Assembly: GCF_000235425.2 (NCBI RefSeq)
Contig: NZ_KI912267.1
Span: forward strand, 1,586,353-1,650,352
DNA length: 64,000 bases
Origin: Pseudofrankia saprophytica
GTDB taxonomy: Bacteria > Actinomycetota > Actinomycetes > Frankiales > Frankiaceae
Direction: 5' to 3'
In this document: positions 1 through 64,000 of the stretch, piece by piece
Numbering within the stretch: the stretch's first letter is position 1
How the letters are laid out: each line of letters starts with the position of its first letter
Program-made: the position numbers and the translations under genes
The notes under the pieces: model-generated
Database searches by the model: none
The model's input: the letters and a program-made list of their open reading frames with translations, nothing else
What the model was told of the DNA's origin: nothing

Positions 1-3000
1 GGTTCCGGTGGGGTCGGTGAGGTGGATGGTGGCGGTGGTGGGGGTGGTGGGGGTGATGGTGGCGTGGGCGGTGGGGGTGGCGGTGGTGTGGGTTTGGGTG
101 GTGGTGAAGGGTGAAGGGGGAGGTTGGGGGTGGTGGGGTTGGGGGTGTGGGTGGGGGTGGTGAGGGTGAGGGTGTGGAGGGCGGCGTCGAGGAGGGCGGG
201 GTGGATGGTGTAGCGGTGGGTGTCGGGGAGGGTGTCGGGGAGGGTGAGGGTGGCGTAGAGGGTGGTGTCGTCGTGCCAGGCGGCGGTGAGGTTTTGGAAG
301 GTGGGGCCGTAGTCGAGGCCTTGGGTGGTGAGGGTGTTGTAGTGGTGGGTGAGGTCGATGGGGTGGGTGTGGGGTGGTGGCCAGGGGGTGGGGTCGGGGT
401 CGGGTGTGGGTTGGTGGTTTTGGGGTGGGGGGATGGTGCCGGTGGCGTGGTGGGTCCAGGGGTGGTCGGGGGTGGTGTGGTGGGGGCGGGTGTGGATGGT
501 GAGGGTGCGGTGGCCGGTGGTGTCGGGGGGTGTGAGGGTGAGTTGGAGGTGGTGGGTGTCGGTGGGTGTGAGGGTGAGGGGGGTGTGGAGGGTGAGTTCG
601 TCGACGGTGTTGGTGCCGGTGTGCAGGGCGGCGTGGAGGGCGAGTTCGAGCAGGCCGGTGCCGGGGAAGAGGGTGGTGCCGTGGATGGTGTGGTCGGCGA
701 GCCAGGGCTGCGCCGCCAACGACACACTGCCGACGAACAGGATCTCGTCGCGATCGGCGATCGGCACGACGGCCCTGATCAGCGGATGATCCGTCGCGAC
801 GAGCCCGAGCCCGGTGACGTTCTCCGGCGCGGCCGGACGATGCCAGTAGTGCTTGTGCTGGAAGGGGTAGGTCGGTAGTTCGTAGGGGGGTAGGTCGGTG
901 GTAGGGGTGGGCTGGGGGTAGAGGGCGGGCCAGTGTGGGCTGGTGCCGGTGGTGTGCAGGGCGGCGACCGCGCGCAGCAGGACGGCCGGCTCCGGGCCGC
1001 CGCGCCGCTGCGCCGCGACCAGCCGTGCCCCGGTCGCGCCGTCGGGGCCGTGGTCGGTAAGGGTGCGGCTGGCGAGGGTGGTCAGGGAGTTGTCGGGGCC
1101 GAGTTCGAGGTAGCTGCGTGTGCCCTGGTCGTGCAGGGTGGTGACGGCGTGGGTGAAGCGGACGGCGTCGCGGGCGTGGCGTGTCCAGTACTCGGGTGTG
1201 GTGAGGTCCTCGTCGGTGGCGGTCGTGCCGGTGAGGGTGGAGACGATCGGGATGCGTGGGGCCTGGTAGGTCAGGCCGGTGAGGACCGTGCGGAACTCGT
1301 CGAGCATCGGGTCCATCAGCGGGGAGTGGAACGCGTGGCTCACCCGCAGTCGCCGGGTCTTGATCCCCTGGCGTTCGAGAGCCTCGGCGGCGGCCTCGAC
1401 GGCGGTGTGCTCGCCGGAGACGACCACGGAGTCCGGGGCGTTGACGGCGGCGATCGCCACCACGCCGCCGATCTCCGCCAGCACCGACGTGACCTGCGCT
1501 TCCGAGGCCTGGACCGAGGTCATGGCGCCGCCGTCGGGCAGTGTGTTCATCAGCCGACCCCGCGCGGCCACGAGCGCGGCCGCGTCCGGCAGTGACAGCA
1601 CCTCCGCGGCGTATGCGGCGGTGATCTCGCCGACCGAGTGCCCGGCGAGGTGGTCCGGCTGGATCCCCCAGGCGGTGACCTGCCGGTACAGCGCGGACTC
1701 GAACGCGAACAGCGCCGCCTGCGTGAACACCGTCCGCCCCAACACCCCCGCGAACGCGCTGCTCTCCGCCGCGAACATCACCTCCCGCACCGAGGCCGCG
1801 CCGACCCGGGCGAGTTCCTCTCCCAGATGCGGGTCCAACGCCGCGCAGGCGTCGTCCAGGGCGTCACGGAAGACGGGGAACGCCTGGTAGAGGTCTCGAC
1901 CCATCCCGGGACGCTGGCTGCCCTGCCCAGCGAACAGGAACGCCACTTCACCTGCCGGACCGGTGGCCTCGCCGGTGACGACCCGTGGATGTTCCCGCCC
2001 CTCGGCGAGGGCCGCCAGCCCCGCCAGCAGCTCCTCCCGGTCCGCCGCGAGCACCACGGCACGATGCGACATCACCGCCCGCGTCGTCGCCAACGCGAGC
2101 CCCACCCCCACCACACCCACCTCGGCACGCCCCCCGACGAACCGACCCAGCCGTCCCGCGACCGCCCGCAACGCCACCGCACTACGCGCCGACACCGGCA
2201 CCAGCACCCCGACACCCACGCCCGCCCCCGTGTCGGCACCCACGTCGGCGGCGTCGGACCGCGGTGCCGGTCCGGTGCTCCCAGTGGTCTGCCGCGCCGG
2301 CTCGACGGGCCCACCGACACCGACGCCCGCGTCATTGCCGGTGTCGGCGTTCGTGCCGGGGCTGGCGGTTTCTGGGGCCTGTTCGAGCACGACGTGCGCG
2401 TTGGTGCCGCTGATCCCGAACGACGACACCCCCGCCCGACGCACCCGCCCCACCGCCGGCCACGCCCGCGCCGCCGACAGCAACCGCACCCCACCCGCCT
2501 CCCAGTCCACCAACGGCGACGGATCACCCGCATGCAACGACGCCGGCAACACCCCATGCCGCAACGCCATCACCATCTTGATCACCCCACCCACCCCCGC
2601 CGCCGCCTGCGCATGCCCCACATTCGACTTCAACGACCCCAACCACACCGGCTCACCACCCGACCGCCCCCGCCCATACGTCGCCATCAACGCGTCGACC
2701 TCAATCGGATCGCCAAGACGAGTACCCGTCCCATGCCCCTCGACGACATCCACATCAGCCGCCGTCAAACCCGCCGAATCAAGAGCACGACGAATCACAC
2801 GTTCCTGCGACCGGCCGTTCGGCGCCGTCAGACCATTCGACGCACCATCCTGATTCACCGCACTACCCCGCACCACCGCCAAAACCCGACGCCCCTCCCG
2901 CACCGCATCCGAAAGCCGCTGCAACACCAGAACCCCCGCACCCTCCGCCCACCCCGTACCATCCGCACCCGCCGCAAACGACCGACACCGACCATCCCCC

Positions 3001-6000
3001 GACAACCCACCCTGCCGAGAAAACTCCACAAACGTCCCCGGCGACGACATCACCGTCACCCCACCCGCCAACGCCACCCCACACTCACCCCGCCGCAACG
3101 CCCCCACCGCCACATGCAACGCCACCAACGACGACGAACACGCCGTATCCACCGTCACCGCCGCCCCCTCCAGACCAAACACATACGCCACCCGCCCCGA
3201 CAGAACACTGCTGGCTCCGCCGGTCATGTGCTGGCCCTCGAGGGGGTCGGGACCGCCGCCGGGGACGGTGTGGTCGTGGAACGCGAAAGCGCCGACGTAA
3301 ACGCCCGTGTCACTGCCCCGCAGGGTGGTCGGGTCGATACCGGCGCGCTCGAACGCCTCCCAGCACACCTCCAACAAGACCCGCTGCTGCGGATCCATCG
3401 CCAACGCCTCACGCGGCGAAATCCCAAAGAACTCCGCGTCAAAACCCCCAGCACCCCCCAGAAAACCACCCCGCCGCGCAAACGACGACCCAGGAACATC
3501 CCCACCCCCACCAAAAAGACGCCCCAGATCCCACCCACGGTCACCCGGAAACTCCGACGTCCCGTCACGACCCTCCACAACCAGATCCCACAGATCCTCA
3601 GGAGAACCCACCCCACCCGGAAAACGGCACGCCATGCCCACGATGACGACGGGATCCTCCGCGTCGTCCTGGAAAGGGCGGCGCGCGGCCGGGGCGGGCA
3701 GCACGTCACCGCGCAGGTGGCGGATCAGGGCTTCGGGAGTGGGATGGTCGAAGACCAGGGTGGGGGCCAGGGTGACGTCGAGGGACCGGCCCAGCAGGTC
3801 GCGCAGTTCGACGGCGGCCAGCGAGTCGAAGCCGAGGTCCTTGAACGTGCGCTCCCGGTCGACGCGCTCAGGTGAGCCGTGGCCGAGAACGGCGGCCACC
3901 TGCGCGAGGACGAGTTCGGCCAGCGAGCGCTCGCGGTCGGCCTCGGGCAGCGCGGCGAGGCGATCCCGGGTCGTGCCGTCGGCGACCGGCCCGAGCGCGC
4001 CCGCGGTCGGTGCCGGTTCGGCCGCCTCCACCACCTCCGCGAGCGGCCCCGCGACCGCCCGGGCCGGTACCGACCGCGTACCCGTCCCGGCGGCCAACCA
4101 GTAGCTCTCCCGCTGGAAGGCATACGTGGGCAGCGAGACGCGGCGCCCACCCGCGCCTTCCAGGATCCGGTCCCAGGCGACGGGCACGCCGCGTACATGC
4201 AGACCGGCCACAGCCGCGGCGAGCGTGTCCTGCTCCGGGCGGCCGGCCCGGGCCGCGGGCAGGAGGGCCGCGTCGGCGGTGACGCAGTCCCGGCCCATGG
4301 TCGCGAGCACGGCGTCCGGTCCGACTTCGAGGTGGACCGTCACGCCCAGCGCTTCGAGCGCGCGCATGCCGTCGAGGAACCGGACACCCCGACGGGCGTG
4401 GCGCACCCAGTGGTCGGCGTCGAGCAGTTCCCCGGGCGCGACCGCGCGGCCGGTGAGGTTGGAGACGACCGGAAGCGTGGCCTGACGGTAGGTCAGGTTC
4501 TCGGCGACCCGGCGGAACTCTCCCAGCATGCTGTCCATGTGCGGCGAGTGGAAGGCATGGCTGACCCGCAGCCGCCGGGTCCTGCGCCCACGGGACCGCC
4601 AGGCGTCGGCGATGGTGCTGACGGCATCGGCGTCCCCGGCTATCACCGTGGCGGATGGACCGTTGAGCGCGGCGATCTCCACGCGGCCGGCGAAGTCGGC
4701 GAGCCGCGGGACGAGCTCGGCCTCCGAAGCCTGGATGGAGACCATCGCTCCGCCTTCCGGCAGGGCCTGCATCAGGCGACCGCGCGCGGCGACGAGGGTG
4801 GCGGCGTCGGCCAGGGAGAACACGCCGGCGGAATATGCGGCGCTCAGCTCGCCGATGGAGTGGCCGAGCAGAGCCGCAGGGACGATCCCCCAGTGCCGCA
4901 GGAGCCTGAACAGGGCGGTCTCGTACGCGAACAGCGCCGCCTGGGTGTAGACCGTCTGATCGAGCAGGGCGGCGGCGGGCGCGTCCGCGGGGCCGAGGAC
5001 CAGGTCGCGGACCGAACGGTCGAGGTGCTTGTCCAGCTCGCGGCAGGCGGCGTCGAAGGCATCGGCGAACGCGGGCTGGGCGACGTGCAGAGCCGCGCCC
5101 ATGCCGGGCCGCTGACTACCCTGACCGGTGAAGAGGAACGCGAGGCCGCGTTCGGCCGGCTCGGCGGCGGCGCGGACGACGCGGGGCGAGGGACGGCCGC
5201 CGGCGAGGTCGCCGAGGGCCGCGGCGAGGCCGTCGCGGCTGTCGGCCAGCAGTGCGGCCCGGTGTGTGAGATGGCTGCGCGTCAGGGCGGTGGTGCGCGC
5301 GAGGTCGGGCAGGGTGAGGTCGGCATGGGCCGCCAGGTGTTCGCGCAGCCGCTGGGCCTGGGTGCGCAGCGCGGCGTCCACATGTCCGGACAGCAGGACG
5401 GTTACCGGCCCGGGTTCGCTGCCGGTGCTGCCGGCGCCGTTGCCAGCGGCCGGCGCGGACAGCCCGGTGGCGTCGGACAGCACGAGGTGGCAGTTGGTGC
5501 CGGCCATTCCGAAGGAGCTGACGCCCGCGAACACCGGACCGTCGGCGTCGTCCGCGGTGAGGTCGACGCGGGTGACGGCGACCTCGAGGCCCAGGGCGTC
5601 GAGCGGGATCGCCGGGTTCGGACGCTCGTAGTTGAGGCTGGGTGGCAGGGTGCGCTCGCGCAGGCTTAGCGCGGCCTTGAGGAAGCCGGCGATGCCCGCG
5701 GCGCCTTCGAGGTGTCCGATGTTGGTCTTGACCGAGCCGACCAGGAGAGGAGACGCGGCGGGCCGGCCCCGGCCGACGACCGCGCCAAGCGCGGCGGCCT
5801 CGACGGGGTCGCCGGCGGGTGTTCCGGTGCCGTGCAGTTCGACGAAGCGCACGCGGGCCGGATCCACCCCCGCGTCGGCATAGGCCCTGCGCAGGACGTC
5901 ACGCTGCGCGCTCTCGCTGGGCGCGGTGAGCGTGTCGCCGCCGCCGTCGTTGTTGACCGCTCCGCCGCGGACGAGGCAGTACACCGTGTCGCCGTCCGCG

Positions 6001-6782
6001 AGGGCCTGGCTGAGGGTCTTGAGCACGACGACGCCGCCGCCCTCCCCCCTTACGTAGCCGTCGGCGCGGGCGTCGAACGTGTGGGCGCGGCCGGTCGGCG
6101 AGAGAGCGCCGAAGCGCTCGGCCACGGTGAAGCCCTCGGGCAGCAGGTTGAGGCTGACTCCGCCCGCCAGGGCCAGGTCGGTCTCGCCGCGGCGCAGGCT
6201 CTCGCAGGCCAGGTGGACGGCGACCAGCGAGGACGACTGCGCGGTGTCGACGACGAGGCTGGGGCCCTGGAACCCGAGTGCGTACGAGACGCGGTTCGCG
6301 ATGACGCCGCGGCTCAGGCCGGTGATGGTACGGCCGTTGACGGCCCCGGGTCCGAGCCGGTCGGCGAGCTTGGCGTAGTCATCCCAGATAGCGCCGAGGT
6401 AGACGCCGGTCCGGGTGCCCCGGCGGGTGGCGGGGACGATGCCGGCGTCTTCCAGGGCCTCCCAGGCGAGCTCGAGGGCGAGCCGCTGCTGAGGGTCCAT
6501 GTCGACGGCCTCGCGCGGGGAGATGCCAAAGAACTCCGGATCGAAACGATCGACCCCGTCGACGAAGCCGGCGCGCGGCGGCCGCGCGCCCGCGGACCGC
6601 GCGCCGAACCCGGGCCGGCCCGGCGGCACGTCCGTGACCGCCTCGGCGCCGGCGCGCAGCAGTTCCCAGAACGCGGCCGGGTCGGGGGCGCCGGGCAGCC
6701 GGCAGGCCAGACCGACGACCGCGACGGGCTCCGCCGGGGCCAGCCGTCGCGCAGCGCTGTAGGAACGCGGTTCGTCGGTCAT
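1..6782 (-). CDS. Modular type I polyketide synthase, loading module plus first extension module (partial at window edge)
   Basis: Reads leftwards from ATG at 6782 (GAGGG about 9 nt upstream) and leaves the window. Domains: KS1 (about residues 17-440), AT1 (550-845, GHSIGE with Ser642), ACP1 (GFDSL, Ser987), KS2 (1042-1465, DTACSSSL with Cys1215), AT2 (1620-1915, GHSVGE with Ser1716) and the start of a DH (HTIHGTTLFP, His2031). KS1 carries DTAQSSSL, with Gln182 in place of the nucleophilic Cys. This is the KSQ signature of loading modules that decarboxylate an acyl-malonyl-ACP to make the starter, so this should be the first PKS protein. Both ATs have HAFH, the malonyl-type motif, predicting an acetyl starter and a malonyl extender. 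There is no N-terminal docking helix, as expected for a loading protein. The frame is verified at residues 182, 987, 1215 and 2031. It appears to shift near 85-118, inside the DH. Product unknown. Confidence 0.95.
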   Translation of the reverse strand, partial: MTDEPRSYSAARRLAPAEPVAVVGLACRLPGAPDPAAFWELLRAGAEAVTDVPPGRPGFGARSAGARPPRAGFVDGVDRFDPEFFGISPREAVDMDPQQRLALELAWEALEDAGIVPATRRGTRTGVYLGAIWDDYAKLADRLGPGAVNGRTITGLSRGVIANRVSYALGFQGPSLVVDTAQSSSLVAVHLACESLRRGETDLALAGGVSLNLLPEGFTVAERFGALSPTGRAHTFDARADGYVRGEGGGVVVLKTLSQALADGDTVYCLVRGGAVNNDGGGDTLTAPSESAQRDVLRRAYADAGVDPARVRFVELHGTGTPAGDPVEAAALGAVVGRGRPAASPLLVGSVKTNIGHLEGAAGIAGFLKAALSLRERTLPPSLNYERPNPAIPLDALGLEVAVTRVDLTADDADGPVFAGVSSFGMAGTNCHLVLSDATGLSAPAAGNGAGSTGSEPGPVTVLLSGHVDAALRTQAQRLREHLAAHADLTLPDLARTTALTRSHLTHRAALLADSRDGLAAALGDLAGGRPSPRVVRAAAEPAERGLAFLFTGQGSQRPGMGAALHVAQPAFADAFDAACRELDKHLDRSVRDLVLGPADAPAAALLDQTVYTQAALFAYETALFRLLRHWGIVPAALLGHSIGELSAAYSAGVFSLADAATLVAARGRLMQALPEGGAMVSIQASEAELVPRLADFAGRVEIAALNGPSATVIAGDADAVSTIADAWRSRGRRTRRLRVSHAFHSPHMDSMLGEFRRVAENLTYRQATLPVVSNLTGRAVAPGELLDADHWVRHARRGVRFLDGMRALEALGVTVHLEVGPDAVLATMGRDCVTADAALLPAARAGRPEQDTLAAAVAGLHVRGVPVAWDRILEGAGGRRVSLPTYAFQRESYWLAAGTGTRSVPARAVAGPLAEVVEAAEPAPTAGALGPVADGTTRDRLAALPEADRERSLAELVLAQVAAVLGHGSPERVDRERTFKDLGFDSLAAVELRDLLGRSLDVTLAPTLVFDHPTPEALIRHLRGDVLPAPAARRPFQDDAEDPVVIVGMACRFPGGVGSPEDLWDLVVEGRDGTSEFPGDRGWDLGRLFGGGGDVPGSSFARRGGFLGGAGGFDAEFFGISPREALAMDPQQRVLLEVCWEAFERAGIDPTTLRGSDTGVYVGAFAFHDHTVPGGGPDPLEGQHMTGGASSVLSGRVAYVFGLEGAAVTVDTACSSSLVALHVAVGALRRGECGVALAGGVTVMSSPGTFVEFSRQGGLSGDGRCRSFAAGADGTGWAEGAGVLVLQRLSDAVREGRRVLAVVRGSAVNQDGASNGLTAPNGRSQERVIRRALDSAGLTAADVDVVEGHGTGTRLGDPIEVDALMATYGRGRSGGEPVWLGSLKSNVGHAQAAAGVGGVIKMVMALRHGVLPASLHAGDPSPLVDWEAGGVRLLSAARAWPAVGRVRRAGVSSFGISGTNAHVVLEQAPETASPGTNADTGNDAGVGVGGPVEPARQTTGSTGPAPRSDAADVGADTGAGVGVGVLVPVSARSAVALRAVAGRLGRFVGGRAEVGVVGVGLALATTRAVMSHRAVVLAADREELLAGLAALAEGREHPRVVTGEATGPAGEVAFLFAGQGSQRPGMGRDLYQAFPVFRDALDDACAALDPHLGEELARVGAASVREVMFAAESSAFAGVLGRTVFTQAALFAFESALYRQVTAWGIQPDHLAGHSVGEITAAYAAEVLSLPDAAALVAARGRLMNTLPDGGAMTSVQASEAQVTSVLAEIGGVVAIAAVNAPDSVVVSGEHTAVEAAAEALERQGIKTRRLRVSHAFHSPLMDPMLDEFRTVLTGLTYQAPRIPIVSTLTGTTATDEDLTTPEYWTRHARDAVRFTHAVTTLHDQGTRSYLELGPDNSLTTLASRTLTDHGPDGATGARLVAAQRRGGPEPAVLLRAVAALHTTGTSPHWPALYPQPTPTTDLPPYELPTYPFQHKHYWHRPAAPENVTGLGLVATDHPLIRAVVPIADRDEILFVGSVSLAAQPWLADHTIHGTTLFPGTGLLELALHAALHTGTNTVDELTLHTPLTLTPTDTHHLQLTLTPPDTTGHRTLTIHTRPHHTTPDHPWTHHATGTIPPPQNHQPTPDPDPTPWPPPHTHPIDLTHHYNTLTTQGLDYGPTFQNLTAAWHDDTTLYATLTLPDTLPDTHRYTIHPALLDAALHTLTLTTPTHTPNPTTPNLPLHPSPPPKPTPPPPPPPTPPSPPPPPPPPPSTSPTPPE

Positions 6783-7088
6783 GGGGGCGCACCCTCGCCT
6801 TTCCATCCAGGCTTTTCTCAAGGCCGCTTCGCGCCCGGTCTTCCGGGCGGTCTTCGTTCTCCGCTCCGGCGGCGCCCGTCCCACCGCGAGCCCGACTCAT
6901 CGGGTTTTCGAAACGGCGAGGACCTGTGTCCCGAAGTTTTACCGACCGCCCGAGACCAGCTGCGCCGGGCCGGCGGGACGCAAAGACGGCGACAGCGCGA
7001 CGGACGGGCCGTGGCGCGATTTACCGATGAATTCGAACGAGCAAAACGCTACTTGCGGCCCGGGCGGCGGCCAACCCTTAGTCTCGCT

Positions 7089-7233
7089 CCCCTATCAGGG
7101 TTTCCCGTCTTTGCCAGCTAGGGGTGGCCTTATGGCCGACGTCGGCTCTCGGCGGGGCACGGCCACCGCGGCGGGCGTCGTTCGGACCGATACCCCTATG
7201 CGGCGCCAGAGAGTAGGGGTTGACCGATAGGGG
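7089..7233. promoter_or_regulatory. Cluster of five TAGGGG/CCCCTA boxes in the PKS-LAL intergenic region
   Basis: CCCCTA at 7089-7094 faces TAGGGG at 7119-7124. CCCCTA at 7193-7198 faces TAGGGG at 7214-7219, and a further direct TAGGGG lies at 7228-7233, 14 bp on. The boxes lie 300-450 bp upstream of the PKS start and over 500 bp upstream of the LAL regulator gene. The same hexamer recurs before the CCR gene (11349-11364). I infer an operator for the LAL protein. The rest of 6783-7754 shows no gene. Confidence 0.5.
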
Positions 7234-7754
7234 TGTCTCGAAGGCGCGCTCGCGTTCCTGCCACACACGAATGCGTGACCGCGCGTCGGGTCGTAGAAAG
7301 CAACATCACAGTCGTCTTGCCGACACCGTGTATCTGGCGTCACGGCCGCCGTCCGGTGCGCGTGCCAGGACTCGTATGACATGCTGTCCATGACTAATGA
7401 CATGCCGTCACGGCCGGACGAAGGCGTCCGGCCGCCACATTCGATCACGCTCACGCTTGGATGCGCCGTGCCGTTCCCGCCGCTCCTGGGGTGTTGGAAA
7501 TGGGCGGAGGCCGGGGACGGCCGTCTGCCGGATTCGATTCCGGCCGCGCGCGGGTCGGGAGCCTCGACGATCGCGGCCATCAGGCACATGCGATCTCTCC
7601 GACCGCATCGCGGGCACCGCCCTCTGGCGGAATACGTAATACGCGCCACGTGGGCACGGGAAACAGCCGCGAAGAAGCAGAGGTTACCAGAGGAATCCAG
7701 CCGGCCGCCGAGCCGGAGAACCGTATAGCGAGGGTACGAACGGGGAGGCATTAT

Positions 7755-10496
7755 ATGCTACTCGTCGAACGCGCGGAAGAGCTACTCCTGCTAAGGCGCA
7801 GCCTCGATGAGGCACGGGGCGGCGCGGGGCAGGTCGTCTCCATCAGCGGCTCAGTCGGCTCGGGCAAGACCGAGCTCACCCGCCGGCTCGCCGACTGGGC
7901 CGCGGACCGCGGCGTACGGGTCGTGCAGACCTACGCGGCCCCGGCAGGGCGGGGAGCCAGTCCGGGAATCTTCGGCCAGCTCCTCGAGGCGTGCACGTCC
8001 GCGGCCGAGTTGCGGCACGCGGTGACCGCGGCCCCGGCCGCGGACACCCTGCCGCCCCAGCTGATGCTGCTTGTCTGCCACGATCTGCTGCGCTCGGCCG
8101 CCGAGGCTCCACTACTACTGATCGTCGACGACGTCCACCAGAGCGATCCGGAGTCCCTGCGAGGACTGCTCTACCTCGTCCGGCACTGCCGCACCGCGCC
8201 GGTCATGCTGGTGCTGATCACCGGCGAATGCCTGCAGCAGAGCCTCCCGCTCTTCCATGCGGAGCTGTCCCGCGAGCCGAACTACCGGCAGATCCAGCTG
8301 CCGCTGCTGTCGGTGGAGGGCGTCGCCGAAGTACTCGCCGAGCGGCTCGACGCCGACGCCGCGCACCGGCTCGCCCCGGCCGCCCACGCGGCCAGCGGCG
8401 GCAACCCCCTGGTGGTTCGGGCGCTGCTGACGGAGCACCTGCACATCCATCCGACCGACGGCCCGCGGTCCCTGGCGCCGGGCGACGGCTCCGCGACGGC
8501 GGTTCTCGCCTGCCTGCACCGCATCGGACGGGCCGGACTGGAGGTGGCCCGAGCCATCGCGCTGCTCGGCGAGCACGCCGTCCCCGAGCTGATCTCCCGG
8601 CTGATCTCCCGGCCCCGCAATCTGGTCGACCGGGCCCTCGCCAAACTGTCGGCGGCGGGCCTGCTCGGCCCCGACCGGCTGCTGTGCCACCCAGCGGCAC
8701 GGTCGGTCGTGCTCAGCGACCCGAACTTCGACGACGCGGCCGAACTGCAATACGGCGCCGCCGAGTTGTTGCACGCCGAGGGCGAGGCCGCGCTGCGGGT
8801 CGCCGAGCACCTGATCGCCGCCGACCGGATCGGCAGAAGTTGGCATATCGCGGTCCTGCGCCAGGCGGCCGAGGACGCGCTGGCCGACGGCCGGGCCGAC
8901 CTGGCCCTGCAGTGCCTGGACCTGGCGCTGCGGGAGTGCTCCGACGGCGAGGAGCGCGCACTGATCACCGCCGCCCGGGTCCGGGTCGAGTGGCGGATGA
9001 ACCCGGCCCGGGCCATGTCCCACTTCGCCGGGCTGCTGGACGCCTTCGAACACGGGTGCCTTCCGGACCTGGAGGCCGTCATGCTGGGCCGCGCGCTGAT
9101 GTGGCACGGGCGAGAAGAGGAGGCGGCCAGGATTCTGGACGCGATCCGCTCGCGCGCGCATGCGCCGGAGGTCGGTGAGGCGCTGCTCAGCACCGACCAC
9201 TCGCTGCGCAGCACGCACCCCGGGTCCGCGGCGGTCCCGCGAGAAAGACCCGCGGCGGCCGGGCCGCCCGACCGGGATCCCGCGGCCAGACCGCTGCCCG
9301 ACGCGGCGATGTGGCACTACCTGCGGGCCGGCGACCACGCGACCGCCGCGCGGTTCGCCGAGGACGTGCTGCGCGACGACAGGTCGCCGGACTACTGGCG
9401 CGGGCCGCATTGCAACGCGCTGTACGTGCTGATCTACGTACATGAGCTCGAACGCGCCGAGTACTGGGCCGCGCGAATCTACCGGGATGCCACGCCACAG
9501 GGCTACCGGACCTGGCAGGCCATGAAGTCCGCCGTACTCGCCGAGATCGCGCGCCGGCGCGGCGACCTGCCGGCGGCCGAGCGACTGGCCCGCGGCGCGC
9601 TGCAGCTCATGGGACCACGGGCCTGGGGGCCGCAGATCGATCTGCCGCTCTCGACCCTGATCTACGTGCTCACGGCGATGGGTAGGCACGGCGCCGCGGC
9701 CGAGTGGCTGGCATATCCGCGTCCCACTGGCGCGACGACGACCCGTTACGGCCTGCACTACCTGGACGCCCGCGCGCAGCATCATCTGGCGATGGGCCGC
9801 CATCTGCCGGCCCTGCAGGATTTCCTCGCCTGCGGGCAGCTGATGGCGAGCTGGGACATGGACATCGTCGGCATAGCGCCCTGGCGGCTGGGGGTCGCTG
9901 AGGCGCTGCTGCAGCTCGGCCGCACCGAGCGGGCGGCCCGGACGCTGGACGAGCTGGCGGAGCAGCCCGGCGCCGCGCACCCCCTGGTGCGCGGCGGCCT
10001 GCTCAGGCTGCGCGCGGCCACGGTGAAACCCCGTCAGGCGGTGGTGCTGCTACGCGAGGGCGCGGACATGCTCGAAAGCAGCGGGTCGCCCGCGGAGCTG
10101 CTGGCGGCGCTGCTCGACCTGCACCGGGTGCACGTGGAGCTGGGCGACTCGCACCTGGCGCATTTCACCGCCCGGCAGATCTGGCGGACGGCGGCGCAGT
10201 GCGGTGCCGAGGCCCGCGCCCGCCGGACGCTCGGCCCCGAGTTCGCCGCGCCGTGCCCGGACGACGGGACGCCGTCGGCGACGCCGGACACCACGTATAC
10301 GGTGCTCAGTGACGCCGAGCTGCGGGTGGCGGCACTGGCCGTGCGCGGACACACCAACCGGGAGATCGCCAGCCGCCTGTACATCACGGTCAGCACGGTC
10401 GAGCAGCATCTCACCCGCGTATACCGCAAACTGCAGGTCGGTGGCCGGATCGACCTGCAGACCCGGCTGAACCCGAAGGTGCTGGGCACCGCGTGA
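7755..10496 (+). CDS. LAL-family LuxR-type transcriptional regulator (ATPase plus C-terminal HTH)
   Basis: 913 residues, the usual size of large ATP-binding LuxR regulators of polyketide clusters. The start is the ATG at 7755, chosen for GGGGAGG 7 nt upstream. The N-terminal P-loop is GSVGSGKT (residues 32-39), followed by a Walker B-like LLLIVDDVHQSD near residue 120. A long helical middle resembles the TPR-like region of the family. The LuxR HTH occupies about residues 850-905 (TNREIASRLYITVSTVEQHL). The gene diverges from the PKS gene and is the obvious candidate activator of it and of the CCR gene, which share TAGGGG boxes. A strong 26-bp inverted repeat directly follows the stop. Assignment to the LAL family is secure; the target set is inference. 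Confidence 0.93.
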   Translation: MLLVERAEELLLLRRSLDEARGGAGQVVSISGSVGSGKTELTRRLADWAADRGVRVVQTYAAPAGRGASPGIFGQLLEACTSAAELRHAVTAAPAADTLPPQLMLLVCHDLLRSAAEAPLLLIVDDVHQSDPESLRGLLYLVRHCRTAPVMLVLITGECLQQSLPLFHAELSREPNYRQIQLPLLSVEGVAEVLAERLDADAAHRLAPAAHAASGGNPLVVRALLTEHLHIHPTDGPRSLAPGDGSATAVLACLHRIGRAGLEVARAIALLGEHAVPELISRLISRPRNLVDRALAKLSAAGLLGPDRLLCHPAARSVVLSDPNFDDAAELQYGAAELLHAEGEAALRVAEHLIAADRIGRSWHIAVLRQAAEDALADGRADLALQCLDLALRECSDGEERALITAARVRVEWRMNPARAMSHFAGLLDAFEHGCLPDLEAVMLGRALMWHGREEEAARILDAIRSRAHAPEVGEALLSTDHSLRSTHPGSAAVPRERPAAAGPPDRDPAARPLPDAAMWHYLRAGDHATAARFAEDVLRDDRSPDYWRGPHCNALYVLIYVHELERAEYWAARIYRDATPQGYRTWQAMKSAVLAEIARRRGDLPAAERLARGALQLMGPRAWGPQIDLPLSTLIYVLTAMGRHGAAAEWLAYPRPTGATTTRYGLHYLDARAQHHLAMGRHLPALQDFLACGQLMASWDMDIVGIAPWRLGVAEALLQLGRTERAARTLDELAEQPGAAHPLVRGGLLRLRAATVKPRQAVVLLREGADMLESSGSPAELLAALLDLHRVHVELGDSHLAHFTARQIWRTAAQCGAEARARRTLGPEFAAPCPDDGTPSATPDTTYTVLSDAELRVAALAVRGHTNREIASRLYITVSTVEQHLTRVYRKLQVGGRIDLQTRLNPKVLGTA

Positions 10497-10547
10497 CGCG
10501 GGTTCCCGTGCCCCGGCGCCAGGCGCCGGGGCACGGGAACCCGCGTC
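10495..10547. terminator. Perfect 26-bp inverted repeat, bidirectional terminator
   Basis: Two exactly complementary 26-nt arms surround a single A at 10521. The hairpin starts within the stop codon of the LAL gene and lies 60 nt beyond the stop of the convergent reductase gene at 10608. It is a GC-rich actinobacterial-type terminator without a T-run, and can serve both strands. Confidence 0.8.
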
Positions 10548-10607
10548 GGCTTTCACCCTCCGGGTTGTTTGCACAGTGCTAGGTCGGTAATGCTGCGCGG
10601 ATCCGGG

Positions 10608-11252
10608 TCAGGCCTTTGCGACCGACAGATTGAACTCTGCGGTCTGGAAGGTGTTGAACAGCCGGATGAACAGCAGCAGCGCGGCCTCGGTGGCGCGCGC
10701 GCCGACCACGTCACCGAGATCGATGATCTGATCCTCAGCCCAGCCAAAGGCCTTCAGCAGCTCGGCGACCTCGGCCTTGGCCGTCGCGTCGTCACCGTTG
10801 AGGAACACCGTGTGGTGACCCGGAATGCGGCCGGGGTCGACCATGACCTGTGCCGCCATGGTGTTCAGCGTCTTCACGATCCGGGCCCGCGGGAAGGCCT
10901 TCTGAAGCTGCTCGGCCACGCTGCCGCCGCCGGGGGTGGCGACCGCGACCACACCGTCCCTGGATTCGATGCCGTTCGAGACGTCCACCACGATCTTGCC
11001 GCGCAGGTTGTCGGCGCCGGCCGCGGTGAGCACGTCGAGGGAGGCGAGCCCCGGCGCGGTGTTCACCACGAGTTCGGCGACCGCGGCGGTCTGCGCGAGC
11101 GTGGAAATCTCGACGTCGTGCCGCGCGGCCCACTCCTTGGCCGGAGAGTTCTCGGGGTCGCGCGATCCCAGCGTGACCTCGTGCCCGAGTGAACGCAGTT
11201 TCGCGCCCACGACCTTTGCGACGTTGCCGGTGCCCAGGAGGCCGATGTTCAT
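10608..11252 (-). CDS. F420-dependent NADP reductase-like protein (NPDH family)
   Basis: 214 residues. The N-terminal Rossmann motif GLLGTGNVA (residues 4-12) and the SRDP segment (30-33) that reads the NADP phosphate match the NADP oxidoreductase, coenzyme F420-dependent family (PF03807). The rest (VVNTAPG, VVDVSNGI, VKTLNTM) agrees with short bacterial members, which act as NAD(P)-dependent reductases or hydride carriers. The gene diverges from the CCR gene, with the CCCCTA boxes between them. It might recycle NADPH for CCR or the PKS, but nothing in the sequence proves this. The substrate cannot be told. Confidence 0.85.
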   Translation of the reverse strand: MNIGLLGTGNVAKVVGAKLRSLGHEVTLGSRDPENSPAKEWAARHDVEISTLAQTAAVAELVVNTAPGLASLDVLTAAGADNLRGKIVVDVSNGIESRDGVVAVATPGGGSVAEQLQKAFPRARIVKTLNTMAAQVMVDPGRIPGHHTVFLNGDDATAKAEVAELLKAFGWAEDQIIDLGDVVGARATEAALLLFIRLFNTFQTAEFNLSVAKA

Positions 11253-11348
11253 CGTATCGGTCTACTTCCGTGTATGTGCGGGCACTGTTGCCCGCGGAGT
11301 CTGGCCAGCGCCGGAATCGACCGCGATATTCCCGCCGGCCGCCAGGCG

Positions 11349-11364
11349 CCCCTAGTGACCCCTA
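11349..11364. promoter_or_regulatory. Two CCCCTA boxes 10 bp apart upstream of the CCR gene
   Basis: CCCCTAG at 11349-11355 and CCCCTAG at 11359-11365 are exact direct copies at one helical turn. They lie 110-125 bp upstream of the CCR start and match the boxes at 7089-7233. I infer a shared activator, most likely the LAL protein. Confidence 0.5.
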
Positions 11365-11474
11365 GCCGGCCCAATGAAGGCCCCTGACGTGTGCCCCAAA
11401 CGGTTCACCAGGCCCATACCGGCCGAATAATTCCGTATCAGACCACTCGTCCAGAATCACCGTGGAGGACTGCC

Positions 11475-12833
11475 GTGGAAGACATCCTCGACGCCCTTCT
11501 CGACACCGCGGCCTCCGATTCCTTCGCCCGGCTGAAGATCCCGAAAACCTACCGCGCGGTCATCGTCCGACGAGACGAGGCCGGCATGTTCGAGGGGGTA
11601 CCGGCCGCGGAGCGGGATCCCCGCAAGTCGCTGCACGTCGACGACGTGCCCACACCCGAGCCAGGCCCTGGCGAGGCCTTGGTCGCGGTCATGGCCAGCT
11701 CCGTGAACTACAACTCGGTGTGGTCCGCGGTCTTCGAGCCCGTATCCACCTTCGCCTTCCTGAGGCGTTACGGCCGACGCTCCGAGCAGGCCCGGCGGCA
11801 CGACCTGCCCTATCACGCGATCGGCTCCGACCTGGCTGGCGTCGTGCTGCGCACCGGTCCCGGAGTGCACGCCTGGAAGCCGGGCGACGAGGTGGTCGCG
11901 CACTGCCTGTCCGTCGAGTTGGAAAGCCCCGACGGGCACTCCGACACGCTGCTCGACCCCGAGCAGCGCATCTGGGGCTACGAGACCAACTTCGGGGGCC
12001 TGGCCGAACTGGCCCTGGTCAAGTCCAACCAGCTGATGCCCAAGCCGCGGCATCTGACCTGGGAGGAGGCGGCGAGCCTCGGACTGGTCAACTCCACCGC
12101 GTACCGGCAGCTGGTCTCCCGCAACGGCGCCCAGATGAAGCAGGGCGACGTCGTCCTTGTCTGGGGGGCCTCCGGCGGGATCGGCGCGTTCGCCACGCAG
12201 TACGCGCTGGCCGGCGGCGCAATTCCGGTGTGCGTGGTCTCCAGCCCGGACAAGGCGCGCATCTGCCGGGAGCTGGGCGCCGAGGCGGTGATCGACCGGC
12301 GGGCCGAGGGCTATGCCTTCTGGCGGCCGGATGGCGGGGGGCAGGATCCGGCCGAATGGCGGCGCTTCGGGGCCCGCATCCGGGAGCTGACCGGGGGCGA
12401 GGACCCGGACATCGTCTTCGAGCACCCGGGCCGGGAGACCTTCGGCGCCTCGGTCTACGTCGCGCGCCGCGGCGGGACCATCGTCACCTGCGCCTCCACC
12501 AGCGGCTACCTGCACGAATACGACAACCGGTACCTGTGGATGAGCGTCAAGCGGATCATCGGCTCGCACTTCGCCAACTACCGCGAGGCCTGGGAGGCCA
12601 ACCGGCTCGTGCAGAAAGGCCGCATCCACCCTACGGTCCACCGCGCCTTCCCGCTGGAGGAGACCGGCCAGGCGGTATACGAGGTGCACCGCAACCAGCA
12701 CCAGGGCAAGGTCGCCGTGCTCTGCCTCGCCCCCGACGAGGGGCTGGGAGTACGCGACGCCGAGCTGCGCGCCCGGCACCTGCCGGCCATCAACCGCTTC
12801 CGCAGGCGCGCCGACGGCACCGACCTGACGTGA
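11475..12833 (+). CDS. ccr: Crotonyl-CoA carboxylase/reductase
   Basis: 452 residues. The GTG start at 11475 is preceded by GGAGGA at 11464-11469, so the longer reading from 11391 is rejected. The protein is a medium-chain dehydrogenase of the CCR type. SSVNYNSVW near residue 80 and GSHFANYREAWEANRL near residue 360 are typical of crotonyl-CoA carboxylases/reductases, as are ETNFGGLAEL and the NADPH-binding WGASGGIGAFATQYA. The enzyme reduces crotonyl-CoA with NADPH and fixes CO2 to give ethylmalonyl-CoA, a PKS extender unit and an intermediate of the ethylmalonyl-CoA pathway. It sits between the PKS/LAL locus and a carboxyltransferase and shares promoter boxes with the PKS region, so a role in extender supply is likely. 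The two ATs visible here look malonyl-specific, so an ethylmalonyl AT would have to be further left. Confidence 0.94.
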   Translation: MEDILDALLDTAASDSFARLKIPKTYRAVIVRRDEAGMFEGVPAAERDPRKSLHVDDVPTPEPGPGEALVAVMASSVNYNSVWSAVFEPVSTFAFLRRYGRRSEQARRHDLPYHAIGSDLAGVVLRTGPGVHAWKPGDEVVAHCLSVELESPDGHSDTLLDPEQRIWGYETNFGGLAELALVKSNQLMPKPRHLTWEEAASLGLVNSTAYRQLVSRNGAQMKQGDVVLVWGASGGIGAFATQYALAGGAIPVCVVSSPDKARICRELGAEAVIDRRAEGYAFWRPDGGGQDPAEWRRFGARIRELTGGEDPDIVFEHPGRETFGASVYVARRGGTIVTCASTSGYLHEYDNRYLWMSVKRIIGSHFANYREAWEANRLVQKGRIHPTVHRAFPLEETGQAVYEVHRNQHQGKVAVLCLAPDEGLGVRDAELRARHLPAINRFRRRADGTDLT

Positions 12834-12968
12834 CGCGTCGGCCGCACGGCCGCACGCGACGACTCGACGACGGCGCCGGGAAACGGCTCATCGCCGGATC
12901 CGGCTGATGAACGCCGTTGGCTGCTGCGACGGAGGATCTGAGAAAATCATGGTTGGGACTCTGCACCG

Positions 12969-14444
12969 ATGACGGAACTCACCGCGCGCGCCACCGTCAC
13001 CGTGGCCGAACAGCGCCGAGCGCTGAACGACCCACGTGAAAGGCTGGCCCGTCTGCTCGATCCGGGAACACTGAACGTCACCTCCAATCTGCCCGGCAGC
13101 CGGGTCGCCGTCGCCCGCGGCCGCATCAATGGCGTCGCTGTCGTCGCCTACTGCACGGATGCCAGATCGCTGGGGGGCGCGATCGGTTCCCTGGGCGCAC
13201 GCCAGATAGTGGACGCCATCAACGGCGCGGTCGCCGACCGTGCTCCCGTCGTCGGGCTCTGGCACTCCGGCGGAGCGAGCCTCGGCGACGGCGTAGACGC
13301 CCTGGATGGCATCGGGCAGATGTTCACCGCGATGATCGCGGCATCGGGCCGAGTACCGCAGGTGTCCGTGGTGCTGGGCCCGGCCGCCGGCGGGGCCGCC
13401 TACGGACCGGCGCTCACGGACGTGATCGTCATGGCGCCCGAGGGCAAGGTTTTCGTAACCGGGCCCGACGTCGTTCGCCAGGTGACGGGCGAGCAGATCG
13501 ACATGGCGGGGCTGGGTGGATCGGACGCACACGGCCGGCGGTCCGGCGTCGTGCACGTGAACGCCCAGTCGGAGGCGGACGCGTATGCGCGGGCGCGGCG
13601 GATCACCACGCTGCTGGCAAGACCGGGCGCCTTCGACACCACCGCCGCGGACGGTGATGCGCGCGACGCTGGCTCCCTGCTGCCAGACCGTCCCCGTCGG
13701 GCCTATGACATCCGTCCGGTCGTGCGCGCCATCCTCGACGATCCAGCCCAACGCCGCGGCGCGACGGATGCGACCGGCGCGGCCGAGGACGACTACGAGG
13801 AACTCCAACCGCGGTGGGCACCCAATGTCGTCGTGGCACTCGGACGGATGACCGGGCGGACCGTGGGTGTCATCGCCAACAATCCGCTGCGCAAGGGCGG
13901 TTGCCTCGACTCCCTGGCCGCCGAGAAGGCCGCCCGCTTCGTCCGGATGTGCGACTCGTTCGGCATCCCGCTCGTCGTCCTCGTGGATGTCCCTGGATAC
14001 CTGCCGGGCGTGAGCCAGGAGTGGGGCGGCGTCGTGCGGCGAGGCGCCAAGCTTCTCTATGCGTTCTCGGAGGCGGTCGTGCCACGGGTGACGGTGGTTC
14101 TGCGGAAATCCTATGGGGGCGCGTACATCGCGATGAACTCCCGCTCTCTGGGCGCGACCAGCGTCCTGGCCTGGCCCCAGGCGGAGGTCGCGGTCATGGG
14201 CGCCGAGGCCGCCGTGGGAATCCTGCACCGACGGACCCTTGCGGCGGCCGCGGCCGATGAACGAGACGCCCTGCGCGCCCAGCTCGTCGACGAGCACGTC
14301 CGCGAGGCCGGCGGGCTGCAGCGCGGTGTCTCGCTCGGTGTGATCGACAAAATCATCGACCCGGTCGACACGCGACGCGAGGTCGTTCGTGTCCTGGCGG
14401 CGGCACCTGGCCGCCAAGGCGCCCACGGGAACATTCCCTTGTGA
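12969..14444 (+). CDS. Acyl-CoA carboxylase beta subunit (carboxyltransferase)
   Basis: 491 residues, full length for the AccB/PccB family. It starts RATVTVAEQRRALNDPRERL and ends GAHGNIPL, the usual C-terminus. The oxyanion-hole glycine clusters are present (GPAAGGAAYGPAL and KSYGGAYIAM). At the position known to tune acyl length in Streptomyces PccB (Asp422) versus AccB (Ile), this protein has Ile (GGAYI). That suggests an AccB-like relaxed preference including acetyl-CoA. The biotinylated alpha subunit is not in the window. The enzyme would make malonyl- or methylmalonyl-CoA for the PKS. No clear Shine-Dalgarno precedes this ATG, so the start is the least sure part. A 9-bp hairpin follows at 14505-14535. 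Confidence 0.92.
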   Translation: MTELTARATVTVAEQRRALNDPRERLARLLDPGTLNVTSNLPGSRVAVARGRINGVAVVAYCTDARSLGGAIGSLGARQIVDAINGAVADRAPVVGLWHSGGASLGDGVDALDGIGQMFTAMIAASGRVPQVSVVLGPAAGGAAYGPALTDVIVMAPEGKVFVTGPDVVRQVTGEQIDMAGLGGSDAHGRRSGVVHVNAQSEADAYARARRITTLLARPGAFDTTAADGDARDAGSLLPDRPRRAYDIRPVVRAILDDPAQRRGATDATGAAEDDYEELQPRWAPNVVVALGRMTGRTVGVIANNPLRKGGCLDSLAAEKAARFVRMCDSFGIPLVVLVDVPGYLPGVSQEWGGVVRRGAKLLYAFSEAVVPRVTVVLRKSYGGAYIAMNSRSLGATSVLAWPQAEVAVMGAEAAVGILHRRTLAAAAADERDALRAQLVDEHVREAGGLQRGVSLGVIDKIIDPVDTRREVVRVLAAAPGRQGAHGNIPL

Positions 14445-14504
14445 CAGGAGGCAATCAGGCCAAACCCGTCGCGGCGCCCGAGGTTCGGCGCGGACGGTCT
14501 GGCA

Positions 14505-14535
14505 GCCACCGCGCTGGCCCACGAAACGCGGTGGC
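14505..14535 (+). terminator. Hairpin after the carboxyltransferase gene
   Basis: GCCACCGCG (14505-14513) pairs with CGCGGTGGC (14527-14535) around a 13-nt loop, 60 nt after the carboxyltransferase stop and ahead of the next start. Possible terminator; there is no T-run. Confidence 0.45.
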
Positions 14536-14570
14536 AGCGGTGGACGGGATCTGCTTTGATCCTGCGCACC

Positions 14571-15059
14571 ATGGGCAATTCGCCGGCCAGGACCATCGAT
14601 CTGCTGCCGCTCACCAAGGACGAGGCCGCCGTGGTCGCCGCCGGGAAGCCGGGTGACGGCGAGCGGTGGGCCGAGGGTTTCCCACGTGAGGACGACTCAG
14701 AGCCGTGCGCCGGACTCGCCGGCAGTGCCGAGGAGCGGGGCCCGTTCGGGGTCTACCGCATCGTGCCGCTCGCGCACGGGCTGACGATCGGCACGGCCGG
14801 CTTCTACGGCCTCCCGGACGCCTCTGGCGAGGTGACCATCGGGTACGGCATGGTCGAACCGGAATGGGGCAAGGGCTACGGCACCGAGGCCGTGGCCGGG
14901 CTGATCGAGATCTGCCGCGCGCACGGCGGGGTGAGGGCGGTCAACGCCGACACCGATCTGGACAACATCGGCTCTCAGCGGGTGCTGGAGAAGAACGGCT
15001 TCCAGCGGGTCCGCGCGACGGAAGAACTCTGCTATTTCGTGCTGCGCCTGGGCGGGTAG
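14571..15059 (+). CDS. GNAT-family N-acetyltransferase
   Basis: 162 residues from the ATG at 14571; a TTG 15 nt upstream is possible. It shows the RimJ/RimL-like GNAT pattern: TIGTAGFYGLPDASGEVTIG, then the acetyl-CoA-binding stretch EWGKGYGTEAV near residue 105, then NADTDLDNIGSQRVLEKNGF. Such enzymes acetylate amines of small molecules or protein N-termini. Nothing links it to the PKS beyond position. Substrate unknown. Confidence 0.85.
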   Translation: MGNSPARTIDLLPLTKDEAAVVAAGKPGDGERWAEGFPREDDSEPCAGLAGSAEERGPFGVYRIVPLAHGLTIGTAGFYGLPDASGEVTIGYGMVEPEWGKGYGTEAVAGLIEICRAHGGVRAVNADTDLDNIGSQRVLEKNGFQRVRATEELCYFVLRLGG

Positions 15060-15138
15060 AACCCAGGCCGTCGGCGTGGCCGACGAGATCGACGGAGTAC
15101 GGACGCACGGCGCCTTCTCCTTCCGCGCGGACCCCGCC

Positions 15139-15897
15139 TCAGAGGCTCTGGCCGCCGGAGAGCTCGATACGCGCGCCGTTCGCCCAGCCGAAACCGTCGG
15201 CGAGGATCAGCGGCACGGCGGCGCCGATGTCGTCGGGCTTCCCGGCCCGGCCGAGCGGGATCGCGGCGGCGACGGTCGCGTTGACCCGCTCGTTGTCGCG
15301 GACCAGGCCGCCGCCGAAGTCGGTGGCGATGGCCCCGGGCACCAGCACGTTCACCCGGATCTGCCGCTCGCCCAGCTCGGCGGCCTGATACCGCGTCAGG
15401 ACCTCGACCGCACCCTTCGCGGCGGCGTAGGCGGAGTTGCCCGGATAGGTGAACCGGGCCAGGCCGCTCGAGACGTTGAGGACGCGCCCCCCGTCGGCCA
15501 GGAGCGGCAGCAGCGTCTGGGTGAGGAAGAACGGGGCCTTCACGTGGACGCGAAAGATCTCGTCGAACTGGTCCGGAGTCGTCCCGTCGAACGGCGCGTG
15601 CAGCCCGATGCCGGCGTTGTTGACCAGATAGTCGAGATGGTCGGCACCGAGCCCCGCCAGGGTCGCGCGTACGTCCGCCGCGAACGCCGCGAAGCTCGTG
15701 CTGTCGCCGACGTCGAGCCGCAACGCCGCGGCCGGTGCGCCGTGGTCGGCGACCTGCGCGACCATCGCGTCGGCCTCCTCCTTGTTGCCACGGTAGGTGC
15801 CGATGACGCCGACTCCGGCGGCGGCCAGGTGCACGGCCATGCTCCGGCCAAGACCACGGCTGGCGCCCGTCACCAGCGCGATTTTCCTGTCCATCAT
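15139..15897 (-). CDS. Short-chain dehydrogenase/reductase
   Basis: 252 residues, a classical SDR. TGASRGLG (residues 10-17) binds NAD(P), NNAG is at about 92, the catalytic Ser is in LNVSSG, and YAAAK supplies Tyr and Lys. The C-terminal GRAGKPDDIGAAVPLILAD is the FabG-like substrate loop. It diverges from the XRE-family regulator gene at 16178, which probably controls it. Quinone or carbonyl reductase activity would be typical, but the substrate cannot be inferred. MMDRK offers two adjacent ATG starts. Confidence 0.9.
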   Translation of the reverse strand: MMDRKIALVTGASRGLGRSMAVHLAAAGVGVIGTYRGNKEEADAMVAQVADHGAPAAALRLDVGDSTSFAAFAADVRATLAGLGADHLDYLVNNAGIGLHAPFDGTTPDQFDEIFRVHVKAPFFLTQTLLPLLADGGRVLNVSSGLARFTYPGNSAYAAAKGAVEVLTRYQAAELGERQIRVNVLVPGAIATDFGGGLVRDNERVNATVAAAIPLGRAGKPDDIGAAVPLILADGFGWANGARIELSGGQSL

Positions 15898-16177
15898 GAT
15901 TCCTCCCAGGCTGCGTTTCCCGTGGGTCTCACCGACGCTGGCCGTCCTCGACCACTGTCACTTCGCCCCTCGACCACTGTCACTTCGGCGCCGTGGCTCA
16001 TGGGCGCTCAGCCTTTCCCCGGATCGCCAGTACGGGGATCGGGCGCGGCCGCGCCGGCATGATGAGGAGGGCGGCCCGGTGCGTGGCCGAGGTGGCCGCC
16101 CACCGCGAGGCCCGGAATCGCCTCGCGTCCTGAAGGCGGACACCGGGCCCGGCCCGCGGCGGGAGGAGCGAGCGGTC

Positions 16178-17071
16178 GTGGAACACGCGGAGCTGGGAGT
16201 CTTCCTCCGGCACCGTCGGGAGCAGTTGCGGCCGGCGGATGTCGGGCTCATCGCCGGCGGTCGGCGCCGGGCGGTCGGCCTTCGCCGCGACGAGGTCGCC
16301 CTCCTCGCCGACATGTCGACGGACTACTACGAGCGGATCGAGCAGGGCAGGGGGCCGCGGCCGTCCCCGGCGATGCTCGGCGCGATCGCCCGGGCGCTGC
16401 GCCTGACCCTGGACGAGCGCGACCACGTCTACCGGCTGGCCGGCCAGGCACCGCCGCCCCGGCACCGGTCGCTCGGCTACGCCGACGCCGGCCTGATGTG
16501 CGTACTGGATGCCCTCGCTCCGTCGGTGCCCGCGCTCATCTCGGACGACCTGTCGACCGTCGTCGCGCAGAACGCGCTCAACGTCGCGTTGCTCGGCCCG
16601 ATCGCCCAGGCGGACGGCCGGCGACGCAACTTCCTCTGGCGCTGGTTCGCCGATGGCGACCTGCGGGCCCGCTATCTGCCCGACCAGCACGAGCGGCTGT
16701 CCCGCGAGTACGTCGCCGACCTGCGGGTCACCCTGGGACAGCGCCCCCAGGATGACGACATCCGGTCACTCGTCGAAGAGCTGTCCCGGGCCAGCGCCGA
16801 GTTCCGCGAGGTCTGGGAGCGCCAGGAGGTCGCCGTCCGTCAGGTCACCCGCAAGGTGCTCGTCCATCCCGAGGTGGGCCGGCTCGACCTGGAATGCGAC
16901 ATCGTACTCAGCCCACCATCCGGCCAGCGGCTGGTCCTCTTTCGCCCCCAGCCCGGCTCCGGGTCCGGCGCGCGGCTGGAAATGCTCGCGGTGCTGGGCA
17001 CTCAGACGTTCACCGCGCACTCCAGCTCGACGGGGCTGTCGTCGACACCGTGGCCCACTCCGCGGACATGA
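16178..17071 (+). CDS. XRE-family transcriptional regulator with C-terminal MmyB-like domain
   Basis: 297 residues from the GTG at 16178, preceded by GGGAGGAG at 16161-16168. The N-terminal HTH (residues about 5-75) reads LGVFLRHRREQLRP, RRDEVALLADMSTDYYERIEQGRG, followed by a MmyB-type ligand-binding domain (LNVALLGPIAQ, RNFLWRWFAD, RLDLECDIVL). In this family such proteins repress a divergent oxidoreductase or efflux gene. Here the divergent gene is the SDR at 15139 and the convergent one an MFS pump, so local control of these genes is plausible. The upstream gap 15898-16177 carries no recognised gene. Confidence 0.9.
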   Translation: MEHAELGVFLRHRREQLRPADVGLIAGGRRRAVGLRRDEVALLADMSTDYYERIEQGRGPRPSPAMLGAIARALRLTLDERDHVYRLAGQAPPPRHRSLGYADAGLMCVLDALAPSVPALISDDLSTVVAQNALNVALLGPIAQADGRRRNFLWRWFADGDLRARYLPDQHERLSREYVADLRVTLGQRPQDDDIRSLVEELSRASAEFREVWERQEVAVRQVTRKVLVHPEVGRLDLECDIVLSPPSGQRLVLFRPQPGSGSGARLEMLAVLGTQTFTAHSSSTGLSSTPWPTPRT

Positions 17072-17092
17072 TCATGCGTGCGGTCGGCGGTC

Positions 17093-18397
17093 TCAGGGAG
17101 TGCCACCGGTCCCCAACCGGCCCTCGCGGAGTTGGCCGCCGGGCTGCTCGAGCGCGGTGCCGAGCCGGGGAACCGGGAACGGCTTCACCCGGGCGACGGT
17201 CGCGACGTACAGGAGGAGGCCGGCGGCGGTGAGCACGAAGCCGGCCCAGACCGTCGACAGAGTCCCCCACCCGGCGTCGAGGGCGACCGCGCCGCCGATC
17301 GCGCCGAGCGAGTTGGCCAGGTTGAGGGCTGCCAGGTTGAGCGCGCCCATCAGGGTCGGGGCGCGCGGCGCGAGACCGGTCAGCCGGACCTGGATGGTGG
17401 GGATCGCCGCCATCATGGTCGCGCCGACGCCGAACAGGCAGGGCAGCAGAATCGCCAGATTGCCGCCGGCCACGCCGATCAGCACCAGGAGCGCCAGCAC
17501 ACCGCCGTAGCCCCAGACCAGTCCGCGGTGCTCGTACCGGTCGGCGGCCCGGCCGCCCAGATAGTTGCCGACCGCCATGCCGAGGCCGAAGACGGCGAGC
17601 GCGATCGGGATGAGCGAGGCGTCCCGCCGCGCCGCGTCGGTGACGAACGGGCCGATGAACGTGTAGACGGCGAAGATGCTTGAAATGCCGAGCGCGGCGA
17701 CGATGAACATCAACCAGACGTTGAGCTGGCGGAGGCTGCCCAACTCGTTCGTGATGGAGGTGCCGCGCAGGTCGTCGGTGTGTGGCAGCCAGGCCAGCAG
17801 GGCGACGCCGGCGAGCAGGCCGACGGCGACCACGGTCCAGTACATGGCGCGCCAGCCGGCGTTCTGACCGATGAAGGTGCCGAGTGGCGACCCGACGATG
17901 GTGGCGGCGGTGAGTCCTCCCATCACGGTGGCGAACGCCTTGCCACCCCTGCCCGGGCCGTACACATACGCGGCGACGACGGCACCGGCACCGAAATACG
18001 CACCCTGGACGCTGCCGGTGACGAACCGGAAGACGACGAGCGGCACGATGTCCGGCGCGACCGCGGAGAGCCCGTTGCCGACGAGGAAGAGCACGATCAG
18101 GCCGAGCAGCAGAGTGCGCCGGTTGACCCGGGCGGCGAGCAGGGTGATCGCCGGCGAGCCGATCACCACACCGAAGGCGTACGCAGTCACCGCGTATGTC
18201 GCGACCGGAATCGACACGTCCAGGTCGGCCGCGAACAACTGGATGATGCCGTTGCTGCCGAACTCGCCGGTGCCGATCGCGAAGGTGCCCAACGCCAGCG
18301 CGAACAGCGTCAGCCTCGGATGGCCGATGGGTGACCTGGCGGAGGCATGCCGATTTTCTTCGGCGGCGCACTGACCTTCGTATGCACGCTGATGCAT
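17093..18397 (-). CDS. MFS transporter, DHA1 drug-efflux type
   Basis: 434 residues with 12 predicted membrane spans. The start at 18397 is chosen because GGAGG lies 10 nt upstream; ATG at 18406 is too close to it. LTLFALALGTFAIGTGEFG begins helix 1. The loop between helices 2 and 3 is ARVNRRTLLLG, and GSVQGAYFGAG is in helix 4-5. The sequence resembles the Cmx/AraJ-like arabinose-efflux or chloramphenicol-resistance group. It is probably a proton-driven exporter of a small hydrophobic compound. It ends 21 nt from the convergent XRE regulator gene. Substrate not predictable. Confidence 0.9.
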   Translation of the reverse strand: MHQRAYEGQCAAEENRHASARSPIGHPRLTLFALALGTFAIGTGEFGSNGIIQLFAADLDVSIPVATYAVTAYAFGVVIGSPAITLLAARVNRRTLLLGLIVLFLVGNGLSAVAPDIVPLVVFRFVTGSVQGAYFGAGAVVAAYVYGPGRGGKAFATVMGGLTAATIVGSPLGTFIGQNAGWRAMYWTVVAVGLLAGVALLAWLPHTDDLRGTSITNELGSLRQLNVWLMFIVAALGISSIFAVYTFIGPFVTDAARRDASLIPIALAVFGLGMAVGNYLGGRAADRYEHRGLVWGYGGVLALLVLIGVAGGNLAILLPCLFGVGATMMAAIPTIQVRLTGLAPRAPTLMGALNLAALNLANSLGAIGGAVALDAGWGTLSTVWAGFVLTAAGLLLYVATVARVKPFPVPRLGTALEQPGGQLREGRLGTGGTP

Positions 18398-18438
18398 CGT
18401 CCCCATCCTCCGTTCCGTGGCTGCGTCAGCCCGCGACG

Positions 18439-19233
18439 TCAGCCCGCGGCACGCTTGATGAGGTCGGCCGTCGCCCCGGGTTGCGCGATCATCGCGACGT
18501 GCGAGGCGTCGACCTCGACGGCGCGCGCGCCGGCTCGCTTCGCCATGAACCGCTGCGCCTCGGCGGGCAGCACGTTGTCCTTGCGGGCGACGAGATACCA
18601 GGAGGGAATGCTCTTCCAGGCCGGGGCGCCGGACGGCTCCTGCAAGGTGCGCAGGTCGCTCGGCCGCTGGCCGGCCCACATCAGGTCGGTGGTCGCCTTC
18701 GGCAGGTCACCGGCGAACACCTGCCGGAAGACCTCCTTCTTGATGTATCCGTCGACGCCCGCACCGTACGGGCGGACGTCCAACGCCGTCTCGGTGAGCT
18801 TGCTTCCCGGATACTTCGCCTGCAGGCCCAGCAGCGTCTCTCCCTGATCGGGCGCGAAGGCGGCCGCGTAGACGAGGGCCTTCACGTTCGGGTTGCCGGA
18901 CGCGGCGTTCGTGACGACGATCCCGCCGTAGGAGTGCGCGGCGAGGACGAGCGGTCCGCTGAGGGTGGCGAGGATGCTGGCCAGGTAGGACGAGTCCGCG
19001 GCCACGCCCCGCAGCGGGTTCGCGGGGGCGATGACCGGGTAGCCGGCCCGGATGAGCCGGGCGGCGACGTCGTTCCAGCCGGAGGCGTCGGCGAACGCGC
19101 CGTGCACCAGTACCACGGTGGGTTTCCGCCTGGTGTCGGGCTGGGTGGCTGCCTGCGCGGCGGGCGCTCCGACGACGGCGCCGGCCGCGACAGCGGCGGA
19201 TCCAGCGAGCACCATACGGCGAGTTGTCGTCAT
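18439..19233 (-). CDS. Tat-exported alpha/beta hydrolase
   Basis: 264 residues from the ATG at 19233 (GAAGGG 9 nt upstream). The N-terminus MTTTRRMVLAGSAAVAAGAV followed by PAAQA looks like a twin-arginine signal with a signal-peptidase site near residue 29. The mature part is an alpha/beta hydrolase: VLVHGAFADASGW holds the oxyanion region, AAHSYGG the nucleophile Ser, VARKDNVLP the acid, and DASHVAM the catalytic His. It resembles secreted EstA/salicylate-esterase-like hydrolases of actinomycetes. It lies 41 nt downstream of the MFS start and may be a separate unit. Substrate unknown. Confidence 0.9.
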   Translation of the reverse strand: MTTTRRMVLAGSAAVAAGAVVGAPAAQAATQPDTRRKPTVVLVHGAFADASGWNDVAARLIRAGYPVIAPANPLRGVAADSSYLASILATLSGPLVLAAHSYGGIVVTNAASGNPNVKALVYAAAFAPDQGETLLGLQAKYPGSKLTETALDVRPYGAGVDGYIKKEVFRQVFAGDLPKATTDLMWAGQRPSDLRTLQEPSGAPAWKSIPSWYLVARKDNVLPAEAQRFMAKRAGARAVEVDASHVAMIAQPGATADLIKRAAG

Positions 19234-19389
19234 CAATGTAAACCCTTCAGTACGCGTTGCGGTCATCCTCGATCCGGGGTCAGCGTAAAACCGGGCAGTT
19301 GACGTCCACTGGATGAAGCCGGACGCGCACCGGCCACAGGTCAACAGGCGGTCCACTCGTCGTCAAGTGCGTCTACCTAACCTGCGGCC

Positions 19390-19605
19390 ATGAGATCAGC
19401 GAAAAGCGAAACCGCCAGGAAGTTGGGCCTGAGGGCCCATGTTCTCTCCTATGTCCTGGCCAATCTGGCCCAGGTCGTGCTGTGGGCTTCTCTCACCCCG
19501 GACCATTTCTTCTGGCCGCTGTGGTCGATCCTGGCCTGGGGCATCGGACTGGCGTTCCACATCCGCGCCGACCACGCGCCGTCCAAAGTGCGCTCCGCGC
19601 ACTGA
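19390..19605 (+). CDS. Small 2TM-domain membrane protein
   Basis: 71 residues with two hydrophobic segments (about 17-35 and 42-57). The pattern RAHVLSYVLANLAQVVLW, then FFWPLWSILAWGIGLAFHI, is that of the 2TM domain family (PF13239). These domains often stand at the N-terminus of histidine kinases, or alone. A truncated kinase and its response regulator follow on the other strand. Function unknown. Confidence 0.75.
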   Translation: MRSAKSETARKLGLRAHVLSYVLANLAQVVLWASLTPDHFFWPLWSILAWGIGLAFHIRADHAPSKVRSAH

Positions 19606-19648
19606 GGAACAGCATTCCTCGCGGGAACGGCGCCGCGACGGCCACCGC

Positions 19649-20419
19649 CTAGGTAGCGGAGCCGCGGAGGTAGGCGAGGACGGCGGAGACGCGGCGGTCG
19701 GAGTCGGGGCCGAGCGGGAGCTTGGCGAAGATGTTGCCGACGTGCTTGCGGACCGCGGCCTCGCTGACCACCAGCACGTCGGCGATCGACGCGTTGGTGC
19801 GGCCCTCGGCCATGAGCGCGAGCACCTCGCGTTCGCGGTCGGTGAGCGCGGCCAACGGCCCGTCGCGCCGCCGCCGGCGCAGCAGGTGGCGGACCACCTC
19901 CGGGTCGACGACGGTCCCGCCGGACGCGACCCGGTCGAGGCTGTCGAGGAACTCGCGGACATGGCCGACGCGGTCCTTGAGCAGGTAGCCGATGCCGCCC
20001 CCCGGCGCGGAGTCGAGCAGGTCGGCGACGTAGGCGTCGGCGACGTAGGCCGACAGCACCATGATCGCGATCTGCGGGCGGGTGGAGCGGAGCTCGACGG
20101 CGGCGCGCAGGCCCTCGTCCGAGTGGCCCGGCGGCATCCGGATGTCGGTGATGACGGCGTCCGGCTGGGTGTTCGCGGCGAATGTCAGCAGCGCGTGGGC
20201 GTCGCCCACCGCCGCCACCACCTCGTGGCCGGCCCGTTCGAGGATGCCGACCAGGCCCTCGCGCTGCAACACCGCGTCCTCCGCGAGCACCAGGCGCAGC
20301 GGCCGCCGGACCAGCGGAGGGCGGCCCGACAGGCCCCTGGCACGCGGGTTCTCGTCCACCGGCCCTCCCAGCTCGCCTCGGCCCGGGTCCTCGGTCACGG
20401 GTCGGTACCGATCGGGCAT
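19649..20419 (-). CDS. NarL/FixJ-family response regulator
   Basis: 256 residues from the ATG at 20419. Residues 1-38 are an unusual Arg/Pro-rich leader. The receiver domain begins LRLVLAEDAVLQREGL (acidic pocket Glu-Asp) and has the phospho-acceptor Asp in AVITDIRMPP. The conserved Lys is in GYLLKDRV. The LuxR-type HTH (LTDREREVLALMAEGRTNAS, then EAAVRKHVGNIFAKL) is C-terminal. It is a DNA-binding partner of a two-component system. Its start overlaps the 3' end of the kinase fragment by about 25 nt, as in intact kinase-regulator pairs. Confidence 0.92.
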   Translation of the reverse strand: MPDRYRPVTEDPGRGELGGPVDENPRARGLSGRPPLVRRPLRLVLAEDAVLQREGLVGILERAGHEVVAAVGDAHALLTFAANTQPDAVITDIRMPPGHSDEGLRAAVELRSTRPQIAIMVLSAYVADAYVADLLDSAPGGGIGYLLKDRVGHVREFLDSLDRVASGGTVVDPEVVRHLLRRRRRDGPLAALTDREREVLALMAEGRTNASIADVLVVSEAAVRKHVGNIFAKLPLGPDSDRRVSAVLAYLRGSAT

Positions 20420-20739
20420 TCCATTCTGACCTCGATCGGCCCGCCGGCCGGGCTCGCGACGGTCAGGGTTCCGTCGAGCGCCTCGACGCGCAGCGCGAGC
20501 CCGGCGAGCCCCGAGCCGGCCGCCGGATCGGCGCCGCCAGCGCCGTCGTCGACCACCGTGAGGACGAGCCGGCCACCGAACGTCCAGGCATGGATCCGCG
20601 CCGACCGCGCGTGGGCATGCCGGGCGATGTTGGTCAGGGCCTCGCTGACGACGAAGTAGGCGGCCGCCTCGACCGGCGCCGGCAGCCGGGCGGGCCACGC
20701 TGTCCAAGCCTTTTCCGCGAGGTCAGGCCTGAGCCGATC
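20395..20739 (-). pseudogene. Histidine kinase reduced to its C-terminal ATPase domain
   Basis: In the frame ending at the stop 20395-20397 the translation contains PAPVEAAAYFVVSEALTNIA, then VVDDGAGGADPA and GSGLAGLALRVEALDG. These are the N, G1 and G2 boxes of a NarL-partner histidine kinase. Reading upstream, kinase-like sequence stops at about 20735-20740, where the acyltransferase coding end begins. No phospho-acceptor His domain, sensor or credible start codon remains. I infer that a rearrangement joined the patatin/acyltransferase genes to the broken kinase. The response regulator at 19649 has thus lost its linked sensor. Confidence 0.75.
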
Positions 20740-21739
20740 GAGGGTCGGCCGGGTGGTGTGCGTCGATCCAGGCGTCGACCACCGCCCAGTGCATGGTCAG
20801 CCAGTCCGCGCGCTCCCGGCCCACCGCGGGCAGCTCGTCGGCCGGGAACCACCACCAGCGCACCTCCATCGGCATCTCCAGCGGCAGGGCGCGCCAGATC
20901 TGGCCCGGGGTGGTCAGGCGGTCCAGGCCCGTGTGGGCGACCACGACCGTCCCGACGATGGTGCCCGCGTCGAGGGCGGCGAGCACCCCGGCGGGCCGCG
21001 GCGGAAGCACGTGGGTGAGGTCCTCGGCCACCCTCGCCCTGCTGTTCTGCCCCCGGCGGCGCAGGCCGACGATGACGCGGCGGCGGCGCCTGGCGGTGAA
21101 GTTCGCGCCCTCCGGGAAGATGACCAGGGCATCCCGGTCGGTCAGCCGGGCCGCGAGCGCGTTGACCCGAGTCACCGCCGTCGGGTCGGCGCCCTCGGTC
21201 CGCAGGAAACAGGCCCCGAGCCGGCCCAGCAGGATGTCGATCGCCGGGTCGAGCTGGAGACTCGCCAGCAGCACGACCCGAGGGGTGCGCCGGTAGCGGT
21301 TGAGCACCAGGTGGACGAGCGCGAACGAGTCACCGGCGCCGGCATGCCGGCTGGCCACCAGCACGGGGCGACCGGCGCACTCGAACGTCCCCGCGGGCGG
21401 CTCACGCACGATCAGCCGGAACCCCATCAGCCGGCCCGCCGCCGCCACGAGCGACCCCAGCATGCCGCGCAGCAGCACCAGATGGGCCCGCTCCCACCGC
21501 GACCGCAGCAGCGGCCGGACCAGCCACAGCCCGAATCCGGCGACGACGGCCACGGCCTCGGCGAGCAGGTAGGCCGCGGCGAGAGCGGACACCCGGCTCA
21601 GGCGCAGCCGCCGGTCGAGTGGCGCGACGGCCAGCCCCAGCACCGTCGACACGACGCCGAGGACCGCCCCCGCGACCGCGACCGGGACGAACAGCGGGTC
21701 GATGAGCAGGCGGCGAACGGCGCGGGGTGGCACCCTCAC
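20723..21739 (-). CDS. 1-acyl-glycerol-3-phosphate acyltransferase-like membrane protein
   Basis: 338 residues. The GTG start at 21739 overlaps the stop of the patatin gene (GTGA), indicating translational coupling. N-terminal hydrophobic helices (residues about 10-75) are followed by a PlsC-type domain. The HX4D catalytic motif is ASRHAGAGDS and the substrate-binding motif is VIFPEGANFT. The family transfers acyl chains to lysophosphatidate or related acceptors at the membrane. Paired with a patatin-like phospholipase, it may serve a deacylation-reacylation (lipid remodelling) function. The C-terminus runs directly into the truncated kinase. Confidence 0.88.
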   Translation of the reverse strand: MRVPPRAVRRLLIDPLFVPVAVAGAVLGVVSTVLGLAVAPLDRRLRLSRVSALAAAYLLAEAVAVVAGFGLWLVRPLLRSRWERAHLVLLRGMLGSLVAAAGRLMGFRLIVREPPAGTFECAGRPVLVASRHAGAGDSFALVHLVLNRYRRTPRVVLLASLQLDPAIDILLGRLGACFLRTEGADPTAVTRVNALAARLTDRDALVIFPEGANFTARRRRRVIVGLRRRGQNSRARVAEDLTHVLPPRPAGVLAALDAGTIVGTVVVAHTGLDRLTTPGQIWRALPLEMPMEVRWWWFPADELPAVGRERADWLTMHWAVVDAWIDAHHPADPRSAQA

Positions 21740-22662
21740 CTGGCGCCGCCAGAACCGCCGGACCTGCCCGATCCGACGGATCCGGCGGAATCGGCGGTGT
21801 TGGCGGTGTTGGCGGTGTTGGCGTCCTCCTTGGTGAGGTACTCGGCGGTGGCGTGGCGGGCCTGCTCGATCCGGCGGCGCACCCCGGCCGCGGAGCGGTA
21901 GCGCAGGCCGAGCAGCGGCGTCCCGACGGTGTCGCCGACCGGCAGGACGTGCACCGTCACCCCGCTGGGCAGGCTCGCCATCGCGTCGGCGAAGCCGCGG
22001 CGCCGGGCGATCTCGAAGGCGACCAGCCCCGCCTCCCACGGCCAGCGGCCGGGGCGCAGCGGCCGCTCGATCCGGCCGACGTGCAGCACGTACACCGTCC
22101 GCGCGCCGAGGGCCACCGCCCTGCCGACCGGGGTGCTGTCGATGAGACCGCCGTCCACGTAGTGCTCATCGCCGATCTTCACCGGGGGGAGCAGCGCGGG
22201 CACGGCGCAGGACGCGAGCACCGCGTCGACCAACGGTCCCTGGTCGAACCAGTGCGCCGACGCACGCTCGATGCTGGCGGCCACGCACTGAAACCGCACC
22301 GGCAGCTCCTCGAACGTGGCCGCCAGATGCGCGTGCAGCAACTTGCGCAGCGGGGCATTCGAGTGCAGGTAGCCGTGCTGAACGACCGTCGCCAGCTGTT
22401 TCGCTGGGCCTCCCGCGAACACGTCGGATCTACCCAGGTCGGACCACAGCTCGGTCAGCATCTCGATGGCCTCGGCGGTGGGATCGGCGGCGACGGCCGC
22501 GCCGTTGATGGCCCCGACTGACGTCCCGACGACCAGATCCGGCCGGCAACCGGCCTCCAGCAGAGCGCTGAGCATGCCGACCTCGGCCGCGCCGAGCACC
22601 CCGCCGCCGCCGAGCACGAACGCGGTCGGGCCCAGCGGTGAGGCAGCCGAAATCGTCGTCAC
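21736..22662 (-). CDS. Patatin-like phospholipase
   Basis: 308 residues. FVLGGGGVLGAAEVGML is the glycine-rich oxyanion motif (residues 15-31), GTSVGA holds the catalytic Ser near 48, and VDGGLID holds the catalytic Asp near 170. The Ser-Asp dyad is therefore complete. The last 30 residues are low-complexity (ANTANTANTADSAG, then Ser/Gly-rich), encoded by three 9-nt repeats at 21796-21822. The family hydrolyses acyl chains from membrane lipids. It is translationally coupled to the acyltransferase at 20723. Confidence 0.92.
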   Translation of the reverse strand: MTTISAASPLGPTAFVLGGGGVLGAAEVGMLSALLEAGCRPDLVVGTSVGAINGAAVAADPTAEAIEMLTELWSDLGRSDVFAGGPAKQLATVVQHGYLHSNAPLRKLLHAHLAATFEELPVRFQCVAASIERASAHWFDQGPLVDAVLASCAVPALLPPVKIGDEHYVDGGLIDSTPVGRAVALGARTVYVLHVGRIERPLRPGRWPWEAGLVAFEIARRRGFADAMASLPSGVTVHVLPVGDTVGTPLLGLRYRSAAGVRRRIEQARHATAEYLTKEDANTANTANTADSAGSVGSGRSGGSGGAR

Positions 22663-22835
22663 CGGACGCTGCTACCCCCACCGTCGCTGCGCGAATCCGA
22701 CGACATCCGGAAGGCTCACATCCCTGTTCCGCATGACTCCCTGGCAGCCACGTCGCACGTTACGCCGCGAGCCGGCCGCGCCCGCCCAGGCAGTCCTGGC
22801 CGGGCGGAGCGGTCACGGCCGGGAGCGCTCGCGCT

Positions 22836-22908
22836 GTCGGCGGAGCAGTCACGGTCGGCAGAGCACTCATGGTCGGCGGGAGAACTCTCGGTTGGCAGAG
22901 CACTCGCG
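22836..22908. repeat. Degenerate 18-nt tandem repeat, four units
   Basis: Units start at 22836, 22854, 22872 (19 nt) and 22891. The consensus is GTCGGCRGAGCACTCACG. The array lies in the divergent gap between the patatin gene and the PaiB-like gene, ending about 20 nt before the latter's GTG start, so it occupies its promoter region. Confidence 0.7.
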
Positions 22909-22929
22909 GTCACGCCATAGGCTGGAAGG

Positions 22930-23535
22930 GTGTATGTGCCCGCGGCCAACCGTGTCGATGACGAGACGCTCATCCGCGAGTTCGTCGCGGAACGCGGATC
23001 GGGAACGCTGGTGACCGTCGGGCCGGACGGGGTCGCGGACGCGACGCTCCTGCCGGTCCTGTGGGAGGCCGACCTGGTCGTCGCGCACTTCGCCCGGGTG
23101 AACGACCACTCGCGGCGGATGCGGGACGGCGCGGCCGGGCTGCTCGTCGTCCAGGGCCCGGAGGCGTACGTGTCGCCGTCGTGGTATCCGGCGAAAGCCG
23201 AGCACGGCCGGGTCGTGCCGACGTGGAACTACTCCGCCGTCCACCTGCGTGGCCCGGTCACCGTGCACGACGACCCGGAATGGCTGCGCGCGGTCGTCAC
23301 CGGGCTGACGGAGCGGCACGAGGCCGGCCGGGACCACCCCTGGGCGGTCACCGACGCGCCCGAGCGGTATATCGAGGGAATGCTGCGCGCCATCGTCGGC
23401 GTCTCCCTGCGCGTCGAGTCCGTCGAGGCGAAGGCCAAGTGGAGCCAGAACAGGTCCGAGGCGGACCGCGCGGGCGTGCTCGCGCAGCTGTCGGACCCGG
23501 CGGCACGGGCGCGATTGGCGTCCGGGTCCCTGTGA
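22930..23535 (+). CDS. PaiB-like FMN-binding protein
   Basis: 201 residues from the GTG at 22930 with GGAAGGG just upstream. The sequence matches the PaiB/FMN-binding negative regulator family (PF04299): MYVPAANRVDD, EAYVSPSWYPAK, VPTWNYSAVH and KWSQNRSEADR. These are split-barrel flavin-binding proteins. Bacillus PaiB was described as a repressor of sporulation and protease genes, while other members are probable reductases. It stands alone between the repeat array and a convergent terminator, so its partners are unknown. Confidence 0.9.
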   Translation: MYVPAANRVDDETLIREFVAERGSGTLVTVGPDGVADATLLPVLWEADLVVAHFARVNDHSRRMRDGAAGLLVVQGPEAYVSPSWYPAKAEHGRVVPTWNYSAVHLRGPVTVHDDPEWLRAVVTGLTERHEAGRDHPWAVTDAPERYIEGMLRAIVGVSLRVESVEAKAKWSQNRSEADRAGVLAQLSDPAARARLASGSL

Positions 23536-23549
23536 CACCCGCCGGCGCC

Positions 23550-23587
23550 GACCGGCCAGCGGCACCTCGCCGGTGCCGTGGCTGGTC
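23550..23587. terminator. Hairpin between convergent PaiB-like and FKBP genes
   Basis: GACCGGCCAGCGGCACC (23550-23566) pairs with GGTGCCGTGGCTGGTC (23572-23587), with one bulge and one mismatch, around a 5-nt loop. It lies between two convergent stops and probably terminates both. Confidence 0.6.
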
Positions 23588-23605
23588 GGTCCGGGCGGGC
23601 GGCTG

Positions 23606-23974
23606 TCAGCTGACGCCGAGCAGGTCGACGACGAAGATCAGGGTCTCGTTGGGCTTGATGACGCCGCCGGCGCCACGGGTGCCGTAACCGAGGTGCGGGG
23701 GAATGACGAGCTGGCGCCGGCCGCCGACCTTCATGCCCTGCACGCCCTGGTCCCAGCCGGCGATGACCTGTCCGGCGCCAAGACGGAACTGGAACGGCTC
23801 GCCGCGGTTGTACGAGGCGTCGAACTCCTTGCCGGAGCTGTGGGCGACGCCGACGTAGTGAACCGACACGGTCCGTCCGGCGACCGCAGGCGCGCCGTCT
23901 CCCTCGACGACGTCCTGGATGACCAGGCCGGTGGGCGGGGTGGGATCCACGAAATTGATCTCGGGCTTCTCCAT
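23606..23974 (-). CDS. FKBP-type peptidyl-prolyl isomerase
   Basis: 122 residues, a single cytosolic FKBP domain with no signal peptide. Typical features are VSVHYVGV, GKEFDASYNRGEPFQFRLGA, VIAGWDQGVQGMKVGGRRQL, IPPHLGYGTRGAGG, and IFVVDLLGV at the end. The FK506-pocket residues (Tyr, Phe, Asp, Trp, Tyr) are present. It catalyses cis-trans prolyl isomerisation during protein folding. Confidence 0.95.
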   Translation of the reverse strand: MEKPEINFVDPTPPTGLVIQDVVEGDGAPAVAGRTVSVHYVGVAHSSGKEFDASYNRGEPFQFRLGAGQVIAGWDQGVQGMKVGGRRQLVIPPHLGYGTRGAGGVIKPNETLIFVVDLLGVS

Positions 23975-24087
23975 GACCTCACCCTATGGGCGCCGCACCG
24001 CGCCGACCGCGTGTGACGACCCGCGATCGCGCTCACCCACGGACGACCACGGCCACGGCCACGACCAGCGACCGACGACCGCGTCCA

Positions 24088-24136
24088 GCGGCGAGCAGTC
24101 CCTACCAGCAGTCCCGACCGGCAGTCCCGACCGGCG
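24088..24136. repeat. Short tandem repeat of about 13 nt
   Basis: CAGTCCCGACCGG occurs twice in tandem (about 24110-24136), after a degenerate copy with CAGTCCCTACCAG. It lies in the 211-nt gap 23975-24185, which has no other recognisable feature. Confidence 0.55.
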
Positions 24137-24185
24137 ACAGGTGGTCGCGGCCAGAGAACCCGACCGCGTTCGTTCGCCCACACGG

Positions 24186-24845
24186 TCAGAACATGAGCTC
24201 GTCGAGGTTGCTGACTCTTGGGACGTCGGCTGTCGGGTGGGTGCCATAGCGGTCGACGAGGACCGCGTTGATGCCGGCCCCGACGGCGCCGAATATGTCC
24301 TTTTCCAGGGAGTCGCCGACCATCAGGGCTTCGTCGGCCTTTACACCGATGATGTCGAGGGCGCTCCTGAAGGCGCGCGGGTCGGGTTTTCCCGCGGGCA
24401 GCACGGACGAGGCGATGAGGAGATCGATCTCGTCGATCAGGCCGAGGCGGGTGAGCTTGAGCCGCTGCTGTTCCTCGTACCCGTTCGTGAAGACGGCCAC
24501 GGTCAGTCCGGCCGCGCGGGCGCGGCGGAGAGCGGGAACGGCGTCGTCGAAGGCCGCCCAGCCGGCCTCGTAACGGACGAGGTATCCAGCGAAGATGGTG
24601 TCGGCCTCGTCGTCCGCCACCTGGAGTGAGAGAAATTCCCGTACCCGGGCCCGCCGCTGTTCGGTGAAGGAGATCTCCCGGCGCTGGTAGCGGGCGTAAT
24701 GGGTCTCGGAGATGCTCGCCCAACGCTCACTGACCAGGTCGTCGGTGACGCCGTGTCCGGCCGCCCATTCGACGACAGCCGCGCTCGCCGCCGACTGCTG
24801 GTCGACAAGCGTGTCGTCAAGATCAAAAAATATCCCCCGAAGCAC
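24186..24845 (-). CDS. HAD-superfamily hydrolase
   Basis: 219 residues from the GTG at 24845. Motif I is FFDLDDTLVD near the N-terminus, motif II VFTNGYEE, motif III KPDPRAFR, and motif IV MVGDSLEKDIFGAVGAG. The helical cap between motifs I and II is of the C1 type. This matches YjjG/GmhB-like phosphatases acting on small phosphorylated metabolites. Only a weak ribosome-binding site is visible. The 440-nt gap to the next gene (24846-25287) shows no convincing coding sequence. Confidence 0.9.
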   Translation of the reverse strand: MLRGIFFDLDDTLVDQQSAASAAVVEWAAGHGVTDDLVSERWASISETHYARYQRREISFTEQRRARVREFLSLQVADDEADTIFAGYLVRYEAGWAAFDDAVPALRRARAAGLTVAVFTNGYEEQQRLKLTRLGLIDEIDLLIASSVLPAGKPDPRAFRSALDIIGVKADEALMVGDSLEKDIFGAVGAGINAVLVDRYGTHPTADVPRVSNLDELMF

Positions 24846-25287
24846 GACCAGGATTCTGTCATGGCCAGCCCGGCAAAGACAGGTTTCCTGTCGAACGCGC
24901 GGGAGCGACGGCCGATTGCCATGGATGATGTCGACGGAACGCGACCGATTTTTCCTCGAGGTTGCCTTCGAGGTCACCCTCGCCGCGGCTCTAGATGTCC
25001 CGTTCGAGATCGCCTTCGTCGCTATGCCACGCGCCGCTTTCCATCGACGGGGGGCCAGCGTTGGAAAACATCGGGAGCTATCCCTCCGGCGCGGGCTCCG
25101 CGCGGGCTCCGCGCCCCCTTCCACTCGCGCCGGAGAGCATCGCCTGGCTTCTCCCCGGCTCATCGGACATGGCGAACGGCTCTCGGCTCGGCGAGCCGAG
25201 ACCGGCCGGCTCCGCCGCCCGATCGCCGACGCCAGGCGCGACGCCGGGCCGGCCGGGCCGCACACCGGACGGGCGTAGATTCATCCC

Positions 25288-25944
25288 ATGACGGGCGGGC
25301 ATGCGCTCCCACCCTTCGGCGAGCCGCTCGCCGACGCCAGCTCCTGGGCGTCCGCGGCCGCGGCCGACACCGACACCACGGGCCGGGGGCGACAGTCGGC
25401 GAGGATGGGACGGCCGGGCCTCACGACCGAACGCCAGATCGCCTACTGGCGCAGGTCGGGGCTGCTTCGGCCCGGGGCCACGGAGATGGCGCAGGCCCGC
25501 ACGATCGCGGCGCTGCGGCGGGCGGGTGTCAGCATTACCCGGATCCGCGCCGCGGCCACCCGGCTGGAGTCCAGTTGGGCGAGCTGGGCGAGCTTTCACG
25601 ATCACGAGCCGCTTTTCGAGCCCTTCGCTGGCGGCTCGCCGTTGCCGGACCCGCCGGAGTCCGCGACGGCCGGCCTCCCCCGTTTCGCCGTGCTGGCCGG
25701 AGAGCTCTTCATCCGCCACCCCGACGGAACCTGGGAGGGCGACAGCCAGCCCGGCCAGCTCATCATCGACGGCGTGCTTCCACTCCCCGGCTCGGTACCG
25801 GCCGCGACGACGCGGGCCGAACCGGGTTCGAGCGACATGTCCCACCGACGTCGCGCGCCGGGCCCCGACCGCGAGGCGATCCTCCGCTTCGTCGCCCGCG
25901 AGAACGCCCACCCGGCGCAGCGGGCACAGCCGCCGCCCTCCTGA
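25288..25944 (+). CDS. Hypothetical protein with a MerR-like DNA-binding segment
   Basis: 218 residues. After a low-complexity N-terminus of about 40 residues, GLTTERQIAYWRRSGLLRPG looks like the MerR helix-turn-helix and first wing. ARTIAALRRAGVSITRIRAA looks like the second helical part, but the usual Tyr-containing wing between them is shortened. The C-terminal half (LAGELFIRHPDGTWEGD, GQLIIDGVLPL) resembles nothing I can name with confidence. It may be a stand-alone DNA-binding regulator of an unknown target. The coding pattern supports a real gene. Confidence 0.55.
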   Translation: MTGGHALPPFGEPLADASSWASAAAADTDTTGRGRQSARMGRPGLTTERQIAYWRRSGLLRPGATEMAQARTIAALRRAGVSITRIRAAATRLESSWASWASFHDHEPLFEPFAGGSPLPDPPESATAGLPRFAVLAGELFIRHPDGTWEGDSQPGQLIIDGVLPLPGSVPAATTRAEPGSSDMSHRRRAPGPDREAILRFVARENAHPAQRAQPPPS

Positions 25945-25954
25945 CCGCGGTGTC

Positions 25955-26075
25955 CCACCCCGACCCACGCGAAGCAGCCCTCACGAAGCAGCCCTTGGGC
26001 GACGAGGCAGTCCTTGGGCGCTGACCGCGGATGGCCGGGCCTGGGAACAGATGACCGGCCTGGGAACGCGCGGGC
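25955..26075. repeat. Degenerate 19-nt tandem repeats in a convergent gap
   Basis: ACGAAGCAGCCCTTGGGCG and ACGAGGCAGTCCTTGGGCG are adjacent (about 25982-26019). They are preceded by a partial copy and followed by GGCCTGGGAAC twice, 19-20 nt apart. The stretch fills the gap between the gene ending at 25944 and the one ending at 26128. Confidence 0.6.
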
Positions 26076-26127
26076 CGGCCACCGCCGCCGCCGACTACTC
26101 TCCGCTACGACCGACGACTACTCACCG

Positions 26128-26955
26128 TCACCCACGACGGCGGGTGAGCAGGGCCGTCGCCGGAATGCCGGCCAGGCCGACGCCCGCCAGCAGAACCGCG
26201 AGGACGTCGAGGGCGACGATCGCGGAGCTGTCGGACGAGGAGAGCAGACTGCCGTGGGCGACCACGAGGTCGGCGTCGCCCCCGGCCGGGTCGGCGGCGA
26301 CCGCCGAGACGGCCGCGGACGAGGCGTCAGTCGAGGCAGCGGAGGCGGGCGCGCTGTCCGCGGTGGACGCCGACGCGACCGGAGTCGCCTGGCCGTCCCC
26401 GTCGAGGGCAGCCGCCGGGCCGCCGTCCGCCGGAGCGGGATTGGCATCCGCCGGAGCGCCCGGTGCCGGGCCAGCCTTTCCGGCGGAGCCTCCGGAGGTG
26501 CCGGTACCTCCGCCCGTCGCTACACCCGAGCCCGCGGTGCCCGAGCCCGATGTGGTGCCCGAACCGGACCCCGTTCCCGACGCGGGCATCAGGTCGCTCA
26601 CGGCGTCCTTGGCCGCCTGGCCGAGCCTGTCCAGGTCGAACGCCGGCGGCCGACCAACCGAGTCGTCGATGTCGATCCGCACGTCCAGTGGACGGTCGAA
26701 CAAGGAGGTGTCGGCACTGTCGGCCCGGGCAGGCAATGCCGTAAGGACCGCGAGCGGTCCGGCCACCAGTGCGCCGACCATGAGTCCGCGGACGGCCCGG
26801 GTTGCGCCTCGACCGGCCCTGCCGGTGAGGCTGTCGGTGGAATGGCTGGCGGCACGGCCGGCGGCGGAACGAGCCTGGCCGTGCCGGCCGGGCGTGCCGG
26901 CCGGCGAGCGGTGACCGCCGACGTGGCCGCTGTCGGCGCTGTGGTGCTTGGCCAT
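26128..26955 (-). CDS. Predicted membrane-anchored surface protein, low-complexity linker
   Basis: 275 residues from the ATG at 26955 (GGAGGGG upstream). It has a basic N-terminus of about 50 residues, a hydrophobic signal or membrane segment (GLMVGALVAGPLAVLTALPA) and a short acidic segment (FDRPLDVRIDIDDSVGRP). A long Ser/Thr/Gly/Ala linker of about 100 residues follows. The end is a C-terminal membrane span (IVALDVLAVLLAGVGLAGIP) followed by TRRRG. This layout resembles actinobacterial cell-wall proteins with a C-terminal anchor, but no LPXTG or LAXTG motif is visible. Function unknown. Confidence 0.7.
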   Translation of the reverse strand: MAKHHSADSGHVGGHRSPAGTPGRHGQARSAAGRAASHSTDSLTGRAGRGATRAVRGLMVGALVAGPLAVLTALPARADSADTSLFDRPLDVRIDIDDSVGRPPAFDLDRLGQAAKDAVSDLMPASGTGSGSGTTSGSGTAGSGVATGGGTGTSGGSAGKAGPAPGAPADANPAPADGGPAAALDGDGQATPVASASTADSAPASAASTDASSAAVSAVAADPAGGDADLVVAHGSLLSSSDSSAIVALDVLAVLLAGVGLAGIPATALLTRRRG

Positions 26956-27132
26956 GACCCGGGTCCCCTCCCGTTGGTGACGGACCAATTGTGCGGACGT
27001 TTTGATCCGATCACCACGTTTCGCGCCGTCAGTCCGGCGACAGAGCGTGTCGGCCGACGACCAGTCCAATTCCGGACATCAGCACGTAGTAATCAGCCGA
27101 AAGCCATCCGGCGCCCAGCTCGTCGCCGGATC

Positions 27133-27152
27133 TGTAGGTTCCCTCGTCGATC
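27133..27152. repeat. Partial copy of the 35507 palindrome half
   Basis: This 20-nt stretch, starting TGTAGGTTCCC, matches one half of the perfect palindrome at 35507-35544 at 18 of 20 positions. It lies about 150 nt before a transposase remnant, so it may be an element end. The rest of 26956-27284 shows no gene. Confidence 0.45.
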
Positions 27153-27284
27153 TTCCGATCGGCGACTTGCTGCCAGGGGTTTCCCGGGCTGGGCGTCACT
27201 AGGCGCAGTGCTGACTTACCAGCTTCCGATGGCCGTTCTGCGAGGACGCCTTCAAGGAGGTCTGGCTGCTGTTCGACAACGGCC

Positions 27285-27413
27285 AAGGCCGTCCACGCCG
27301 TCACCAGCCTGCCCACCCACCTGGCAAGCCCCGCCCTGCTCGCCGACCTCGCCCGCGGCCACTGGGCCATCGAGACCAAGCTCCACTGGATCCGCGACGT
27401 CACCTACGAGTGA
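27285..27413 (+). pseudogene. Remnant of an ISAs1/IS4-type transposase
   Basis: The frame ending in TGA at 27411-27413 gives AVTSLPTHLASPALLADLAR followed by GHWAIETKLHWIRDVTYE. This is the C-terminal catalytic neighbourhood of ISAs1-family transposases, with the GHW...E..LHW..D signature that contains the catalytic Glu. Neither the N-terminal DDE part nor the normal C-terminus is present. It marks a decayed insertion next to the duplicated SDR region. Confidence 0.75.
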
Positions 27414-27452
27414 AGGAACCGGTCGCGGCGGGTGGCTGATGTACCTCGTCGG

Positions 27453-28115
27453 TCAGTCGAGGGCGATGTAGTGGAGTTCGGGCTCGGCGCGGGTCTGGTA
27501 GAGGTCGACGTAGCGGGCGGCGATGACGTTGGCCTCGGCGTCGGGGCGGCCGCCGCCGATCCACGCGCTGATGGCGACGTGCGCGACGTAGATGCCGTGC
27601 TGCTGGAGTTCGGTGTGCAGGTTCAGGGTCCAGTTGCGCAGACCTGCCGCGGCCATGTTGATGTTCGCCATGAAGGGAGCCGGGGCGACGGAGCCGCCGC
27701 CGGTGGTGATGATGATCGTGCCGGCCTTGGCGGCGATCATGTCGTGGACTACCTGCCGCACGGCGTGGATCGCGCCGGTGAGGTAGAGGTCCAGCTGCGG
27801 CTGGAGGGTCTCCGGGGTGACGTCGAGGACCCCGACCGGGGCGAGCGCCCGGTCGGCGGGCGAGAACTCGAACACGTCGACCGCGCCGTACCGCTCCTTG
27901 AGGGCCGCGAACGCCTTGGTGACGGTCTCGGGCTCGCTGAGGTCCGCCGGGAACCCGGCGGCCTCGATGCCCTCGCCGGTGAGCGTGGAGACGAGCGCGT
28001 CGAGGTTGGTGGCGGTGCGGGCTATCAGGGCGACGGTGAAGCCCTTCTTGCCGAAGGCGCGGGCGATCTCGAGCCCCATGCCGGGGCCGGCTCCGACGAT
28101 GGCGATGACAGGCAT
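27453..28115 (-). CDS. SDR-fold oxidoreductase lacking the YxxxK dyad
   Basis: 220 residues. The N-terminus MPVIAIVGAGPGMGLEIARA is a Rossmann nucleotide-binding motif of the GxGxxG SDR type. VALIARTATNLDALV follows as in SDR proteins. Where the catalytic Tyr-x-x-x-Lys should stand, the sequence is PFMANINMAAAGLRNW, with neither Tyr nor Lys. TTGGGS replaces the usual Ser loop. This is therefore an atypical, perhaps non-redox or NmrA-like, member. Its first 55 codons and upstream leader are duplicated at 30987-31219. Catalytic role unknown. Confidence 0.82.
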   Translation of the reverse strand: MPVIAIVGAGPGMGLEIARAFGKKGFTVALIARTATNLDALVSTLTGEGIEAAGFPADLSEPETVTKAFAALKERYGAVDVFEFSPADRALAPVGVLDVTPETLQPQLDLYLTGAIHAVRQVVHDMIAAKAGTIIITTGGGSVAPAPFMANINMAAAGLRNWTLNLHTELQQHGIYVAHVAISAWIGGGRPDAEANVIAARYVDLYQTRAEPELHYIALD

Positions 28116-28184
28116 GTCGCTCTCTTCTGGTTGATGGGTGGGCTGAAACCGTGGGTGACGTACGAGGGCTGCCGGCGGCCGCCG
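27951..28184. repeat. Left copy of a 234-bp direct duplication
   Basis: It covers the 5' end of the SDR gene at 27453 and about 70 bp of its upstream leader. The right copy at 30987-31219 differs by about five substitutions and one indel, in the same orientation. Between them lie an SDR remnant and the PAP2-MFS gene. Confidence 0.9.
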
Positions 28185-28199
28185 TCATTCCTGGGCGGC

Positions 28200-28555
28200 T
28201 CAGCAGCCGGTGGATCGGCGGTCTCGTCCACCGATCCACCGGCTGCAGCCGGCCTCAGACTTGGCGGTGGCGACGGAAGGGCCGGCCCCTGGATCTTCAC
28301 CGGGTGCGGGCGCTTCCGGTCGGAATGTCGCGCGGACGTGGTAGCCGTCCTGGTCGCGGATGCGGGCGATGTGCCTCCGCACGTCGTCTGCGGTGGCGAG
28401 AGGCTCGTCGCCCGCGATCGTGCCGCCGAGGTCGTTGACGACGACCTTGGCGCCGCGCGCGGCGAGGTCGAGGGCGTGGGTGCGACCCAGACCGCCGCCG
28501 GCGCCGGTCACGATGGCGACCCTGCCCTCGAACGAGATGGCTCGATCATGGTGAG
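28200..28555 (-). pseudogene. N-terminal fragment of a second SDR (MFE-2-like)
   Basis: The minus-strand translation gives ISFEGRVAIVTGAGGGLGRT followed by HALDLAARGAKVVVNDLGGT. This is the start of SDRs related to 3-hydroxyacyl-CoA dehydrogenase domains of multifunctional enzyme type 2. Homology stops after about 70 residues and the frame runs into the hairpin at 28203-28246. No good start codon precedes the conserved part. I read it as a truncated relic. Confidence 0.7.
28203..28246. terminator. 16-bp perfect inverted repeat
   Basis: GCAGCCGGTGGATCGG (28203-28218) is exactly complementary to 28231-28246, with a 12-nt loop. It sits at the broken end of the SDR fragment, just upstream of the duplicated SDR leader. 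It could be a factor-independent terminator or the scar of an element; no T-run follows. Confidence 0.5.
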
Positions 28556-28773
28556 GAAGAGCCAGGCCTCACTCTCATGTGCCGCCTGGGATTGGGTCAG
28601 GCCAGGCGGACGCCGTCCACGGTGATCCGCAGGGCCTACGGGCCACGCAGGTCGGCCGTCGGGCGCCAACCGGTGACGGACGATCCGCAGACTTCCGCCC
28701 GTGACCAGCACCAGCAAACCCATGGAGCGTCACGCCAGCACCTCCGACCAGCACGTTCGAAGATGGCGAAGGC

Positions 28774-30921
28774 TCAAAGGACGAGCACGGGGGCCCCTTC
28801 CTCGGCGGGCCGGGTGCCGGGGCGTAGGAGCGCGCCGATGACCACCGCGGCGGCGGCGAAGATCGTCGCGGTCCACCAGAAGGCGGTCGTGTAGCCGCTG
28901 AGGGTCGCGTGGGCGGCGGCGGTGCCGCTGGCGGGGTGGCTGGTGAGGTAGTCGCTGGCGGCGCTGGCGGCGATGGTGGACAGCAGCGCTGTGCCGATGG
29001 AGCCGCCGACCTGTTGGGCGGTGTTGACGGCGGCGGAGGCGACGCCGGAGTCCTCGGCCCCGACGCCGAGGGTCGCGCCGGCTATGGTGGAGGCGAAGAT
29101 CAGGCCGCTCCCGGCGCCGACCACGATCAGGGGCGGCAGGATCTGGGTGGCGTAGGTGGCGTGCAGGGTGAGCTGCGCGAGCCAGGCCATGCCGCCGGCG
29201 GCGATGATGAAGCCCGCGGCGACGAGTCGTCGGGAACCGAGGCGGGGCTCCAGCGTGCTGGTGGCGAGCGTGGCGCCGACCGCCGTCGCGCCGACCAACG
29301 GGAGGAACGCGAACCCGGTCCTGATCGCGGAGTAGCCCAGGGTGTTGCGCAGGTAGTAGGTGAGGAACAGGAACACCGCGAACATGCCGACGCTGACGGT
29401 GAGCATGGCGAGCAGGGAGCCGCCGCGGTCGCGGTCGCGCAGCACCCGCAGCGGCAGCAGCGGGTGGGCGACCCGGGCCTGCAGCATGGTGAACACGGCG
29501 AGTCCGGCGGCGCCGGCGGCGAGGAACGCGAGGGTGGTGGTGTCGCGCCAGCCGTCCGTGTCGGCGTGGGACAGGCCGTAGACGAGGGCGAACAGTGCGC
29601 CGGAGACGGTCACGGCGCCGGGAATGTCGAGGTGGGGCCGGTCGGCGGACCGCTCGTGATGCAGGAGGATGAGCGCGCCGACGGCGGCGGCGGCGGCGAA
29701 GCCGACGTTGACGTAGAGGGACCAGCGCCAGGACAGGTATTCGGTGAGGACCCCGCCGAGCAGGAGACCGATGGCGCCGCCGGCGCCGGCGATCGCGCTG
29801 TAGATCCCGAACGCCTTGCCGCGTTCGTCGGGGTCGGTGAACGTGGTGGCCAGCAGCGACAGCCCGGCCGGAGCGACGAGGGCGCCAAACAGCCCCTGTA
29901 GGGCGCGGGCGACGACGAGCACCTCGAAGCTGGATGCGGCACCGCCGAGCGCGGATGCCGCGGCGAACCCGACGAGCCCGATCAGGAAGATCCGCTTGCG
30001 GCCGAACAGGTCGCCGATCCGGCCTCCGAGCAGCAGCAGGCTGCCGAACGCGAGCGCGTAGGCAGTGATCACCCACTGTCGCGAAGAGTCGGAGAAGTGC
30101 AGCGCACTCTGCGCGGACGGCAGCGCGATGTTCACGATGGTGGCGTCCAGGACGACCATGAGCTGGGCGATCCCGAGGACGCCCAGGATCAGCCACCGGC
30201 GCGCATGGTGCGGGTTGGGGGGGTGGCCCCTGTCGGCGGGTGCGGTGTCGGCGGGTGTGGTGTCGAGGGTCACGGGAGTCTCCTTCGCGTGCTGGGTGTG
30301 GGAGAACGAGCGGACGGCCGCGGCGGCGAGGGCCACGACGACGCCGCCGGCGATGGCATCGAGGAGGTAGTGGTTGGCGGTGCCCATGACCACGAGCGCG
30401 GTCAGCGGCGGGTAGACGACGCCCAGGGCTCGGATCACGGGCCTGCGGGCGTGACGGGCGATGAGCCAGCCCGACCACAGCGCCCACCCCACGTGCAGGG
30501 ACGGCATGGCCGCGAGCTGGTTGGTGAGGCTGCCGAAACCGCGGGGTGCGCTGCCCTCTCCGGCCCACCAGCCCCAGCGGTGGGTGTCGGCGAGCGTGTC
30601 GTGGAAGGCGCCGCCGGGCAGCAGTCGCGGCGGTGTCGTGGGGAAGAGCCAGAAGCCCAGGAGAGCGACGAGGGTCGCGACGGCGAGCGTCGTGCGGGCC
30701 GCGCGGTAGCTGTCGGGATGGCGGCGGTACAGCCAGATCAGGACCGCCGGCGTGACGACGAAATGCAGGGCGGCGTAGAAGTAGCTGGCGATCACGGCAA
30801 GCGGCGGCACATGCCAGAGGAACTGGTTGAGCGCATGCTCCGGAGCCAGGTGCCACGCGCGTTCCCAACCGCTCAGTGTTCGGCCGTGGCGGTCGGCGGC
30901 GGCCGGGTCCCCGTTCCGCAC
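28774..30921 (-). CDS. PAP2-type phosphatase domain fused to a 14-TM MFS exporter
   Basis: 715 residues in one open frame. Residues about 35-205 form a membrane PAP2-like domain: LNQFLWHVPPLAVIASYFYA, then AAMPSLHVGWALWSGW and GTANHYLLDAIAGG, the two His-containing catalytic motifs. From about residue 235 it is a DHA2-type MFS pump (LDATIVNIALPSAQSALHFS, GRIGDLFGRKRIFL, LQGLFGALVAPAGLS) with 14 predicted helices. An internal GTG at 30273, with AAGGAG 6 nt upstream, could initiate the MFS part alone (499 residues), so the gene may yield both a fusion and a free pump. At the 5' end a GGAAGGAGG overlaps the assumed GTG, so the first codon is uncertain. Drug or lipid-linked substrate export is plausible but unproven. 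Confidence 0.88.
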   Translation of the reverse strand: MRNGDPAAADRHGRTLSGWERAWHLAPEHALNQFLWHVPPLAVIASYFYAALHFVVTPAVLIWLYRRHPDSYRAARTTLAVATLVALLGFWLFPTTPPRLLPGGAFHDTLADTHRWGWWAGEGSAPRGFGSLTNQLAAMPSLHVGWALWSGWLIARHARRPVIRALGVVYPPLTALVVMGTANHYLLDAIAGGVVVALAAAAVRSFSHTQHAKETPVTLDTTPADTAPADRGHPPNPHHARRWLILGVLGIAQLMVVLDATIVNIALPSAQSALHFSDSSRQWVITAYALAFGSLLLLGGRIGDLFGRKRIFLIGLVGFAAASALGGAASSFEVLVVARALQGLFGALVAPAGLSLLATTFTDPDERGKAFGIYSAIAGAGGAIGLLLGGVLTEYLSWRWSLYVNVGFAAAAAVGALILLHHERSADRPHLDIPGAVTVSGALFALVYGLSHADTDGWRDTTTLAFLAAGAAGLAVFTMLQARVAHPLLPLRVLRDRDRGGSLLAMLTVSVGMFAVFLFLTYYLRNTLGYSAIRTGFAFLPLVGATAVGATLATSTLEPRLGSRRLVAAGFIIAAGGMAWLAQLTLHATYATQILPPLIVVGAGSGLIFASTIAGATLGVGAEDSGVASAAVNTAQQVGGSIGTALLSTIAASAASDYLTSHPASGTAAAHATLSGYTTAFWWTATIFAAAAVVIGALLRPGTRPAEEGAPVLVL

Positions 30922-30959
30922 CTCCTTCCGATGGATCGGGGCTCGAGGAGCCGCCGCGA

Positions 30960-31151
30960 TCAGGCGGCGGCGGCCATCGCGGTGGTGAACCCGGCGGCCT
31001 CGATGCCCTCGCCGGTGAGCGTGGAGACGAGCGCGTCGAGGTTGGCGGCGGTGCGGGCTACCAGGGCGACGGTGAAGCCCTTCTCGCCGAAGGCGCGGGC
31101 GATCTCGAGCCCCATGCCGGGGCCGGCTCCGACGATGGCGATGACAGGCAT
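30960..31151 (-). pseudogene. Truncated duplicate of the SDR gene at 27453
   Basis: 63 codons. The first 55 residues (MPVIAIVGAGPGMGLEIARA onwards) are nearly identical to the intact SDR, then the reading ends in TTAMAAAA and a stop. It is the coding part of the right duplication copy and cannot form a Rossmann enzyme. The leader is preserved and may still act as a promoter for the DNA to its left. Confidence 0.88.
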
Positions 31152-31219
31152 ATCGCTCTCTTCTGGTTGATGGGTGGCTGAAACGGTGGGTGACGTACGA
31201 GGGCTGCCGGCGGCCGCCG
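30987..31219. repeat. Right copy of the 234-bp direct duplication
   Basis: About 97% identical to 27951-28184, same orientation. The sharp edges and low divergence suggest a recent event. Confidence 0.9.
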
Positions 31220-31233
31220 CCGGGGCCGGAGTG

Positions 31234-31386
31234 TCAACGCTCCGGCGAGCCGCTCTCGGGGCCAGTGGTGGACACGACTTCCGCGGCCGGGGCGCAGATC
31301 CCGGTCTCGGCGTCGCAGTAGCCGATCGGCTCGTCCTGGACCAGGAACTCCAGCGGCGCCTCGGGCGTGGGTCTCTCGTCAGCCAT
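31234..31386 (-). CDS. Small acidic protein with a YCDAETGIC motif, coupled to the DsbA-like gene
   Basis: 50 residues: it begins MADERPTPEAPLEFLVQDEP, continues IGYCDAETGICAPAAE and ends GSPER. Its ATG at 31386 overlaps the end of the DsbA-like gene by 8 nt (ATGGCTGA), and GGGAG lies 7 nt upstream, so translation is probably coupled. The two cysteines, six residues apart, invite a redox or metal-binding role beside a CPWC-containing partner. I do not recognise a named family. Confidence 0.7.
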   Translation of the reverse strand: MADERPTPEAPLEFLVQDEPIGYCDAETGICAPAAEVVSTTGPESGSPER

Positions 31387-32050
31387 GGATCTGCTCCCAG
31401 GCCCGGTCGATGGCGCTGGCGTACTGGCTGACGCTGACCGCCCCGGGGATGCCGAGCCGCTCGCCGAGGACGGTGACCGGCACGCCGCGCGCGCCCAGCC
31501 GCACGGCGGCGTCGTGGTCGGCGCGCACGGCCTGGGCGTAGCGGTCGGTCGCGAGCACGTCGCGGATCTCGTCGGCCGGGATGCCGAGGTTCTCGCCGAC
31601 CCGAACGAGGGTGTCGGGCGCGAACGCCTCCTGGTTGCCGGTGAACACCTCGGCCTGCAGGCCGCGCAGGTACTCCCAGGCGACGCCGTGCTCCGCGCCG
31701 AGGTGCACGAGGCGCAGCATGTCGAATGTGCCGCTATAGGGGCGGTCGACCGCGTAGGGCAGGCCGTCGCGCACGGCCTCCGCGGCCATGCCCTCCTCGA
31801 TCGCGCGGGCCTGCGCGGCGGGCACGCCGAACTTGCTGGCCAGGTGGTCGACGGTCGGCGAGACGGCCGTCGTGGCCGTCGGGTCGAGCTGGAAGGTACG
31901 GGTCCGCAGGTCGATGTCCGCCGCGTGCCGGGACCGCTCGATGGCCAGGCTCAGGCGGTGCTCGCCGATGTAGCACCAGGGGCAGAGCACGTCCGCCCAC
32001 ATGTCGATCGTCAGTCGGGTGGATGTCGGGGCATCCGCGGACGGCGTCAT
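31379..32050 (-). CDS. DsbA-family FrnE-like oxidoreductase
   Basis: 223 residues. DMWADVLCPWCYIGEHRL carries the CPWC active site near residue 24, and RGVPVTVLGER supplies the cis-proline loop. The helical insertion (VDHLASKFGVPAAQARAIEE, FDMLRLVHLGAEHG) is that of FrnE/2-hydroxychromene-isomerase-like cytosolic DsbA proteins. No signal peptide is present. Family members act as disulfide oxidoreductases, some in polyketide biosynthesis or oxidative stress. It diverges from a TetR regulator with a two-site operator between them and is followed by a small Cys-containing protein. Confidence 0.92.
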   Translation of the reverse strand: MTPSADAPTSTRLTIDMWADVLCPWCYIGEHRLSLAIERSRHAADIDLRTRTFQLDPTATTAVSPTVDHLASKFGVPAAQARAIEEGMAAEAVRDGLPYAVDRPYSGTFDMLRLVHLGAEHGVAWEYLRGLQAEVFTGNQEAFAPDTLVRVGENLGIPADEIRDVLATDRYAQAVRADHDAAVRLGARGVPVTVLGERLGIPGAVSVSQYASAIDRAWEQIHG

Positions 32051-32072
32051 CGGAGGACCACCTTCCAGTAAG

Positions 32073-32123
32073 TTGAGGGTCTCTCAGGATCGGAGGCTAC
32101 CAGCTAACTTGAGTAGCCCTCAA
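32073..32123. promoter_or_regulatory. Two TTGAG-N5-CTCAA operator-like palindromes
   Basis: TTGAG-GGTCT-CTCAG (32073-32087) and TTGAG-TAGCC-CTCAA (32109-32123) lie 36 bp apart, centre to centre. They fill the 84-bp gap between the divergent FrnE-like and TetR genes. The second copy is a perfect palindrome. This is the typical place for an autoregulatory TetR site. Confidence 0.65.
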
Positions 32124-32134
32124 AATGAGTCGGG

Positions 32135-32722
32135 ATGGACATGACGGAAGCGAAGGCGGAACCGAAGGCCGTACGGCGTGACGCGCGGGACAACGCCGCG
32201 AAACTGCGCGCCGCCGCGCTCGAGATCTTCCTGACCACGGGGCTCGACGCGTCGCTCGGCGAGATCGCCCGGGCCGCGGGCGTCAGCATCGGCACCCTCT
32301 ACCACCGCTTCGGCTCCCGCGAGGGCCTCATCGACGCGGTCATGCCCGACATCGCCGCCCGGAAGCTGCAGACCCTGGGAACCAGCGTTCAGGCGAAGGA
32401 GACGGCGCGGGAGCGCCTGGAGACGTTCGTCCACGCGATGATCGACATCCAGGTCGCCGATCCCGCCCTGAACGACGCGTTCCTGCGCCGGTACCCGGAC
32501 GCGCTGGCGTTGCAGGGCGAATGTGACCGCGCGGCCGCGCTCGGACGGGACCTCGTGCGCGCGGCGCATGACGAGGGATCACTCTCGTCGAGCTTCACAG
32601 AGGACGATCTGTTCTGCCTGCTGTGGCTGGCGGGTGCGGCCAGCCGGGCCCCCGCCGCCCCGGAGGGTTGGCGCCAGGTCCTCGACCGCGCCCTGGAGTC
32701 GGCCTGGACCGCCCCCCGCTGA
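32135..32722 (+). CDS. TetR-family transcriptional repressor
   Basis: 195 residues. The HTH is RDNAAKLRAAALEIFLTTGL followed by ASLGEIARAAGVSIGTLYHR and FGSREGLIDAV, with the usual GTLYHRF recognition helix. The C-terminal ligand domain resembles the group with LETFVHAMIDIQ and SFTEDDLFCLLWLAG. ATG at 32135 or 32141 is possible; both lie within 20 bp of the second operator palindrome, with little room for a leader. It probably represses itself and the FrnE-like gene in response to an unknown ligand. Confidence 0.93.
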   Translation: MDMTEAKAEPKAVRRDARDNAAKLRAAALEIFLTTGLDASLGEIARAAGVSIGTLYHRFGSREGLIDAVMPDIAARKLQTLGTSVQAKETARERLETFVHAMIDIQVADPALNDAFLRRYPDALALQGECDRAAALGRDLVRAAHDEGSLSSSFTEDDLFCLLWLAGAASRAPAAPEGWRQVLDRALESAWTAPR

Positions 32723-32725
32723 CGA

Positions 32726-33335
32726 GGACCGCCATCAGGCCCGCGGCCACCGCGTCCGGGCGCTTGTGCGCAATCCTGCCGCCGTCCAGGCCCCAGCTGG
32801 GGTCGAGCTGATCCAAGGCACGCCCGCGAACATCGACGACATCCGCAAGGCCGCCCAGGGAACCGACGCGGTGATCAGCGCACTCAACAACGCCCGCGCC
32901 TCCGACAATCCCTGGGCCAAGCCCATCAGCCCGCCCGCCTTCATGACCGACGCTGCCCGCGACACCCTGGCCGTGATGGGCGAGGAGGGAATTCGACGGA
33001 TCGTCCTGGTCTCCACCCAGGGCGCCGGGGATGACTGGGCACGGCTCAACCCCGTGGCCAAGGCCGCCATTAAGCTGTCCAACGTCAAGTTCTCCTTTGA
33101 CGATCACACCGGCGTCGACAGTGTCGTTCGCGCCTCCGGCACCGACTGGACCCTGGCCAGGGCCGTCGTGCTCAGCGACAAACCAGGTGCGGGCCATGTG
33201 CGAGCGGCCGAGGCCGGCACCGCCAAGCCCGGTCGTCGGATCAACCGCGCCGACCTCGCCGGATTCCTCCTTGACGCCGTGGAGCAAGACACCTGGATCC
33301 AGCAGGCGCCACTGGTGTGGAACTCGCCAGGCTGA
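32726..33335 (+). pseudogene. NAD(P)H-binding (NmrA/SDR-like) protein lacking its N-terminus
   Basis: The frame from just after the TetR stop encodes ARGHRVRALVRNPAAV, then GTDAVISALNN, RRIVLVSTQGAG and NRADLAGFLLDAVEQ. This is an atypical SDR of the NAD(P)H-binding family. The first 25-30 residues, including the GATGxxG nucleotide motif, are missing, and no start codon fits before conserved sequence begins. The junction lies within about 10 nt of the TetR stop, so a deletion probably fused the two. Likely non-functional. Confidence 0.75.
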
Positions 33336-33563
33336 CCGCCCCGTGCCGGGCAACGCAACGCCAGAGCTTCCCCTGGGGCAGGACCGTGCAGACCGCCGCG
33401 AAGGTCTGAAAGGCGGACCTGCGCCGCGATCTATGCCTTGCGTGTGCCGTCGAGAAACATCGTCACGGTTGTCTGACGATCCGGGCGATCGCCCGGTCCA
33501 CCGGCAGCTCGTCCAGGTTCGCGGCGGCGTAGGCGTCGGCCAGCTCAGTCGTCCCTGCGACGG

Positions 33564-33782
33564 CTAGGCCGTTTCTCGTGGATCATCTGAGCCAGATGAA
33601 GATCGACGCAATGATGATCTCGTTGTAGAAGTAGTGGGCGCGCTTGGTGTAGCGGGTCGCCAGCGCGCGCCACTGCTTGAGCCGGTTGAAGAACCGCTCC
33701 GACGACGTTGCGGTTCTTGTAGCGCTTCTTGTCGAACTTCGGTGGCCGGCCGAACTATCTTGATCCACGAGAAACGGCCTAG
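33564..33782 (-). mobile_element. 219-bp internally deleted IS5-family element with perfect terminal repeats
   Basis: The first 22 bp (33564-33585) and last 22 bp (33761-33782) are exact inverted repeats. Each ends in CTAG outermost, which may be the IS5-type target duplication. Inside, the minus strand encodes only the transposase C-terminus (SERFFNRLKQWRALATRYTK, then IIIASIFIWLR). One extra G near 33707 shifts the frame from the preceding KKRYKNRNVV. It is a MITE-like derivative that needs transposase in trans. The flank 33336-33563 holds no convincing gene. Confidence 0.88.
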
Positions 33783-34210
33783 TAAGGAAGATCGACTACC
33801 GCGCCCTCGGCGGACCCCAGAGCCCGCTACCGACGGACGTGCGCACCGCTTACCTCCGCGAACCCGCCGGCATCAACCCCGTCCATGGCCGTGCTCCCGT
33901 CCGCGCCGCGGTGGCTGCGGCGAGCACGACCACCGCGCTGCGGATACTCGAACTCCCCGACCCGGGGCCGGCCGTCGACGACCTGCGTCCTCTGCTCAGA
34001 AAACCCCGCTCGCAGGACCGGAAGCAACTGGCCAGGAACACCAGCCCGACCCTGATGGACATCATGCGACTCCTCTGGCCATAGCCCCCAAGCCGCCGCA
34101 CCGGAGCGCCCGCCGCGCGGGACTGCCAGCAGTGGCCGACGCCATGACCAGACCGCCCGGCAGCCGCCCGCCCGCAACGCCGACGTCCGGTTGAGTGTTG
34201 AGTTCAGGGC
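33783..34210. other. Stretch without a confident gene
   Basis: An 81-codon plus-strand frame (33839-34084; DLRPLLRKPRSQDRKQLARN, then DIMRLLWP) has plausible codon use but no family I recognise, and its 5' end abuts the mini-IS. It may be the tail of a gene cut by the insertion. Nothing else is seen. Confidence 0.3.
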
Positions 34211-35113
34211 GTGATCCGCATACCGCCAGCCTTCACAGCGCTGACGGCAGCCCGTGAGGGCGACGCCGGCCGCCGCTGGCTCGAACAACTTCCCGCCCTC
34301 ATCGCCGACGTGCTCACCGTCTGGGGCCTGGAAGAGGCCGGCGATCCAAGGCACGGCCAGGTCGCACTCGTGCTGCCCGTCCGGCGGCACACCAGCGAGG
34401 ACTGCATGCTGAAGGTCTCCTGGCCCGACGAGGAAACCCGCCACGAGCCAGCCGCGCTGCAGGCCTGGTCAGGCCACGGCGCGGTCCTGCTCCTAGCTGT
34501 CGATCAGCGGCGAGGCGCGATGCTCCTCGAACGCCTCGACGCCTCCACCACCCTGGAGCACCAGCCGATTGCCCACGCCCTCCGTGTCGCTGCGTCGGTC
34601 CTACACGAGTTGCACATCCCTGCTCCGGCCGGCCTGCCGACGACCGCGGCGACCGCCGAGCGGTGGCAACAGACGCTGTCCTACGAATGGCGCCGACTCG
34701 GCGAACCGGGACCCGCCCGCCTCATCGACGCAGCGACCGAGACCTGCGGCCACCTCGCGCGCGACACCGCGCCTCAGGTCCTGCTGCACGGCGACTTTCA
34801 CTTCGCCAACGTCCTCGCCGGCGCCCGCCAGCCCTGGAACGCCATCGACCCCAAACCACTCGCCGGCGCTCCCGAATACGACCTGCTACCACTGCTGCGG
34901 AACCGCTGGGACGACATCACCGCCAGCCGCCAGCCCACCCACGCAGTCCGCTGGCGGATCGACACCCTCGCGGAAGCCAACGGACTCGACCGGACGAAAG
35001 TCCACGCCTGGAGCTTCGTCCGCAGCGTCGATGACGCGCTCTGGGGCCATGCCCAGCACGACAGCCAGTTCGAAGCGATCGCCTGGGAGATCGCACACGC
35101 CCTGGCTAGCTGA
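34211..35113 (+). CDS. Aminoglycoside/hydroxyurea antibiotic kinase, APH(6) type
   Basis: 300 residues. The catalytic loop LLHGDFHFANVLAGAR contains the HGD..H..N motif of aminoglycoside phosphotransferases. NAIDPKPLAGAPEYDLLPLL is the metal-binding segment typical of the APH(6)/hydroxyurea kinase family (PF04655). The N-lobe (ALVLPVRRHTSEDCMLKVSW) carries the ATP-binding Lys. Homologues phosphorylate streptomycin or hydroxyurea, but many in actinomycetes have unknown substrates. It is a single gene in scarred accessory DNA, so acquisition by transfer is plausible. Confidence 0.9.
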   Translation: MIRIPPAFTALTAAREGDAGRRWLEQLPALIADVLTVWGLEEAGDPRHGQVALVLPVRRHTSEDCMLKVSWPDEETRHEPAALQAWSGHGAVLLLAVDQRRGAMLLERLDASTTLEHQPIAHALRVAASVLHELHIPAPAGLPTTAATAERWQQTLSYEWRRLGEPGPARLIDAATETCGHLARDTAPQVLLHGDFHFANVLAGARQPWNAIDPKPLAGAPEYDLLPLLRNRWDDITASRQPTHAVRWRIDTLAEANGLDRTKVHAWSFVRSVDDALWGHAQHDSQFEAIAWEIAHALAS

Positions 35114-35146
35114 TCGGGGCTGGTGCCCGAGCTCACGGGACGACCT

Positions 35147-35439
35147 TCAAGATCCCAGTGCTATCGCTCCGAGCAGGGGCCGCAGCTCGTCGATCAGCGC
35201 ATCGACGCTGGCCCCGCGCTCGACAGCACGCGAGATCGCCAAGGCGACAGACGGCTCCGCCGCAGCCGCGACGAGGTCGGGTCGTTCCTCACGCCAGGCA
35301 ACGGCCGCCGCCCCGCGCCCGGGAGGGCGATAGAAGTAGTGGCAGGTCACCAGGAGCCCGGTCACCGCTTCCACCACCTCGTCGACGGGTCCGACGACGG
35401 TGAAGCTGCGGCGGCTGATCTGGGGATACGCACGACCAT
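35147..35439 (-). pseudogene. Hypothetical protein with a probable frameshift near its start
   Basis: The minus frame ending at 35147 gives SFTVVGPVDEVVEAVTGLLV, CHYFYRPPGRGAAAVAWREE, then ASVDALIDELRPLLGAIALG. Amino-acid use looks real, but the frame has no start. A good start, ATG at 35439 (MVVRIP), is in another frame. One missing base in the CCCC run at about 35423-35426 would join them into a 97-residue protein. I do not recognise the family. Confidence 0.4.
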
Positions 35440-35506
35440 GGACGTCGCCGCTCCGGCATAGGGATCCCGCCAGCCGTAGTGGAGCACGCCGACTCCGGTC
35501 TGGAGA

Positions 35507-35544
35507 GTGTAGGTTCCCCCGTTGATCAACGGGGGAACCTACAC
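35507..35544. repeat. Perfect 38-bp palindrome
   Basis: GTGTAGGTTCCCCCGTTGA is followed directly by its exact complement, with no spacer and TGATCA at the centre. It lies between the frameshifted hypothetical and the catabolic operon starting at 35708. It could be a head-to-head joint of element ends, a recombinase site or a strong hairpin. A related half occurs at 27133-27152. Confidence 0.85.
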
Positions 35545-35707
35545 CGGCCATAGGCCCGGCCGGCCGCAACCGGTGGTTTGCCAACCAAGCGCTTGTTAGA
35601 GTCCACACGGTGCGGAAGCCTCCGGGGGTTCGGGGCGCGTCACGGACGGCGAGGGCCCGGGCGCGCCGACGATCGACGGGCATGGCGACCTGGGTGCTGG
35701 AGGCAAA

Positions 35708-36538
35708 ATGATCACGACGGTGGTGGACGGCGCGGGAATCGCCGAGATCGTCGTCGACTACCCGCCGGTGAACGCGCTGCCGGTGGCCGGGTGGTACGCC
35801 CTCGCGGATGAGTTGCGCGCGGCCGGCGCCAACCCGGCGGTACGGGTGGTGGTGCTGCGAGCTGAGGGCCGCGGGTTCAACGCGGGCGTGGATATCAAGG
35901 AGATCCAGCGCGATCCGGGCCATGGCGCGCTCATCGGCGCGAACCGCGGCTGCTTCGCCGCGTTCGCCGCGGTCTACGACTGCCCGGTGCCGGTGGTCGT
36001 CGCCGTGCACGGTTTCTGCCTCGGCGGCGGGATCGGGCTGGTGGGCAACGCGGACGTGATCGTCGCGAGCGAGGACGCCACCTTCGGGCTCCCCGAGGTC
36101 GACCGGGGCGCGCTCGGCGCCGCGACCCATCTCTCCCGGCTCGTCCCGCAGCTCAAGGCCCGGGCGATGATGTACACCTCCGCCACGGCGACCGCGGCCG
36201 AACTGCACGCCTTCGGCTCCGTCCACACCGTCGTCCCCCGCGCGCGGCTGCGCGACGCCGCGCACGCGCTCGCCGCCGAGATCGCCGCGAAGGACCCACG
36301 GGTGATCCGGATGGCGAAGGAGGCGTTCAACGGCATCGACCCCTGGGACGTCAAGCGCAGCTACCGCTACGAGCAGGGCTTCACCTTCGAGCTCAACCTC
36401 GCCGGCGTCGCCGACGAGGTGCGCGCCGGCTTCGGCTCCTCCCCCGGGCCCGCCAGGCCGCAGGAGCCGGTCGACGCGAAGGCCGACACCGCGGCCGGCG
36501 ACGAGCCGGCCGGCGACGGCGACGGCGGCCGCGCCTGA
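35708..36538 (+). CDS. EchA20-like enoyl-CoA hydratase/hydrolase
   Basis: 276 residues. Strikingly similar in pattern to mycobacterial EchA20: VDYPPVNALP, LRAEGRGFNAGVDIKEIQRD, LIGANRGCFAAFAAVYDCPV, GIGLVGNADVIVAS, TFGLPEVDRGALGAATHLSR and EQGFTFELNLAGVADE. EchA20 is a crotonase-fold hydrolase that opens the last ring of the HIP-derived steroid intermediate. The C-terminal 30 residues are a low-complexity Asp/Ala/Gly tail. It leads a four-gene operon and overlaps the next start (TGATG). A steroid or terpenoid substrate is inferred from resemblance. Confidence 0.88.
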   Translation: MITTVVDGAGIAEIVVDYPPVNALPVAGWYALADELRAAGANPAVRVVVLRAEGRGFNAGVDIKEIQRDPGHGALIGANRGCFAAFAAVYDCPVPVVVAVHGFCLGGGIGLVGNADVIVASEDATFGLPEVDRGALGAATHLSRLVPQLKARAMMYTSATATAAELHAFGSVHTVVPRARLRDAAHALAAEIAAKDPRVIRMAKEAFNGIDPWDVKRSYRYEQGFTFELNLAGVADEVRAGFGSSPGPARPQEPVDAKADTAAGDEPAGDGDGGRA

Positions 36539-37677
36539 TGGACCTGACCTGGTCGGACGAGGATGAGGCATTCCGCGTCGAGGCACGGGCCTGGCTGAGC
36601 GCGAACGTGCCGGCGGCACCGTTGCCGTCCGGCGACACCCGCGCGGGCTTCGCCGCCCATCTGGAGTGGGAGGCGAAGCTCTTCGCTGCCCGCTGGGCGG
36701 TCGTCTCCTGGCCGGAGCGCTACGGCGGCCGCGAGGCAAGCCTGTGGCAATGGCTGGTCTTCGAGGAGGAGTACGCCCGCGCCAGCGCGCCGCAGCGGGT
36801 CACCCAGAACGGGATCTTCCTGCTCGCCCCGACCGTGTTCGAGTTCGGCACCCCGGAGCAGCAGGATCGCGTCCTGCCCCGGATGGCGGCCGGGCTGGAC
36901 ACCTGGGCGCAGGGCTGGTCGGAGCCGGGCGCCGGCAGCGACCTCGCCGGGCTGCGCTCCGCTGGCGTGCGAGACGACGAGCGCGGCGGCTGGCGGCTGT
37001 CCGGTCAGAAGACATGGACGACCCGCGGCGCGTTCTGCACCCACCTGTTCGGCCTGTTCCGCACCGACCCGACGGCCGGCCGGCATCGCGGCCTGACCTA
37101 TTTCCTGGTGCCGCTGGACGCGCCGGGGGTGACGGTCCGCGGCTTCGACCGGCTCGACGGCGACGAGGGCTTCGCCGAGGTGTTCCTCGACGACGTGTTC
37201 GTCCCGGACGAGAACGTGCTCGGCGGCGTTGGCAAGGGCTGGCAGGTCGCCATGGCGACCACCGGCTCCGAGCGGGGCCTGACCCTGCGCCCGCCTGGCC
37301 GGTTCCTGGCCACGGCGAACCGGCTGGTCGAGCTCGCCCGCTCCGTCCCCGGCGGCGCCTCGCCCGCCCTGCGCGACCGGGTCGTGCAGGCCCACATCGA
37401 CGCGCGGGCATACCAGCTGTTCACGCTCCACCAGGTCAGCGGCATGCTGCGCGGCCGCCAGCCGGGGCCCGCGTCCAGCCTGAACAAGCTGTTCTGGTCG
37501 GAGATGGACGTCCGCATCCACGAGACCGCGCTGGACCTGCTCGGCGAGGGCGCCGAGGTGGACGGGCCGTGGAGCCGAGGCTTCCTGTTCTCGCTGTCTG
37601 GCCCGATCTACGCCGGGACGAACGAGATCCAGCGCAACGTCGTCGCGGAACGCCTGCTCGGCCTGCCCCGCGCCTGA
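36538..37677 (+). CDS. Acyl-CoA dehydrogenase, FadE31-like
   Basis: 379 residues, complete. MDLTWSDEDEAFRVEARAWL, LFAARWAVVSWPERYGGREA, FEEEYARASAP, WAQGWSEPGAGSDLAGLRSA and PIYAGTNEIQRNVVAERLLG follow mycobacterial FadE31. The usual catalytic Glu of the YEGT motif is Ala here (YAGT). Steroid FadE31 forms alpha2beta2 enzymes with FadE32 or FadE33, with the base supplied elsewhere, and the next gene is a candidate partner. It overlaps the preceding stop by one base. FAD-dependent alpha,beta-dehydrogenation of a CoA thioester is expected. Confidence 0.9.
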   Translation: MDLTWSDEDEAFRVEARAWLSANVPAAPLPSGDTRAGFAAHLEWEAKLFAARWAVVSWPERYGGREASLWQWLVFEEEYARASAPQRVTQNGIFLLAPTVFEFGTPEQQDRVLPRMAAGLDTWAQGWSEPGAGSDLAGLRSAGVRDDERGGWRLSGQKTWTTRGAFCTHLFGLFRTDPTAGRHRGLTYFLVPLDAPGVTVRGFDRLDGDEGFAEVFLDDVFVPDENVLGGVGKGWQVAMATTGSERGLTLRPPGRFLATANRLVELARSVPGGASPALRDRVVQAHIDARAYQLFTLHQVSGMLRGRQPGPASSLNKLFWSEMDVRIHETALDLLGEGAEVDGPWSRGFLFSLSGPIYAGTNEIQRNVVAERLLGLPRA

Positions 37678-37771
37678 CCCGCCCCGGCCGAAAGCAAGAC
37701 CGACCAAAGAAGCACGACAGGACCGAAAGCACGACCAGACGGACCAGACCAGACCGGAGAAAGGGGGCCGG

Positions 37772-38929
37772 ATGGACTTCGAGCTCGACCAGGAGGCGGT
37801 GGCGCTGCTCGCGGCGGCGGGCGCGGTCCTCGACGCCGAGGCGACGCCCGACCTGATCCGCGCCGCCTGGCCCGACGCCGGCCGAGGCTTCCGCCCGGCC
37901 GGGCCGGAGCAGATGCGCAAGGTGTGGACGACGCTCGCCGACCAGGGAGTGGTCGGCGCGCTCGTCGGCGAGGACGCCGGTGGGCTGGGGCTCGACCTCG
38001 GGCACGTCGTCCCGCTGCTGGAGCGCGTCGGCTACGTCGGCCTGCCGGTGCCCGCCGTCGAGACGATCATCTACGCGGCCCCGCTGCTGGCCGCCGCCGA
38101 CCATCCCGCGCTGCCCGACGTCCTCGCCGGCCGGGCCCTCGTCGCAGTCGGCGCCACCACGGTCGGCACCACCACGGCGGCCGGCGAGACGCTGGTTCCG
38201 CATGGCCAGCAGGCCGATCTGGTCATCCTTCCCGTAGGCCGCTCCAGCTCGCCCGGGGGCGGCTTACGGCTGTTCGCCGCCGGTGAGCTGGCGTTGGAGC
38301 CGGTGACGACCGTCGACGGCGCCCGGGCGCTGGCCCGGCTCATGGCCGCGCCGGCCGACGACGCCGGCACTGTGCTGGTGCGCGACCCCGAGGCCGCCCG
38401 GTCCGCCGCCGACGCGGCATGGTGGCGGACGGCGCTCGGAACGTCCGCGGTGCTGGTGGGTCTGGCCGCCCGGATGCTGTCGATCACGGTCGCGTACGTG
38501 AAGCAGCGCCAGCAGTTCGGCGTCCCGATCGGCAGCTTCCAGGCGATCAAGCACGCACTCGCGTCGGCGCACCTCGCGGTCGAGTTCGCCCGCCCGGCCG
38601 TGCTCGCCGCCGGCTGGGAACAGGCCGACGCCCACTCCCCCACCCGCGGTCTCGCCGCCGGTCCGCCACCGGAGGCGCGGGACGGGCGGGACGGGCGGGA
38701 CGGGACCAGCGTCGCGAAGGTGCTGGCCGCGGACGCCGCCCGGCTGGCGGCCCGGGCGTCGATCCAGTGCCACGGCGCGATCGCCTACACCACCGAGTAC
38801 GACCTGCACCTGTTCGCCAAGCGCGCCTGGGCGCTCATCCCCGCCTTTGGCGACCCGGCCTGGCATCGCGCCTACCTGGCCCGCGGCCTCGGCCTGCGGG
38901 ACGCGGCCGCGGCTGCTGAGGCGCCATAA
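37772..38929 (+). CDS. Acyl-CoA dehydrogenase, FadE32/FadE33-like partner subunit
   Basis: 385 residues. The N-terminal domain is diverged (LGLDLGHVVPLLERVGYVGL, LPVPAVETI). The C-terminal domain has KQRQQFGVPIGSFQAIKHAL and IQCHGAIAYTTEYDLHLFAK, typical of the smaller subunit of heteromeric steroid FadEs. GGAGAAAGGGGG precedes the ATG at 37772. The 94-nt leader (37678-37771) is unusually A-rich and made of GACCGAAAGCACGACCAGA-like repeats. With the FadE31-like protein it probably builds a heterotetramer. A short DGRDGRDG repeat lies near residue 305. Confidence 0.87.
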   Translation: MDFELDQEAVALLAAAGAVLDAEATPDLIRAAWPDAGRGFRPAGPEQMRKVWTTLADQGVVGALVGEDAGGLGLDLGHVVPLLERVGYVGLPVPAVETIIYAAPLLAAADHPALPDVLAGRALVAVGATTVGTTTAAGETLVPHGQQADLVILPVGRSSSPGGGLRLFAAGELALEPVTTVDGARALARLMAAPADDAGTVLVRDPEAARSAADAAWWRTALGTSAVLVGLAARMLSITVAYVKQRQQFGVPIGSFQAIKHALASAHLAVEFARPAVLAAGWEQADAHSPTRGLAAGPPPEARDGRDGRDGTSVAKVLAADAARLAARASIQCHGAIAYTTEYDLHLFAKRAWALIPAFGDPAWHRAYLARGLGLRDAAAAAEAP

Positions 38930-39053
38930 CGAGCGTGGCGGCGGCATGGAACCTGTCCCGTTTCCCCGATGGCGGGCGACGCGGTGAACCACACTCATCA
39001 CCAAGGTGGCGCGGCCCCGGGCACGGCGAGCCGCGCGAGCGAAGGAGATCGCG

Positions 39054-40157
39054 ATGACCGAGCGGACCTTCCGGCCGGCGGCGCCGGATCTCCCCCCTGT
39101 GGCCACGGTCGCCGACACGACGGCGCTGGCGCAGGCCGCGGACGCCACCCGGGTCGCGGGCATCGGCGCGCAGAGCCAGCCGGCGCGCACCGAGCAGGCC
39201 ACGGCCCCCGCCCTCGACCCCGCCGCGCCCACGCCAGCTGCCGGGGCCGATGCCGGGGCGAGGAGCGAGCCGGAGCCCGACGCGGCCGTCGTCACTGCCA
39301 CCGAGGTACCGGTGGTGCTCTACGAGGTGGACGGCGCGATCGCGCGGGTCACGATGAACCGGCCGGAGTTCCGCAACGCGCAGAACTCGAAGATGACCTA
39401 CGCGCTCGACGACGCCTTCTACCGGGCGGCGGCCGACCCGGCCGTCAAGGTGATCATCCTGGCGGGCGCGGGCAGGCATTTCAGCGCCGGTCACGACATC
39501 GGGACGCCGGGGCGCGACATCGACCGGTCGTTCGACCGACGCGCGGGCCTGTGGTGGGACCACGTCGGTGAGAGCGGTGCCCAGAGCCGGTTCGCCCGGG
39601 AGCAGGAGGTCTACCTGGGGATGTGCCGGCGGTGGCGGGAGCTGCCGAAGCCGGTGATCGCCCAGGTCCACGGCGCCTGTATCGCCGGCGGGCTGATGCT
39701 CGCCTGGGTCTGCGACCTGATCGTCGCCTCGGACGACGCGTTCTTCGCCGACCCCGTGGTGCGGATGGGCATTCCCGGCGTCGAGTACTTCGCCCACCCA
39801 TGGGTGATGGGCCCGCGGGCCGCCAAGGAGTTCCTGTTCCTCGGCGAACGGTTCGACGCCCAGCGGGCCCTTGCGCTGGGCATGGTCAACCGGGTGGTCC
39901 CACGCGCCGAGCTGGCCGCCGACGTGACGTCGATCGCCGAGCGGATCGCCACCATGCCGCGTCTCGGCCTCGCCCTCACCAAGAAGGCCGTCAACCAGGC
40001 CGAGGACCTGATGGGACTGCAGACCGGCATGGACTCCGTCTTCGGCCTGCACCACCTGGCCCACGCCCACAACGCCGAGGTCGGCGCCGACTCCCTCGCC
40101 GGCCAGGATGCCCGCTCCATGCGCGACGCCCGCCGCGCCAGCGAATCCGGCACCTGA
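39054..40157 (+). CDS. Enoyl-CoA hydratase/isomerase family protein with long N-terminal extension
   Basis: 367 residues from the ATG at 39054, preceded by AAGGAG. Residues 1-75 are Ala/Pro-rich and probably disordered, which is unusual for the family. The crotonase domain follows: RVTMNRPEFRNAQN, AGRHFSAGHDIG, VHGACIAGGLMLAWVCDLIV, FADPVVRMGIPGVEYFAHPW. The Glu expected in the second catalytic position is replaced by the GVEYF context seen in related actinobacterial paralogues. It ends the acyl-CoA operon and would hydrate or isomerise the product of the FadE pair. Confidence 0.88.
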   Translation: MTERTFRPAAPDLPPVATVADTTALAQAADATRVAGIGAQSQPARTEQATAPALDPAAPTPAAGADAGARSEPEPDAAVVTATEVPVVLYEVDGAIARVTMNRPEFRNAQNSKMTYALDDAFYRAAADPAVKVIILAGAGRHFSAGHDIGTPGRDIDRSFDRRAGLWWDHVGESGAQSRFAREQEVYLGMCRRWRELPKPVIAQVHGACIAGGLMLAWVCDLIVASDDAFFADPVVRMGIPGVEYFAHPWVMGPRAAKEFLFLGERFDAQRALALGMVNRVVPRAELAADVTSIAERIATMPRLGLALTKKAVNQAEDLMGLQTGMDSVFGLHHLAHAHNAEVGADSLAGQDARSMRDARRASESGT

Positions 40158-40193
40158 CCGTCCCGCCCCCGCCATCCGCGGAGACGCGCCGGA

Positions 40194-41090
40194 TCATTCG
40201 CCCCGGACGACGTCCTCCGCGGTCGCCGCGGTGAACGCGCGGTCGAACCACAGGTCGGCTTGCTCCGTGTCGGTGCAGGCCAAGATACGGTCCTGGATCT
40301 CCGCGGGCACCGCAACGCCACGCTTCTCAAGCAGCGCCAGCGTCGCCCGCGCCACACCCTCGACCCGACCCTCGACCCGACCTCGAGCCTCGGCCGTCGC
40401 GTCGATCTCGTTGTAGACGCGGGTCCGGTACCTCCGACCGATGGCGGTGGTCATGAGGAAGGTCTCCCATCGCTTCTGGGCAGCCTCAGAGAGGCGGCCC
40501 TTGATCTCATCATCGTAGAAAAGCCACTTGGCGGGGTCCAGCTGGGCGAGCGCCGCCAGCATGGCGGGGAACATCTCGTCGACGTTCTTGGCGTCCACAT
40601 CGAGGTTGCACAGGTCCGCGAACAGCGTCCTCGCGGGGTGGGCCACCGCAGCCTCCTCTCTCACGACTCGCGGCAGGTCGGCCGGCGTGAAGAACCGCGG
40701 AACCGGCAGGGCGCCGCTGCTCGTCTGACCAGCAATCTTGTCCCCGTACCAGGCGGCGGTAGCGCGGTCAGGTACGAGGACCAGCAACGGGGCCTGGACC
40801 TTGAACCTGGCCTCCAGCTGGCCGACGTAGATCTTCCAAGTGGCCAGCTTGACAACGTCCCGACCGCGTTGGATCTCGTAGACGAGAGCGTGCACAGCCT
40901 TGTTGCTCTTGTCGCGGAAGACCACCATCGCGTCGCTCTGGTAGGTGCTCGGACGGACGTTCGGGTCGACGAGCTCCGCGTGGTCGAAGGCGGGCGCGAC
41001 GTCGCCGAACACCTCGGTCTGCACCCAGGCAGGCAGGGACGGATCGAGACGGACCAGGTCCAGTGGCGTCTCGTGCTCGTTCGTGGGCAT
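40194..41090 (-). CDS. Rpn/PD-(D/E)XK-nuclease-like protein
   Basis: 298 residues. The N-terminal half has SDAMVVFRDK, then HALVYEIQRGRDVVKLATWK, a D...ExQ...K arrangement like the restriction-endonuclease core of Rpn-type (putative transposase-associated) proteins. LLVLVPDRATAAWYGDKI and the C-terminal TAIGRRYRTRVYNEIDATAE fit the large actinobacterial group. RGRVEGRVEGVAR comes from a 12-nt duplication near 40370. Members are multicopy and possibly linked to recombination; biochemical role here unknown. Confidence 0.7.
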   Translation of the reverse strand: MPTNEHETPLDLVRLDPSLPAWVQTEVFGDVAPAFDHAELVDPNVRPSTYQSDAMVVFRDKSNKAVHALVYEIQRGRDVVKLATWKIYVGQLEARFKVQAPLLVLVPDRATAAWYGDKIAGQTSSGALPVPRFFTPADLPRVVREEAAVAHPARTLFADLCNLDVDAKNVDEMFPAMLAALAQLDPAKWLFYDDEIKGRLSEAAQKRWETFLMTTAIGRRYRTRVYNEIDATAEARGRVEGRVEGVARATLALLEKRGVAVPAEIQDRILACTDTEQADLWFDRAFTAATAEDVVRGE

Positions 41091-41171
41091 ACCGCGACAA
41101 TACCTGTCGGGTCAGACAGTCCCCCTGTCGGGTTCGACAGCCCCCACGCCACCGCCTCGGCCCGGCCGGGG

Positions 41172-41675
41172 CTACCCAGCGAACCCGTCACGGCCACCGC
41201 GGCCACCGCGTGGCCCCGGCCGGGCCGAGGGCGCTCGCGTCATGAGGAGTTCGATGGCGTCGGCGAGTTCGGCCGCGGGCCGTTGCCCGTCCAGCTCCAG
41301 GGTCGATCCCTTCCGCAGCCGCGGTTCGACCGTACGGGCGTAGTAGATGATCTCGTCCTGCTGTTCGACGGTCTTGCCATAGGGGTTGTTCGTTCGCAGC
41401 CGCACCCTGTCGATGAGTACGTGAACCGGAGCGCTGAGGAGAACGACGTGCTCGAAGCGGTCGTAGAACCGTCCCTGGTTCTCCACGCAGCCCGAGACGA
41501 CAAGATCCAAATGCTCGGCCAGCAGCCTGGCCAGACGTCGTTCATCCCACTTGCCGTCGGGTAGCTCCCAGCCGCCGTAGTCGGTGTCCACCGTCAGGTG
41601 TCCGCGGCGATGAAGCTCGCGCAAAACCGTGCTCTTCCCCACGCCCGACATTCCCGTCACCAACACCCTTGCCAC
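41172..41675 (-). CDS. P-loop AAA/adenylate-kinase-like small kinase
   Basis: 167 residues from the GTG at 41675. VLVTGMSGVGKSTVL is the Walker A loop at the N-terminus, VDTDYGGWELPDG a DxD-type substrate region, and LRTNNPYGKTVEQ a lid segment. It looks like a shikimate-kinase/gluconate-kinase-fold protein (AAA_18 type). The last 15 residues are Gly/Arg-rich. The phosphoryl acceptor is unknown. It lies beyond the terminator of the transporter operon and is probably independent of it. Confidence 0.82.
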   Translation of the reverse strand: MARVLVTGMSGVGKSTVLRELHRRGHLTVDTDYGGWELPDGKWDERRLARLLAEHLDLVVSGCVENQGRFYDRFEHVVLLSAPVHVLIDRVRLRTNNPYGKTVEQQDEIIYYARTVEPRLRKGSTLELDGQRPAAELADAIELLMTRAPSARPGPRGGRGGRDGFAG

Positions 41676-41709
41676 GGCAAGAACTGTAGGGACCTGAAAT
41701 ACCAGTAGG

Positions 41710-41750
41710 CGCGCGGTGGCCGCCCCCACATGGTGGGGGCGGGCCGCGCG
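41710..41750. terminator. Strong hairpin after the ABC transporter operon
   Basis: CGCCCCCAC (41721-41729) pairs with 41733-41741 around ATG. An outer CGCGCGG/CCGCGCG stem (41710-41716 with 41744-41750) closes it with a small internal loop. It lies about 50 nt downstream of the permease stop on the minus strand. Confidence 0.6.
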
Positions 41751-41802
41751 GCAGGGCCCGTCCTTCAAGCGGAAGACCAGCAAAGATTGAGCTGCCGCCG
41801 TG

Positions 41803-42714
41803 TCAGACGATGCCGCGGGTGAAGGGTTTGCCGAGGGCGGCGGGCTGGCGGGTGCGGCGGACGACCAGGACCATCGCGGCGAGCGCCAGCAGGTAGGGCG
41901 CGGCGATCAGCAGCTGGCTGTTCAGCTTCAGGCCGACGGCGGGCAGGGCGAGGCGCATCGCGTCGGCGAGTCCGAACAGGACGACGCCGAGGATCGTGCC
42001 GCGCAGCCGCCAGGCGCCGAAGATGACCGCGGCGATCACCAGGTAGCCGCGGCCCGCCGTCATGTTGTCGTTGAACGAGCCGACCGCGCCAACGGCCAGG
42101 TGCGCCCCGCCGAGCCCGGAGAACAGGCCGCACCAGAGCAGCGCCTGCCGGCGCCGGATGTTGACCCGGATGCCGGTGACGTCGGCGCCCTGCGGGTTCT
42201 CGCCGACGGCGCGCAGCTCCAGGCCCCATCTGGTCCGCTCGACGAGGTACCAGGTCAGCGGGACGAGCCCGAGCAGCAGGTACACCGGCCAGCGCTGGAC
42301 GAACAGCGGCTCGCCGATGAGCGGGATGTCGCGCAGGACCGGGATGCTGACCTGGGCGACCTGGTGGCCGGTGAGGTCCATGCTCTCGTTGAAGAAGCTG
42401 GTCGCGCCGAGCGCCAGCACGTTGAGGGTCAGCCCGACGACGAAGGTGTTCACCGCGAGCCGGTGCGACGCGGTGCCGTGGATCGCGCCGAGGACGAGGC
42501 CGGCGATGGCCCCGGCCAGCAGCCCGAGCGTCGCCGAGCCGGTCGCCGACGCGGTCGCCACCGCGGTGAACGCGCCGGTGATCATCATCCCTTCGATGGA
42601 GATGTTCATCGTCCCGGCCCGCTCGGCCAGGTACTCGCCGCAGGCCGCGAACCCCAGCGGCGCGGCCAGCCGGATCGCGCTCGACAGGATCGTCGCGCCG
42701 TCATCCAGGATCAT
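41803..42714 (-). CDS. BMP-type ABC importer permease 2
   Basis: 303 residues with about eight membrane helices. APLGFAACGEYLAERAGTMN, then ISIEGMMITGAFTAV, LAVNTFVVGLTLNVLALGAT, RAVGENPQGADVTGIRVN and GRGYLVIAAVIFGAWRLRGT are the hallmarks of the BPD_transp_2 permeases of nucleoside/purine importers. The start at 42714 has GAGAGGAG upstream; the Arg-rich longer reading is rejected. It is the last gene of the importer operon, 112 nt after permease 1. The gap contains a CCCCCGTCG repeat (three copies, about 42730-42756). Confidence 0.93.
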   Translation of the reverse strand: MILDDGATILSSAIRLAAPLGFAACGEYLAERAGTMNISIEGMMITGAFTAVATASATGSATLGLLAGAIAGLVLGAIHGTASHRLAVNTFVVGLTLNVLALGATSFFNESMDLTGHQVAQVSIPVLRDIPLIGEPLFVQRWPVYLLLGLVPLTWYLVERTRWGLELRAVGENPQGADVTGIRVNIRRRQALLWCGLFSGLGGAHLAVGAVGSFNDNMTAGRGYLVIAAVIFGAWRLRGTILGVVLFGLADAMRLALPAVGLKLNSQLLIAAPYLLALAAMVLVVRRTRQPAALGKPFTRGIV

Positions 42715-42826
42715 CGCCGCTGCTCCTCTCCCCCGTCGCCCCCGTCGCCCCCGTCGCTTCGTTCGCCGTGGATCGCGCCACAGGCGTCGCGCACGCCGCA
42801 TGCGCCGGGCGAGCCGCGCTCGCCGT

Positions 42827-44080
42827 TCACGCGGCGACCCCGGACGGCGCGGCCTGGGCGGAGGTGGCGGCGGCATGGCGGCGGCGGTCGGTGGCCGACC
42901 GCCACAGGGCCAGCAGCGCCGGCGGCAGTACGAAGGCGAACACCAGCAGCGCCTGGGTGATGTCGATCAGGTATGCCGGCACGCCGGTGGAGGCGAGCAC
43001 GCCGCCGCCGGAGCGCAGCGCGCCGAACACCAGCGCGGTGACGACCGCGGCGATCGGGTTGTCCCTGGCGACCAGCGCGACCAGCAGGCCGTCCCAGCCG
43101 TAGTTGTCCGACATCCCCGGCTGCAGCCGGTAGACCTCGCCGGTGAGCACCACCCCGCCGGCCAGCCCGGAGAACGCGCCGGAGAGCACGAGAGCCAGCC
43201 CGCCGAAGGTGGCCTCGCGCACGCCGGCGTGGCGGGCGGCGAGGGGGTTGTGGCCGAGCATCCGCAGCCTGAAGCCCCAGCGGCCGCGGGCGAGCAGCAC
43301 CGCCACGACGATCGCGAGACCTAGCGCGAGGAAGGCGCCGAGACTGATCGTCAGGCCCGGGTAGTCCCCGATGGCGGGCAGCCGGAACGACGGGGCGAGC
43401 GCGTTGGACTGCGGCGCGACCACCTGCCCGGCGACGCGGGTCTCCTGCAGCAGCCAGGGCTTGCTGACGACGAAACTGACCAGCTGCTCCGCGAGGAAGA
43501 TCATGAGCAGGGTGCTGACGACGACGTCGACGCCGCGCCGGTAGCGCATCACCGCGGGGATCGCGGCCCACAGCGCGCCGCCGAGCGCCGAGCAGACGAG
43601 CGTCAGGGTCAGCACCAGCGCCGGCGGCCCCTGGGTGCGCAGGCCGACGTAGGCGCCGAGCGAGGCGCCGATCAGTAGCTGACCCTCCTGGCCGATGTTG
43701 AACACGCCCGCGCGGCTGCTGATGCAGGAACCGACGGCGACGAGCAGCAGCGGCGTGGCCTCCAGCAGTGTCTGGCTGAACGCGCCCGGGCTGCCGACAC
43801 TGCCGTCGAGCATCGAGGAGAACACCTCACCGGGCGTCCCACCGACGATCGCGACCAGACCGGCGGTGATGCCGAGCGCGGCGGCGACGGTGAGGACGGT
43901 GACCACCGCGACGGCGAGTGGCGGGCTGCCGGACCGGGTTGGCGCGAGCAGCGCCCTGGCCGCGCGGTCGACGGAGCCCAGCGGGCCGCCGGAGCGGGCG
44001 AGGCCGGCCGGCCTGGTCGACCCGGTCGACCCGGCCGATCCGGCCGAGTCCTTGGTGTGGGACGGCGTCTGGGTGCTCAC
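42827..44080 (-). CDS. BMP-type ABC importer permease 1
   Basis: 417 residues. A Ser/Gly-rich cytoplasmic start of about 50 residues is followed by some nine membrane helices. SRAGVFNIGQEGQLLIGASL, YRRGVDVVVSTLLMIFLAEQ and RMLGHNPLAARHAGV match the partner permease of nucleoside-type importers. The GTG start at 44080 overlaps the ATPase stop (GTGA). With permease 2 it forms the heterodimeric channel of the importer. Confidence 0.93.
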   Translation of the reverse strand: MSTQTPSHTKDSAGSAGSTGSTRPAGLARSGGPLGSVDRAARALLAPTRSGSPPLAVAVVTVLTVAAALGITAGLVAIVGGTPGEVFSSMLDGSVGSPGAFSQTLLEATPLLLVAVGSCISSRAGVFNIGQEGQLLIGASLGAYVGLRTQGPPALVLTLTLVCSALGGALWAAIPAVMRYRRGVDVVVSTLLMIFLAEQLVSFVVSKPWLLQETRVAGQVVAPQSNALAPSFRLPAIGDYPGLTISLGAFLALGLAIVVAVLLARGRWGFRLRMLGHNPLAARHAGVREATFGGLALVLSGAFSGLAGGVVLTGEVYRLQPGMSDNYGWDGLLVALVARDNPIAAVVTALVFGALRSGGGVLASTGVPAYLIDITQALLVFAFVLPPALLALWRSATDRRRHAAATSAQAAPSGVAA

Positions 44081-45948
44081 CGCTCACCACCTCTCGTCGT
44101 CGCGCCGGCTGAGGCGAGGCCGGGCGAAGGGGCGGGACCGGCCGCGCCGCCGACGAGCAGGCCGAGTCGTTCGGCGTCGGCCTCCTCGGGGGCAAGCTCG
44201 CCGATCACCCGGCCGGCCGAGATCACCGCGATCCGGTGCGACAAGGCCATGACCTCCTCAAGTTCGGTCGACACGAGCAGCACCGCCACCCCGCGGGCCG
44301 CCGCGGCCCGCAGCTCGGCGTACATCCCCTCGATCGCGCCGACGTCCAGGCCGCGGGTCGGCTGGGCGGCGACCAGCACCGCCGGCCGGCCCGCGAGCTC
44401 GCGGGCGAGCACCACCCGCTGCTGGTTGCCGCCGGACAGGGTGCGCAGCGGCGCGTCCAGCGACGGGCAGGAGATCTCGAACCGTTCGGCGAGCTGGGCG
44501 GCGTGCCGCAGCTGTCGGCGCCGGCTGATCAGCAACCTGCCACTGACGGGCCCGAGGTCGGTCATCACCAGGTTCTCGGCGACGCTCATGTCCAGCACGA
44601 CGCCGGAGCGGTGCCTGTCCTCGGAGATCACGCCGACGCCGGCGGCGTGCAGCGCGCCGGGCCTGCGCAGGTCGACGGTCCTGCCGGCGACCCGCACCTC
44701 GCCACGGTCGGGCACGACCAGGCCGGCGAGCACGTCGCCGAGCGCGAACTGCCCGTTGCCCTCGACGCCGTACAGCCCGACGATCTCCCCGGCACGCACG
44801 CCGAGGGTGAAGCCGTCCAGCGGCGGCGCCCCGGTGGGCGCGCTCACGGTGACGGTGTCCAGCTCGAGCACCGCCGCCCCGTCCCGAGCCAGGTCAGCCC
44901 TACCGGCTACGGCGGCGACGACCTCGGCAGCCGTGTTCTCTCCAGCGGGGACCTCGGCACCGGTCACGCCGGGCACGCCCGTTCCCGGCGTGACCGGAGT
45001 CAGGCCAAGGGCGGCGGCCTCCTCGCCGAGCGAGACCTCCCGGCCGACCATCTCGCGGGCCAGCGTGGCCGCGTCCGTGCCGGCGGTCGCCCGGCGGGCG
45101 ACGACCCTGCCGCGGCGCAGCACGGTGACCCGGTCGGTGGCGCCGAGGATCTCCGCCAGTTTGTGGCTGATCAGCACGACCCCCTTCGCCGGGGCGTCGT
45201 CGTCGGTACCGTCCCGCGTCGCGCCGTCGCCGGTGACGGCACGGCGCAGGACGGCGAACAGGTCGCGGGACTCGGCCAGCGAGAGCACCGACGTCGGTTC
45301 GTCGAGCACGATCACGTCCGGGTCCCGGCGAAGGCACTTGATGATCTCGACACGCTGGCGCTGCCCGGCGGACAGCGAGTCGACCCGGGCCAGCGGGTCG
45401 ACGGTGATGCCGTAGCGCTCGCCGACGCGGACGACGTCCGCGCAGGCCTCGTCACGGCGCAGCCGGCCGCGCCGCCCGCGCAGGCCGGCGAGCCAACCGG
45501 CGCCGCGCGGCTCGTTCGCCCCGGCGGCGGCGGGGCCGCCGTCGCGGCCGTCGCCGAGGACGACGTTCTCCCAGACGGTGAGCGCGCCGACCAGGCTGAA
45601 GTGCTGGTGGACCATGCCGACACCGATCCCGGCGGCGACGTGCGGGTCGGCCACGTCCACCGGCACGCCGTCGCGCAGGATCACCCCGCTGTCCGGGCGG
45701 ACCAGCCCGGACAGCACCTTCATCAGGGTGGACTTGCCGGCGCCGTTCTCGCCGAGCAGCCCGTGGATCTCCCCGCGCCGGACGGCCAGGTCGACGCCGT
45801 CGCAGGCGATGACCTGGCCGTACCGCTTGGTGATGCCCCGCAGCTCGATGGCCGGGACGGTGGCCGCGGCCGGCGAGGCTCCCGAGGAGCCTCCCCGGTC
45901 GGGTCCGCCGATCGAGAAGGCCAGGGGGGCCCGCGGGGTCTGTGTCAT
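44077..45948 (-). CDS. BMP-type ABC importer ATPase with two nucleotide-binding domains
   Basis: 623 residues, two ABC cassettes. NBD1 has Walker A GENGAGKST, Q-loop GMVHQHFSLV, signature LSAGQRQRVEII and Walker B VIVLDEPT. NBD2 has a degenerate Walker A (GVEGNGQFAL), signature LSGGNQQRVVLAREL and Walker B-like VLVAAQPTRGLD. Asymmetry of this kind is normal in RbsA/NupA-type sugar and nucleoside importers. Two poorly conserved, Asp/Gly/Ala-rich insertions (about residues 130-160 and 310-350) are peculiar. It lies between the lipoprotein gene and permease 1. Confidence 0.94.
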   Translation of the reverse strand: MTQTPRAPLAFSIGGPDRGGSSGASPAAATVPAIELRGITKRYGQVIACDGVDLAVRRGEIHGLLGENGAGKSTLMKVLSGLVRPDSGVILRDGVPVDVADPHVAAGIGVGMVHQHFSLVGALTVWENVVLGDGRDGGPAAAGANEPRGAGWLAGLRGRRGRLRRDEACADVVRVGERYGITVDPLARVDSLSAGQRQRVEIIKCLRRDPDVIVLDEPTSVLSLAESRDLFAVLRRAVTGDGATRDGTDDDAPAKGVVLISHKLAEILGATDRVTVLRRGRVVARRATAGTDAATLAREMVGREVSLGEEAAALGLTPVTPGTGVPGVTGAEVPAGENTAAEVVAAVAGRADLARDGAAVLELDTVTVSAPTGAPPLDGFTLGVRAGEIVGLYGVEGNGQFALGDVLAGLVVPDRGEVRVAGRTVDLRRPGALHAAGVGVISEDRHRSGVVLDMSVAENLVMTDLGPVSGRLLISRRRQLRHAAQLAERFEISCPSLDAPLRTLSGGNQQRVVLARELAGRPAVLVAAQPTRGLDVGAIEGMYAELRAAAARGVAVLLVSTELEEVMALSHRIAVISAGRVIGELAPEEADAERLGLLVGGAAGPAPSPGLASAGATTRGGER

Positions 45949-45965
45949 CGTCGGTTCCGCTCCGT

Positions 45966-46057
45966 TCTCAGCGAGCGCGGCTCGGCCTTCTCAGCGAGCG
46001 CTCCTCGGCCGTCCCAGCCAGCACGGCTCGGCAGTCCCAGCGAGCGCTCCTCGGCGG
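45966..46057. repeat. Four 23-nt tandem repeats between lipoprotein and ATPase genes
   Basis: Units start at exactly 45966, 45989, 46012 and 46035. Each begins TCYCAGC, has AGC near position 9 and CTCGGC near the end. Unit 1 contains CGAGC-GCG-GCTCG, able to fold. The array fills the gap after the lipoprotein stop and ends about 17 nt before the ATPase start on the minus strand. Confidence 0.85.
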
Positions 46058-46060
46058 TCC

Positions 46061-47146
46061 TCAGCTGGCGAGCTTGGCAACCTCGTCAGCCGGGACGATC
46101 TCACCCGAGCCGACCTTGGCGATGAAGTCCGCGACGGCCTTGTTCTGCGCGTCGGTGCCCTTGCAGAGCTTCACGGTCGGCACGGCGTCCTTGCCCATGC
46201 GCCATTTGCGGGTCTCACCCATCTTCAGGTCGCCCGCGGCGAAGGACTGGAGGGCGGCCGTGAAGTAGTCACCCGGGCTGAAGATCACCGATACGGCGAA
46301 GTCGGCCGTGGTGTCGCCGCACCGGTCGGTGCCCGGGGTGAGCGAGGGCACGCCATGCTCGGTCGCGACCTTGGCGGCCGCGTCGGTCGCCCCGCCGAGG
46401 TACGGGTAGAGCATCTGCACGCCCTGGTTGATCTGAGCGAGCGCGGCCTCCTGGCCCTTCGCGGAGTCGTCGAAGTCGCCGGTGTAGGTGGCGACGACGT
46501 CCGCGTTCGGGATGACCATCCGGACGCCGGCCTTGAAGGCCTTGTAGGCGACGACGGAGAAGTCCAGCTCGGGGCCGGTGACGTAGCCGGCCTTGGTCGC
46601 GCCCTTGTCCTTCATCAGCAGGCCCGCGGCGTAGCCGGCGGCGAGCAGGCTCTCGTTGGCGTCGTCCGACGAGGTCGAGATGTACTGGGTCTGCTCGACG
46701 CCCTGACCGGCGGCCACGTACCAGTTGGTCTTGGCGCAGGCCGGCTCGGCGGCGACCGGGATCGCGTCCTTCAGCTCGCTCGCGCCGACGGCGACCAGGT
46801 CGACGTTCTGCCGGCACATGTTGCGGGCCGCGCTCACCGCGTCCGCCGGGTTGAGCTTGTCCTGGGTGATGACCTTCCAGCCCTTGTCGTCGGCGAAGGT
46901 CTTGGCGGAGGCGACGAAGCTCTCGTAGTAGCCGTTGTCGTTGGTGTCGCCGGGGCTGAGGATGCCGATGACGACCTTGCCGTCGCCGTTCACGTCGGGC
47001 TGCTTCGCCGCGGCCGGGGTACCGCTGGCCGTGGTCGTGGTGGTGTCGGCCGAGTTGTCGCCACAGGCGGAGACCAGGAGCATCGACAGGGCGGCGGCCC
47101 CGGCGGCGAGAGCGGCGGCGCGTGGGCGCAGAGACCTAACAGTCAC
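46061..47146 (-). CDS. BMP-family substrate-binding lipoprotein
   Basis: 361 residues from the GTG at 47146. The N-terminus (LRPRAAALAAGAAALSMLLV, then SACGD) is a signal peptide with lipobox LVSAC; the mature Cys anchors the protein outside the membrane. The fold is the Bmp/Med family (PF02608): VVIGILSPGDTNDNGYYESF, STSSDDANESLLAAGYAAGL, AGYVTGPELDFSVVAYKAFK. Relatives bind nucleosides, purines or related compounds. It is the specificity component of the importer encoded downstream; ligand unknown. Confidence 0.93.
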   Translation of the reverse strand: MTVRSLRPRAAALAAGAAALSMLLVSACGDNSADTTTTTASGTPAAAKQPDVNGDGKVVIGILSPGDTNDNGYYESFVASAKTFADDKGWKVITQDKLNPADAVSAARNMCRQNVDLVAVGASELKDAIPVAAEPACAKTNWYVAAGQGVEQTQYISTSSDDANESLLAAGYAAGLLMKDKGATKAGYVTGPELDFSVVAYKAFKAGVRMVIPNADVVATYTGDFDDSAKGQEAALAQINQGVQMLYPYLGGATDAAAKVATEHGVPSLTPGTDRCGDTTADFAVSVIFSPGDYFTAALQSFAAGDLKMGETRKWRMGKDAVPTVKLCKGTDAQNKAVADFIAKVGSGEIVPADEVAKLAS

Positions 47147-47400
47147 GTCGTAGTCGTACCTTCCGCGAAAGAGCTGGTGAAAGATCGTTATGTCGCGGCC
47201 TACGACGTTGTAAGGCCGTCTCCGCCGGCCAGTGGACGAACCGGCCAGCAGGCGCGACCCGCCCTGAGGGTCCGGGGCGGGCCCCCTTACTGACCTGAAG
47301 GCTAGACGAGCGCGCGTCGCGCTCCCATGTGCCTTCGGCACCAACCGTTCCGGGCGGTCCCGGCCGCCCCCCGGTTCGTTACACGGACCTGTCCCGACCG

Positions 47401-48102
47401 CTACATGCCGGCAATCTCCGAGCGAGCCGCCGGCACCCGCGCCGCGGGCGGGATCTGCTCGGACGGGTCGTAGGGGATCCGGTCAAGCTCAATCATGGTC
47501 TCGGGCTGGGCGACCACGAACCAGGGAAAGCCCATCCGGCCGACGGCGGAGATTTTCGCCGGATCGATCCGGTTCGGCTCGGTGAGCAGTTCATCGTCGA
47601 CGACGACGCAGATCACCTCGGCGAGCACGATGTGGATGCCGGCGAACGGCTCATCGGGGTCGCCCCGGTCGATGATCTCGCGGACCCGGCACTCCAGCTG
47701 CGCCGGGCTGTCCGCGAGCGACGGCGGCGCGACCCGCTGCGACGGCTTGAGCCTCCAGCCGACGAGGGCGGCCTCGTTCACCCCGGCCGGGTACTCGCGG
47801 GCGATCGTCTCGAGGTGCTCGGCGAGCGGCGCGGTGGCGACGTTGATGACGAACTCGCCACTGGCGACGAGATTCGTGAACGTGTCCTTCGGCTCCGGCG
47901 TCGCCTCCCGGCGGGTGCCCATGGTGATCGCGACCGTCGGCGGCAGGCCGCAGACCGGCATGTAGTAGCTGTAGGGCGCGACGTTGACGGCGCCGTCCGC
48001 CGACATCGTCGAGATCACCGCGATCGGCCGCGGCACCACCAGCTGCGACAGGATCCCCTGCCGCTGCGCCGGACTCCGATCAGCAAGGTCGATGACAGGC
48101 AT
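47401..48102 (-). CDS. Flavin reductase-like FMN-binding split-barrel protein
   Basis: 233 residues. The core SQLVVPRPIAVISTMSADGA, NVAPYSYYMPV, DTFTNLVASGEFVINVA and the downstream EYPAGVNEAALVGW are those of DIM6/NTAB-type flavin reductases. Such proteins reduce FMN with NAD(P)H or use bound FMN for redox chemistry. It follows the oxygenase gene by 54 nt on the minus strand and precedes the importer. It could feed reduced flavin to the FAD monooxygenase at 54142, but that is inference. Confidence 0.9.
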   Translation of the reverse strand: MPVIDLADRSPAQRQGILSQLVVPRPIAVISTMSADGAVNVAPYSYYMPVCGLPPTVAITMGTRREATPEPKDTFTNLVASGEFVINVATAPLAEHLETIAREYPAGVNEAALVGWRLKPSQRVAPPSLADSPAQLECRVREIIDRGDPDEPFAGIHIVLAEVICVVVDDELLTEPNRIDPAKISAVGRMGFPWFVVAQPETMIELDRIPYDPSEQIPPAARVPAARSEIAGM

Positions 48103-48156
48103 GCGTCTCCTTTCCCTCCGGTGTGCCCGCGGCTCCCTCTGGTGTGCCCTGCGACC

Positions 48157-49242
48157 TCAGTCGCCCCAGCGCTCGCGGATGGTGGCGGCGGCGGCGATGC
48201 GGAAGCGGCCGGTGTCGTCGCCCGGGCCGACCTGGCGGGCGTCCGGCGCGGCGACGACGACGTGCTTGCCGAACCGGGGTACCAGCGGCCGGTCGACGTT
48301 GCGGCGCAGCCAGATCCGCAGCAGGTGACGTTGGCGCGCCCGGTCGGGGCCGTTGACGAACTCGGTCCGCGAGTGCAGCGCGGCGTAGTTCAGCAGCCAC
48401 TGGATGTCGCCGGGCTGGAAGTCCATGTCCAGGGCGATCCCGGGCTCGTAGGTGATCTCGTCGACGAGCGCCAGCAGTTCCTTCCGCGCCCCGGTGAGCG
48501 GCGGAACGCCCGGGTAACGGTGCGCCGACTCGATCATGTCGGCGCCGGCGTACATGCTGAACGTGCCGCGGGTCCAGCTGACGATCGGCGAGGTGTAGGT
48601 GTCGGCCGGGGCGTTCGGGTCCTGGCGGCGCCAGTCGTAGTGCCACGGCTCGAGCAGCAGCGGCGCGAGGTCGGGGCGGCGGGCGAGCACCTCGTTGAAG
48701 ACCGTCGCACCGCTGACCAGGCTGGACAGGCCGCCGGCGGCCGGCGGGCGCAGGCACATCAGCGCGACGGCGTCCGAGCTGTCGGAGTGGAACGGCAGCT
48801 TGTCCCGGGTACGCGACGGCAGGCCGCCCTCGGTGTACTTCTTGTCCGAGACGCCGACGATGTGGTCGAGGACGTCGCCGAGCAGGTTCTGCCGCATCGG
48901 CTCGCCTAGGTGCAGCGCGACGAGGTAGAAGATCGCGGCGGCCAGGGTGTCGTCGTACTCCTCCATCCGCAGGCCGCGGATCAGCACGAAGCCACGGCCG
49001 GAGTCCAGATCGGCGCCGAACGCGCGGATCGCCTCGGCGCAGACCGGCAGCGGGTACTCCGTGGCGGTGACGAACCGCAGGTCCGGGTCGTCGGCGACGA
49101 ACCGGCGCCCGGCCTCCTCCAGTTCGGCGACCTGCTCGTCGCCCAGGTGGAAGATCCACTCGTCGGTCCCGGACAGCTCGTCGCCGCGCCAGACGAACGG
49201 CCCCCTGACCGGTTCCAACGTCGGCGAGGTCGTGGTGTTCAT
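48157..49242 (-). CDS. TauD/clavaminate-synthase-like Fe(II)/2-oxoglutarate oxygenase
   Basis: 361 residues from the ATG at 49242. FHSDSSDAVALMCLRPPAAG contains the His-x-Asp iron ligands. LLNYAALHSRTEFVN offers the distal His, and RHLLRIWLRRN the 2-oxoglutarate-binding Arg. RGFVLIRGLRMEEYDD fits the family's N-terminal strand. Enzymes of this group hydroxylate or cleave C-S, C-N or C-O bonds of small molecules. It is 43 nt downstream of the amidohydrolase and 54 nt upstream of the flavin protein, so the three form an operon. Confidence 0.9.
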   Translation of the reverse strand: MNTTTSPTLEPVRGPFVWRGDELSGTDEWIFHLGDEQVAELEEAGRRFVADDPDLRFVTATEYPLPVCAEAIRAFGADLDSGRGFVLIRGLRMEEYDDTLAAAIFYLVALHLGEPMRQNLLGDVLDHIVGVSDKKYTEGGLPSRTRDKLPFHSDSSDAVALMCLRPPAAGGLSSLVSGATVFNEVLARRPDLAPLLLEPWHYDWRRQDPNAPADTYTSPIVSWTRGTFSMYAGADMIESAHRYPGVPPLTGARKELLALVDEITYEPGIALDMDFQPGDIQWLLNYAALHSRTEFVNGPDRARQRHLLRIWLRRNVDRPLVPRFGKHVVVAAPDARQVGPGDDTGRFRIAAAATIRERWGD

Positions 49243-49285
49243 GGGCCGGCCATCCCTTCTACGGGCGAGGGTCTGGGCACAACGG

Positions 49286-50719
49286 CTACTCGCCGGCGGC
49301 GAGCGGCCAGGAGCGGGGGATCTCGATGCCGGCGCGGGAGAGCAGGGACGCGGAGCGCTCACGCGCCCACGCCCACAGCTCACCCTCGTCGACGGTGGTC
49401 ACATGGCCGTCGCGGACGACCGGTCGGCCGGCGACGAGCACGTCCCGAACGGTGTGGGTCGGCGCGTTCCAGACGAGCTGGCGGGCATGGTCGCCGAGCG
49501 GTACCCAGGCCGGGTCGTCGGTGCGGAAGACCACGAGATCGGCCTGCCTGCCCTCGACGAGGGCGCCGGTCACCTCGCCGAGCCCGATCGCCTCCGCGCC
49601 GCCGACGGTCGCCACCTCGAACGCCTCATGCGCGCGCAGCGACGGCACGCCCTCGACCGGCGCGTCCTGGGACAGGCCGGCGAGCAGCCGGGCGGCGCCC
49701 AGCACGTCGACCCTGTCGCCCGCGTTGTGCGCGTCGCAGCCGAGCGCGAGCCGCCCGCCGGACCGCAGGAACGGCACGTGCCGCCCGGCCCTGGTCAGGC
49801 CCTGGCCGAGGCGCAGGTAGGCCCACGGGCAGCAGGCGACGGCCGTGCCCGTCTCGGCGAGCGTCGCGATCTCGCGTTCGGACATCCAGACGGCGTGGCC
49901 GAGCAACAGCCGCGGCCCGAGGACGCCGAGCTCGGCCAGGTGCTCGGCCGGCCCGCGCCTACTGCGCTCGGCGTAGGCGTGCCGGTCGTCGACGCTGGGC
50001 GCCAGGTGCATCGTGAAGCCGGTGTCCAACTCCTCGGCGAGCTGGGCGGCCCCGACGAGCAGCTCGTCGCTGGCCAGGTAGTGCCCGACGAGCGTCACCC
50101 AACCGGTGACCAGCCCATCCCCGCCCGCACCGGCGGGCGGGAACGCACGGATCACGTCGGCCTGGCGGGCGAGCGCCTCGCCCGTCGGCAGCGAGAACGG
50201 CACGTCCGGGACGTCCCAGCCCCAGGTGCCGAGCGTCGCTCGGATCCCCGCCCGCCGCAGCGCCGCGCCGACCGTCAGCGGATGCGCGACGGTGCCCGGC
50301 TCGACGATCGTCGTCACCCCTGCCCGCAGCGCCTCGACCGCGGTCAGCAGCGCCGAGACCTCGTCGTCCTCGGCCTCGTGCGCGGCGTGCAGCGGCACCG
50401 CCCACTGGAAGATCGACGCCCGGGAGTCGATGTCGTCCGGGATCGCGCTGCGCGCCAGCGGGTCCCCGGTGGTGTGCTGGTGCGCGTCCACCATTCCCGG
50501 GGTGACGACGCACCCCGTGGCGTCCAGCTCCGGCGTCCCGGGGAACGCCGCCCTGACCGCGGCGGCCGGCCCCACCATCGCGATCGTGGTCCCGCGCACC
50601 GCGACCGCCCCGCCCGCGACGACCCGCCGCCCCGCGTCCATCGTCACGACGTCCCCGCCCACGACGAGCAGGTCAGCGCCCCGGGTCCGCGCACTCGGCC
50701 TGGTCGGCTCGGCTGTCAT
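49286..50719 (-). CDS. TRZ/ATZ-family amidohydrolase A
   Basis: 477 residues from the ATG at 50719. VVTPGMVDAHQHTTGDPLAR contains the HxH metal site, FTMHLAPS and LLLGHAVWMSE supply further His, and LALGCDAHNAGD carries the metal-binding Asp. The pattern is that of the atrazine chlorohydrolase/guanine deaminase/SAH-deaminase superfamily, hydrolysing C-N or C-Cl bonds on nitrogen heterocycles. It is the first gene of the minus-strand operon that also encodes an oxygenase and an importer. It is a distant paralogue of the enzyme at 60628 (same GEPL-like and C-terminal WPL motifs). Substrate unknown. Confidence 0.9.
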   Translation of the reverse strand: MTAEPTRPSARTRGADLLVVGGDVVTMDAGRRVVAGGAVAVRGTTIAMVGPAAAVRAAFPGTPELDATGCVVTPGMVDAHQHTTGDPLARSAIPDDIDSRASIFQWAVPLHAAHEAEDDEVSALLTAVEALRAGVTTIVEPGTVAHPLTVGAALRRAGIRATLGTWGWDVPDVPFSLPTGEALARQADVIRAFPPAGAGGDGLVTGWVTLVGHYLASDELLVGAAQLAEELDTGFTMHLAPSVDDRHAYAERSRRGPAEHLAELGVLGPRLLLGHAVWMSEREIATLAETGTAVACCPWAYLRLGQGLTRAGRHVPFLRSGGRLALGCDAHNAGDRVDVLGAARLLAGLSQDAPVEGVPSLRAHEAFEVATVGGAEAIGLGEVTGALVEGRQADLVVFRTDDPAWVPLGDHARQLVWNAPTHTVRDVLVAGRPVVRDGHVTTVDEGELWAWARERSASLLSRAGIEIPRSWPLAAGE

Positions 50720-50999
50720 AGGCCGGATGCTAGAAACCACTCGCGCGAGCCCCTATGTGCTCGCGCCACAAGGCCGCGCCAGCACGCTCGCAACCGGCCG
50801 GACACCCGGGGTGGCGATGCTCATAGCCGGCGCGGCACTGCGCTCAGGAACGGTCCATGGCGTTCACGGCCGATGGCCGATTGCTCGCCGCCGGTGGCAC
50901 GTGCGGGGCCAGGTGGCCCAACGCACCGCCGCAGTGCGTTCGGCTTGTGCGGCCACTGGGGCGACGTCGTGGTTGCCCGCACGCTGGGAGAATCGACCC

Positions 51000-53900
51000 A
51001 TGCAGTTCGGAATCCTCGGGCCGTTGGAGGTACGGTCCGCCACCGGGGAGACGATTCACGTCGGTGGGCCCAGGCCGCGCGCGCTGCTGGTGATTCTGCT
51101 GCTGAACGCGGGGCGCGTGGTCGGCGTGGAGCAGATCATCGCCGGCCAGTATGGCGATGGCCCGCCCGATGGAGCCGTGGGCGCGGTGCAGGCGCACGTG
51201 TCGCGGCTGCGCCGGAGCCTGCCCGCGGACCTGATCGCCTTCCAGGGTGCGGGGTACCGGCTCACGGTCGACCCCGAGGACGTGGACGTCCATCGGTTCG
51301 ATCGGCTGTCTCGGGAGGGGCGGCGGCTGCTCACCGCGGGGGACAACGCCGGCGCCGTCGCCGCGCTGAGGGCGGCGTTGGAGCTGTGGCGCGGGCCCGC
51401 TCTCGCCGACCTGCCCTACGGTCAGGCGCAGGCCGCCCGGCTGGAGGAGCTGCGGCTCGCCGCGTCCGAGGATCTTGTCGAGGCTGAGCTCGCTCTGCCG
51501 GAGGGCAGCCCGGTCGCCGAGCTACGGGCACTGGTGTCTGCCCACCCGCTGCGGGAGCGGCCGCGAGGGCAGCTCATGCGTGCCCTGCACGCGTCTGGGC
51601 GACAGGCCGAGGCGCTGGCGGAGTTCGAGGAGGCTCGGCGGCTACTCGCGGACGAGTTCGGCGCCGATCCTTCGCCTGAGCTGGCTGATACTCACTTGGC
51701 GATCCTGCGCGCGCGGCAAGCCGCCCCGCCCTCCCGACGGCAAGGCCTGGCCGCGCAGCTCACGAGCTTCGTCGGCAGAGAACGGGAGCTCGCGCGGCTC
51801 GACGAGCTGCGCGACGCCCGGCTGGTCACGATCATCGGGCCGGGTGGGAGCGGCAAAACCCGGCTGGTCATCGAGTCCGCCGGACGGGCGCGTCCGGAGG
51901 TGTGCTTCGCGGACCTTTCCCCGCTCGACAGCGGGGACCAAGTGCCCCAGGCGGTGCTGGGTGCGGTCGGGCTGCGCGAGTCGGGTTTCCGGTCTCCCGC
52001 TACGGACCCGACCCGCCGCCTGGTGGCCGCGCTCGACCGGGAGCTGCTCCTCGTCCTGGACAACTGTGAGCATGTCATCGCCTCGGTTGCCGCGCTGGCT
52101 CGCACGTTGCTGGCGGAGTGTCCCGGGCTCGCGATCCTCGCGACCAGCCGGGAGCCGCTCGGGCTGACCGGCGAGACGCTGCTGCCGCTGGCTCCGCTGG
52201 ACACGCCACCGCCGAATACGGCGGCGGGGGACGCCCTGGCCTACCCCGCGGTTCGGCTGTTCGCCGACCGGGCGGCCGCCGTGCGGCCGGGCTTCACCGT
52301 GCGGCAGGACAACGTCCAGACCGTGGTCGAGATATGTGCCGCGCTCGACGGGCTGCCCCTTGCGGTCGAGCTGGCGGCGGCTCGGCTGCGGCAGTTCACC
52401 GTCGTCGAGATCGCGAACCGGCTCGCCGCGCACGGCCACTTCCAGTTGCTGTCCCGCGGCGACCGCACGGCGGCGGTCCGCCAGCAGACGCTGCGTGCCG
52501 CGGTGGAGTGGAGCTGGGACCTGCTCGGCCCCGCCGAGCAGGTGCTCGCCAGGCGATTCGCGGTGTTCTCCGGCGGCGCCTCGCTGGCCGCGGTCGAGGC
52601 GGTCTGCGAGGTGGCCGACGCCGACGAGGTGCTGGCCGACCTGTTGGACAGGTCGCTGGTGGAGACTGACGGCGAGCGCTACCGGATGTTGGACACGATC
52701 CGGCTGTTCTGCGCGGAGCGGCTGGCGCAGGCCGGCGAGCAGGAGCCGTTGCGGCGCGCGCACGCCCGCTACCACCTTGAGCTCGCCCAGCGCGCCGATC
52801 CGCACCTGCGCAGGTCCGAACAGCTCGACTGGCTGGCCCGGCTGTCGGCGGAGCACGACAACCTGATGGCCGCGCTGCACTGGGCGGTCCGCGACGACCG
52901 GGAGACCGCCTTGCGGATGGTCGCCGCGCTTGCCGCGTACTGGTGGCTCAGCGGGCGGCGCGGCGAGGCCGGCCAGGCCGCCGCGGAACTGCTCACCAAG
53001 CTCCCTGATGAGGACAAGGTTCCCGACGGGCTGGAGGAGGAGTACGTCAGCTGCGTCGTGCACGCCGTGCCGAAGGCGAAGCCCGAGCACTGGGTGCGGG
53101 CGGGCCGGATCATGCGGACCCGTGACCGGGCGCTGCTGCACCCCTTCGGTGCGGCGCTGTGGGGCATGGCTGCTGGGCCGCCGGTCTCGCCGGTCTCCGG
53201 GGCCGACCGGCTGCTTGGCTCGGATCCGTGGAATGTGGCCCTGGGCCGGCTGAGCCATGGCCTGTTGAAGGTGCTCGGCGGGCGGCCGGCCGACGGCGAG
53301 CGTGAGTTGCTGGATGTCCTCGCTCTGTTCCGCGCTCTGGGCGAGCGGTGGGGCACCGCGCAGGCGCTCGACTGGCTGGCGCAGGTGGCGAGCTGGCGGG
53401 GCGAGTGGAAACGTGCGCACGAGCTGTGGTCCCAGGCGCTGGAGCTGCTGGAGCAGCTCGGCGCGCTGGAGGAACACGCGGACCTGCTGTGCGGACGGGC
53501 CGGGTGCCGGGTACGCCAAGGCGACCTCGACGGAGCGAGCGCCGACTACCGGCGGGCCGTCGGGCTGAGCGCCCAGGCGGGCCAGCCGGGCACACCGCCG
53601 GCAGTCCAGCTCGGGCTGGGCGAGATCGCCCGGCTGCGCGGTGATACGCGTGCGGCCGGGACCTGGCTCAGCCAGGCGCTGGAATCCGCGCAGTCAGGCG
53701 ACTTCGGCACGGAGTCGACCGTGGCTCGTGCCCTGACCGCGCTCGGCCGCCTGGCCGGGTCCGCCGGCGAACCGGCTCAGGCGCTACGTCGGCACGACGA
53801 GGCGTTGGCCGCGGCACGGACCTCCCCGTTGGCCTCCGTCCTCGCTGACACCGCCGAGGGACAGGCAGGCGCGGCCCTGCTGAGTGGCTCTGATGAGCGG

Positions 53901-54089
53901 GCCGCGCTGCTACTCGGGGCCGCGGTGGCGCTGCGCGGAACGGCGGTCGCGGGCGATGTGGACGTGACGGGGATCGCCCGGGAAGCGAGCGAGCGCCTGG
54001 GTGCCGCGGCGTTCGCCGAGGCGTTTGCGCGGGGCGCGGCGATGACTCCCGAGCAGGCGCTGACAGCCCTTGACGGTGCGGGCGGGTAA
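51000..54089 (+). CDS. AfsR/SARP-type regulator with BTAD, NB-ARC-like and TPR regions
   Basis: 1029 residues from the ATG at 51000. MQFGILGPLEVRSATGETIH starts the OmpR-like winged HTH (residues 1-95), followed by a BTAD domain (DVHRFDRLSREG to about 245). The P-loop ATPase has Walker A IIGPGGSGKTRL near 280 and Walker B LLLVLDNCEHV near 345. DGLPLAVELAAARLRQF is the typical GxP region, and helical TPR-like repeats fill the C-terminal half. It diverges from amidohydrolase A and precedes the FAD monooxygenase. It may control one or both flanking catabolic clusters, but no operator was identified in 50720-50999. Confidence 0.92.
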   Translation: MQFGILGPLEVRSATGETIHVGGPRPRALLVILLLNAGRVVGVEQIIAGQYGDGPPDGAVGAVQAHVSRLRRSLPADLIAFQGAGYRLTVDPEDVDVHRFDRLSREGRRLLTAGDNAGAVAALRAALELWRGPALADLPYGQAQAARLEELRLAASEDLVEAELALPEGSPVAELRALVSAHPLRERPRGQLMRALHASGRQAEALAEFEEARRLLADEFGADPSPELADTHLAILRARQAAPPSRRQGLAAQLTSFVGRERELARLDELRDARLVTIIGPGGSGKTRLVIESAGRARPEVCFADLSPLDSGDQVPQAVLGAVGLRESGFRSPATDPTRRLVAALDRELLLVLDNCEHVIASVAALARTLLAECPGLAILATSREPLGLTGETLLPLAPLDTPPPNTAAGDALAYPAVRLFADRAAAVRPGFTVRQDNVQTVVEICAALDGLPLAVELAAARLRQFTVVEIANRLAAHGHFQLLSRGDRTAAVRQQTLRAAVEWSWDLLGPAEQVLARRFAVFSGGASLAAVEAVCEVADADEVLADLLDRSLVETDGERYRMLDTIRLFCAERLAQAGEQEPLRRAHARYHLELAQRADPHLRRSEQLDWLARLSAEHDNLMAALHWAVRDDRETALRMVAALAAYWWLSGRRGEAGQAAAELLTKLPDEDKVPDGLEEEYVSCVVHAVPKAKPEHWVRAGRIMRTRDRALLHPFGAALWGMAAGPPVSPVSGADRLLGSDPWNVALGRLSHGLLKVLGGRPADGERELLDVLALFRALGERWGTAQALDWLAQVASWRGEWKRAHELWSQALELLEQLGALEEHADLLCGRAGCRVRQGDLDGASADYRRAVGLSAQAGQPGTPPAVQLGLGEIARLRGDTRAAGTWLSQALESAQSGDFGTESTVARALTALGRLAGSAGEPAQALRRHDEALAAARTSPLASVLADTAEGQAGAALLSGSDERAALLLGAAVALRGTAVAGDVDVTGIAREASERLGAAAFAEAFARGAAMTPEQALTALDGAGG

Positions 54090-54141
54090 CCGTCAGCCGA
54101 CCATCGGTGGGCTGTCAGCGCCCGCCGCGATGCTGCCGGAC

Positions 54142-55302
54142 ATGAAGAACACGACGGTCCTCGTCTCCGGCGCGAGCATCGCTGGCCCTGCCCTCGCTTA
54201 CTGGCTGAACCGCTACGGCGCCACTGTCACCATCGTGGAGAAGGCGGCCGCGCTGCGTGCCGGCGGCCAGGCCGTCGACTTCAAGGGCGCTACCCACCGC
54301 GAGGTCCTCGAACGGATGGGCCTCCTGGAGGAGGTCCGGCTGCGCCAGACCGGCGGCCGCGACCAGACCATCATCGACGCGAGCGGCAAGCCGCTGGCCG
54401 TCATCCCCGGCGAGTTCACCGGCGGCGAGATCGAGATCCGCCGCGGCGACCTGGCCCAGCTGCTGTACGAGCGGACGGCGGGCAGCTGCGAGTACGTCTT
54501 CGGCGACTCCATCACCTCACTGACCGAGACTGCCGGCAGCGTGCACGCCACCTTCGAACGCGCCGCGCCGCGCACCTTCGACCTCGTCGTCGGCGCCGAC
54601 GGCATCCACTCCAATGTCCGGCGGCTCGCCTTTGGGGCCGAGGCCGACCACGTGCGTTTCCTCGGCCACTACTACGCCCTAGCGGACCTCGGCGTCGACG
54701 GCGAGGCCGTCATGTACAACGAGCCCGGTCGGATGGCCGCGCTCGGCGGCCCCAAGGCCCCCGCGTTCTTCGTCTTCGCTTCGGAACAACTTGAGTACGA
54801 CCGCTTCGACACCGAGCGGCAGAAGGAGATACTCGTCTCCGCCTACCGTGGCGGCAAGTGGCGTATTCCCGAGCTGATGTCCAGGGTGCCGCAGTCGGGC
54901 GACTTCTACCTCGACTCGATCAGCCGGGTGGAGACCGAGCACTACGCGAGGGGCAGGGTTGTCCTGCTCGGCGATGCCGGGTACGGGAACACCCTGGGCG
55001 GCTTCGGTACCGGCCTGGCCATCGTGGGCGCCCACGTCCTGGCCGGCGAACTGCTGGCGGCGGGCGGGGATCACCGGGTCGCCTTCCAGCGGTACGAGGA
55101 GGAGTTCCGCGACTACGCGAAGATCGCCAAAAAGGGCAACGCGGGCCCGTTCCTCGCGCCCGGGAGCAAGGCGAGAATCCGAATGCGCAACTGGACGTTC
55201 GCGTCGAAGTTCCTGCTGCGGGCCATGCTCAAGGCGACGGACAAGTTCGCCGCCGGCATCGACCTCAAGGACTACCCGTCGCTCAGTGGCCCGCCCGCGT
55301 GA
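54142..55302 (+). CDS. FAD-dependent aromatic-type monooxygenase
   Basis: 386 residues from the ATG at 54142; ATG at 54130 is an alternative. TVLVSGASIAGPALAYWLNR is the dinucleotide-binding GxGxxG variant, LVVGADGIHSNVRR the DG motif, and VVLLGDAGYGNTLGGFGTGL the GD motif that binds FAD ribityl. This is a class A flavoprotein hydroxylase close to those of tetracycline/polyketide tailoring and resistance (TetX-like). It lies 52 nt after the AfsR-type regulator and is probably controlled by it. It could hydroxylate an aromatic or heterocyclic substrate of the neighbouring pathways. Confidence 0.92.
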   Translation: MKNTTVLVSGASIAGPALAYWLNRYGATVTIVEKAAALRAGGQAVDFKGATHREVLERMGLLEEVRLRQTGGRDQTIIDASGKPLAVIPGEFTGGEIEIRRGDLAQLLYERTAGSCEYVFGDSITSLTETAGSVHATFERAAPRTFDLVVGADGIHSNVRRLAFGAEADHVRFLGHYYALADLGVDGEAVMYNEPGRMAALGGPKAPAFFVFASEQLEYDRFDTERQKEILVSAYRGGKWRIPELMSRVPQSGDFYLDSISRVETEHYARGRVVLLGDAGYGNTLGGFGTGLAIVGAHVLAGELLAAGGDHRVAFQRYEEEFRDYAKIAKKGNAGPFLAPGSKARIRMRNWTFASKFLLRAMLKATDKFAAGIDLKDYPSLSGPPA

Positions 55303-55377
55303 CGCCGCGCGGCACCTTGTCTGGTCGCGAACACCCGCCAAGGCGTGACATCGCCACCGCCCGTCACAACGGAGTGA

Positions 55378-55674
55378 TCACCCGGCGACGACTCGTTCCC
55401 ACGCGCGGCGGATCGGCGCTGGCAGGACCAGCTCCGGCCAGGCGTCGACCAGCAGTGCTCCGTCGACGTAGGCGAGGATGTCCTCGGGCTGGCCCTCGCG
55501 CAGCACGATCTCGTACACCCGGTGACGTTGCTGCCGATCGGCGAGATCATAGATCCGCTCCGGGTCGGACCAACCCAGGTGGATCGGCAGGCGCACACGC
55601 GCGAGCGCCTGGCGCAGTGGAAGCCTGGGCAGCTTGTCCGGCACCGCGAACGGTCGTGCGCGCCCGTCCGTCAC
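55378..55674 (-). CDS. Conserved hypothetical protein
   Basis: 98 residues. RLPIHLGWSDPERIYDLADR, then HRVYEIVLREGQPEDILAYV and DGALLVDAWPELVLP, are recognisable as a small actinobacterial protein of unknown function often found near regulators or transposon-like DNA. The first 43 codons overlap the C-terminal reading of the PucR-type gene in another frame, so one end may be misread. No domain of known function can be assigned. Confidence 0.65.
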   Translation of the reverse strand: MTDGRARPFAVPDKLPRLPLRQALARVRLPIHLGWSDPERIYDLADRQQRHRVYEIVLREGQPEDILAYVDGALLVDAWPELVLPAPIRRAWERVVAG

Positions 55675-56899
55675 GATCTCGAAGGACGGTGGCGGCCGTG
55701 GTCAGGTGATGGGCGAGGGCGGCGGCGTGCAGAGTGGTGAGGCGGCCCGTCGTCGGGTGGGCGCCGGTGAGCTCGTCGAGGAGCGTGGGCAGGCGGCGGC
55801 GCAGCTTCGCCGGCTGGGTATCGAGGCGGGCGGCCACCGCGTCGAGGGTGCCGTCGGTCTCCAGGTAGGCCGACAGCAGGTCGACGCCGCTCGGGTCGAG
55901 GCCGGCGAGGGCGCGTTCGGCGAACGCGCGCAGCTTGGCGACGGGGACGCCCAGCAGCAGGCGCTCCAGGCCCAGCTCGTCGAACAGCAGCGTGGTCCTG
56001 TCCTGGTCCGGGTCGCGTTCGTGGCTGGTGCGCAGCAGGGCGAGGACGGCGTCCGCCGAGCGGAACGAGGCCGCGGTCTCGGCCGGCTCGGCCGGGTCAC
56101 CGGGGGCCTCCGGCCCGGCGGCCGCCAGCACCGCGCGCGGCGAGCCGAGCTGGTAGGCGAGGTGGCTGCACAGACGGGCGAGCTCGGCGGGCACGTCACC
56201 GGACAGCAGCGTCCAGGCCCGCGCCGCCTCGCGCAGCACCGGAAAGCCGATCGGCCCCCAGGCCGCCGCCCACGCGTCGAGATCCTTCCCCACGTACTGC
56301 AGCGCGACGCCGGCATGTGGGATGCAGACGTCCAGGCCGAAGCTCTCGGCGACCCGGACGAACTCGGCCGCCGGCCGGACCGCGCCGTGCCGGATGTCGT
56401 CGATCACGACGTCCACCCGCCGCGCGAGCGCCGCCGCGTGCGCCTCCCGCCGGACCGCGGCGATCGCCAGCGCCGTCGAGGCGGCCGCGACCAGCTGGCC
56501 GGCGCGCGCGTCCGCACTCTGCCCCGTGGCCGCCTCGATGAGCAGGGCGCCGAGGTAGCGGTTGCCCATCCGGATCGGGTCCCCATGACCGCGCCAACCG
56601 TCGCGGCAGGCGACCGGGGCGTCCGCTCTCCCCAGTGCGTCGCTGAGGACAGGCCCGAGAGCCGGGCCGACCAGGAGCGCGGCCATGGCGACGGCGGTGC
56701 TACCGCGGGCCGTCTGGTCGGCGGCGGGGCCGGAGGCGGTCGGTTCCGAGGCGGCGAGGAGGTTGCCCGTCATGTCGAGGAGGCGAACCGAGCGGCCCGC
56801 GGCGGCGGCGAGCTGGGCGAGCAGGCCTGGCCATTCGGCCCCGTCGAGGGCGGCGGCGACGAGATCCGCCTCCAGCCGGGCCAGGTCGGGGCCCGTCAT
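55547..56899 (-). CDS. PucR-family transcriptional regulator
   Basis: 450 residues from the ATG at 56899, overlapping the methyltransferase stop (ATGA). The C-terminal HTH_30 segment (FAERALAGLDPSGVDLLSAY, LETDGTLDAVAARLDTQPAK, LRRRLPTLLDEL) identifies the PucR class, whose members often control purine and nitrogen-compound catabolism. The N-terminal half looks like a degenerate GAF-like sensor (GRSVRLLDMTGNLLAAS). The last 35 residues (VRGAGQAAQASTAPGAR and on) look like readthrough into the next gene and may not be real. Being inside the minus-strand cluster, it is its likely regulator. Confidence 0.85.
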   Translation of the reverse strand: MTGPDLARLEADLVAAALDGAEWPGLLAQLAAAAGRSVRLLDMTGNLLAASEPTASGPAADQTARGSTAVAMAALLVGPALGPVLSDALGRADAPVACRDGWRGHGDPIRMGNRYLGALLIEAATGQSADARAGQLVAAASTALAIAAVRREAHAAALARRVDVVIDDIRHGAVRPAAEFVRVAESFGLDVCIPHAGVALQYVGKDLDAWAAAWGPIGFPVLREAARAWTLLSGDVPAELARLCSHLAYQLGSPRAVLAAAGPEAPGDPAEPAETAASFRSADAVLALLRTSHERDPDQDRTTLLFDELGLERLLLGVPVAKLRAFAERALAGLDPSGVDLLSAYLETDGTLDAVAARLDTQPAKLRRRLPTLLDELTGAHPTTGRLTTLHAAALAHHLTTAATVLRDRDGRARTTVRGAGQAAQASTAPGARACAPADPPGLVRPGADL

Positions 56900-57936
56900 G
56901 GCGGCGGCGCCTGACCAGGTTCGGTGGCGACGACGACGAGCTGGCCGGGCAGCAGCTGCCGGGTCGTCCACGGGACCAGACCGACCTCGGCGAGCCAGGA
57001 CAGCAGCGTGGGCAGCTCGATGACCTCCGCCTCGTAGGTGTTGGCGAGGATCGTGAGCGCCATCGACTGCGGCAGGCTGCTCTCCAGGTCGGGCGCGGTG
57101 GGCGGCTCGGCGGGGCGGAAGTAGTCGGAGATGACGACGAACCCGCCGGGGCGCAGGGCGCCGCGGGCGCGCAGCAGCAGCGCCTTGGCGAGGTCGGCTG
57201 ACTGCAGGCCGATCACGTGGCCGATCGTCACGACCGCCGCCTCCCCGATGGGGAGTACCGCGTCGAGGTAGCTGCCGGCGAGGACGTCCAGGCGGTCGGC
57301 GACACCGTGCTCGGTGGCGGCCGCCTCGGCGAACGGGGTGATCGTCGGCAGGTCGACCGCCAGCGCCCGGGCGCGCGGCCAGGCGAGCAGCATGCCGATC
57401 GCCCACGGCGCCGCGCCCGCGCCGAGGTCGAGGACCAGCGCGCCGGGGCCGGGGTCGGGCAGCAGGGCGGCGGTGGCCCGGGCGACGGCCTGCTGGGTGG
57501 GAGCGCTCGCGGCCGCGAGCCGGCCGTAGAACAGGCCGGCGTCGTCCTCGACGGAGCGGGTCGGCCGGCCGCGCCGCAGCGTCGCCGACAGCTCCGGCCA
57601 GGCCGTGCGCGGTCCGGGCGAGTACCGGACCATCTCGACCATCGACAGCGGCGCGTCGCGCAGCAGGTAGCCGCGCGCCGCCGGGGTCAGCTCGAAGCGC
57701 CGGTCGCCGGCCGTCGTCAGCAGCCCGACGCTGACGAGGTAGTCGAGCACGACGGCGAGCCGGCTGCCGGCGACACCGGTCGCCTCGGCCAGCTCGTCGA
57801 GGCGACGCTGCCCGCCGGCCAGTTCCTCGAACACGCCGAGGTCAAGCGCCGCGACCACCAGCCAGTACCGGGTGTAGCCGGTGATGACCTCCCAGATCGG
57901 GGTCGGCGGCCCGCCCGAGTGCGCCAACCCACCCAC
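56896..57936 (-). CDS. Methyltransferase-fold protein A (Methyltransf_2-like)
   Basis: 346 residues from the GTG at 57936, chosen for GGGAGG just upstream; the longer start at 58011 would be inside the inverted repeat. The N-terminal dimerisation/winged-helix part (PTPIWEVITGYTRYWLVVAA, RLDELAEATGVAGSRLAVVL) is followed by a SAM-binding motif (LVLDLGAGAAPWA). Plant-like O-methyltransferases have a catalytic His-Asp in HVLHDW; here it is IGHVIGLQSADLA, without the Asp. Methyl transfer is thus plausible but not certain. It is a paralogue of the protein at 62086. It overlaps the PucR-type gene. Confidence 0.88.
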   Translation of the reverse strand: MGGLAHSGGPPTPIWEVITGYTRYWLVVAALDLGVFEELAGGQRRLDELAEATGVAGSRLAVVLDYLVSVGLLTTAGDRRFELTPAARGYLLRDAPLSMVEMVRYSPGPRTAWPELSATLRRGRPTRSVEDDAGLFYGRLAAASAPTQQAVARATAALLPDPGPGALVLDLGAGAAPWAIGMLLAWPRARALAVDLPTITPFAEAAATEHGVADRLDVLAGSYLDAVLPIGEAAVVTIGHVIGLQSADLAKALLLRARGALRPGGFVVISDYFRPAEPPTAPDLESSLPQSMALTILANTYEAEVIELPTLLSWLAEVGLVPWTTRQLLPGQLVVVATEPGQAPPP

Positions 57937-57969
57937 CCCCGCCCTCCCAAAAAATCTGATCGTGAATCT

Positions 57970-58066
57970 GTGGCAGATGGCGCCCTCTATGGGCCTTCTG
58001 AGGTGACACACCCGGACGTTCGGAGCGTGTCACCTCAGGGAGCCTATGGGCTCCGCCATCTGCCAC
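57970..58066. repeat. 97-nt cloverleaf-shaped inverted repeat
   Basis: The outer stem is 57970-57981 with 58055-58066 (12 bp). Inside are three hairpins: GCCC-TCTAT-GGGC (57982-57994), a 12-bp stem 57998-58009 with 58027-58038 around a 17-nt loop, and GGAGCC-TATG-GGCTCC (58039-58054). It lies between the acetamidase stop and the methyltransferase A start. It is not a tRNA by sequence. Confidence 0.8.
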
Positions 58067-58089
58067 GATCCGACGTTGGGCGGCGGGGT

Positions 58090-59232
58090 CTACAGGGCGG
58101 GGAAGTCGCTTTTGCGGATCTTGCAGTGGACGCCCTTGACGTCGTCGACGACCTGACTGACGGCGAAGTCGGCGGCGGCGGACAGGTAGGCCATCGCGTT
58201 CGCGCGGCTCATCCCGACCTTGGTCGACAGGAAGCCGATCGCGGCGCGGGTGGCCTTGCGCATCGCCTCGTCGAGGTCGCGGTCCATGCCGACCGGCAGC
58301 CAGTACTGGTCGGTCTCGCCGAACGGCTCGCGCAGCGCGCCGATGACCCGGTCGGCATCGTGGCCCTTGAGCACATCGAGGACGACGGTGGCCCGCAGCG
58401 GAGCCTCCAGCGCGGTGAGCGCGACCTCCCCGTCGCCCTGGGCGTAGTGCGGGTCGCCGACGTAGAACAGGCCGCCGTCGACCTGCACGGGCAGGTAGAA
58501 GGTGCTGCCGGCGCCGAGCAGGGCGATGTCGTGGTTTCCACCATGCGCCCCCGGCGGGACGGAGCCGACCGCGGCGGTGGTGTCCGGGGCGACGCCCATG
58601 ATCCCGAGGAACGGGGCGAGCGGGAAGACTGCCTCCGCGTTCGGCAGGCCGGGGTTGCCGAACGGCAGGACGCCGTAGTCGACGCCGCCGACGGTGCGGG
58701 TTCGGGTGAAGGTGAGCACCGAGCCGTAGCGCTCGGGATGGTCCTTGTCGGCGTCGGGCTGGCGGACGGTGCCCTCGGGGAACTCGCCGGCCAGGCAGCC
58801 GAGGCCGTGGCGGTTGCTGATCACGCCGAACGTGGCACGCAGCTCGAGGCCGACGACGCGGACACGCAGCACGTCACCGGCGACGGCGCCGTCGACCTGG
58901 ATCGGGCCGGTGACGATGTGCGGGCCGGCGTCGAAACCGTGCTCGATGCCGGACGCGGCGATCGCGACCTGGTCGGCCGGGATCTCCTCGGGCCGCACGC
59001 CGTGGGAGCCGAAGTAGGCCACCGGGTCGCGGCCCTGGTCCTCCATGACGCCCTCGTGGCTGACCGTGTCGACGGTGACCGCGGTGCCGGGGGCGACGCG
59101 CAGGACGGGCTCGGCCGCCGCGTTCGGCAGGAAGCCCCAGCGGACTGTCTCCGGCGTGGACGCGAGGTAGGCGTTGCCCGTGGCCGCGCTGCTGGTACTG
59201 CTGCTGGTACTGCTGCTGACGGTGGTGGTCAT
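58090..59232 (-). CDS. Acetamidase/formamidase
   Basis: 380 residues. The FmdA/AmdA pattern is clear: VTVDTVSHEGVM, GPIQVDGAVAGDVLRV, SVPPGAHGGNHDI and GDPHYAQGDGEVALTALEAP. The family hydrolyses short amides to acid and ammonia. The first 18 residues are Ser/Thr-rich (TVSSSTSSSTSSAATGN), encoded by a 12-nt repeat at 59188-59211. The start overlaps the Rieske gene stop (ATGA). In this cluster it would release nitrogen late in the pathway. Confidence 0.93.
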   Translation of the reverse strand: MTTTVSSSTSSSTSSAATGNAYLASTPETVRWGFLPNAAAEPVLRVAPGTAVTVDTVSHEGVMEDQGRDPVAYFGSHGVRPEEIPADQVAIAASGIEHGFDAGPHIVTGPIQVDGAVAGDVLRVRVVGLELRATFGVISNRHGLGCLAGEFPEGTVRQPDADKDHPERYGSVLTFTRTRTVGGVDYGVLPFGNPGLPNAEAVFPLAPFLGIMGVAPDTTAAVGSVPPGAHGGNHDIALLGAGSTFYLPVQVDGGLFYVGDPHYAQGDGEVALTALEAPLRATVVLDVLKGHDADRVIGALREPFGETDQYWLPVGMDRDLDEAMRKATRAAIGFLSTKVGMSRANAMAYLSAAADFAVSQVVDDVKGVHCKIRKSDFPAL

Positions 59233-60533
59233 GCGGCAACCTCACGGTCGGTCGGGTCGGAGATCGGCGCGAGGGCCGGGGTGCCGGCGCCAACTCCGGT
59301 GCCAAGGTTGGCGCTGGCGCTGGCGCTGGTACTGGCGCTGGTACTGGTACTGGCGGACGAGGTGCGGCGGCCGCCGTCGGGCCAGTTCTCGGTGTAGCGG
59401 CGCACCAGCCACTGGTTGAACTGCTGCTGCGCCTCCTCCAGGTAGGAGTACCGGCCGCGCGGGGCGAACCGGCTGGTCAGGCCGCGCTGGACGCCGGTGG
59501 TCGCCAGGACATCCTGGGCGACGATGCCGTTCACGCCGGCCTCGGAGAGCTGGAATCTCTCCTCGAAGAGCCGGTCGCGCAGCGCCTCGGGGTGGAAGAG
59601 GTAGTGCACCTCGACCTCGATGTGGCCGGCGTCCTTCGGCCGGATCAGGAAGTAGAACGCCTGGTCGGGCGCGACGCCGAGGCACAGCGTCGGCGGCACC
59701 AGCGCGAACGCCGCCCGTGAGCGTTCCTCCTGCGTCAGCCCCGGAAAGATCGGCAGCAGCGCCTTCTGCAGCGCGTTGAAACCGCCGTCGGGAAACAGGA
59801 ACCCGTTGGTGCGGGCGATGGCGGCGTCGTCCGGCCCGTACGGCAGGAACGACGAGCGGTTGGACGGGCAGAAGTCGTGCACGCCCGCGTGCAGCCGGCT
59901 GGCGTGGTAACCGTCGTTGAAGTTCTCGAACATGATCTTCCAGTTCCACGGCATGGAAGGGCTCTCGAACGACTTGCGGGACACGCACCGGCCGAGCTCG
60001 TAGTGGGCGAACAGCTCGTCGAGCTTGGCCAGCCGCGGCGCGAGCGGCTCCGGGGCCGCCCGGAGGCTGGTGAAGACGAAGCCCTGCCAGACCTCGACCG
60101 GCAGCGACGGCAGACCCCAGCGGGACCGGTCGAAGTCCTCCGTGCGGTCCATCTCGCGGGCACCGACGAGGCCGCCGTCCAGGCCGTAGGTCCAGTGGTG
60201 GTAGGCGCACTTGAACGCCCGGCAGTTGCCCCGGCCCTCCGAGACGAGCATGCCGCGGTGCTGGCAGACCGGGGAGAGCACCCGGACCGCGCCATCCTGG
60301 CCGCGGACGAGGGTGAGCCGCTCGCCGATGATCTCGACGTTGACGAAGTCACCGGGGTTCGGGACATCGGACTCGCGGCCCAGGCAGAGCCACTCCTGGC
60401 CGAAGACAGCCTCCTTCTCGAAGGCGAAGAACTCCTCGTCCGTGTAACAGGTAGCCGGCAGCGTGCTGGCCTGGGACGTGGGCAGGACGGAGGCGGCGAA
60501 AGACTCCAGCAGCTGCGGGGTGAGTACCGTCAT
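59229..60533 (-). CDS. Rieske non-heme iron oxygenase, alpha subunit
   Basis: 434 residues from the ATG at 60533. The Rieske cluster ligands are CQHRG and CAYHHW (residues about 96-120). The mononuclear iron site is NFNDGYHASRLHAG. FDRSRWGLPSLPVEVWQGFV and RYSYLEEAQQQFNQWLVRRY agree with ring-hydroxylating or N-demethylating oxygenases. No ferredoxin or reductase gene is visible. The C-terminus is an unusual Ser/Ala/Thr tail coded by seven GCGCTG/GTACTG hexamers at 59311-59352. Translational overlap joins it to the acetamidase. Confidence 0.93.
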   Translation of the reverse strand: MTVLTPQLLESFAASVLPTSQASTLPATCYTDEEFFAFEKEAVFGQEWLCLGRESDVPNPGDFVNVEIIGERLTLVRGQDGAVRVLSPVCQHRGMLVSEGRGNCRAFKCAYHHWTYGLDGGLVGAREMDRTEDFDRSRWGLPSLPVEVWQGFVFTSLRAAPEPLAPRLAKLDELFAHYELGRCVSRKSFESPSMPWNWKIMFENFNDGYHASRLHAGVHDFCPSNRSSFLPYGPDDAAIARTNGFLFPDGGFNALQKALLPIFPGLTQEERSRAAFALVPPTLCLGVAPDQAFYFLIRPKDAGHIEVEVHYLFHPEALRDRLFEERFQLSEAGVNGIVAQDVLATTGVQRGLTSRFAPRGRYSYLEEAQQQFNQWLVRRYTENWPDGGRRTSSASTSTSASTSASASANLGTGVGAGTPALAPISDPTDREVAA

Positions 60534-60627
60534 AGCCTCTTCTCGCGTCTCGTCTCCGCGCGTCTCGTGCACGCGCGCGTCGTGAAATCGTCTACGGGTT
60601 CCGTGTCGGAACGGTTAAAGGGGACGG

Positions 60628-62082
60628 TTAGACCAGGGGCCAGCGGGCCTTGTTCGGCAGGCCGGAGCGGGCGGTGATGGCCTCGCCGGCGGCCTGCGCC
60701 TCGGCGTACAGGCGGTCCTCGTCGAGGGTCGTGTGGTGGTAGTTCTCGACGACCCGGCGGCCATCCACCCAGACGCTGTGGACGCCCCGGCCGTCGGCGG
60801 ACCAGACCAGCTGGTTGGCCACGTTCAGCAGCGGGCGCCACTCGGGCCGATCGGTGTCGTGCGCGACCAGGTCGGCCTTGCGGCCAGCCTCCAGCACACC
60901 GATCTGGTCGGTGAGGCCAAGCCCGCGCGCGCCCGCGAGCGTCGCCATCTCGAAGGCCTGCTCTGCGGGGAACATGGTCGCGTCGCGGCGGGCGTCCTTG
61001 AACAGGCCGGCGACCAGGTAGGTCGCCCGCATCAGGTCGGAGTAGTTCGACGCGTTGTTGCCGTCGGTGCCGATGGCGACGTTCACGCCCCTGGCGACCA
61101 TCTCCGGGAACTTGCCGATCTGGGTGACGCCATACGACACCTTCAGCGCCGTCGTCGGGCAGTGCGCGACGGACGTGCCGGCCTGCGCCATCAGGTCGAT
61201 CTCGTTGTCGTCGACGTGGACGGCGTGCGTCAGGATCACGTTGTCGCCCAGCACGCCGAGGTCGGCCAGGTGCTCCATCGGGCGGCGGCCGTAGGTGGCG
61301 AGGAAGTGCTCCGGGTCCAGGCGCGCCGGGGACATGTGGAACGACAGGCCGGTGCCGCGGTCGCGGGCGAGCTCGGCCGCGGCCCTCCACAGGTCATCGG
61401 TGCAGGTGGTGTGGCCGACCAGGATCGGCCAGGCCGACAGCCGCCCGTCCGCGACGCTCGCGAACCGGTCCAGCTCGTCGACGAGGCCCTTGATCGCCTC
61501 GTCCGTCGTCTGCCGGTAGACCTCGGGCTCCGGCGGCAGGTCCCAGGTCCAGCGGCCGACCCGGCCGCGGATGCCGGTCTCGACCAGCCCGTCGACGACG
61601 GCGTCGAGGAAACGGATCGTGCCGGCCTCGAGGAACGTCGTGGTGCCGGTGCGCAGCATCTCCAGCGCCGCGAGCTGGCCGGAGATCCGCTCCTCCCGCT
61701 CGGTGTGGTGCGAGTACAGCGGGGTGAGCCAGACGAAGACGTTCTCGAAGAAGGGTGTGTCGTCCGGGACGTATCCGCGGGTCAGCGGCTCGCCGGTGAT
61801 GTGGATGTGGGCGTTGACCAGGCCGGGGGTGAGCACGAAGCGCCGACCGTCGACCAGCTCGCGGGCGCGCAGCGCGGCGAGTACGTCGGCGGTGCGCCCG
61901 ACGGCGGCGATCCTGTCCCCGTCGATCGCCACCGCGCCGTCCCTGATCACCCGGCGCTCGGCATCCATCGTGACGACGAGCGCCCCCGAGATGATCGTGT
62001 CGACCTCGCGGGGAAGGGCTCCGTCACCGGCGCCGGCAGCGACCTGAGGCCGGGGTTGGGGCTGGGGCTCATCGGGCGGCAT
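60628..62082 (-). CDS. TRZ/ATZ-family amidohydrolase B
   Basis: 484 residues. FVLTPGLVNAHIHITGEPLT contains HxH, LSFHMSPARL and VILTHAVHVDDNEIDL give the other metal and catalytic His/Glu, and VNVAIGTDGNNASN supplies the Asp. VAHCPTTALKVSYGV is conserved in this deaminase/dechlorinase group (SAH deaminase, hydroxyatrazine hydrolase, guanine deaminase). The N-terminal 20 residues are Pro/Gln-rich. It starts 3 nt after the methyltransferase B stop. Paralogue of 49286. It should hydrolyse a C-N bond of a nitrogen heterocycle. Confidence 0.92.
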   Translation of the reverse strand: MPPDEPQPQPRPQVAAGAGDGALPREVDTIISGALVVTMDAERRVIRDGAVAIDGDRIAAVGRTADVLAALRARELVDGRRFVLTPGLVNAHIHITGEPLTRGYVPDDTPFFENVFVWLTPLYSHHTEREERISGQLAALEMLRTGTTTFLEAGTIRFLDAVVDGLVETGIRGRVGRWTWDLPPEPEVYRQTTDEAIKGLVDELDRFASVADGRLSAWPILVGHTTCTDDLWRAAAELARDRGTGLSFHMSPARLDPEHFLATYGRRPMEHLADLGVLGDNVILTHAVHVDDNEIDLMAQAGTSVAHCPTTALKVSYGVTQIGKFPEMVARGVNVAIGTDGNNASNYSDLMRATYLVAGLFKDARRDATMFPAEQAFEMATLAGARGLGLTDQIGVLEAGRKADLVAHDTDRPEWRPLLNVANQLVWSADGRGVHSVWVDGRRVVENYHHTTLDEDRLYAEAQAAGEAITARSGLPNKARWPLV

Positions 62083-62085
62083 GCG

Positions 62086-63459
62086 TTACTCCCGGCTCTT
62101 GGACGGAGGGTAGACCGACCCGAGGGGCCGTAGCCCGGGCCGTGGGACAGGCCGGGCGGCAGCCGCGGGGCCGGCGCCGGGGCCGGGGCGGGTCGCGGTG
62201 AGCACGATCTGGCCGGGCAGCGGCGTGTAGGTCGGCCCGGGGACCAGTCCGGCGCCGCGCGCCCAGCCGTGCAGGTCGTCGGCCCGGAACGCGCCCTGGC
62301 CGCCGGTGGTCGCGAGGATCGTCAGCGCCATGAGCGTCTCGGTGGTGGCGGCGGGCGATGGCACCTCGGGGCGCGGGTAGTCGGCTACGACGAGTGTTCC
62401 GCCGGGCCGCAGCGCGGCGGCGGCCCGGGCGACGAGGCGGCGGGCGGCGGTGCGCGGCTCGATGCGCAGCACGTGGCCGAGGACGACGACATCCGCCCCG
62501 CCCTGCGGCAGTTCCACCCGGTGGAAGCTGCCGGCGACGACGTCCAGCCGGTCGCCGGCCGGGTCCGCGGCCACCGCCTCCCGGGTGACGTGGACGACCT
62601 CGGGCAGCTCGACGGCGAGCCCACGGGCGTCCGGCCAGGCGTCGAGGAACGCCAGCGCCCACGGGGCCGCACCGGCGCCCAGGTCGACGACCAGCGCCTG
62701 GTGCCCGCTCGGGGCCGCGAGCTCGCGCGCGACGGCGGCGGCCACGACCCGTTGGACCGGCGCCGTGCCGCGCGCGAGGTTCGGGTAGAAGGCGCCTGGG
62801 TCGTCCTCGACCCGGGCGCTCGGCGCGCCACGACGCAGCGTCTCGGCGAGCTCCGGCCACCGCTCGTGCGGGCCGGGCGCCGCCCGGACCAGCCTCGCCA
62901 TCGACCGCTGGCCGCCCGCGAGCAGGTAGTTCGCGGCGACGAGGCCCAGGTTGTAGACGAGCCGCCCCGAGCCGGCGGCGTGGTCGGCCGACGCGGGCGA
63001 CGCGGGCGACGTGGGCCGTGCGGCCGGCGCGGGCGGTGGCTGGGACTCGGGCCCCACCGCCGGGACCTCGGGGGTGGCCGTGAGCAGCTCCATCGCGGCC
63101 AGGGCGTCGGCGAGCAGGCCGGCGCGGTGGATGTCGACGCCGACCGCCTCGGCCAGCGCCGCCGCGTCGAGCGGCCCGGACGCGAGTGCCTCGAACAGGC
63201 CGAGGTCCAGCGCGGCGACGAGCGCCCAGTACCGGCGGAAGCCGTGGATGATCTCCCAGACGGGCGCCGGCGTAGGCGGCGCCGGCGGCATCGCCGGCGG
63301 CCGCATCGCTGGAGGCTGCGTCGGTGGCGGAAGCGGGCTCGGCCGCCACCCTGACGGGGGGTTGGGGGCGGCCGAGCCCGCGCTCTGGGGGGCGGGCGCG
63401 GGGGCAGCCGCGGGCGTCGGAGGGGGCACGGGCATCGGAGCGGAGGAGGATTCGGTCAC
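62086..63459 (-). CDS. Methyltransferase-fold protein B (Methyltransf_2-like)
   Basis: 457 residues. The GTG start at 63459 overlaps the oxidoreductase stop (GTGA). The first 65 residues are Pro/Ala-rich. Then PAPVWEIIHGFRRYWALVAA and the winged-helix segment (LAEAVGVDIHRAGLLADAL) lead to a SAM site ALVVDLGAGAAPWALAF. The catalytic region is VVLGHVLRIEPRTAARRLVA, where the canonical HDW is absent, as in paralogue A. A second low-complexity insert (about residues 130-165) interrupts the helical domain. Two such paralogues in one cluster are unusual. Confidence 0.87.
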   Translation of the reverse strand: MTESSSAPMPVPPPTPAAAPAPAPQSAGSAAPNPPSGWRPSPLPPPTQPPAMRPPAMPPAPPTPAPVWEIIHGFRRYWALVAALDLGLFEALASGPLDAAALAEAVGVDIHRAGLLADALAAMELLTATPEVPAVGPESQPPPAPAARPTSPASPASADHAAGSGRLVYNLGLVAANYLLAGGQRSMARLVRAAPGPHERWPELAETLRRGAPSARVEDDPGAFYPNLARGTAPVQRVVAAAVARELAAPSGHQALVVDLGAGAAPWALAFLDAWPDARGLAVELPEVVHVTREAVAADPAGDRLDVVAGSFHRVELPQGGADVVVLGHVLRIEPRTAARRLVARAAAALRPGGTLVVADYPRPEVPSPAATTETLMALTILATTGGQGAFRADDLHGWARGAGLVPGPTYTPLPGQIVLTATRPGPGAGPAAAARPVPRPGLRPLGSVYPPSKSRE

Positions 63460-64000
63460 GGCCGTAGCAACACCTTGCCGATCGCCCGCCGTTCCTCGAG
63501 CCGGGTCTGCGCGGCCGCGGCCTCGGTGAGCGGGAACTCCGCGTCGACCGGGGTGACGAGGCCGCCGCGCCAGTAGCGCTCCAGCACCTCGGCGAACTCG
63601 CGCGCCGGGTACGGGTCGGAGCCGAGGAGGCGCAGGCCGAAATGGAAGGCGTACTCCAGCGGAATCGTCACCTCGGGTCCCGTGGTGTCACCGACGAAGA
63701 CCAGCCGGCCGCGCGGCGCGAGGCTGAAGATCGACGCTGGCCAGGTGGCGGGACCGACATGGTCGAGCACCATCTCGACGCCCCGGCCGCCGGTCGCCTC
63801 CCGCACCGCCGTGACGACCTTCTCGGTCGGCGTGTCCGCGTCGGCCAGCACGAGGTGGTCGGCGCCGATGGAGCCCGCGAACACGAGCTTGTCCTCGCTG
63901 GAAGCGGTGGCGATGACGGTCGCGCCGAGCTGCTTCGCCAGCTGGATCGCCGCGAGGCTCACACCGCTGGCGGCGGCATGGACGAGCACCGTCTCCCCGG
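63456..64000 (-). CDS. Quinone oxidoreductase/zinc-independent MDR protein, C-terminal part
   Basis: Partial: the 5' end lies beyond 64000. GETVLVHAAASGVSLAAIQL, AKQLGATVIATASSEDKLVF, VEMVLDHVGPATWPASI and LAPRGRLVFVGDTTGPE are the Rossmann half of a medium-chain reductase of the quinone-oxidoreductase type. DPYPAREFAEVLERYW and the end RLEERRAIGKVLLRP match. It uses NADPH to reduce enones or quinones. It is translationally coupled to methyltransferase B, so the cluster extends further right. Confidence 0.9.
   Translation of the reverse strand, partial: GETVLVHAAASGVSLAAIQLAKQLGATVIATASSEDKLVFAGSIGADHLVLADADTPTEKVVTAVREATGGRGVEMVLDHVGPATWPASIFSLAPRGRLVFVGDTTGPEVTIPLEYAFHFGLRLLGSDPYPAREFAEVLERYWRGGLVTPVDAEFPLTEAAAAQTRLEERRAIGKVLLRP

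Follow-up and report, generated by a model that had tools for sequence, protein, structure and literature searches.

LAL regulators are a known kind of activator of polyketide clusters, their genes being common activators of silent clusters, and control of a CCR-type supply pathway by a LAL is known as well (FkbN, allAKRD). MalT of E. coli is a large ATP-binding activator of the LuxR type with repeated asymmetric G-rich boxes. PimM, a PAS-LuxR regulator, has a GerE-type HTH, the half-site CT(V)GGGA and the operator CTVGGGAWWTCCCBAG. In a patent on LAL regulators, CTAGGGGGTTGC is reportedly given as a LAL binding site. FkbN, the cluster-situated LAL of the FK506 cluster of Streptomyces tsukubaensis, is required for expression of the majority of the operons in its cluster, allAKRD included, and binding of its DNA-binding domain to the promoters of these units was reported (PMC6022917). 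The allAKRD genes serve allylmalonyl-CoA supply, and AllR is a CCR homologue (PMC4606968). The site proposed for FkbN has two inverted repeats of 7 nt and is similar to that of PimM (PMC6022917). For HcdR2, a LuxR-type regulator with an AAA ATPase domain from herbicidin clusters, comparison of related clusters revealed a common site upstream of cluster genes, and EMSA confirmed it (PMC6794829). As stated for geldanamycin, the nucleotide sequences read by LALs are mostly undescribed (PMC6784220), and a search of the open literature found no published LAL site with TAGGGG, TAGGGGT or CTAGGGGG, or binding of it.

We analysed a 64,000-nt stretch of Pseudofrankia saprophytica DNA, referred to here as the window, which holds PKS, LAL and CCR genes (Table 1). 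The PKS domains seen so far by Pfam are KS-AT-ACP, a loading-like part whose KS has Q in the active-site motif, followed by KS-AT-DH. Two AT domains carry VASH/GHSQG motifs, which are not of malonyl type, and stand beside HAFH malonyl-type ATs; VASH does not prove ethylmalonyl use. The LAL protein of 913 aa has an AAA_16 ATPase domain at its N end (Pfam, E 5e-14) with the Walker A/B motifs GSVGSGKT and LLLIVDDVHQ, and a LuxR-type GerE HTH at residues 850-901 (Pfam, E 5.5e-11). The CCR scored 602.8 bits against the TIGR01751 equivalog, above the cut-off of 378.55. The carboxyltransferase gene is probably co-transcribed with CCR, as it follows on the same strand and has no box of its own. The cluster extends beyond the left edge of the window, where further PKS genes, a plus-strand KSIII-HBDH-PKS row (HBDH, 3-hydroxybutyryl-CoA dehydrogenase) and a P450 gene are found. 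Together with CCR, the KSIII-HBDH-PKS row would complete the path between acetyl-CoA and ethylmalonyl-CoA.

Table 1. Coordinates of genes and boxes, in window positions except for the last two rows, which refer to locus L005 in the left part of the cluster
Feature	Position	Strand	Basis and remarks
PKS gene (modular type I, target 1)	1..6782	-	Start codon at 6782; truncated by left window edge; Pfam and KSQ-like AQSSS motif
Degenerate box TAAGGGT	7074..7080	-	Pair scan and alignment; retained in F. nepalensis
TAGGGG box	7089..7094	-	Missing in F. nepalensis; weakest of seven
TAGGGGT box	7119..7125	+	Conserved in F. nepalensis
TAGGGGT box	7192..7198	-	Left arm of inverted pair ACCCCTA-N15-TAGGGGT; conserved in F. 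nepalensis
TAGGGGT box	7214..7220	+	Right arm of inverted pair; also opens the direct repeat (14 bp); conserved
TAGGGGT box	7228..7234	+	Second copy of direct repeat; conserved in F. nepalensis
LAL regulator gene	7755..10496	+	Pfam and translation
F420-dependent NADP oxidoreductase-like gene	10608..11252	-	PF03807; npdG-like below cut-off; divergent from CCR, common upstream region
CTAGGGG box before CCR	11349..11354	-	Conserved in F. nepalensis
TAGGGGT box before CCR	11358..11364	-	Conserved; direct repeat with 11349 box
Crotonyl-CoA carboxylase/reductase gene (CCR; target 2)	11475..12833	+	NCBIfam TIGR01751
Acyl-CoA carboxylase carboxyltransferase gene	12969..14444	+	PF01039; 135 bp downstream of CCR
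KSIII-HBDH-PKS gene row	L005 7471-9365 and onward	+	Left part of cluster; KSIII start near 7471
P450 gene region	L005 2600-4926		Degenerate boxes at about -88/-109; divergent from TetR gene; left end of cluster

The surroundings of the boxes showed some further features. At the protein level the KS-AT-DH stretch of the PKS at 933-3656 is 89% identical to another copy in opposite orientation (C2:1555955-1558630), about 30 kb further left in the same genome, which is an inverted duplication of PKS modules, or a conversion, of recent date. N runs occur in PKS coding sequence of the left flank (300 in the 204 kb examined) and interrupt the downstream end of the PKS. Genes for an MmyB-like XRE-family regulator (15797-17071) and an MFS transporter (17093-18679) lie immediately to the right of the cluster.

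The first-pass annotation had listed seven TAGGGG hexamers, and each was found exactly where it had been placed, at 7089, 7193, 11349 and 11359 on the minus strand and at 7119, 7214 and 7228 on the plus strand; the two CCCCTAG copies before CCR are indeed 10 bp apart. The inventory was incomplete, as it had missed a pair at 883/902 and single copies at 31737, 41380, 47471 and 50750. No TAGGGG was found between 11365 and 31736, and therefore none precedes the carboxyltransferase gene, as had been noticed. Upstream distances are 307-452 bp to the PKS start and 527-666 bp to the LAL start for the boxes on the PKS side, and 111-126 bp to the CCR start for those before CCR. Orientation and spacing differ among the boxes. 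The 883/902 pair (883-907) has a spacing of 19 bp and belongs to the reading frame of the PKS, where the DNA is locally repetitive. It is probably unrelated to regulation and was set aside.

The clustering of the boxes is highly non-random. In total the window contains 13 copies of TAGGGG against 11.1 +/- 3.3 expected, that is, no overall enrichment. At the background rate derived from about 300 kb of the same genome, the probability of five boxes in 145 bp at one given place is about 3e-12, and about 2e-7 such clusters are expected per genome. Pattern searches for pairs over the genome (9.98 Mb) returned three inverted pairs, two of them in the window, and six direct pairs, of which 7214/7228, 11349/11359 and the coding 883/902 are in the window. 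Five of the nine pairs of the genome thus fall in the window, four of them at sites named in the first-pass annotation.

To compare other genomes, we took 20 kb around each of 19 LAL genes, about 35-40% identical to that of the window and picked by LAL similarity alone, with random regions, PKS regions chosen away from LALs, and reversed and shuffled words as controls. Intergenic DNA was delimited by a rough gene caller; LAL flanks of 1.5 kb gave a weak signal, and the 20 kb regions were needed. In the intergenic DNA of these loci TAGGGG was the most enriched hexamer (48 copies where 6.4 were expected), TAGGGGT the most enriched heptamer (34 copies where 1.6 were expected, spread over 17 of the 19 loci) and CTAGGGGT the top-ranking octamer. 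TAGGGGT was dominant, with TAGGGGGT present in 2 copies only. Equal abundance of TAGGGG upstream of random genes, which had been named as the outcome contrary to a LAL regulon, was not found: 34 copies of TAGGGGT in 53 kb of LAL-linked intergenic DNA compare with 1 in 66 kb of random intergenic DNA (P 2e-11), and with 1 in 18 kb for the PKS regions free of LALs (P 5e-4). Reversed and shuffled words showed no comparable enrichment. Since the Frankia window is outside the set of 19 loci, this is an independent test of the word first picked out in it.

Pairs of boxes followed the same distribution. Over 24 genomes, 12 of 34 inverted pairs had a LAL gene within 50 kb (0.5 expected, P 2e-14), as did 21 among the 136 direct pairs listed (2.7 expected, P 4e-13); these P-values are optimistic because pairs within one cluster are not independent. 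In one complete genome (G124), which has two LAL genes, all five inverted pairs were close to these. The PKS, P450, monooxygenase, transporter and dioxygenase genes of LAL-PKS clusters in annotated Streptomyces plasmids were preceded by boxes, and one plasmid pair was exactly 10 bp apart, as before the CCR of the window. One of the four annotated plasmid LAL loci (L148) had no intergenic box near the LAL, and TAGGGGT was absent from the 20 kb of a locus with a more distant LAL-like protein (L131, E 1e-30). A class-wide scan of 394 genomes for ACCCCTA-N13-17-TAGGGGT gave mostly hairpin-like matches; of 15 matches outside the two Frankia genomes, one had a canonical LAL at a distance of 22 kb and another was next to a LAL-like gene. 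Spacing alone therefore does not define the operator. The word CCCCTATTCTAGTAGGGG was excluded as an operator, being a repeated element with several copies in two genomes (G031 and G023), where it is often near contig ends, as if in a repeated or mobile element.

It could be argued that the boxes are operators of another co-resident regulator, either a global one or, for instance, the TetR whose gene adjoins the P450 gene at the left end of the cluster, and that the LAL is a mere neighbour, its association with the boxes being a correlation. We regard this as unlikely, in view of an enrichment that extends across 19 LAL loci of different families picked by LAL similarity alone and is lacking in PKS regions away from LALs. 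The recognition helix of the LALs is also nearly invariant: its core STVEQHLT was identical in 28 of 28 aligned LALs, which fits a target word common to LALs.

Conservation was examined in Frankia nepalensis CN7, the closest named relative, whose LAL is 91% identical to that of the window. The alignment shows exact copies of six of the seven boxes, with 7089 lost and the variant TAAGGGT at 7074 retained; TAGGGGT is conserved between species while its flanks change. The pair before CCR is kept with its spacing altered from 10 to 11 bp, and the adjoining DNA differs and is poorly conserved. Two boxes in the KSIII promoter (L005 7009 and 7126) are retained as TAGGGGT and TAGGGGGT. The promoter region of the P450 gene was sought in F. 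nepalensis for footprinting and was not found.

The same arrangement was found in G124, an actinobacterium unrelated to the window genome. An inverted TAGGGGT pair (L069 15803/15836) stands directly upstream of a minus-strand HBDH-CCR-carboxyltransferase row near a LAL, with the operon start about 35-70 bp downstream of the pair, and a TAGGGGT box precedes the P450 gene by 88 bp. Judged from the sequences, this is the wiring proposed for Frankia, in another organism. The LAL could in principle act on the PKS/LAL region while CCR is under other control and the pair before it is a direct repeat arisen by chance, as some 0.6 TAGGGG pairs with a 10 bp spacing are expected per genome when such a pair is taken alone. 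This is a little less probable still than a different regulator, given that the pair lies so near the CCR start, survives in F. nepalensis despite altered flanks and spacing, and has a counterpart before the CCR operon of the G124 LAL cluster. The proposal of the first-pass annotation, a LAL regulon that couples ethylmalonyl-CoA supply to polyketide synthesis, is thus well supported by sequence because of three independent lines: the conservation in F. nepalensis, the enrichment at distant LALs and the paired boxes before the CCR operon of G124. Extension of the regulon to the KSIII-HBDH-PKS operon left of the window is likewise well supported by the boxes.

An artefact of composition or chance (G-runs beside rare TA in DNA of 72% G+C, or hairpins and terminators) agrees with a window total at expectation and with the perfect hairpins or repeated elements formed by some TAGGGG pairs elsewhere, but is hardly credible against the clustering, the conservation and the cross-genome enrichment relative to reversed and shuffled words, the more so as the two Frankia arms enclose a loop without complementarity and are not followed by a T-run.

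We therefore favour, with considerable confidence, TAGGGG(T) as the recognition half-site of the cluster's own LAL, which would activate assembly and supply together. Because the word marks clusters with the same type of regulator in many actinobacteria, it is very probably a docking site of the LAL, one activator serving both tasks. The LAL would be activated via its N-terminal ATPase part and would then bind heptamer arrays, reading direct repeats 10-14 bp apart and inverted pairs with wide spacing. Direct repeats with spacings of 10-16 bp and inverted pairs separated by two or three turns of the helix suggest a LAL oligomer on several boxes, as with MalT. Such arrays would control the PKS operon and the CCR-carboxyltransferase genes from upstream and, outside the window, would act upstream of the KSIII-HBDH-PKS operon and, in degenerate form, of the P450 gene. 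Autoregulation is possible, since the PKS-side arrays are also upstream of the LAL gene. The bound LAL would recruit RNA polymerase, and with recruitment at all arrays, extender-unit supply and chain assembly would be turned on together. Joint activation of the PKS, CCR-carboxyltransferase and KSIII-HBDH-PKS transcripts appears most likely. LAL binding, activation, the direction of control and ethylmalonyl-CoA as the extender are what we infer from these sequences. Against a simple activator, the boxes on the PKS/LAL side are far from the starts unless the leaders are long. Against a LAL operator are the locus without TAGGGGT (L131) and the one without an intergenic box near its LAL (L148), the degenerate boxes of the P450 gene and the variable orientation and spacing.

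What may be new is one operator word common to the PKS-linked LAL family. We lean towards the view that PKS-linked LALs across actinobacterial families share the operator word cTAGGGGTt, which their nearly invariant recognition helix would read, and that LALs of unrelated clusters could cross-activate one another. If this is true, the targets of an uncharacterised LAL could be listed from sequence alone. A heptamer that marks targets across genera would allow LAL regulons to be listed, cluster borders to be drawn, and reporters or activation tests for silent clusters to be designed, and it would show which precursor pathways are wired to which synthase.

In comparison with known systems, the LAL of the window resembles MalT as an ATP-binding LuxR-type regulator that would act on repeated boxes, but matches the MalT model in the HTH only (23.9 bits against a cut-off of 537). 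The abutting 16-bp palindrome of PimM type is absent from the window, where the boxes are TAGGGGT with arms at least 15 bp apart. The patent site CTAGGGGGTTGC includes the TAGGGG core, and many boxes here are TAGGGGTTG; it has, however, five Gs before TT, whereas TAGGGGT is dominant here. HcdR2 is set apart by the description of its site as a 21-bp imperfect palindrome, in nucleoside clusters (PMC6794829). FkbN was tested experimentally. Its proposed site is made of inverted repeats, whereas the window has direct repeats and widely spaced inverted pairs of TAGGGGT; the supply that FkbN controls is of allylmalonyl-CoA, while the context of the window CCR suggests ethylmalonyl-CoA. FkbN is nevertheless a cluster LAL that controls CCR-type supply, as we propose for the LAL of the window.
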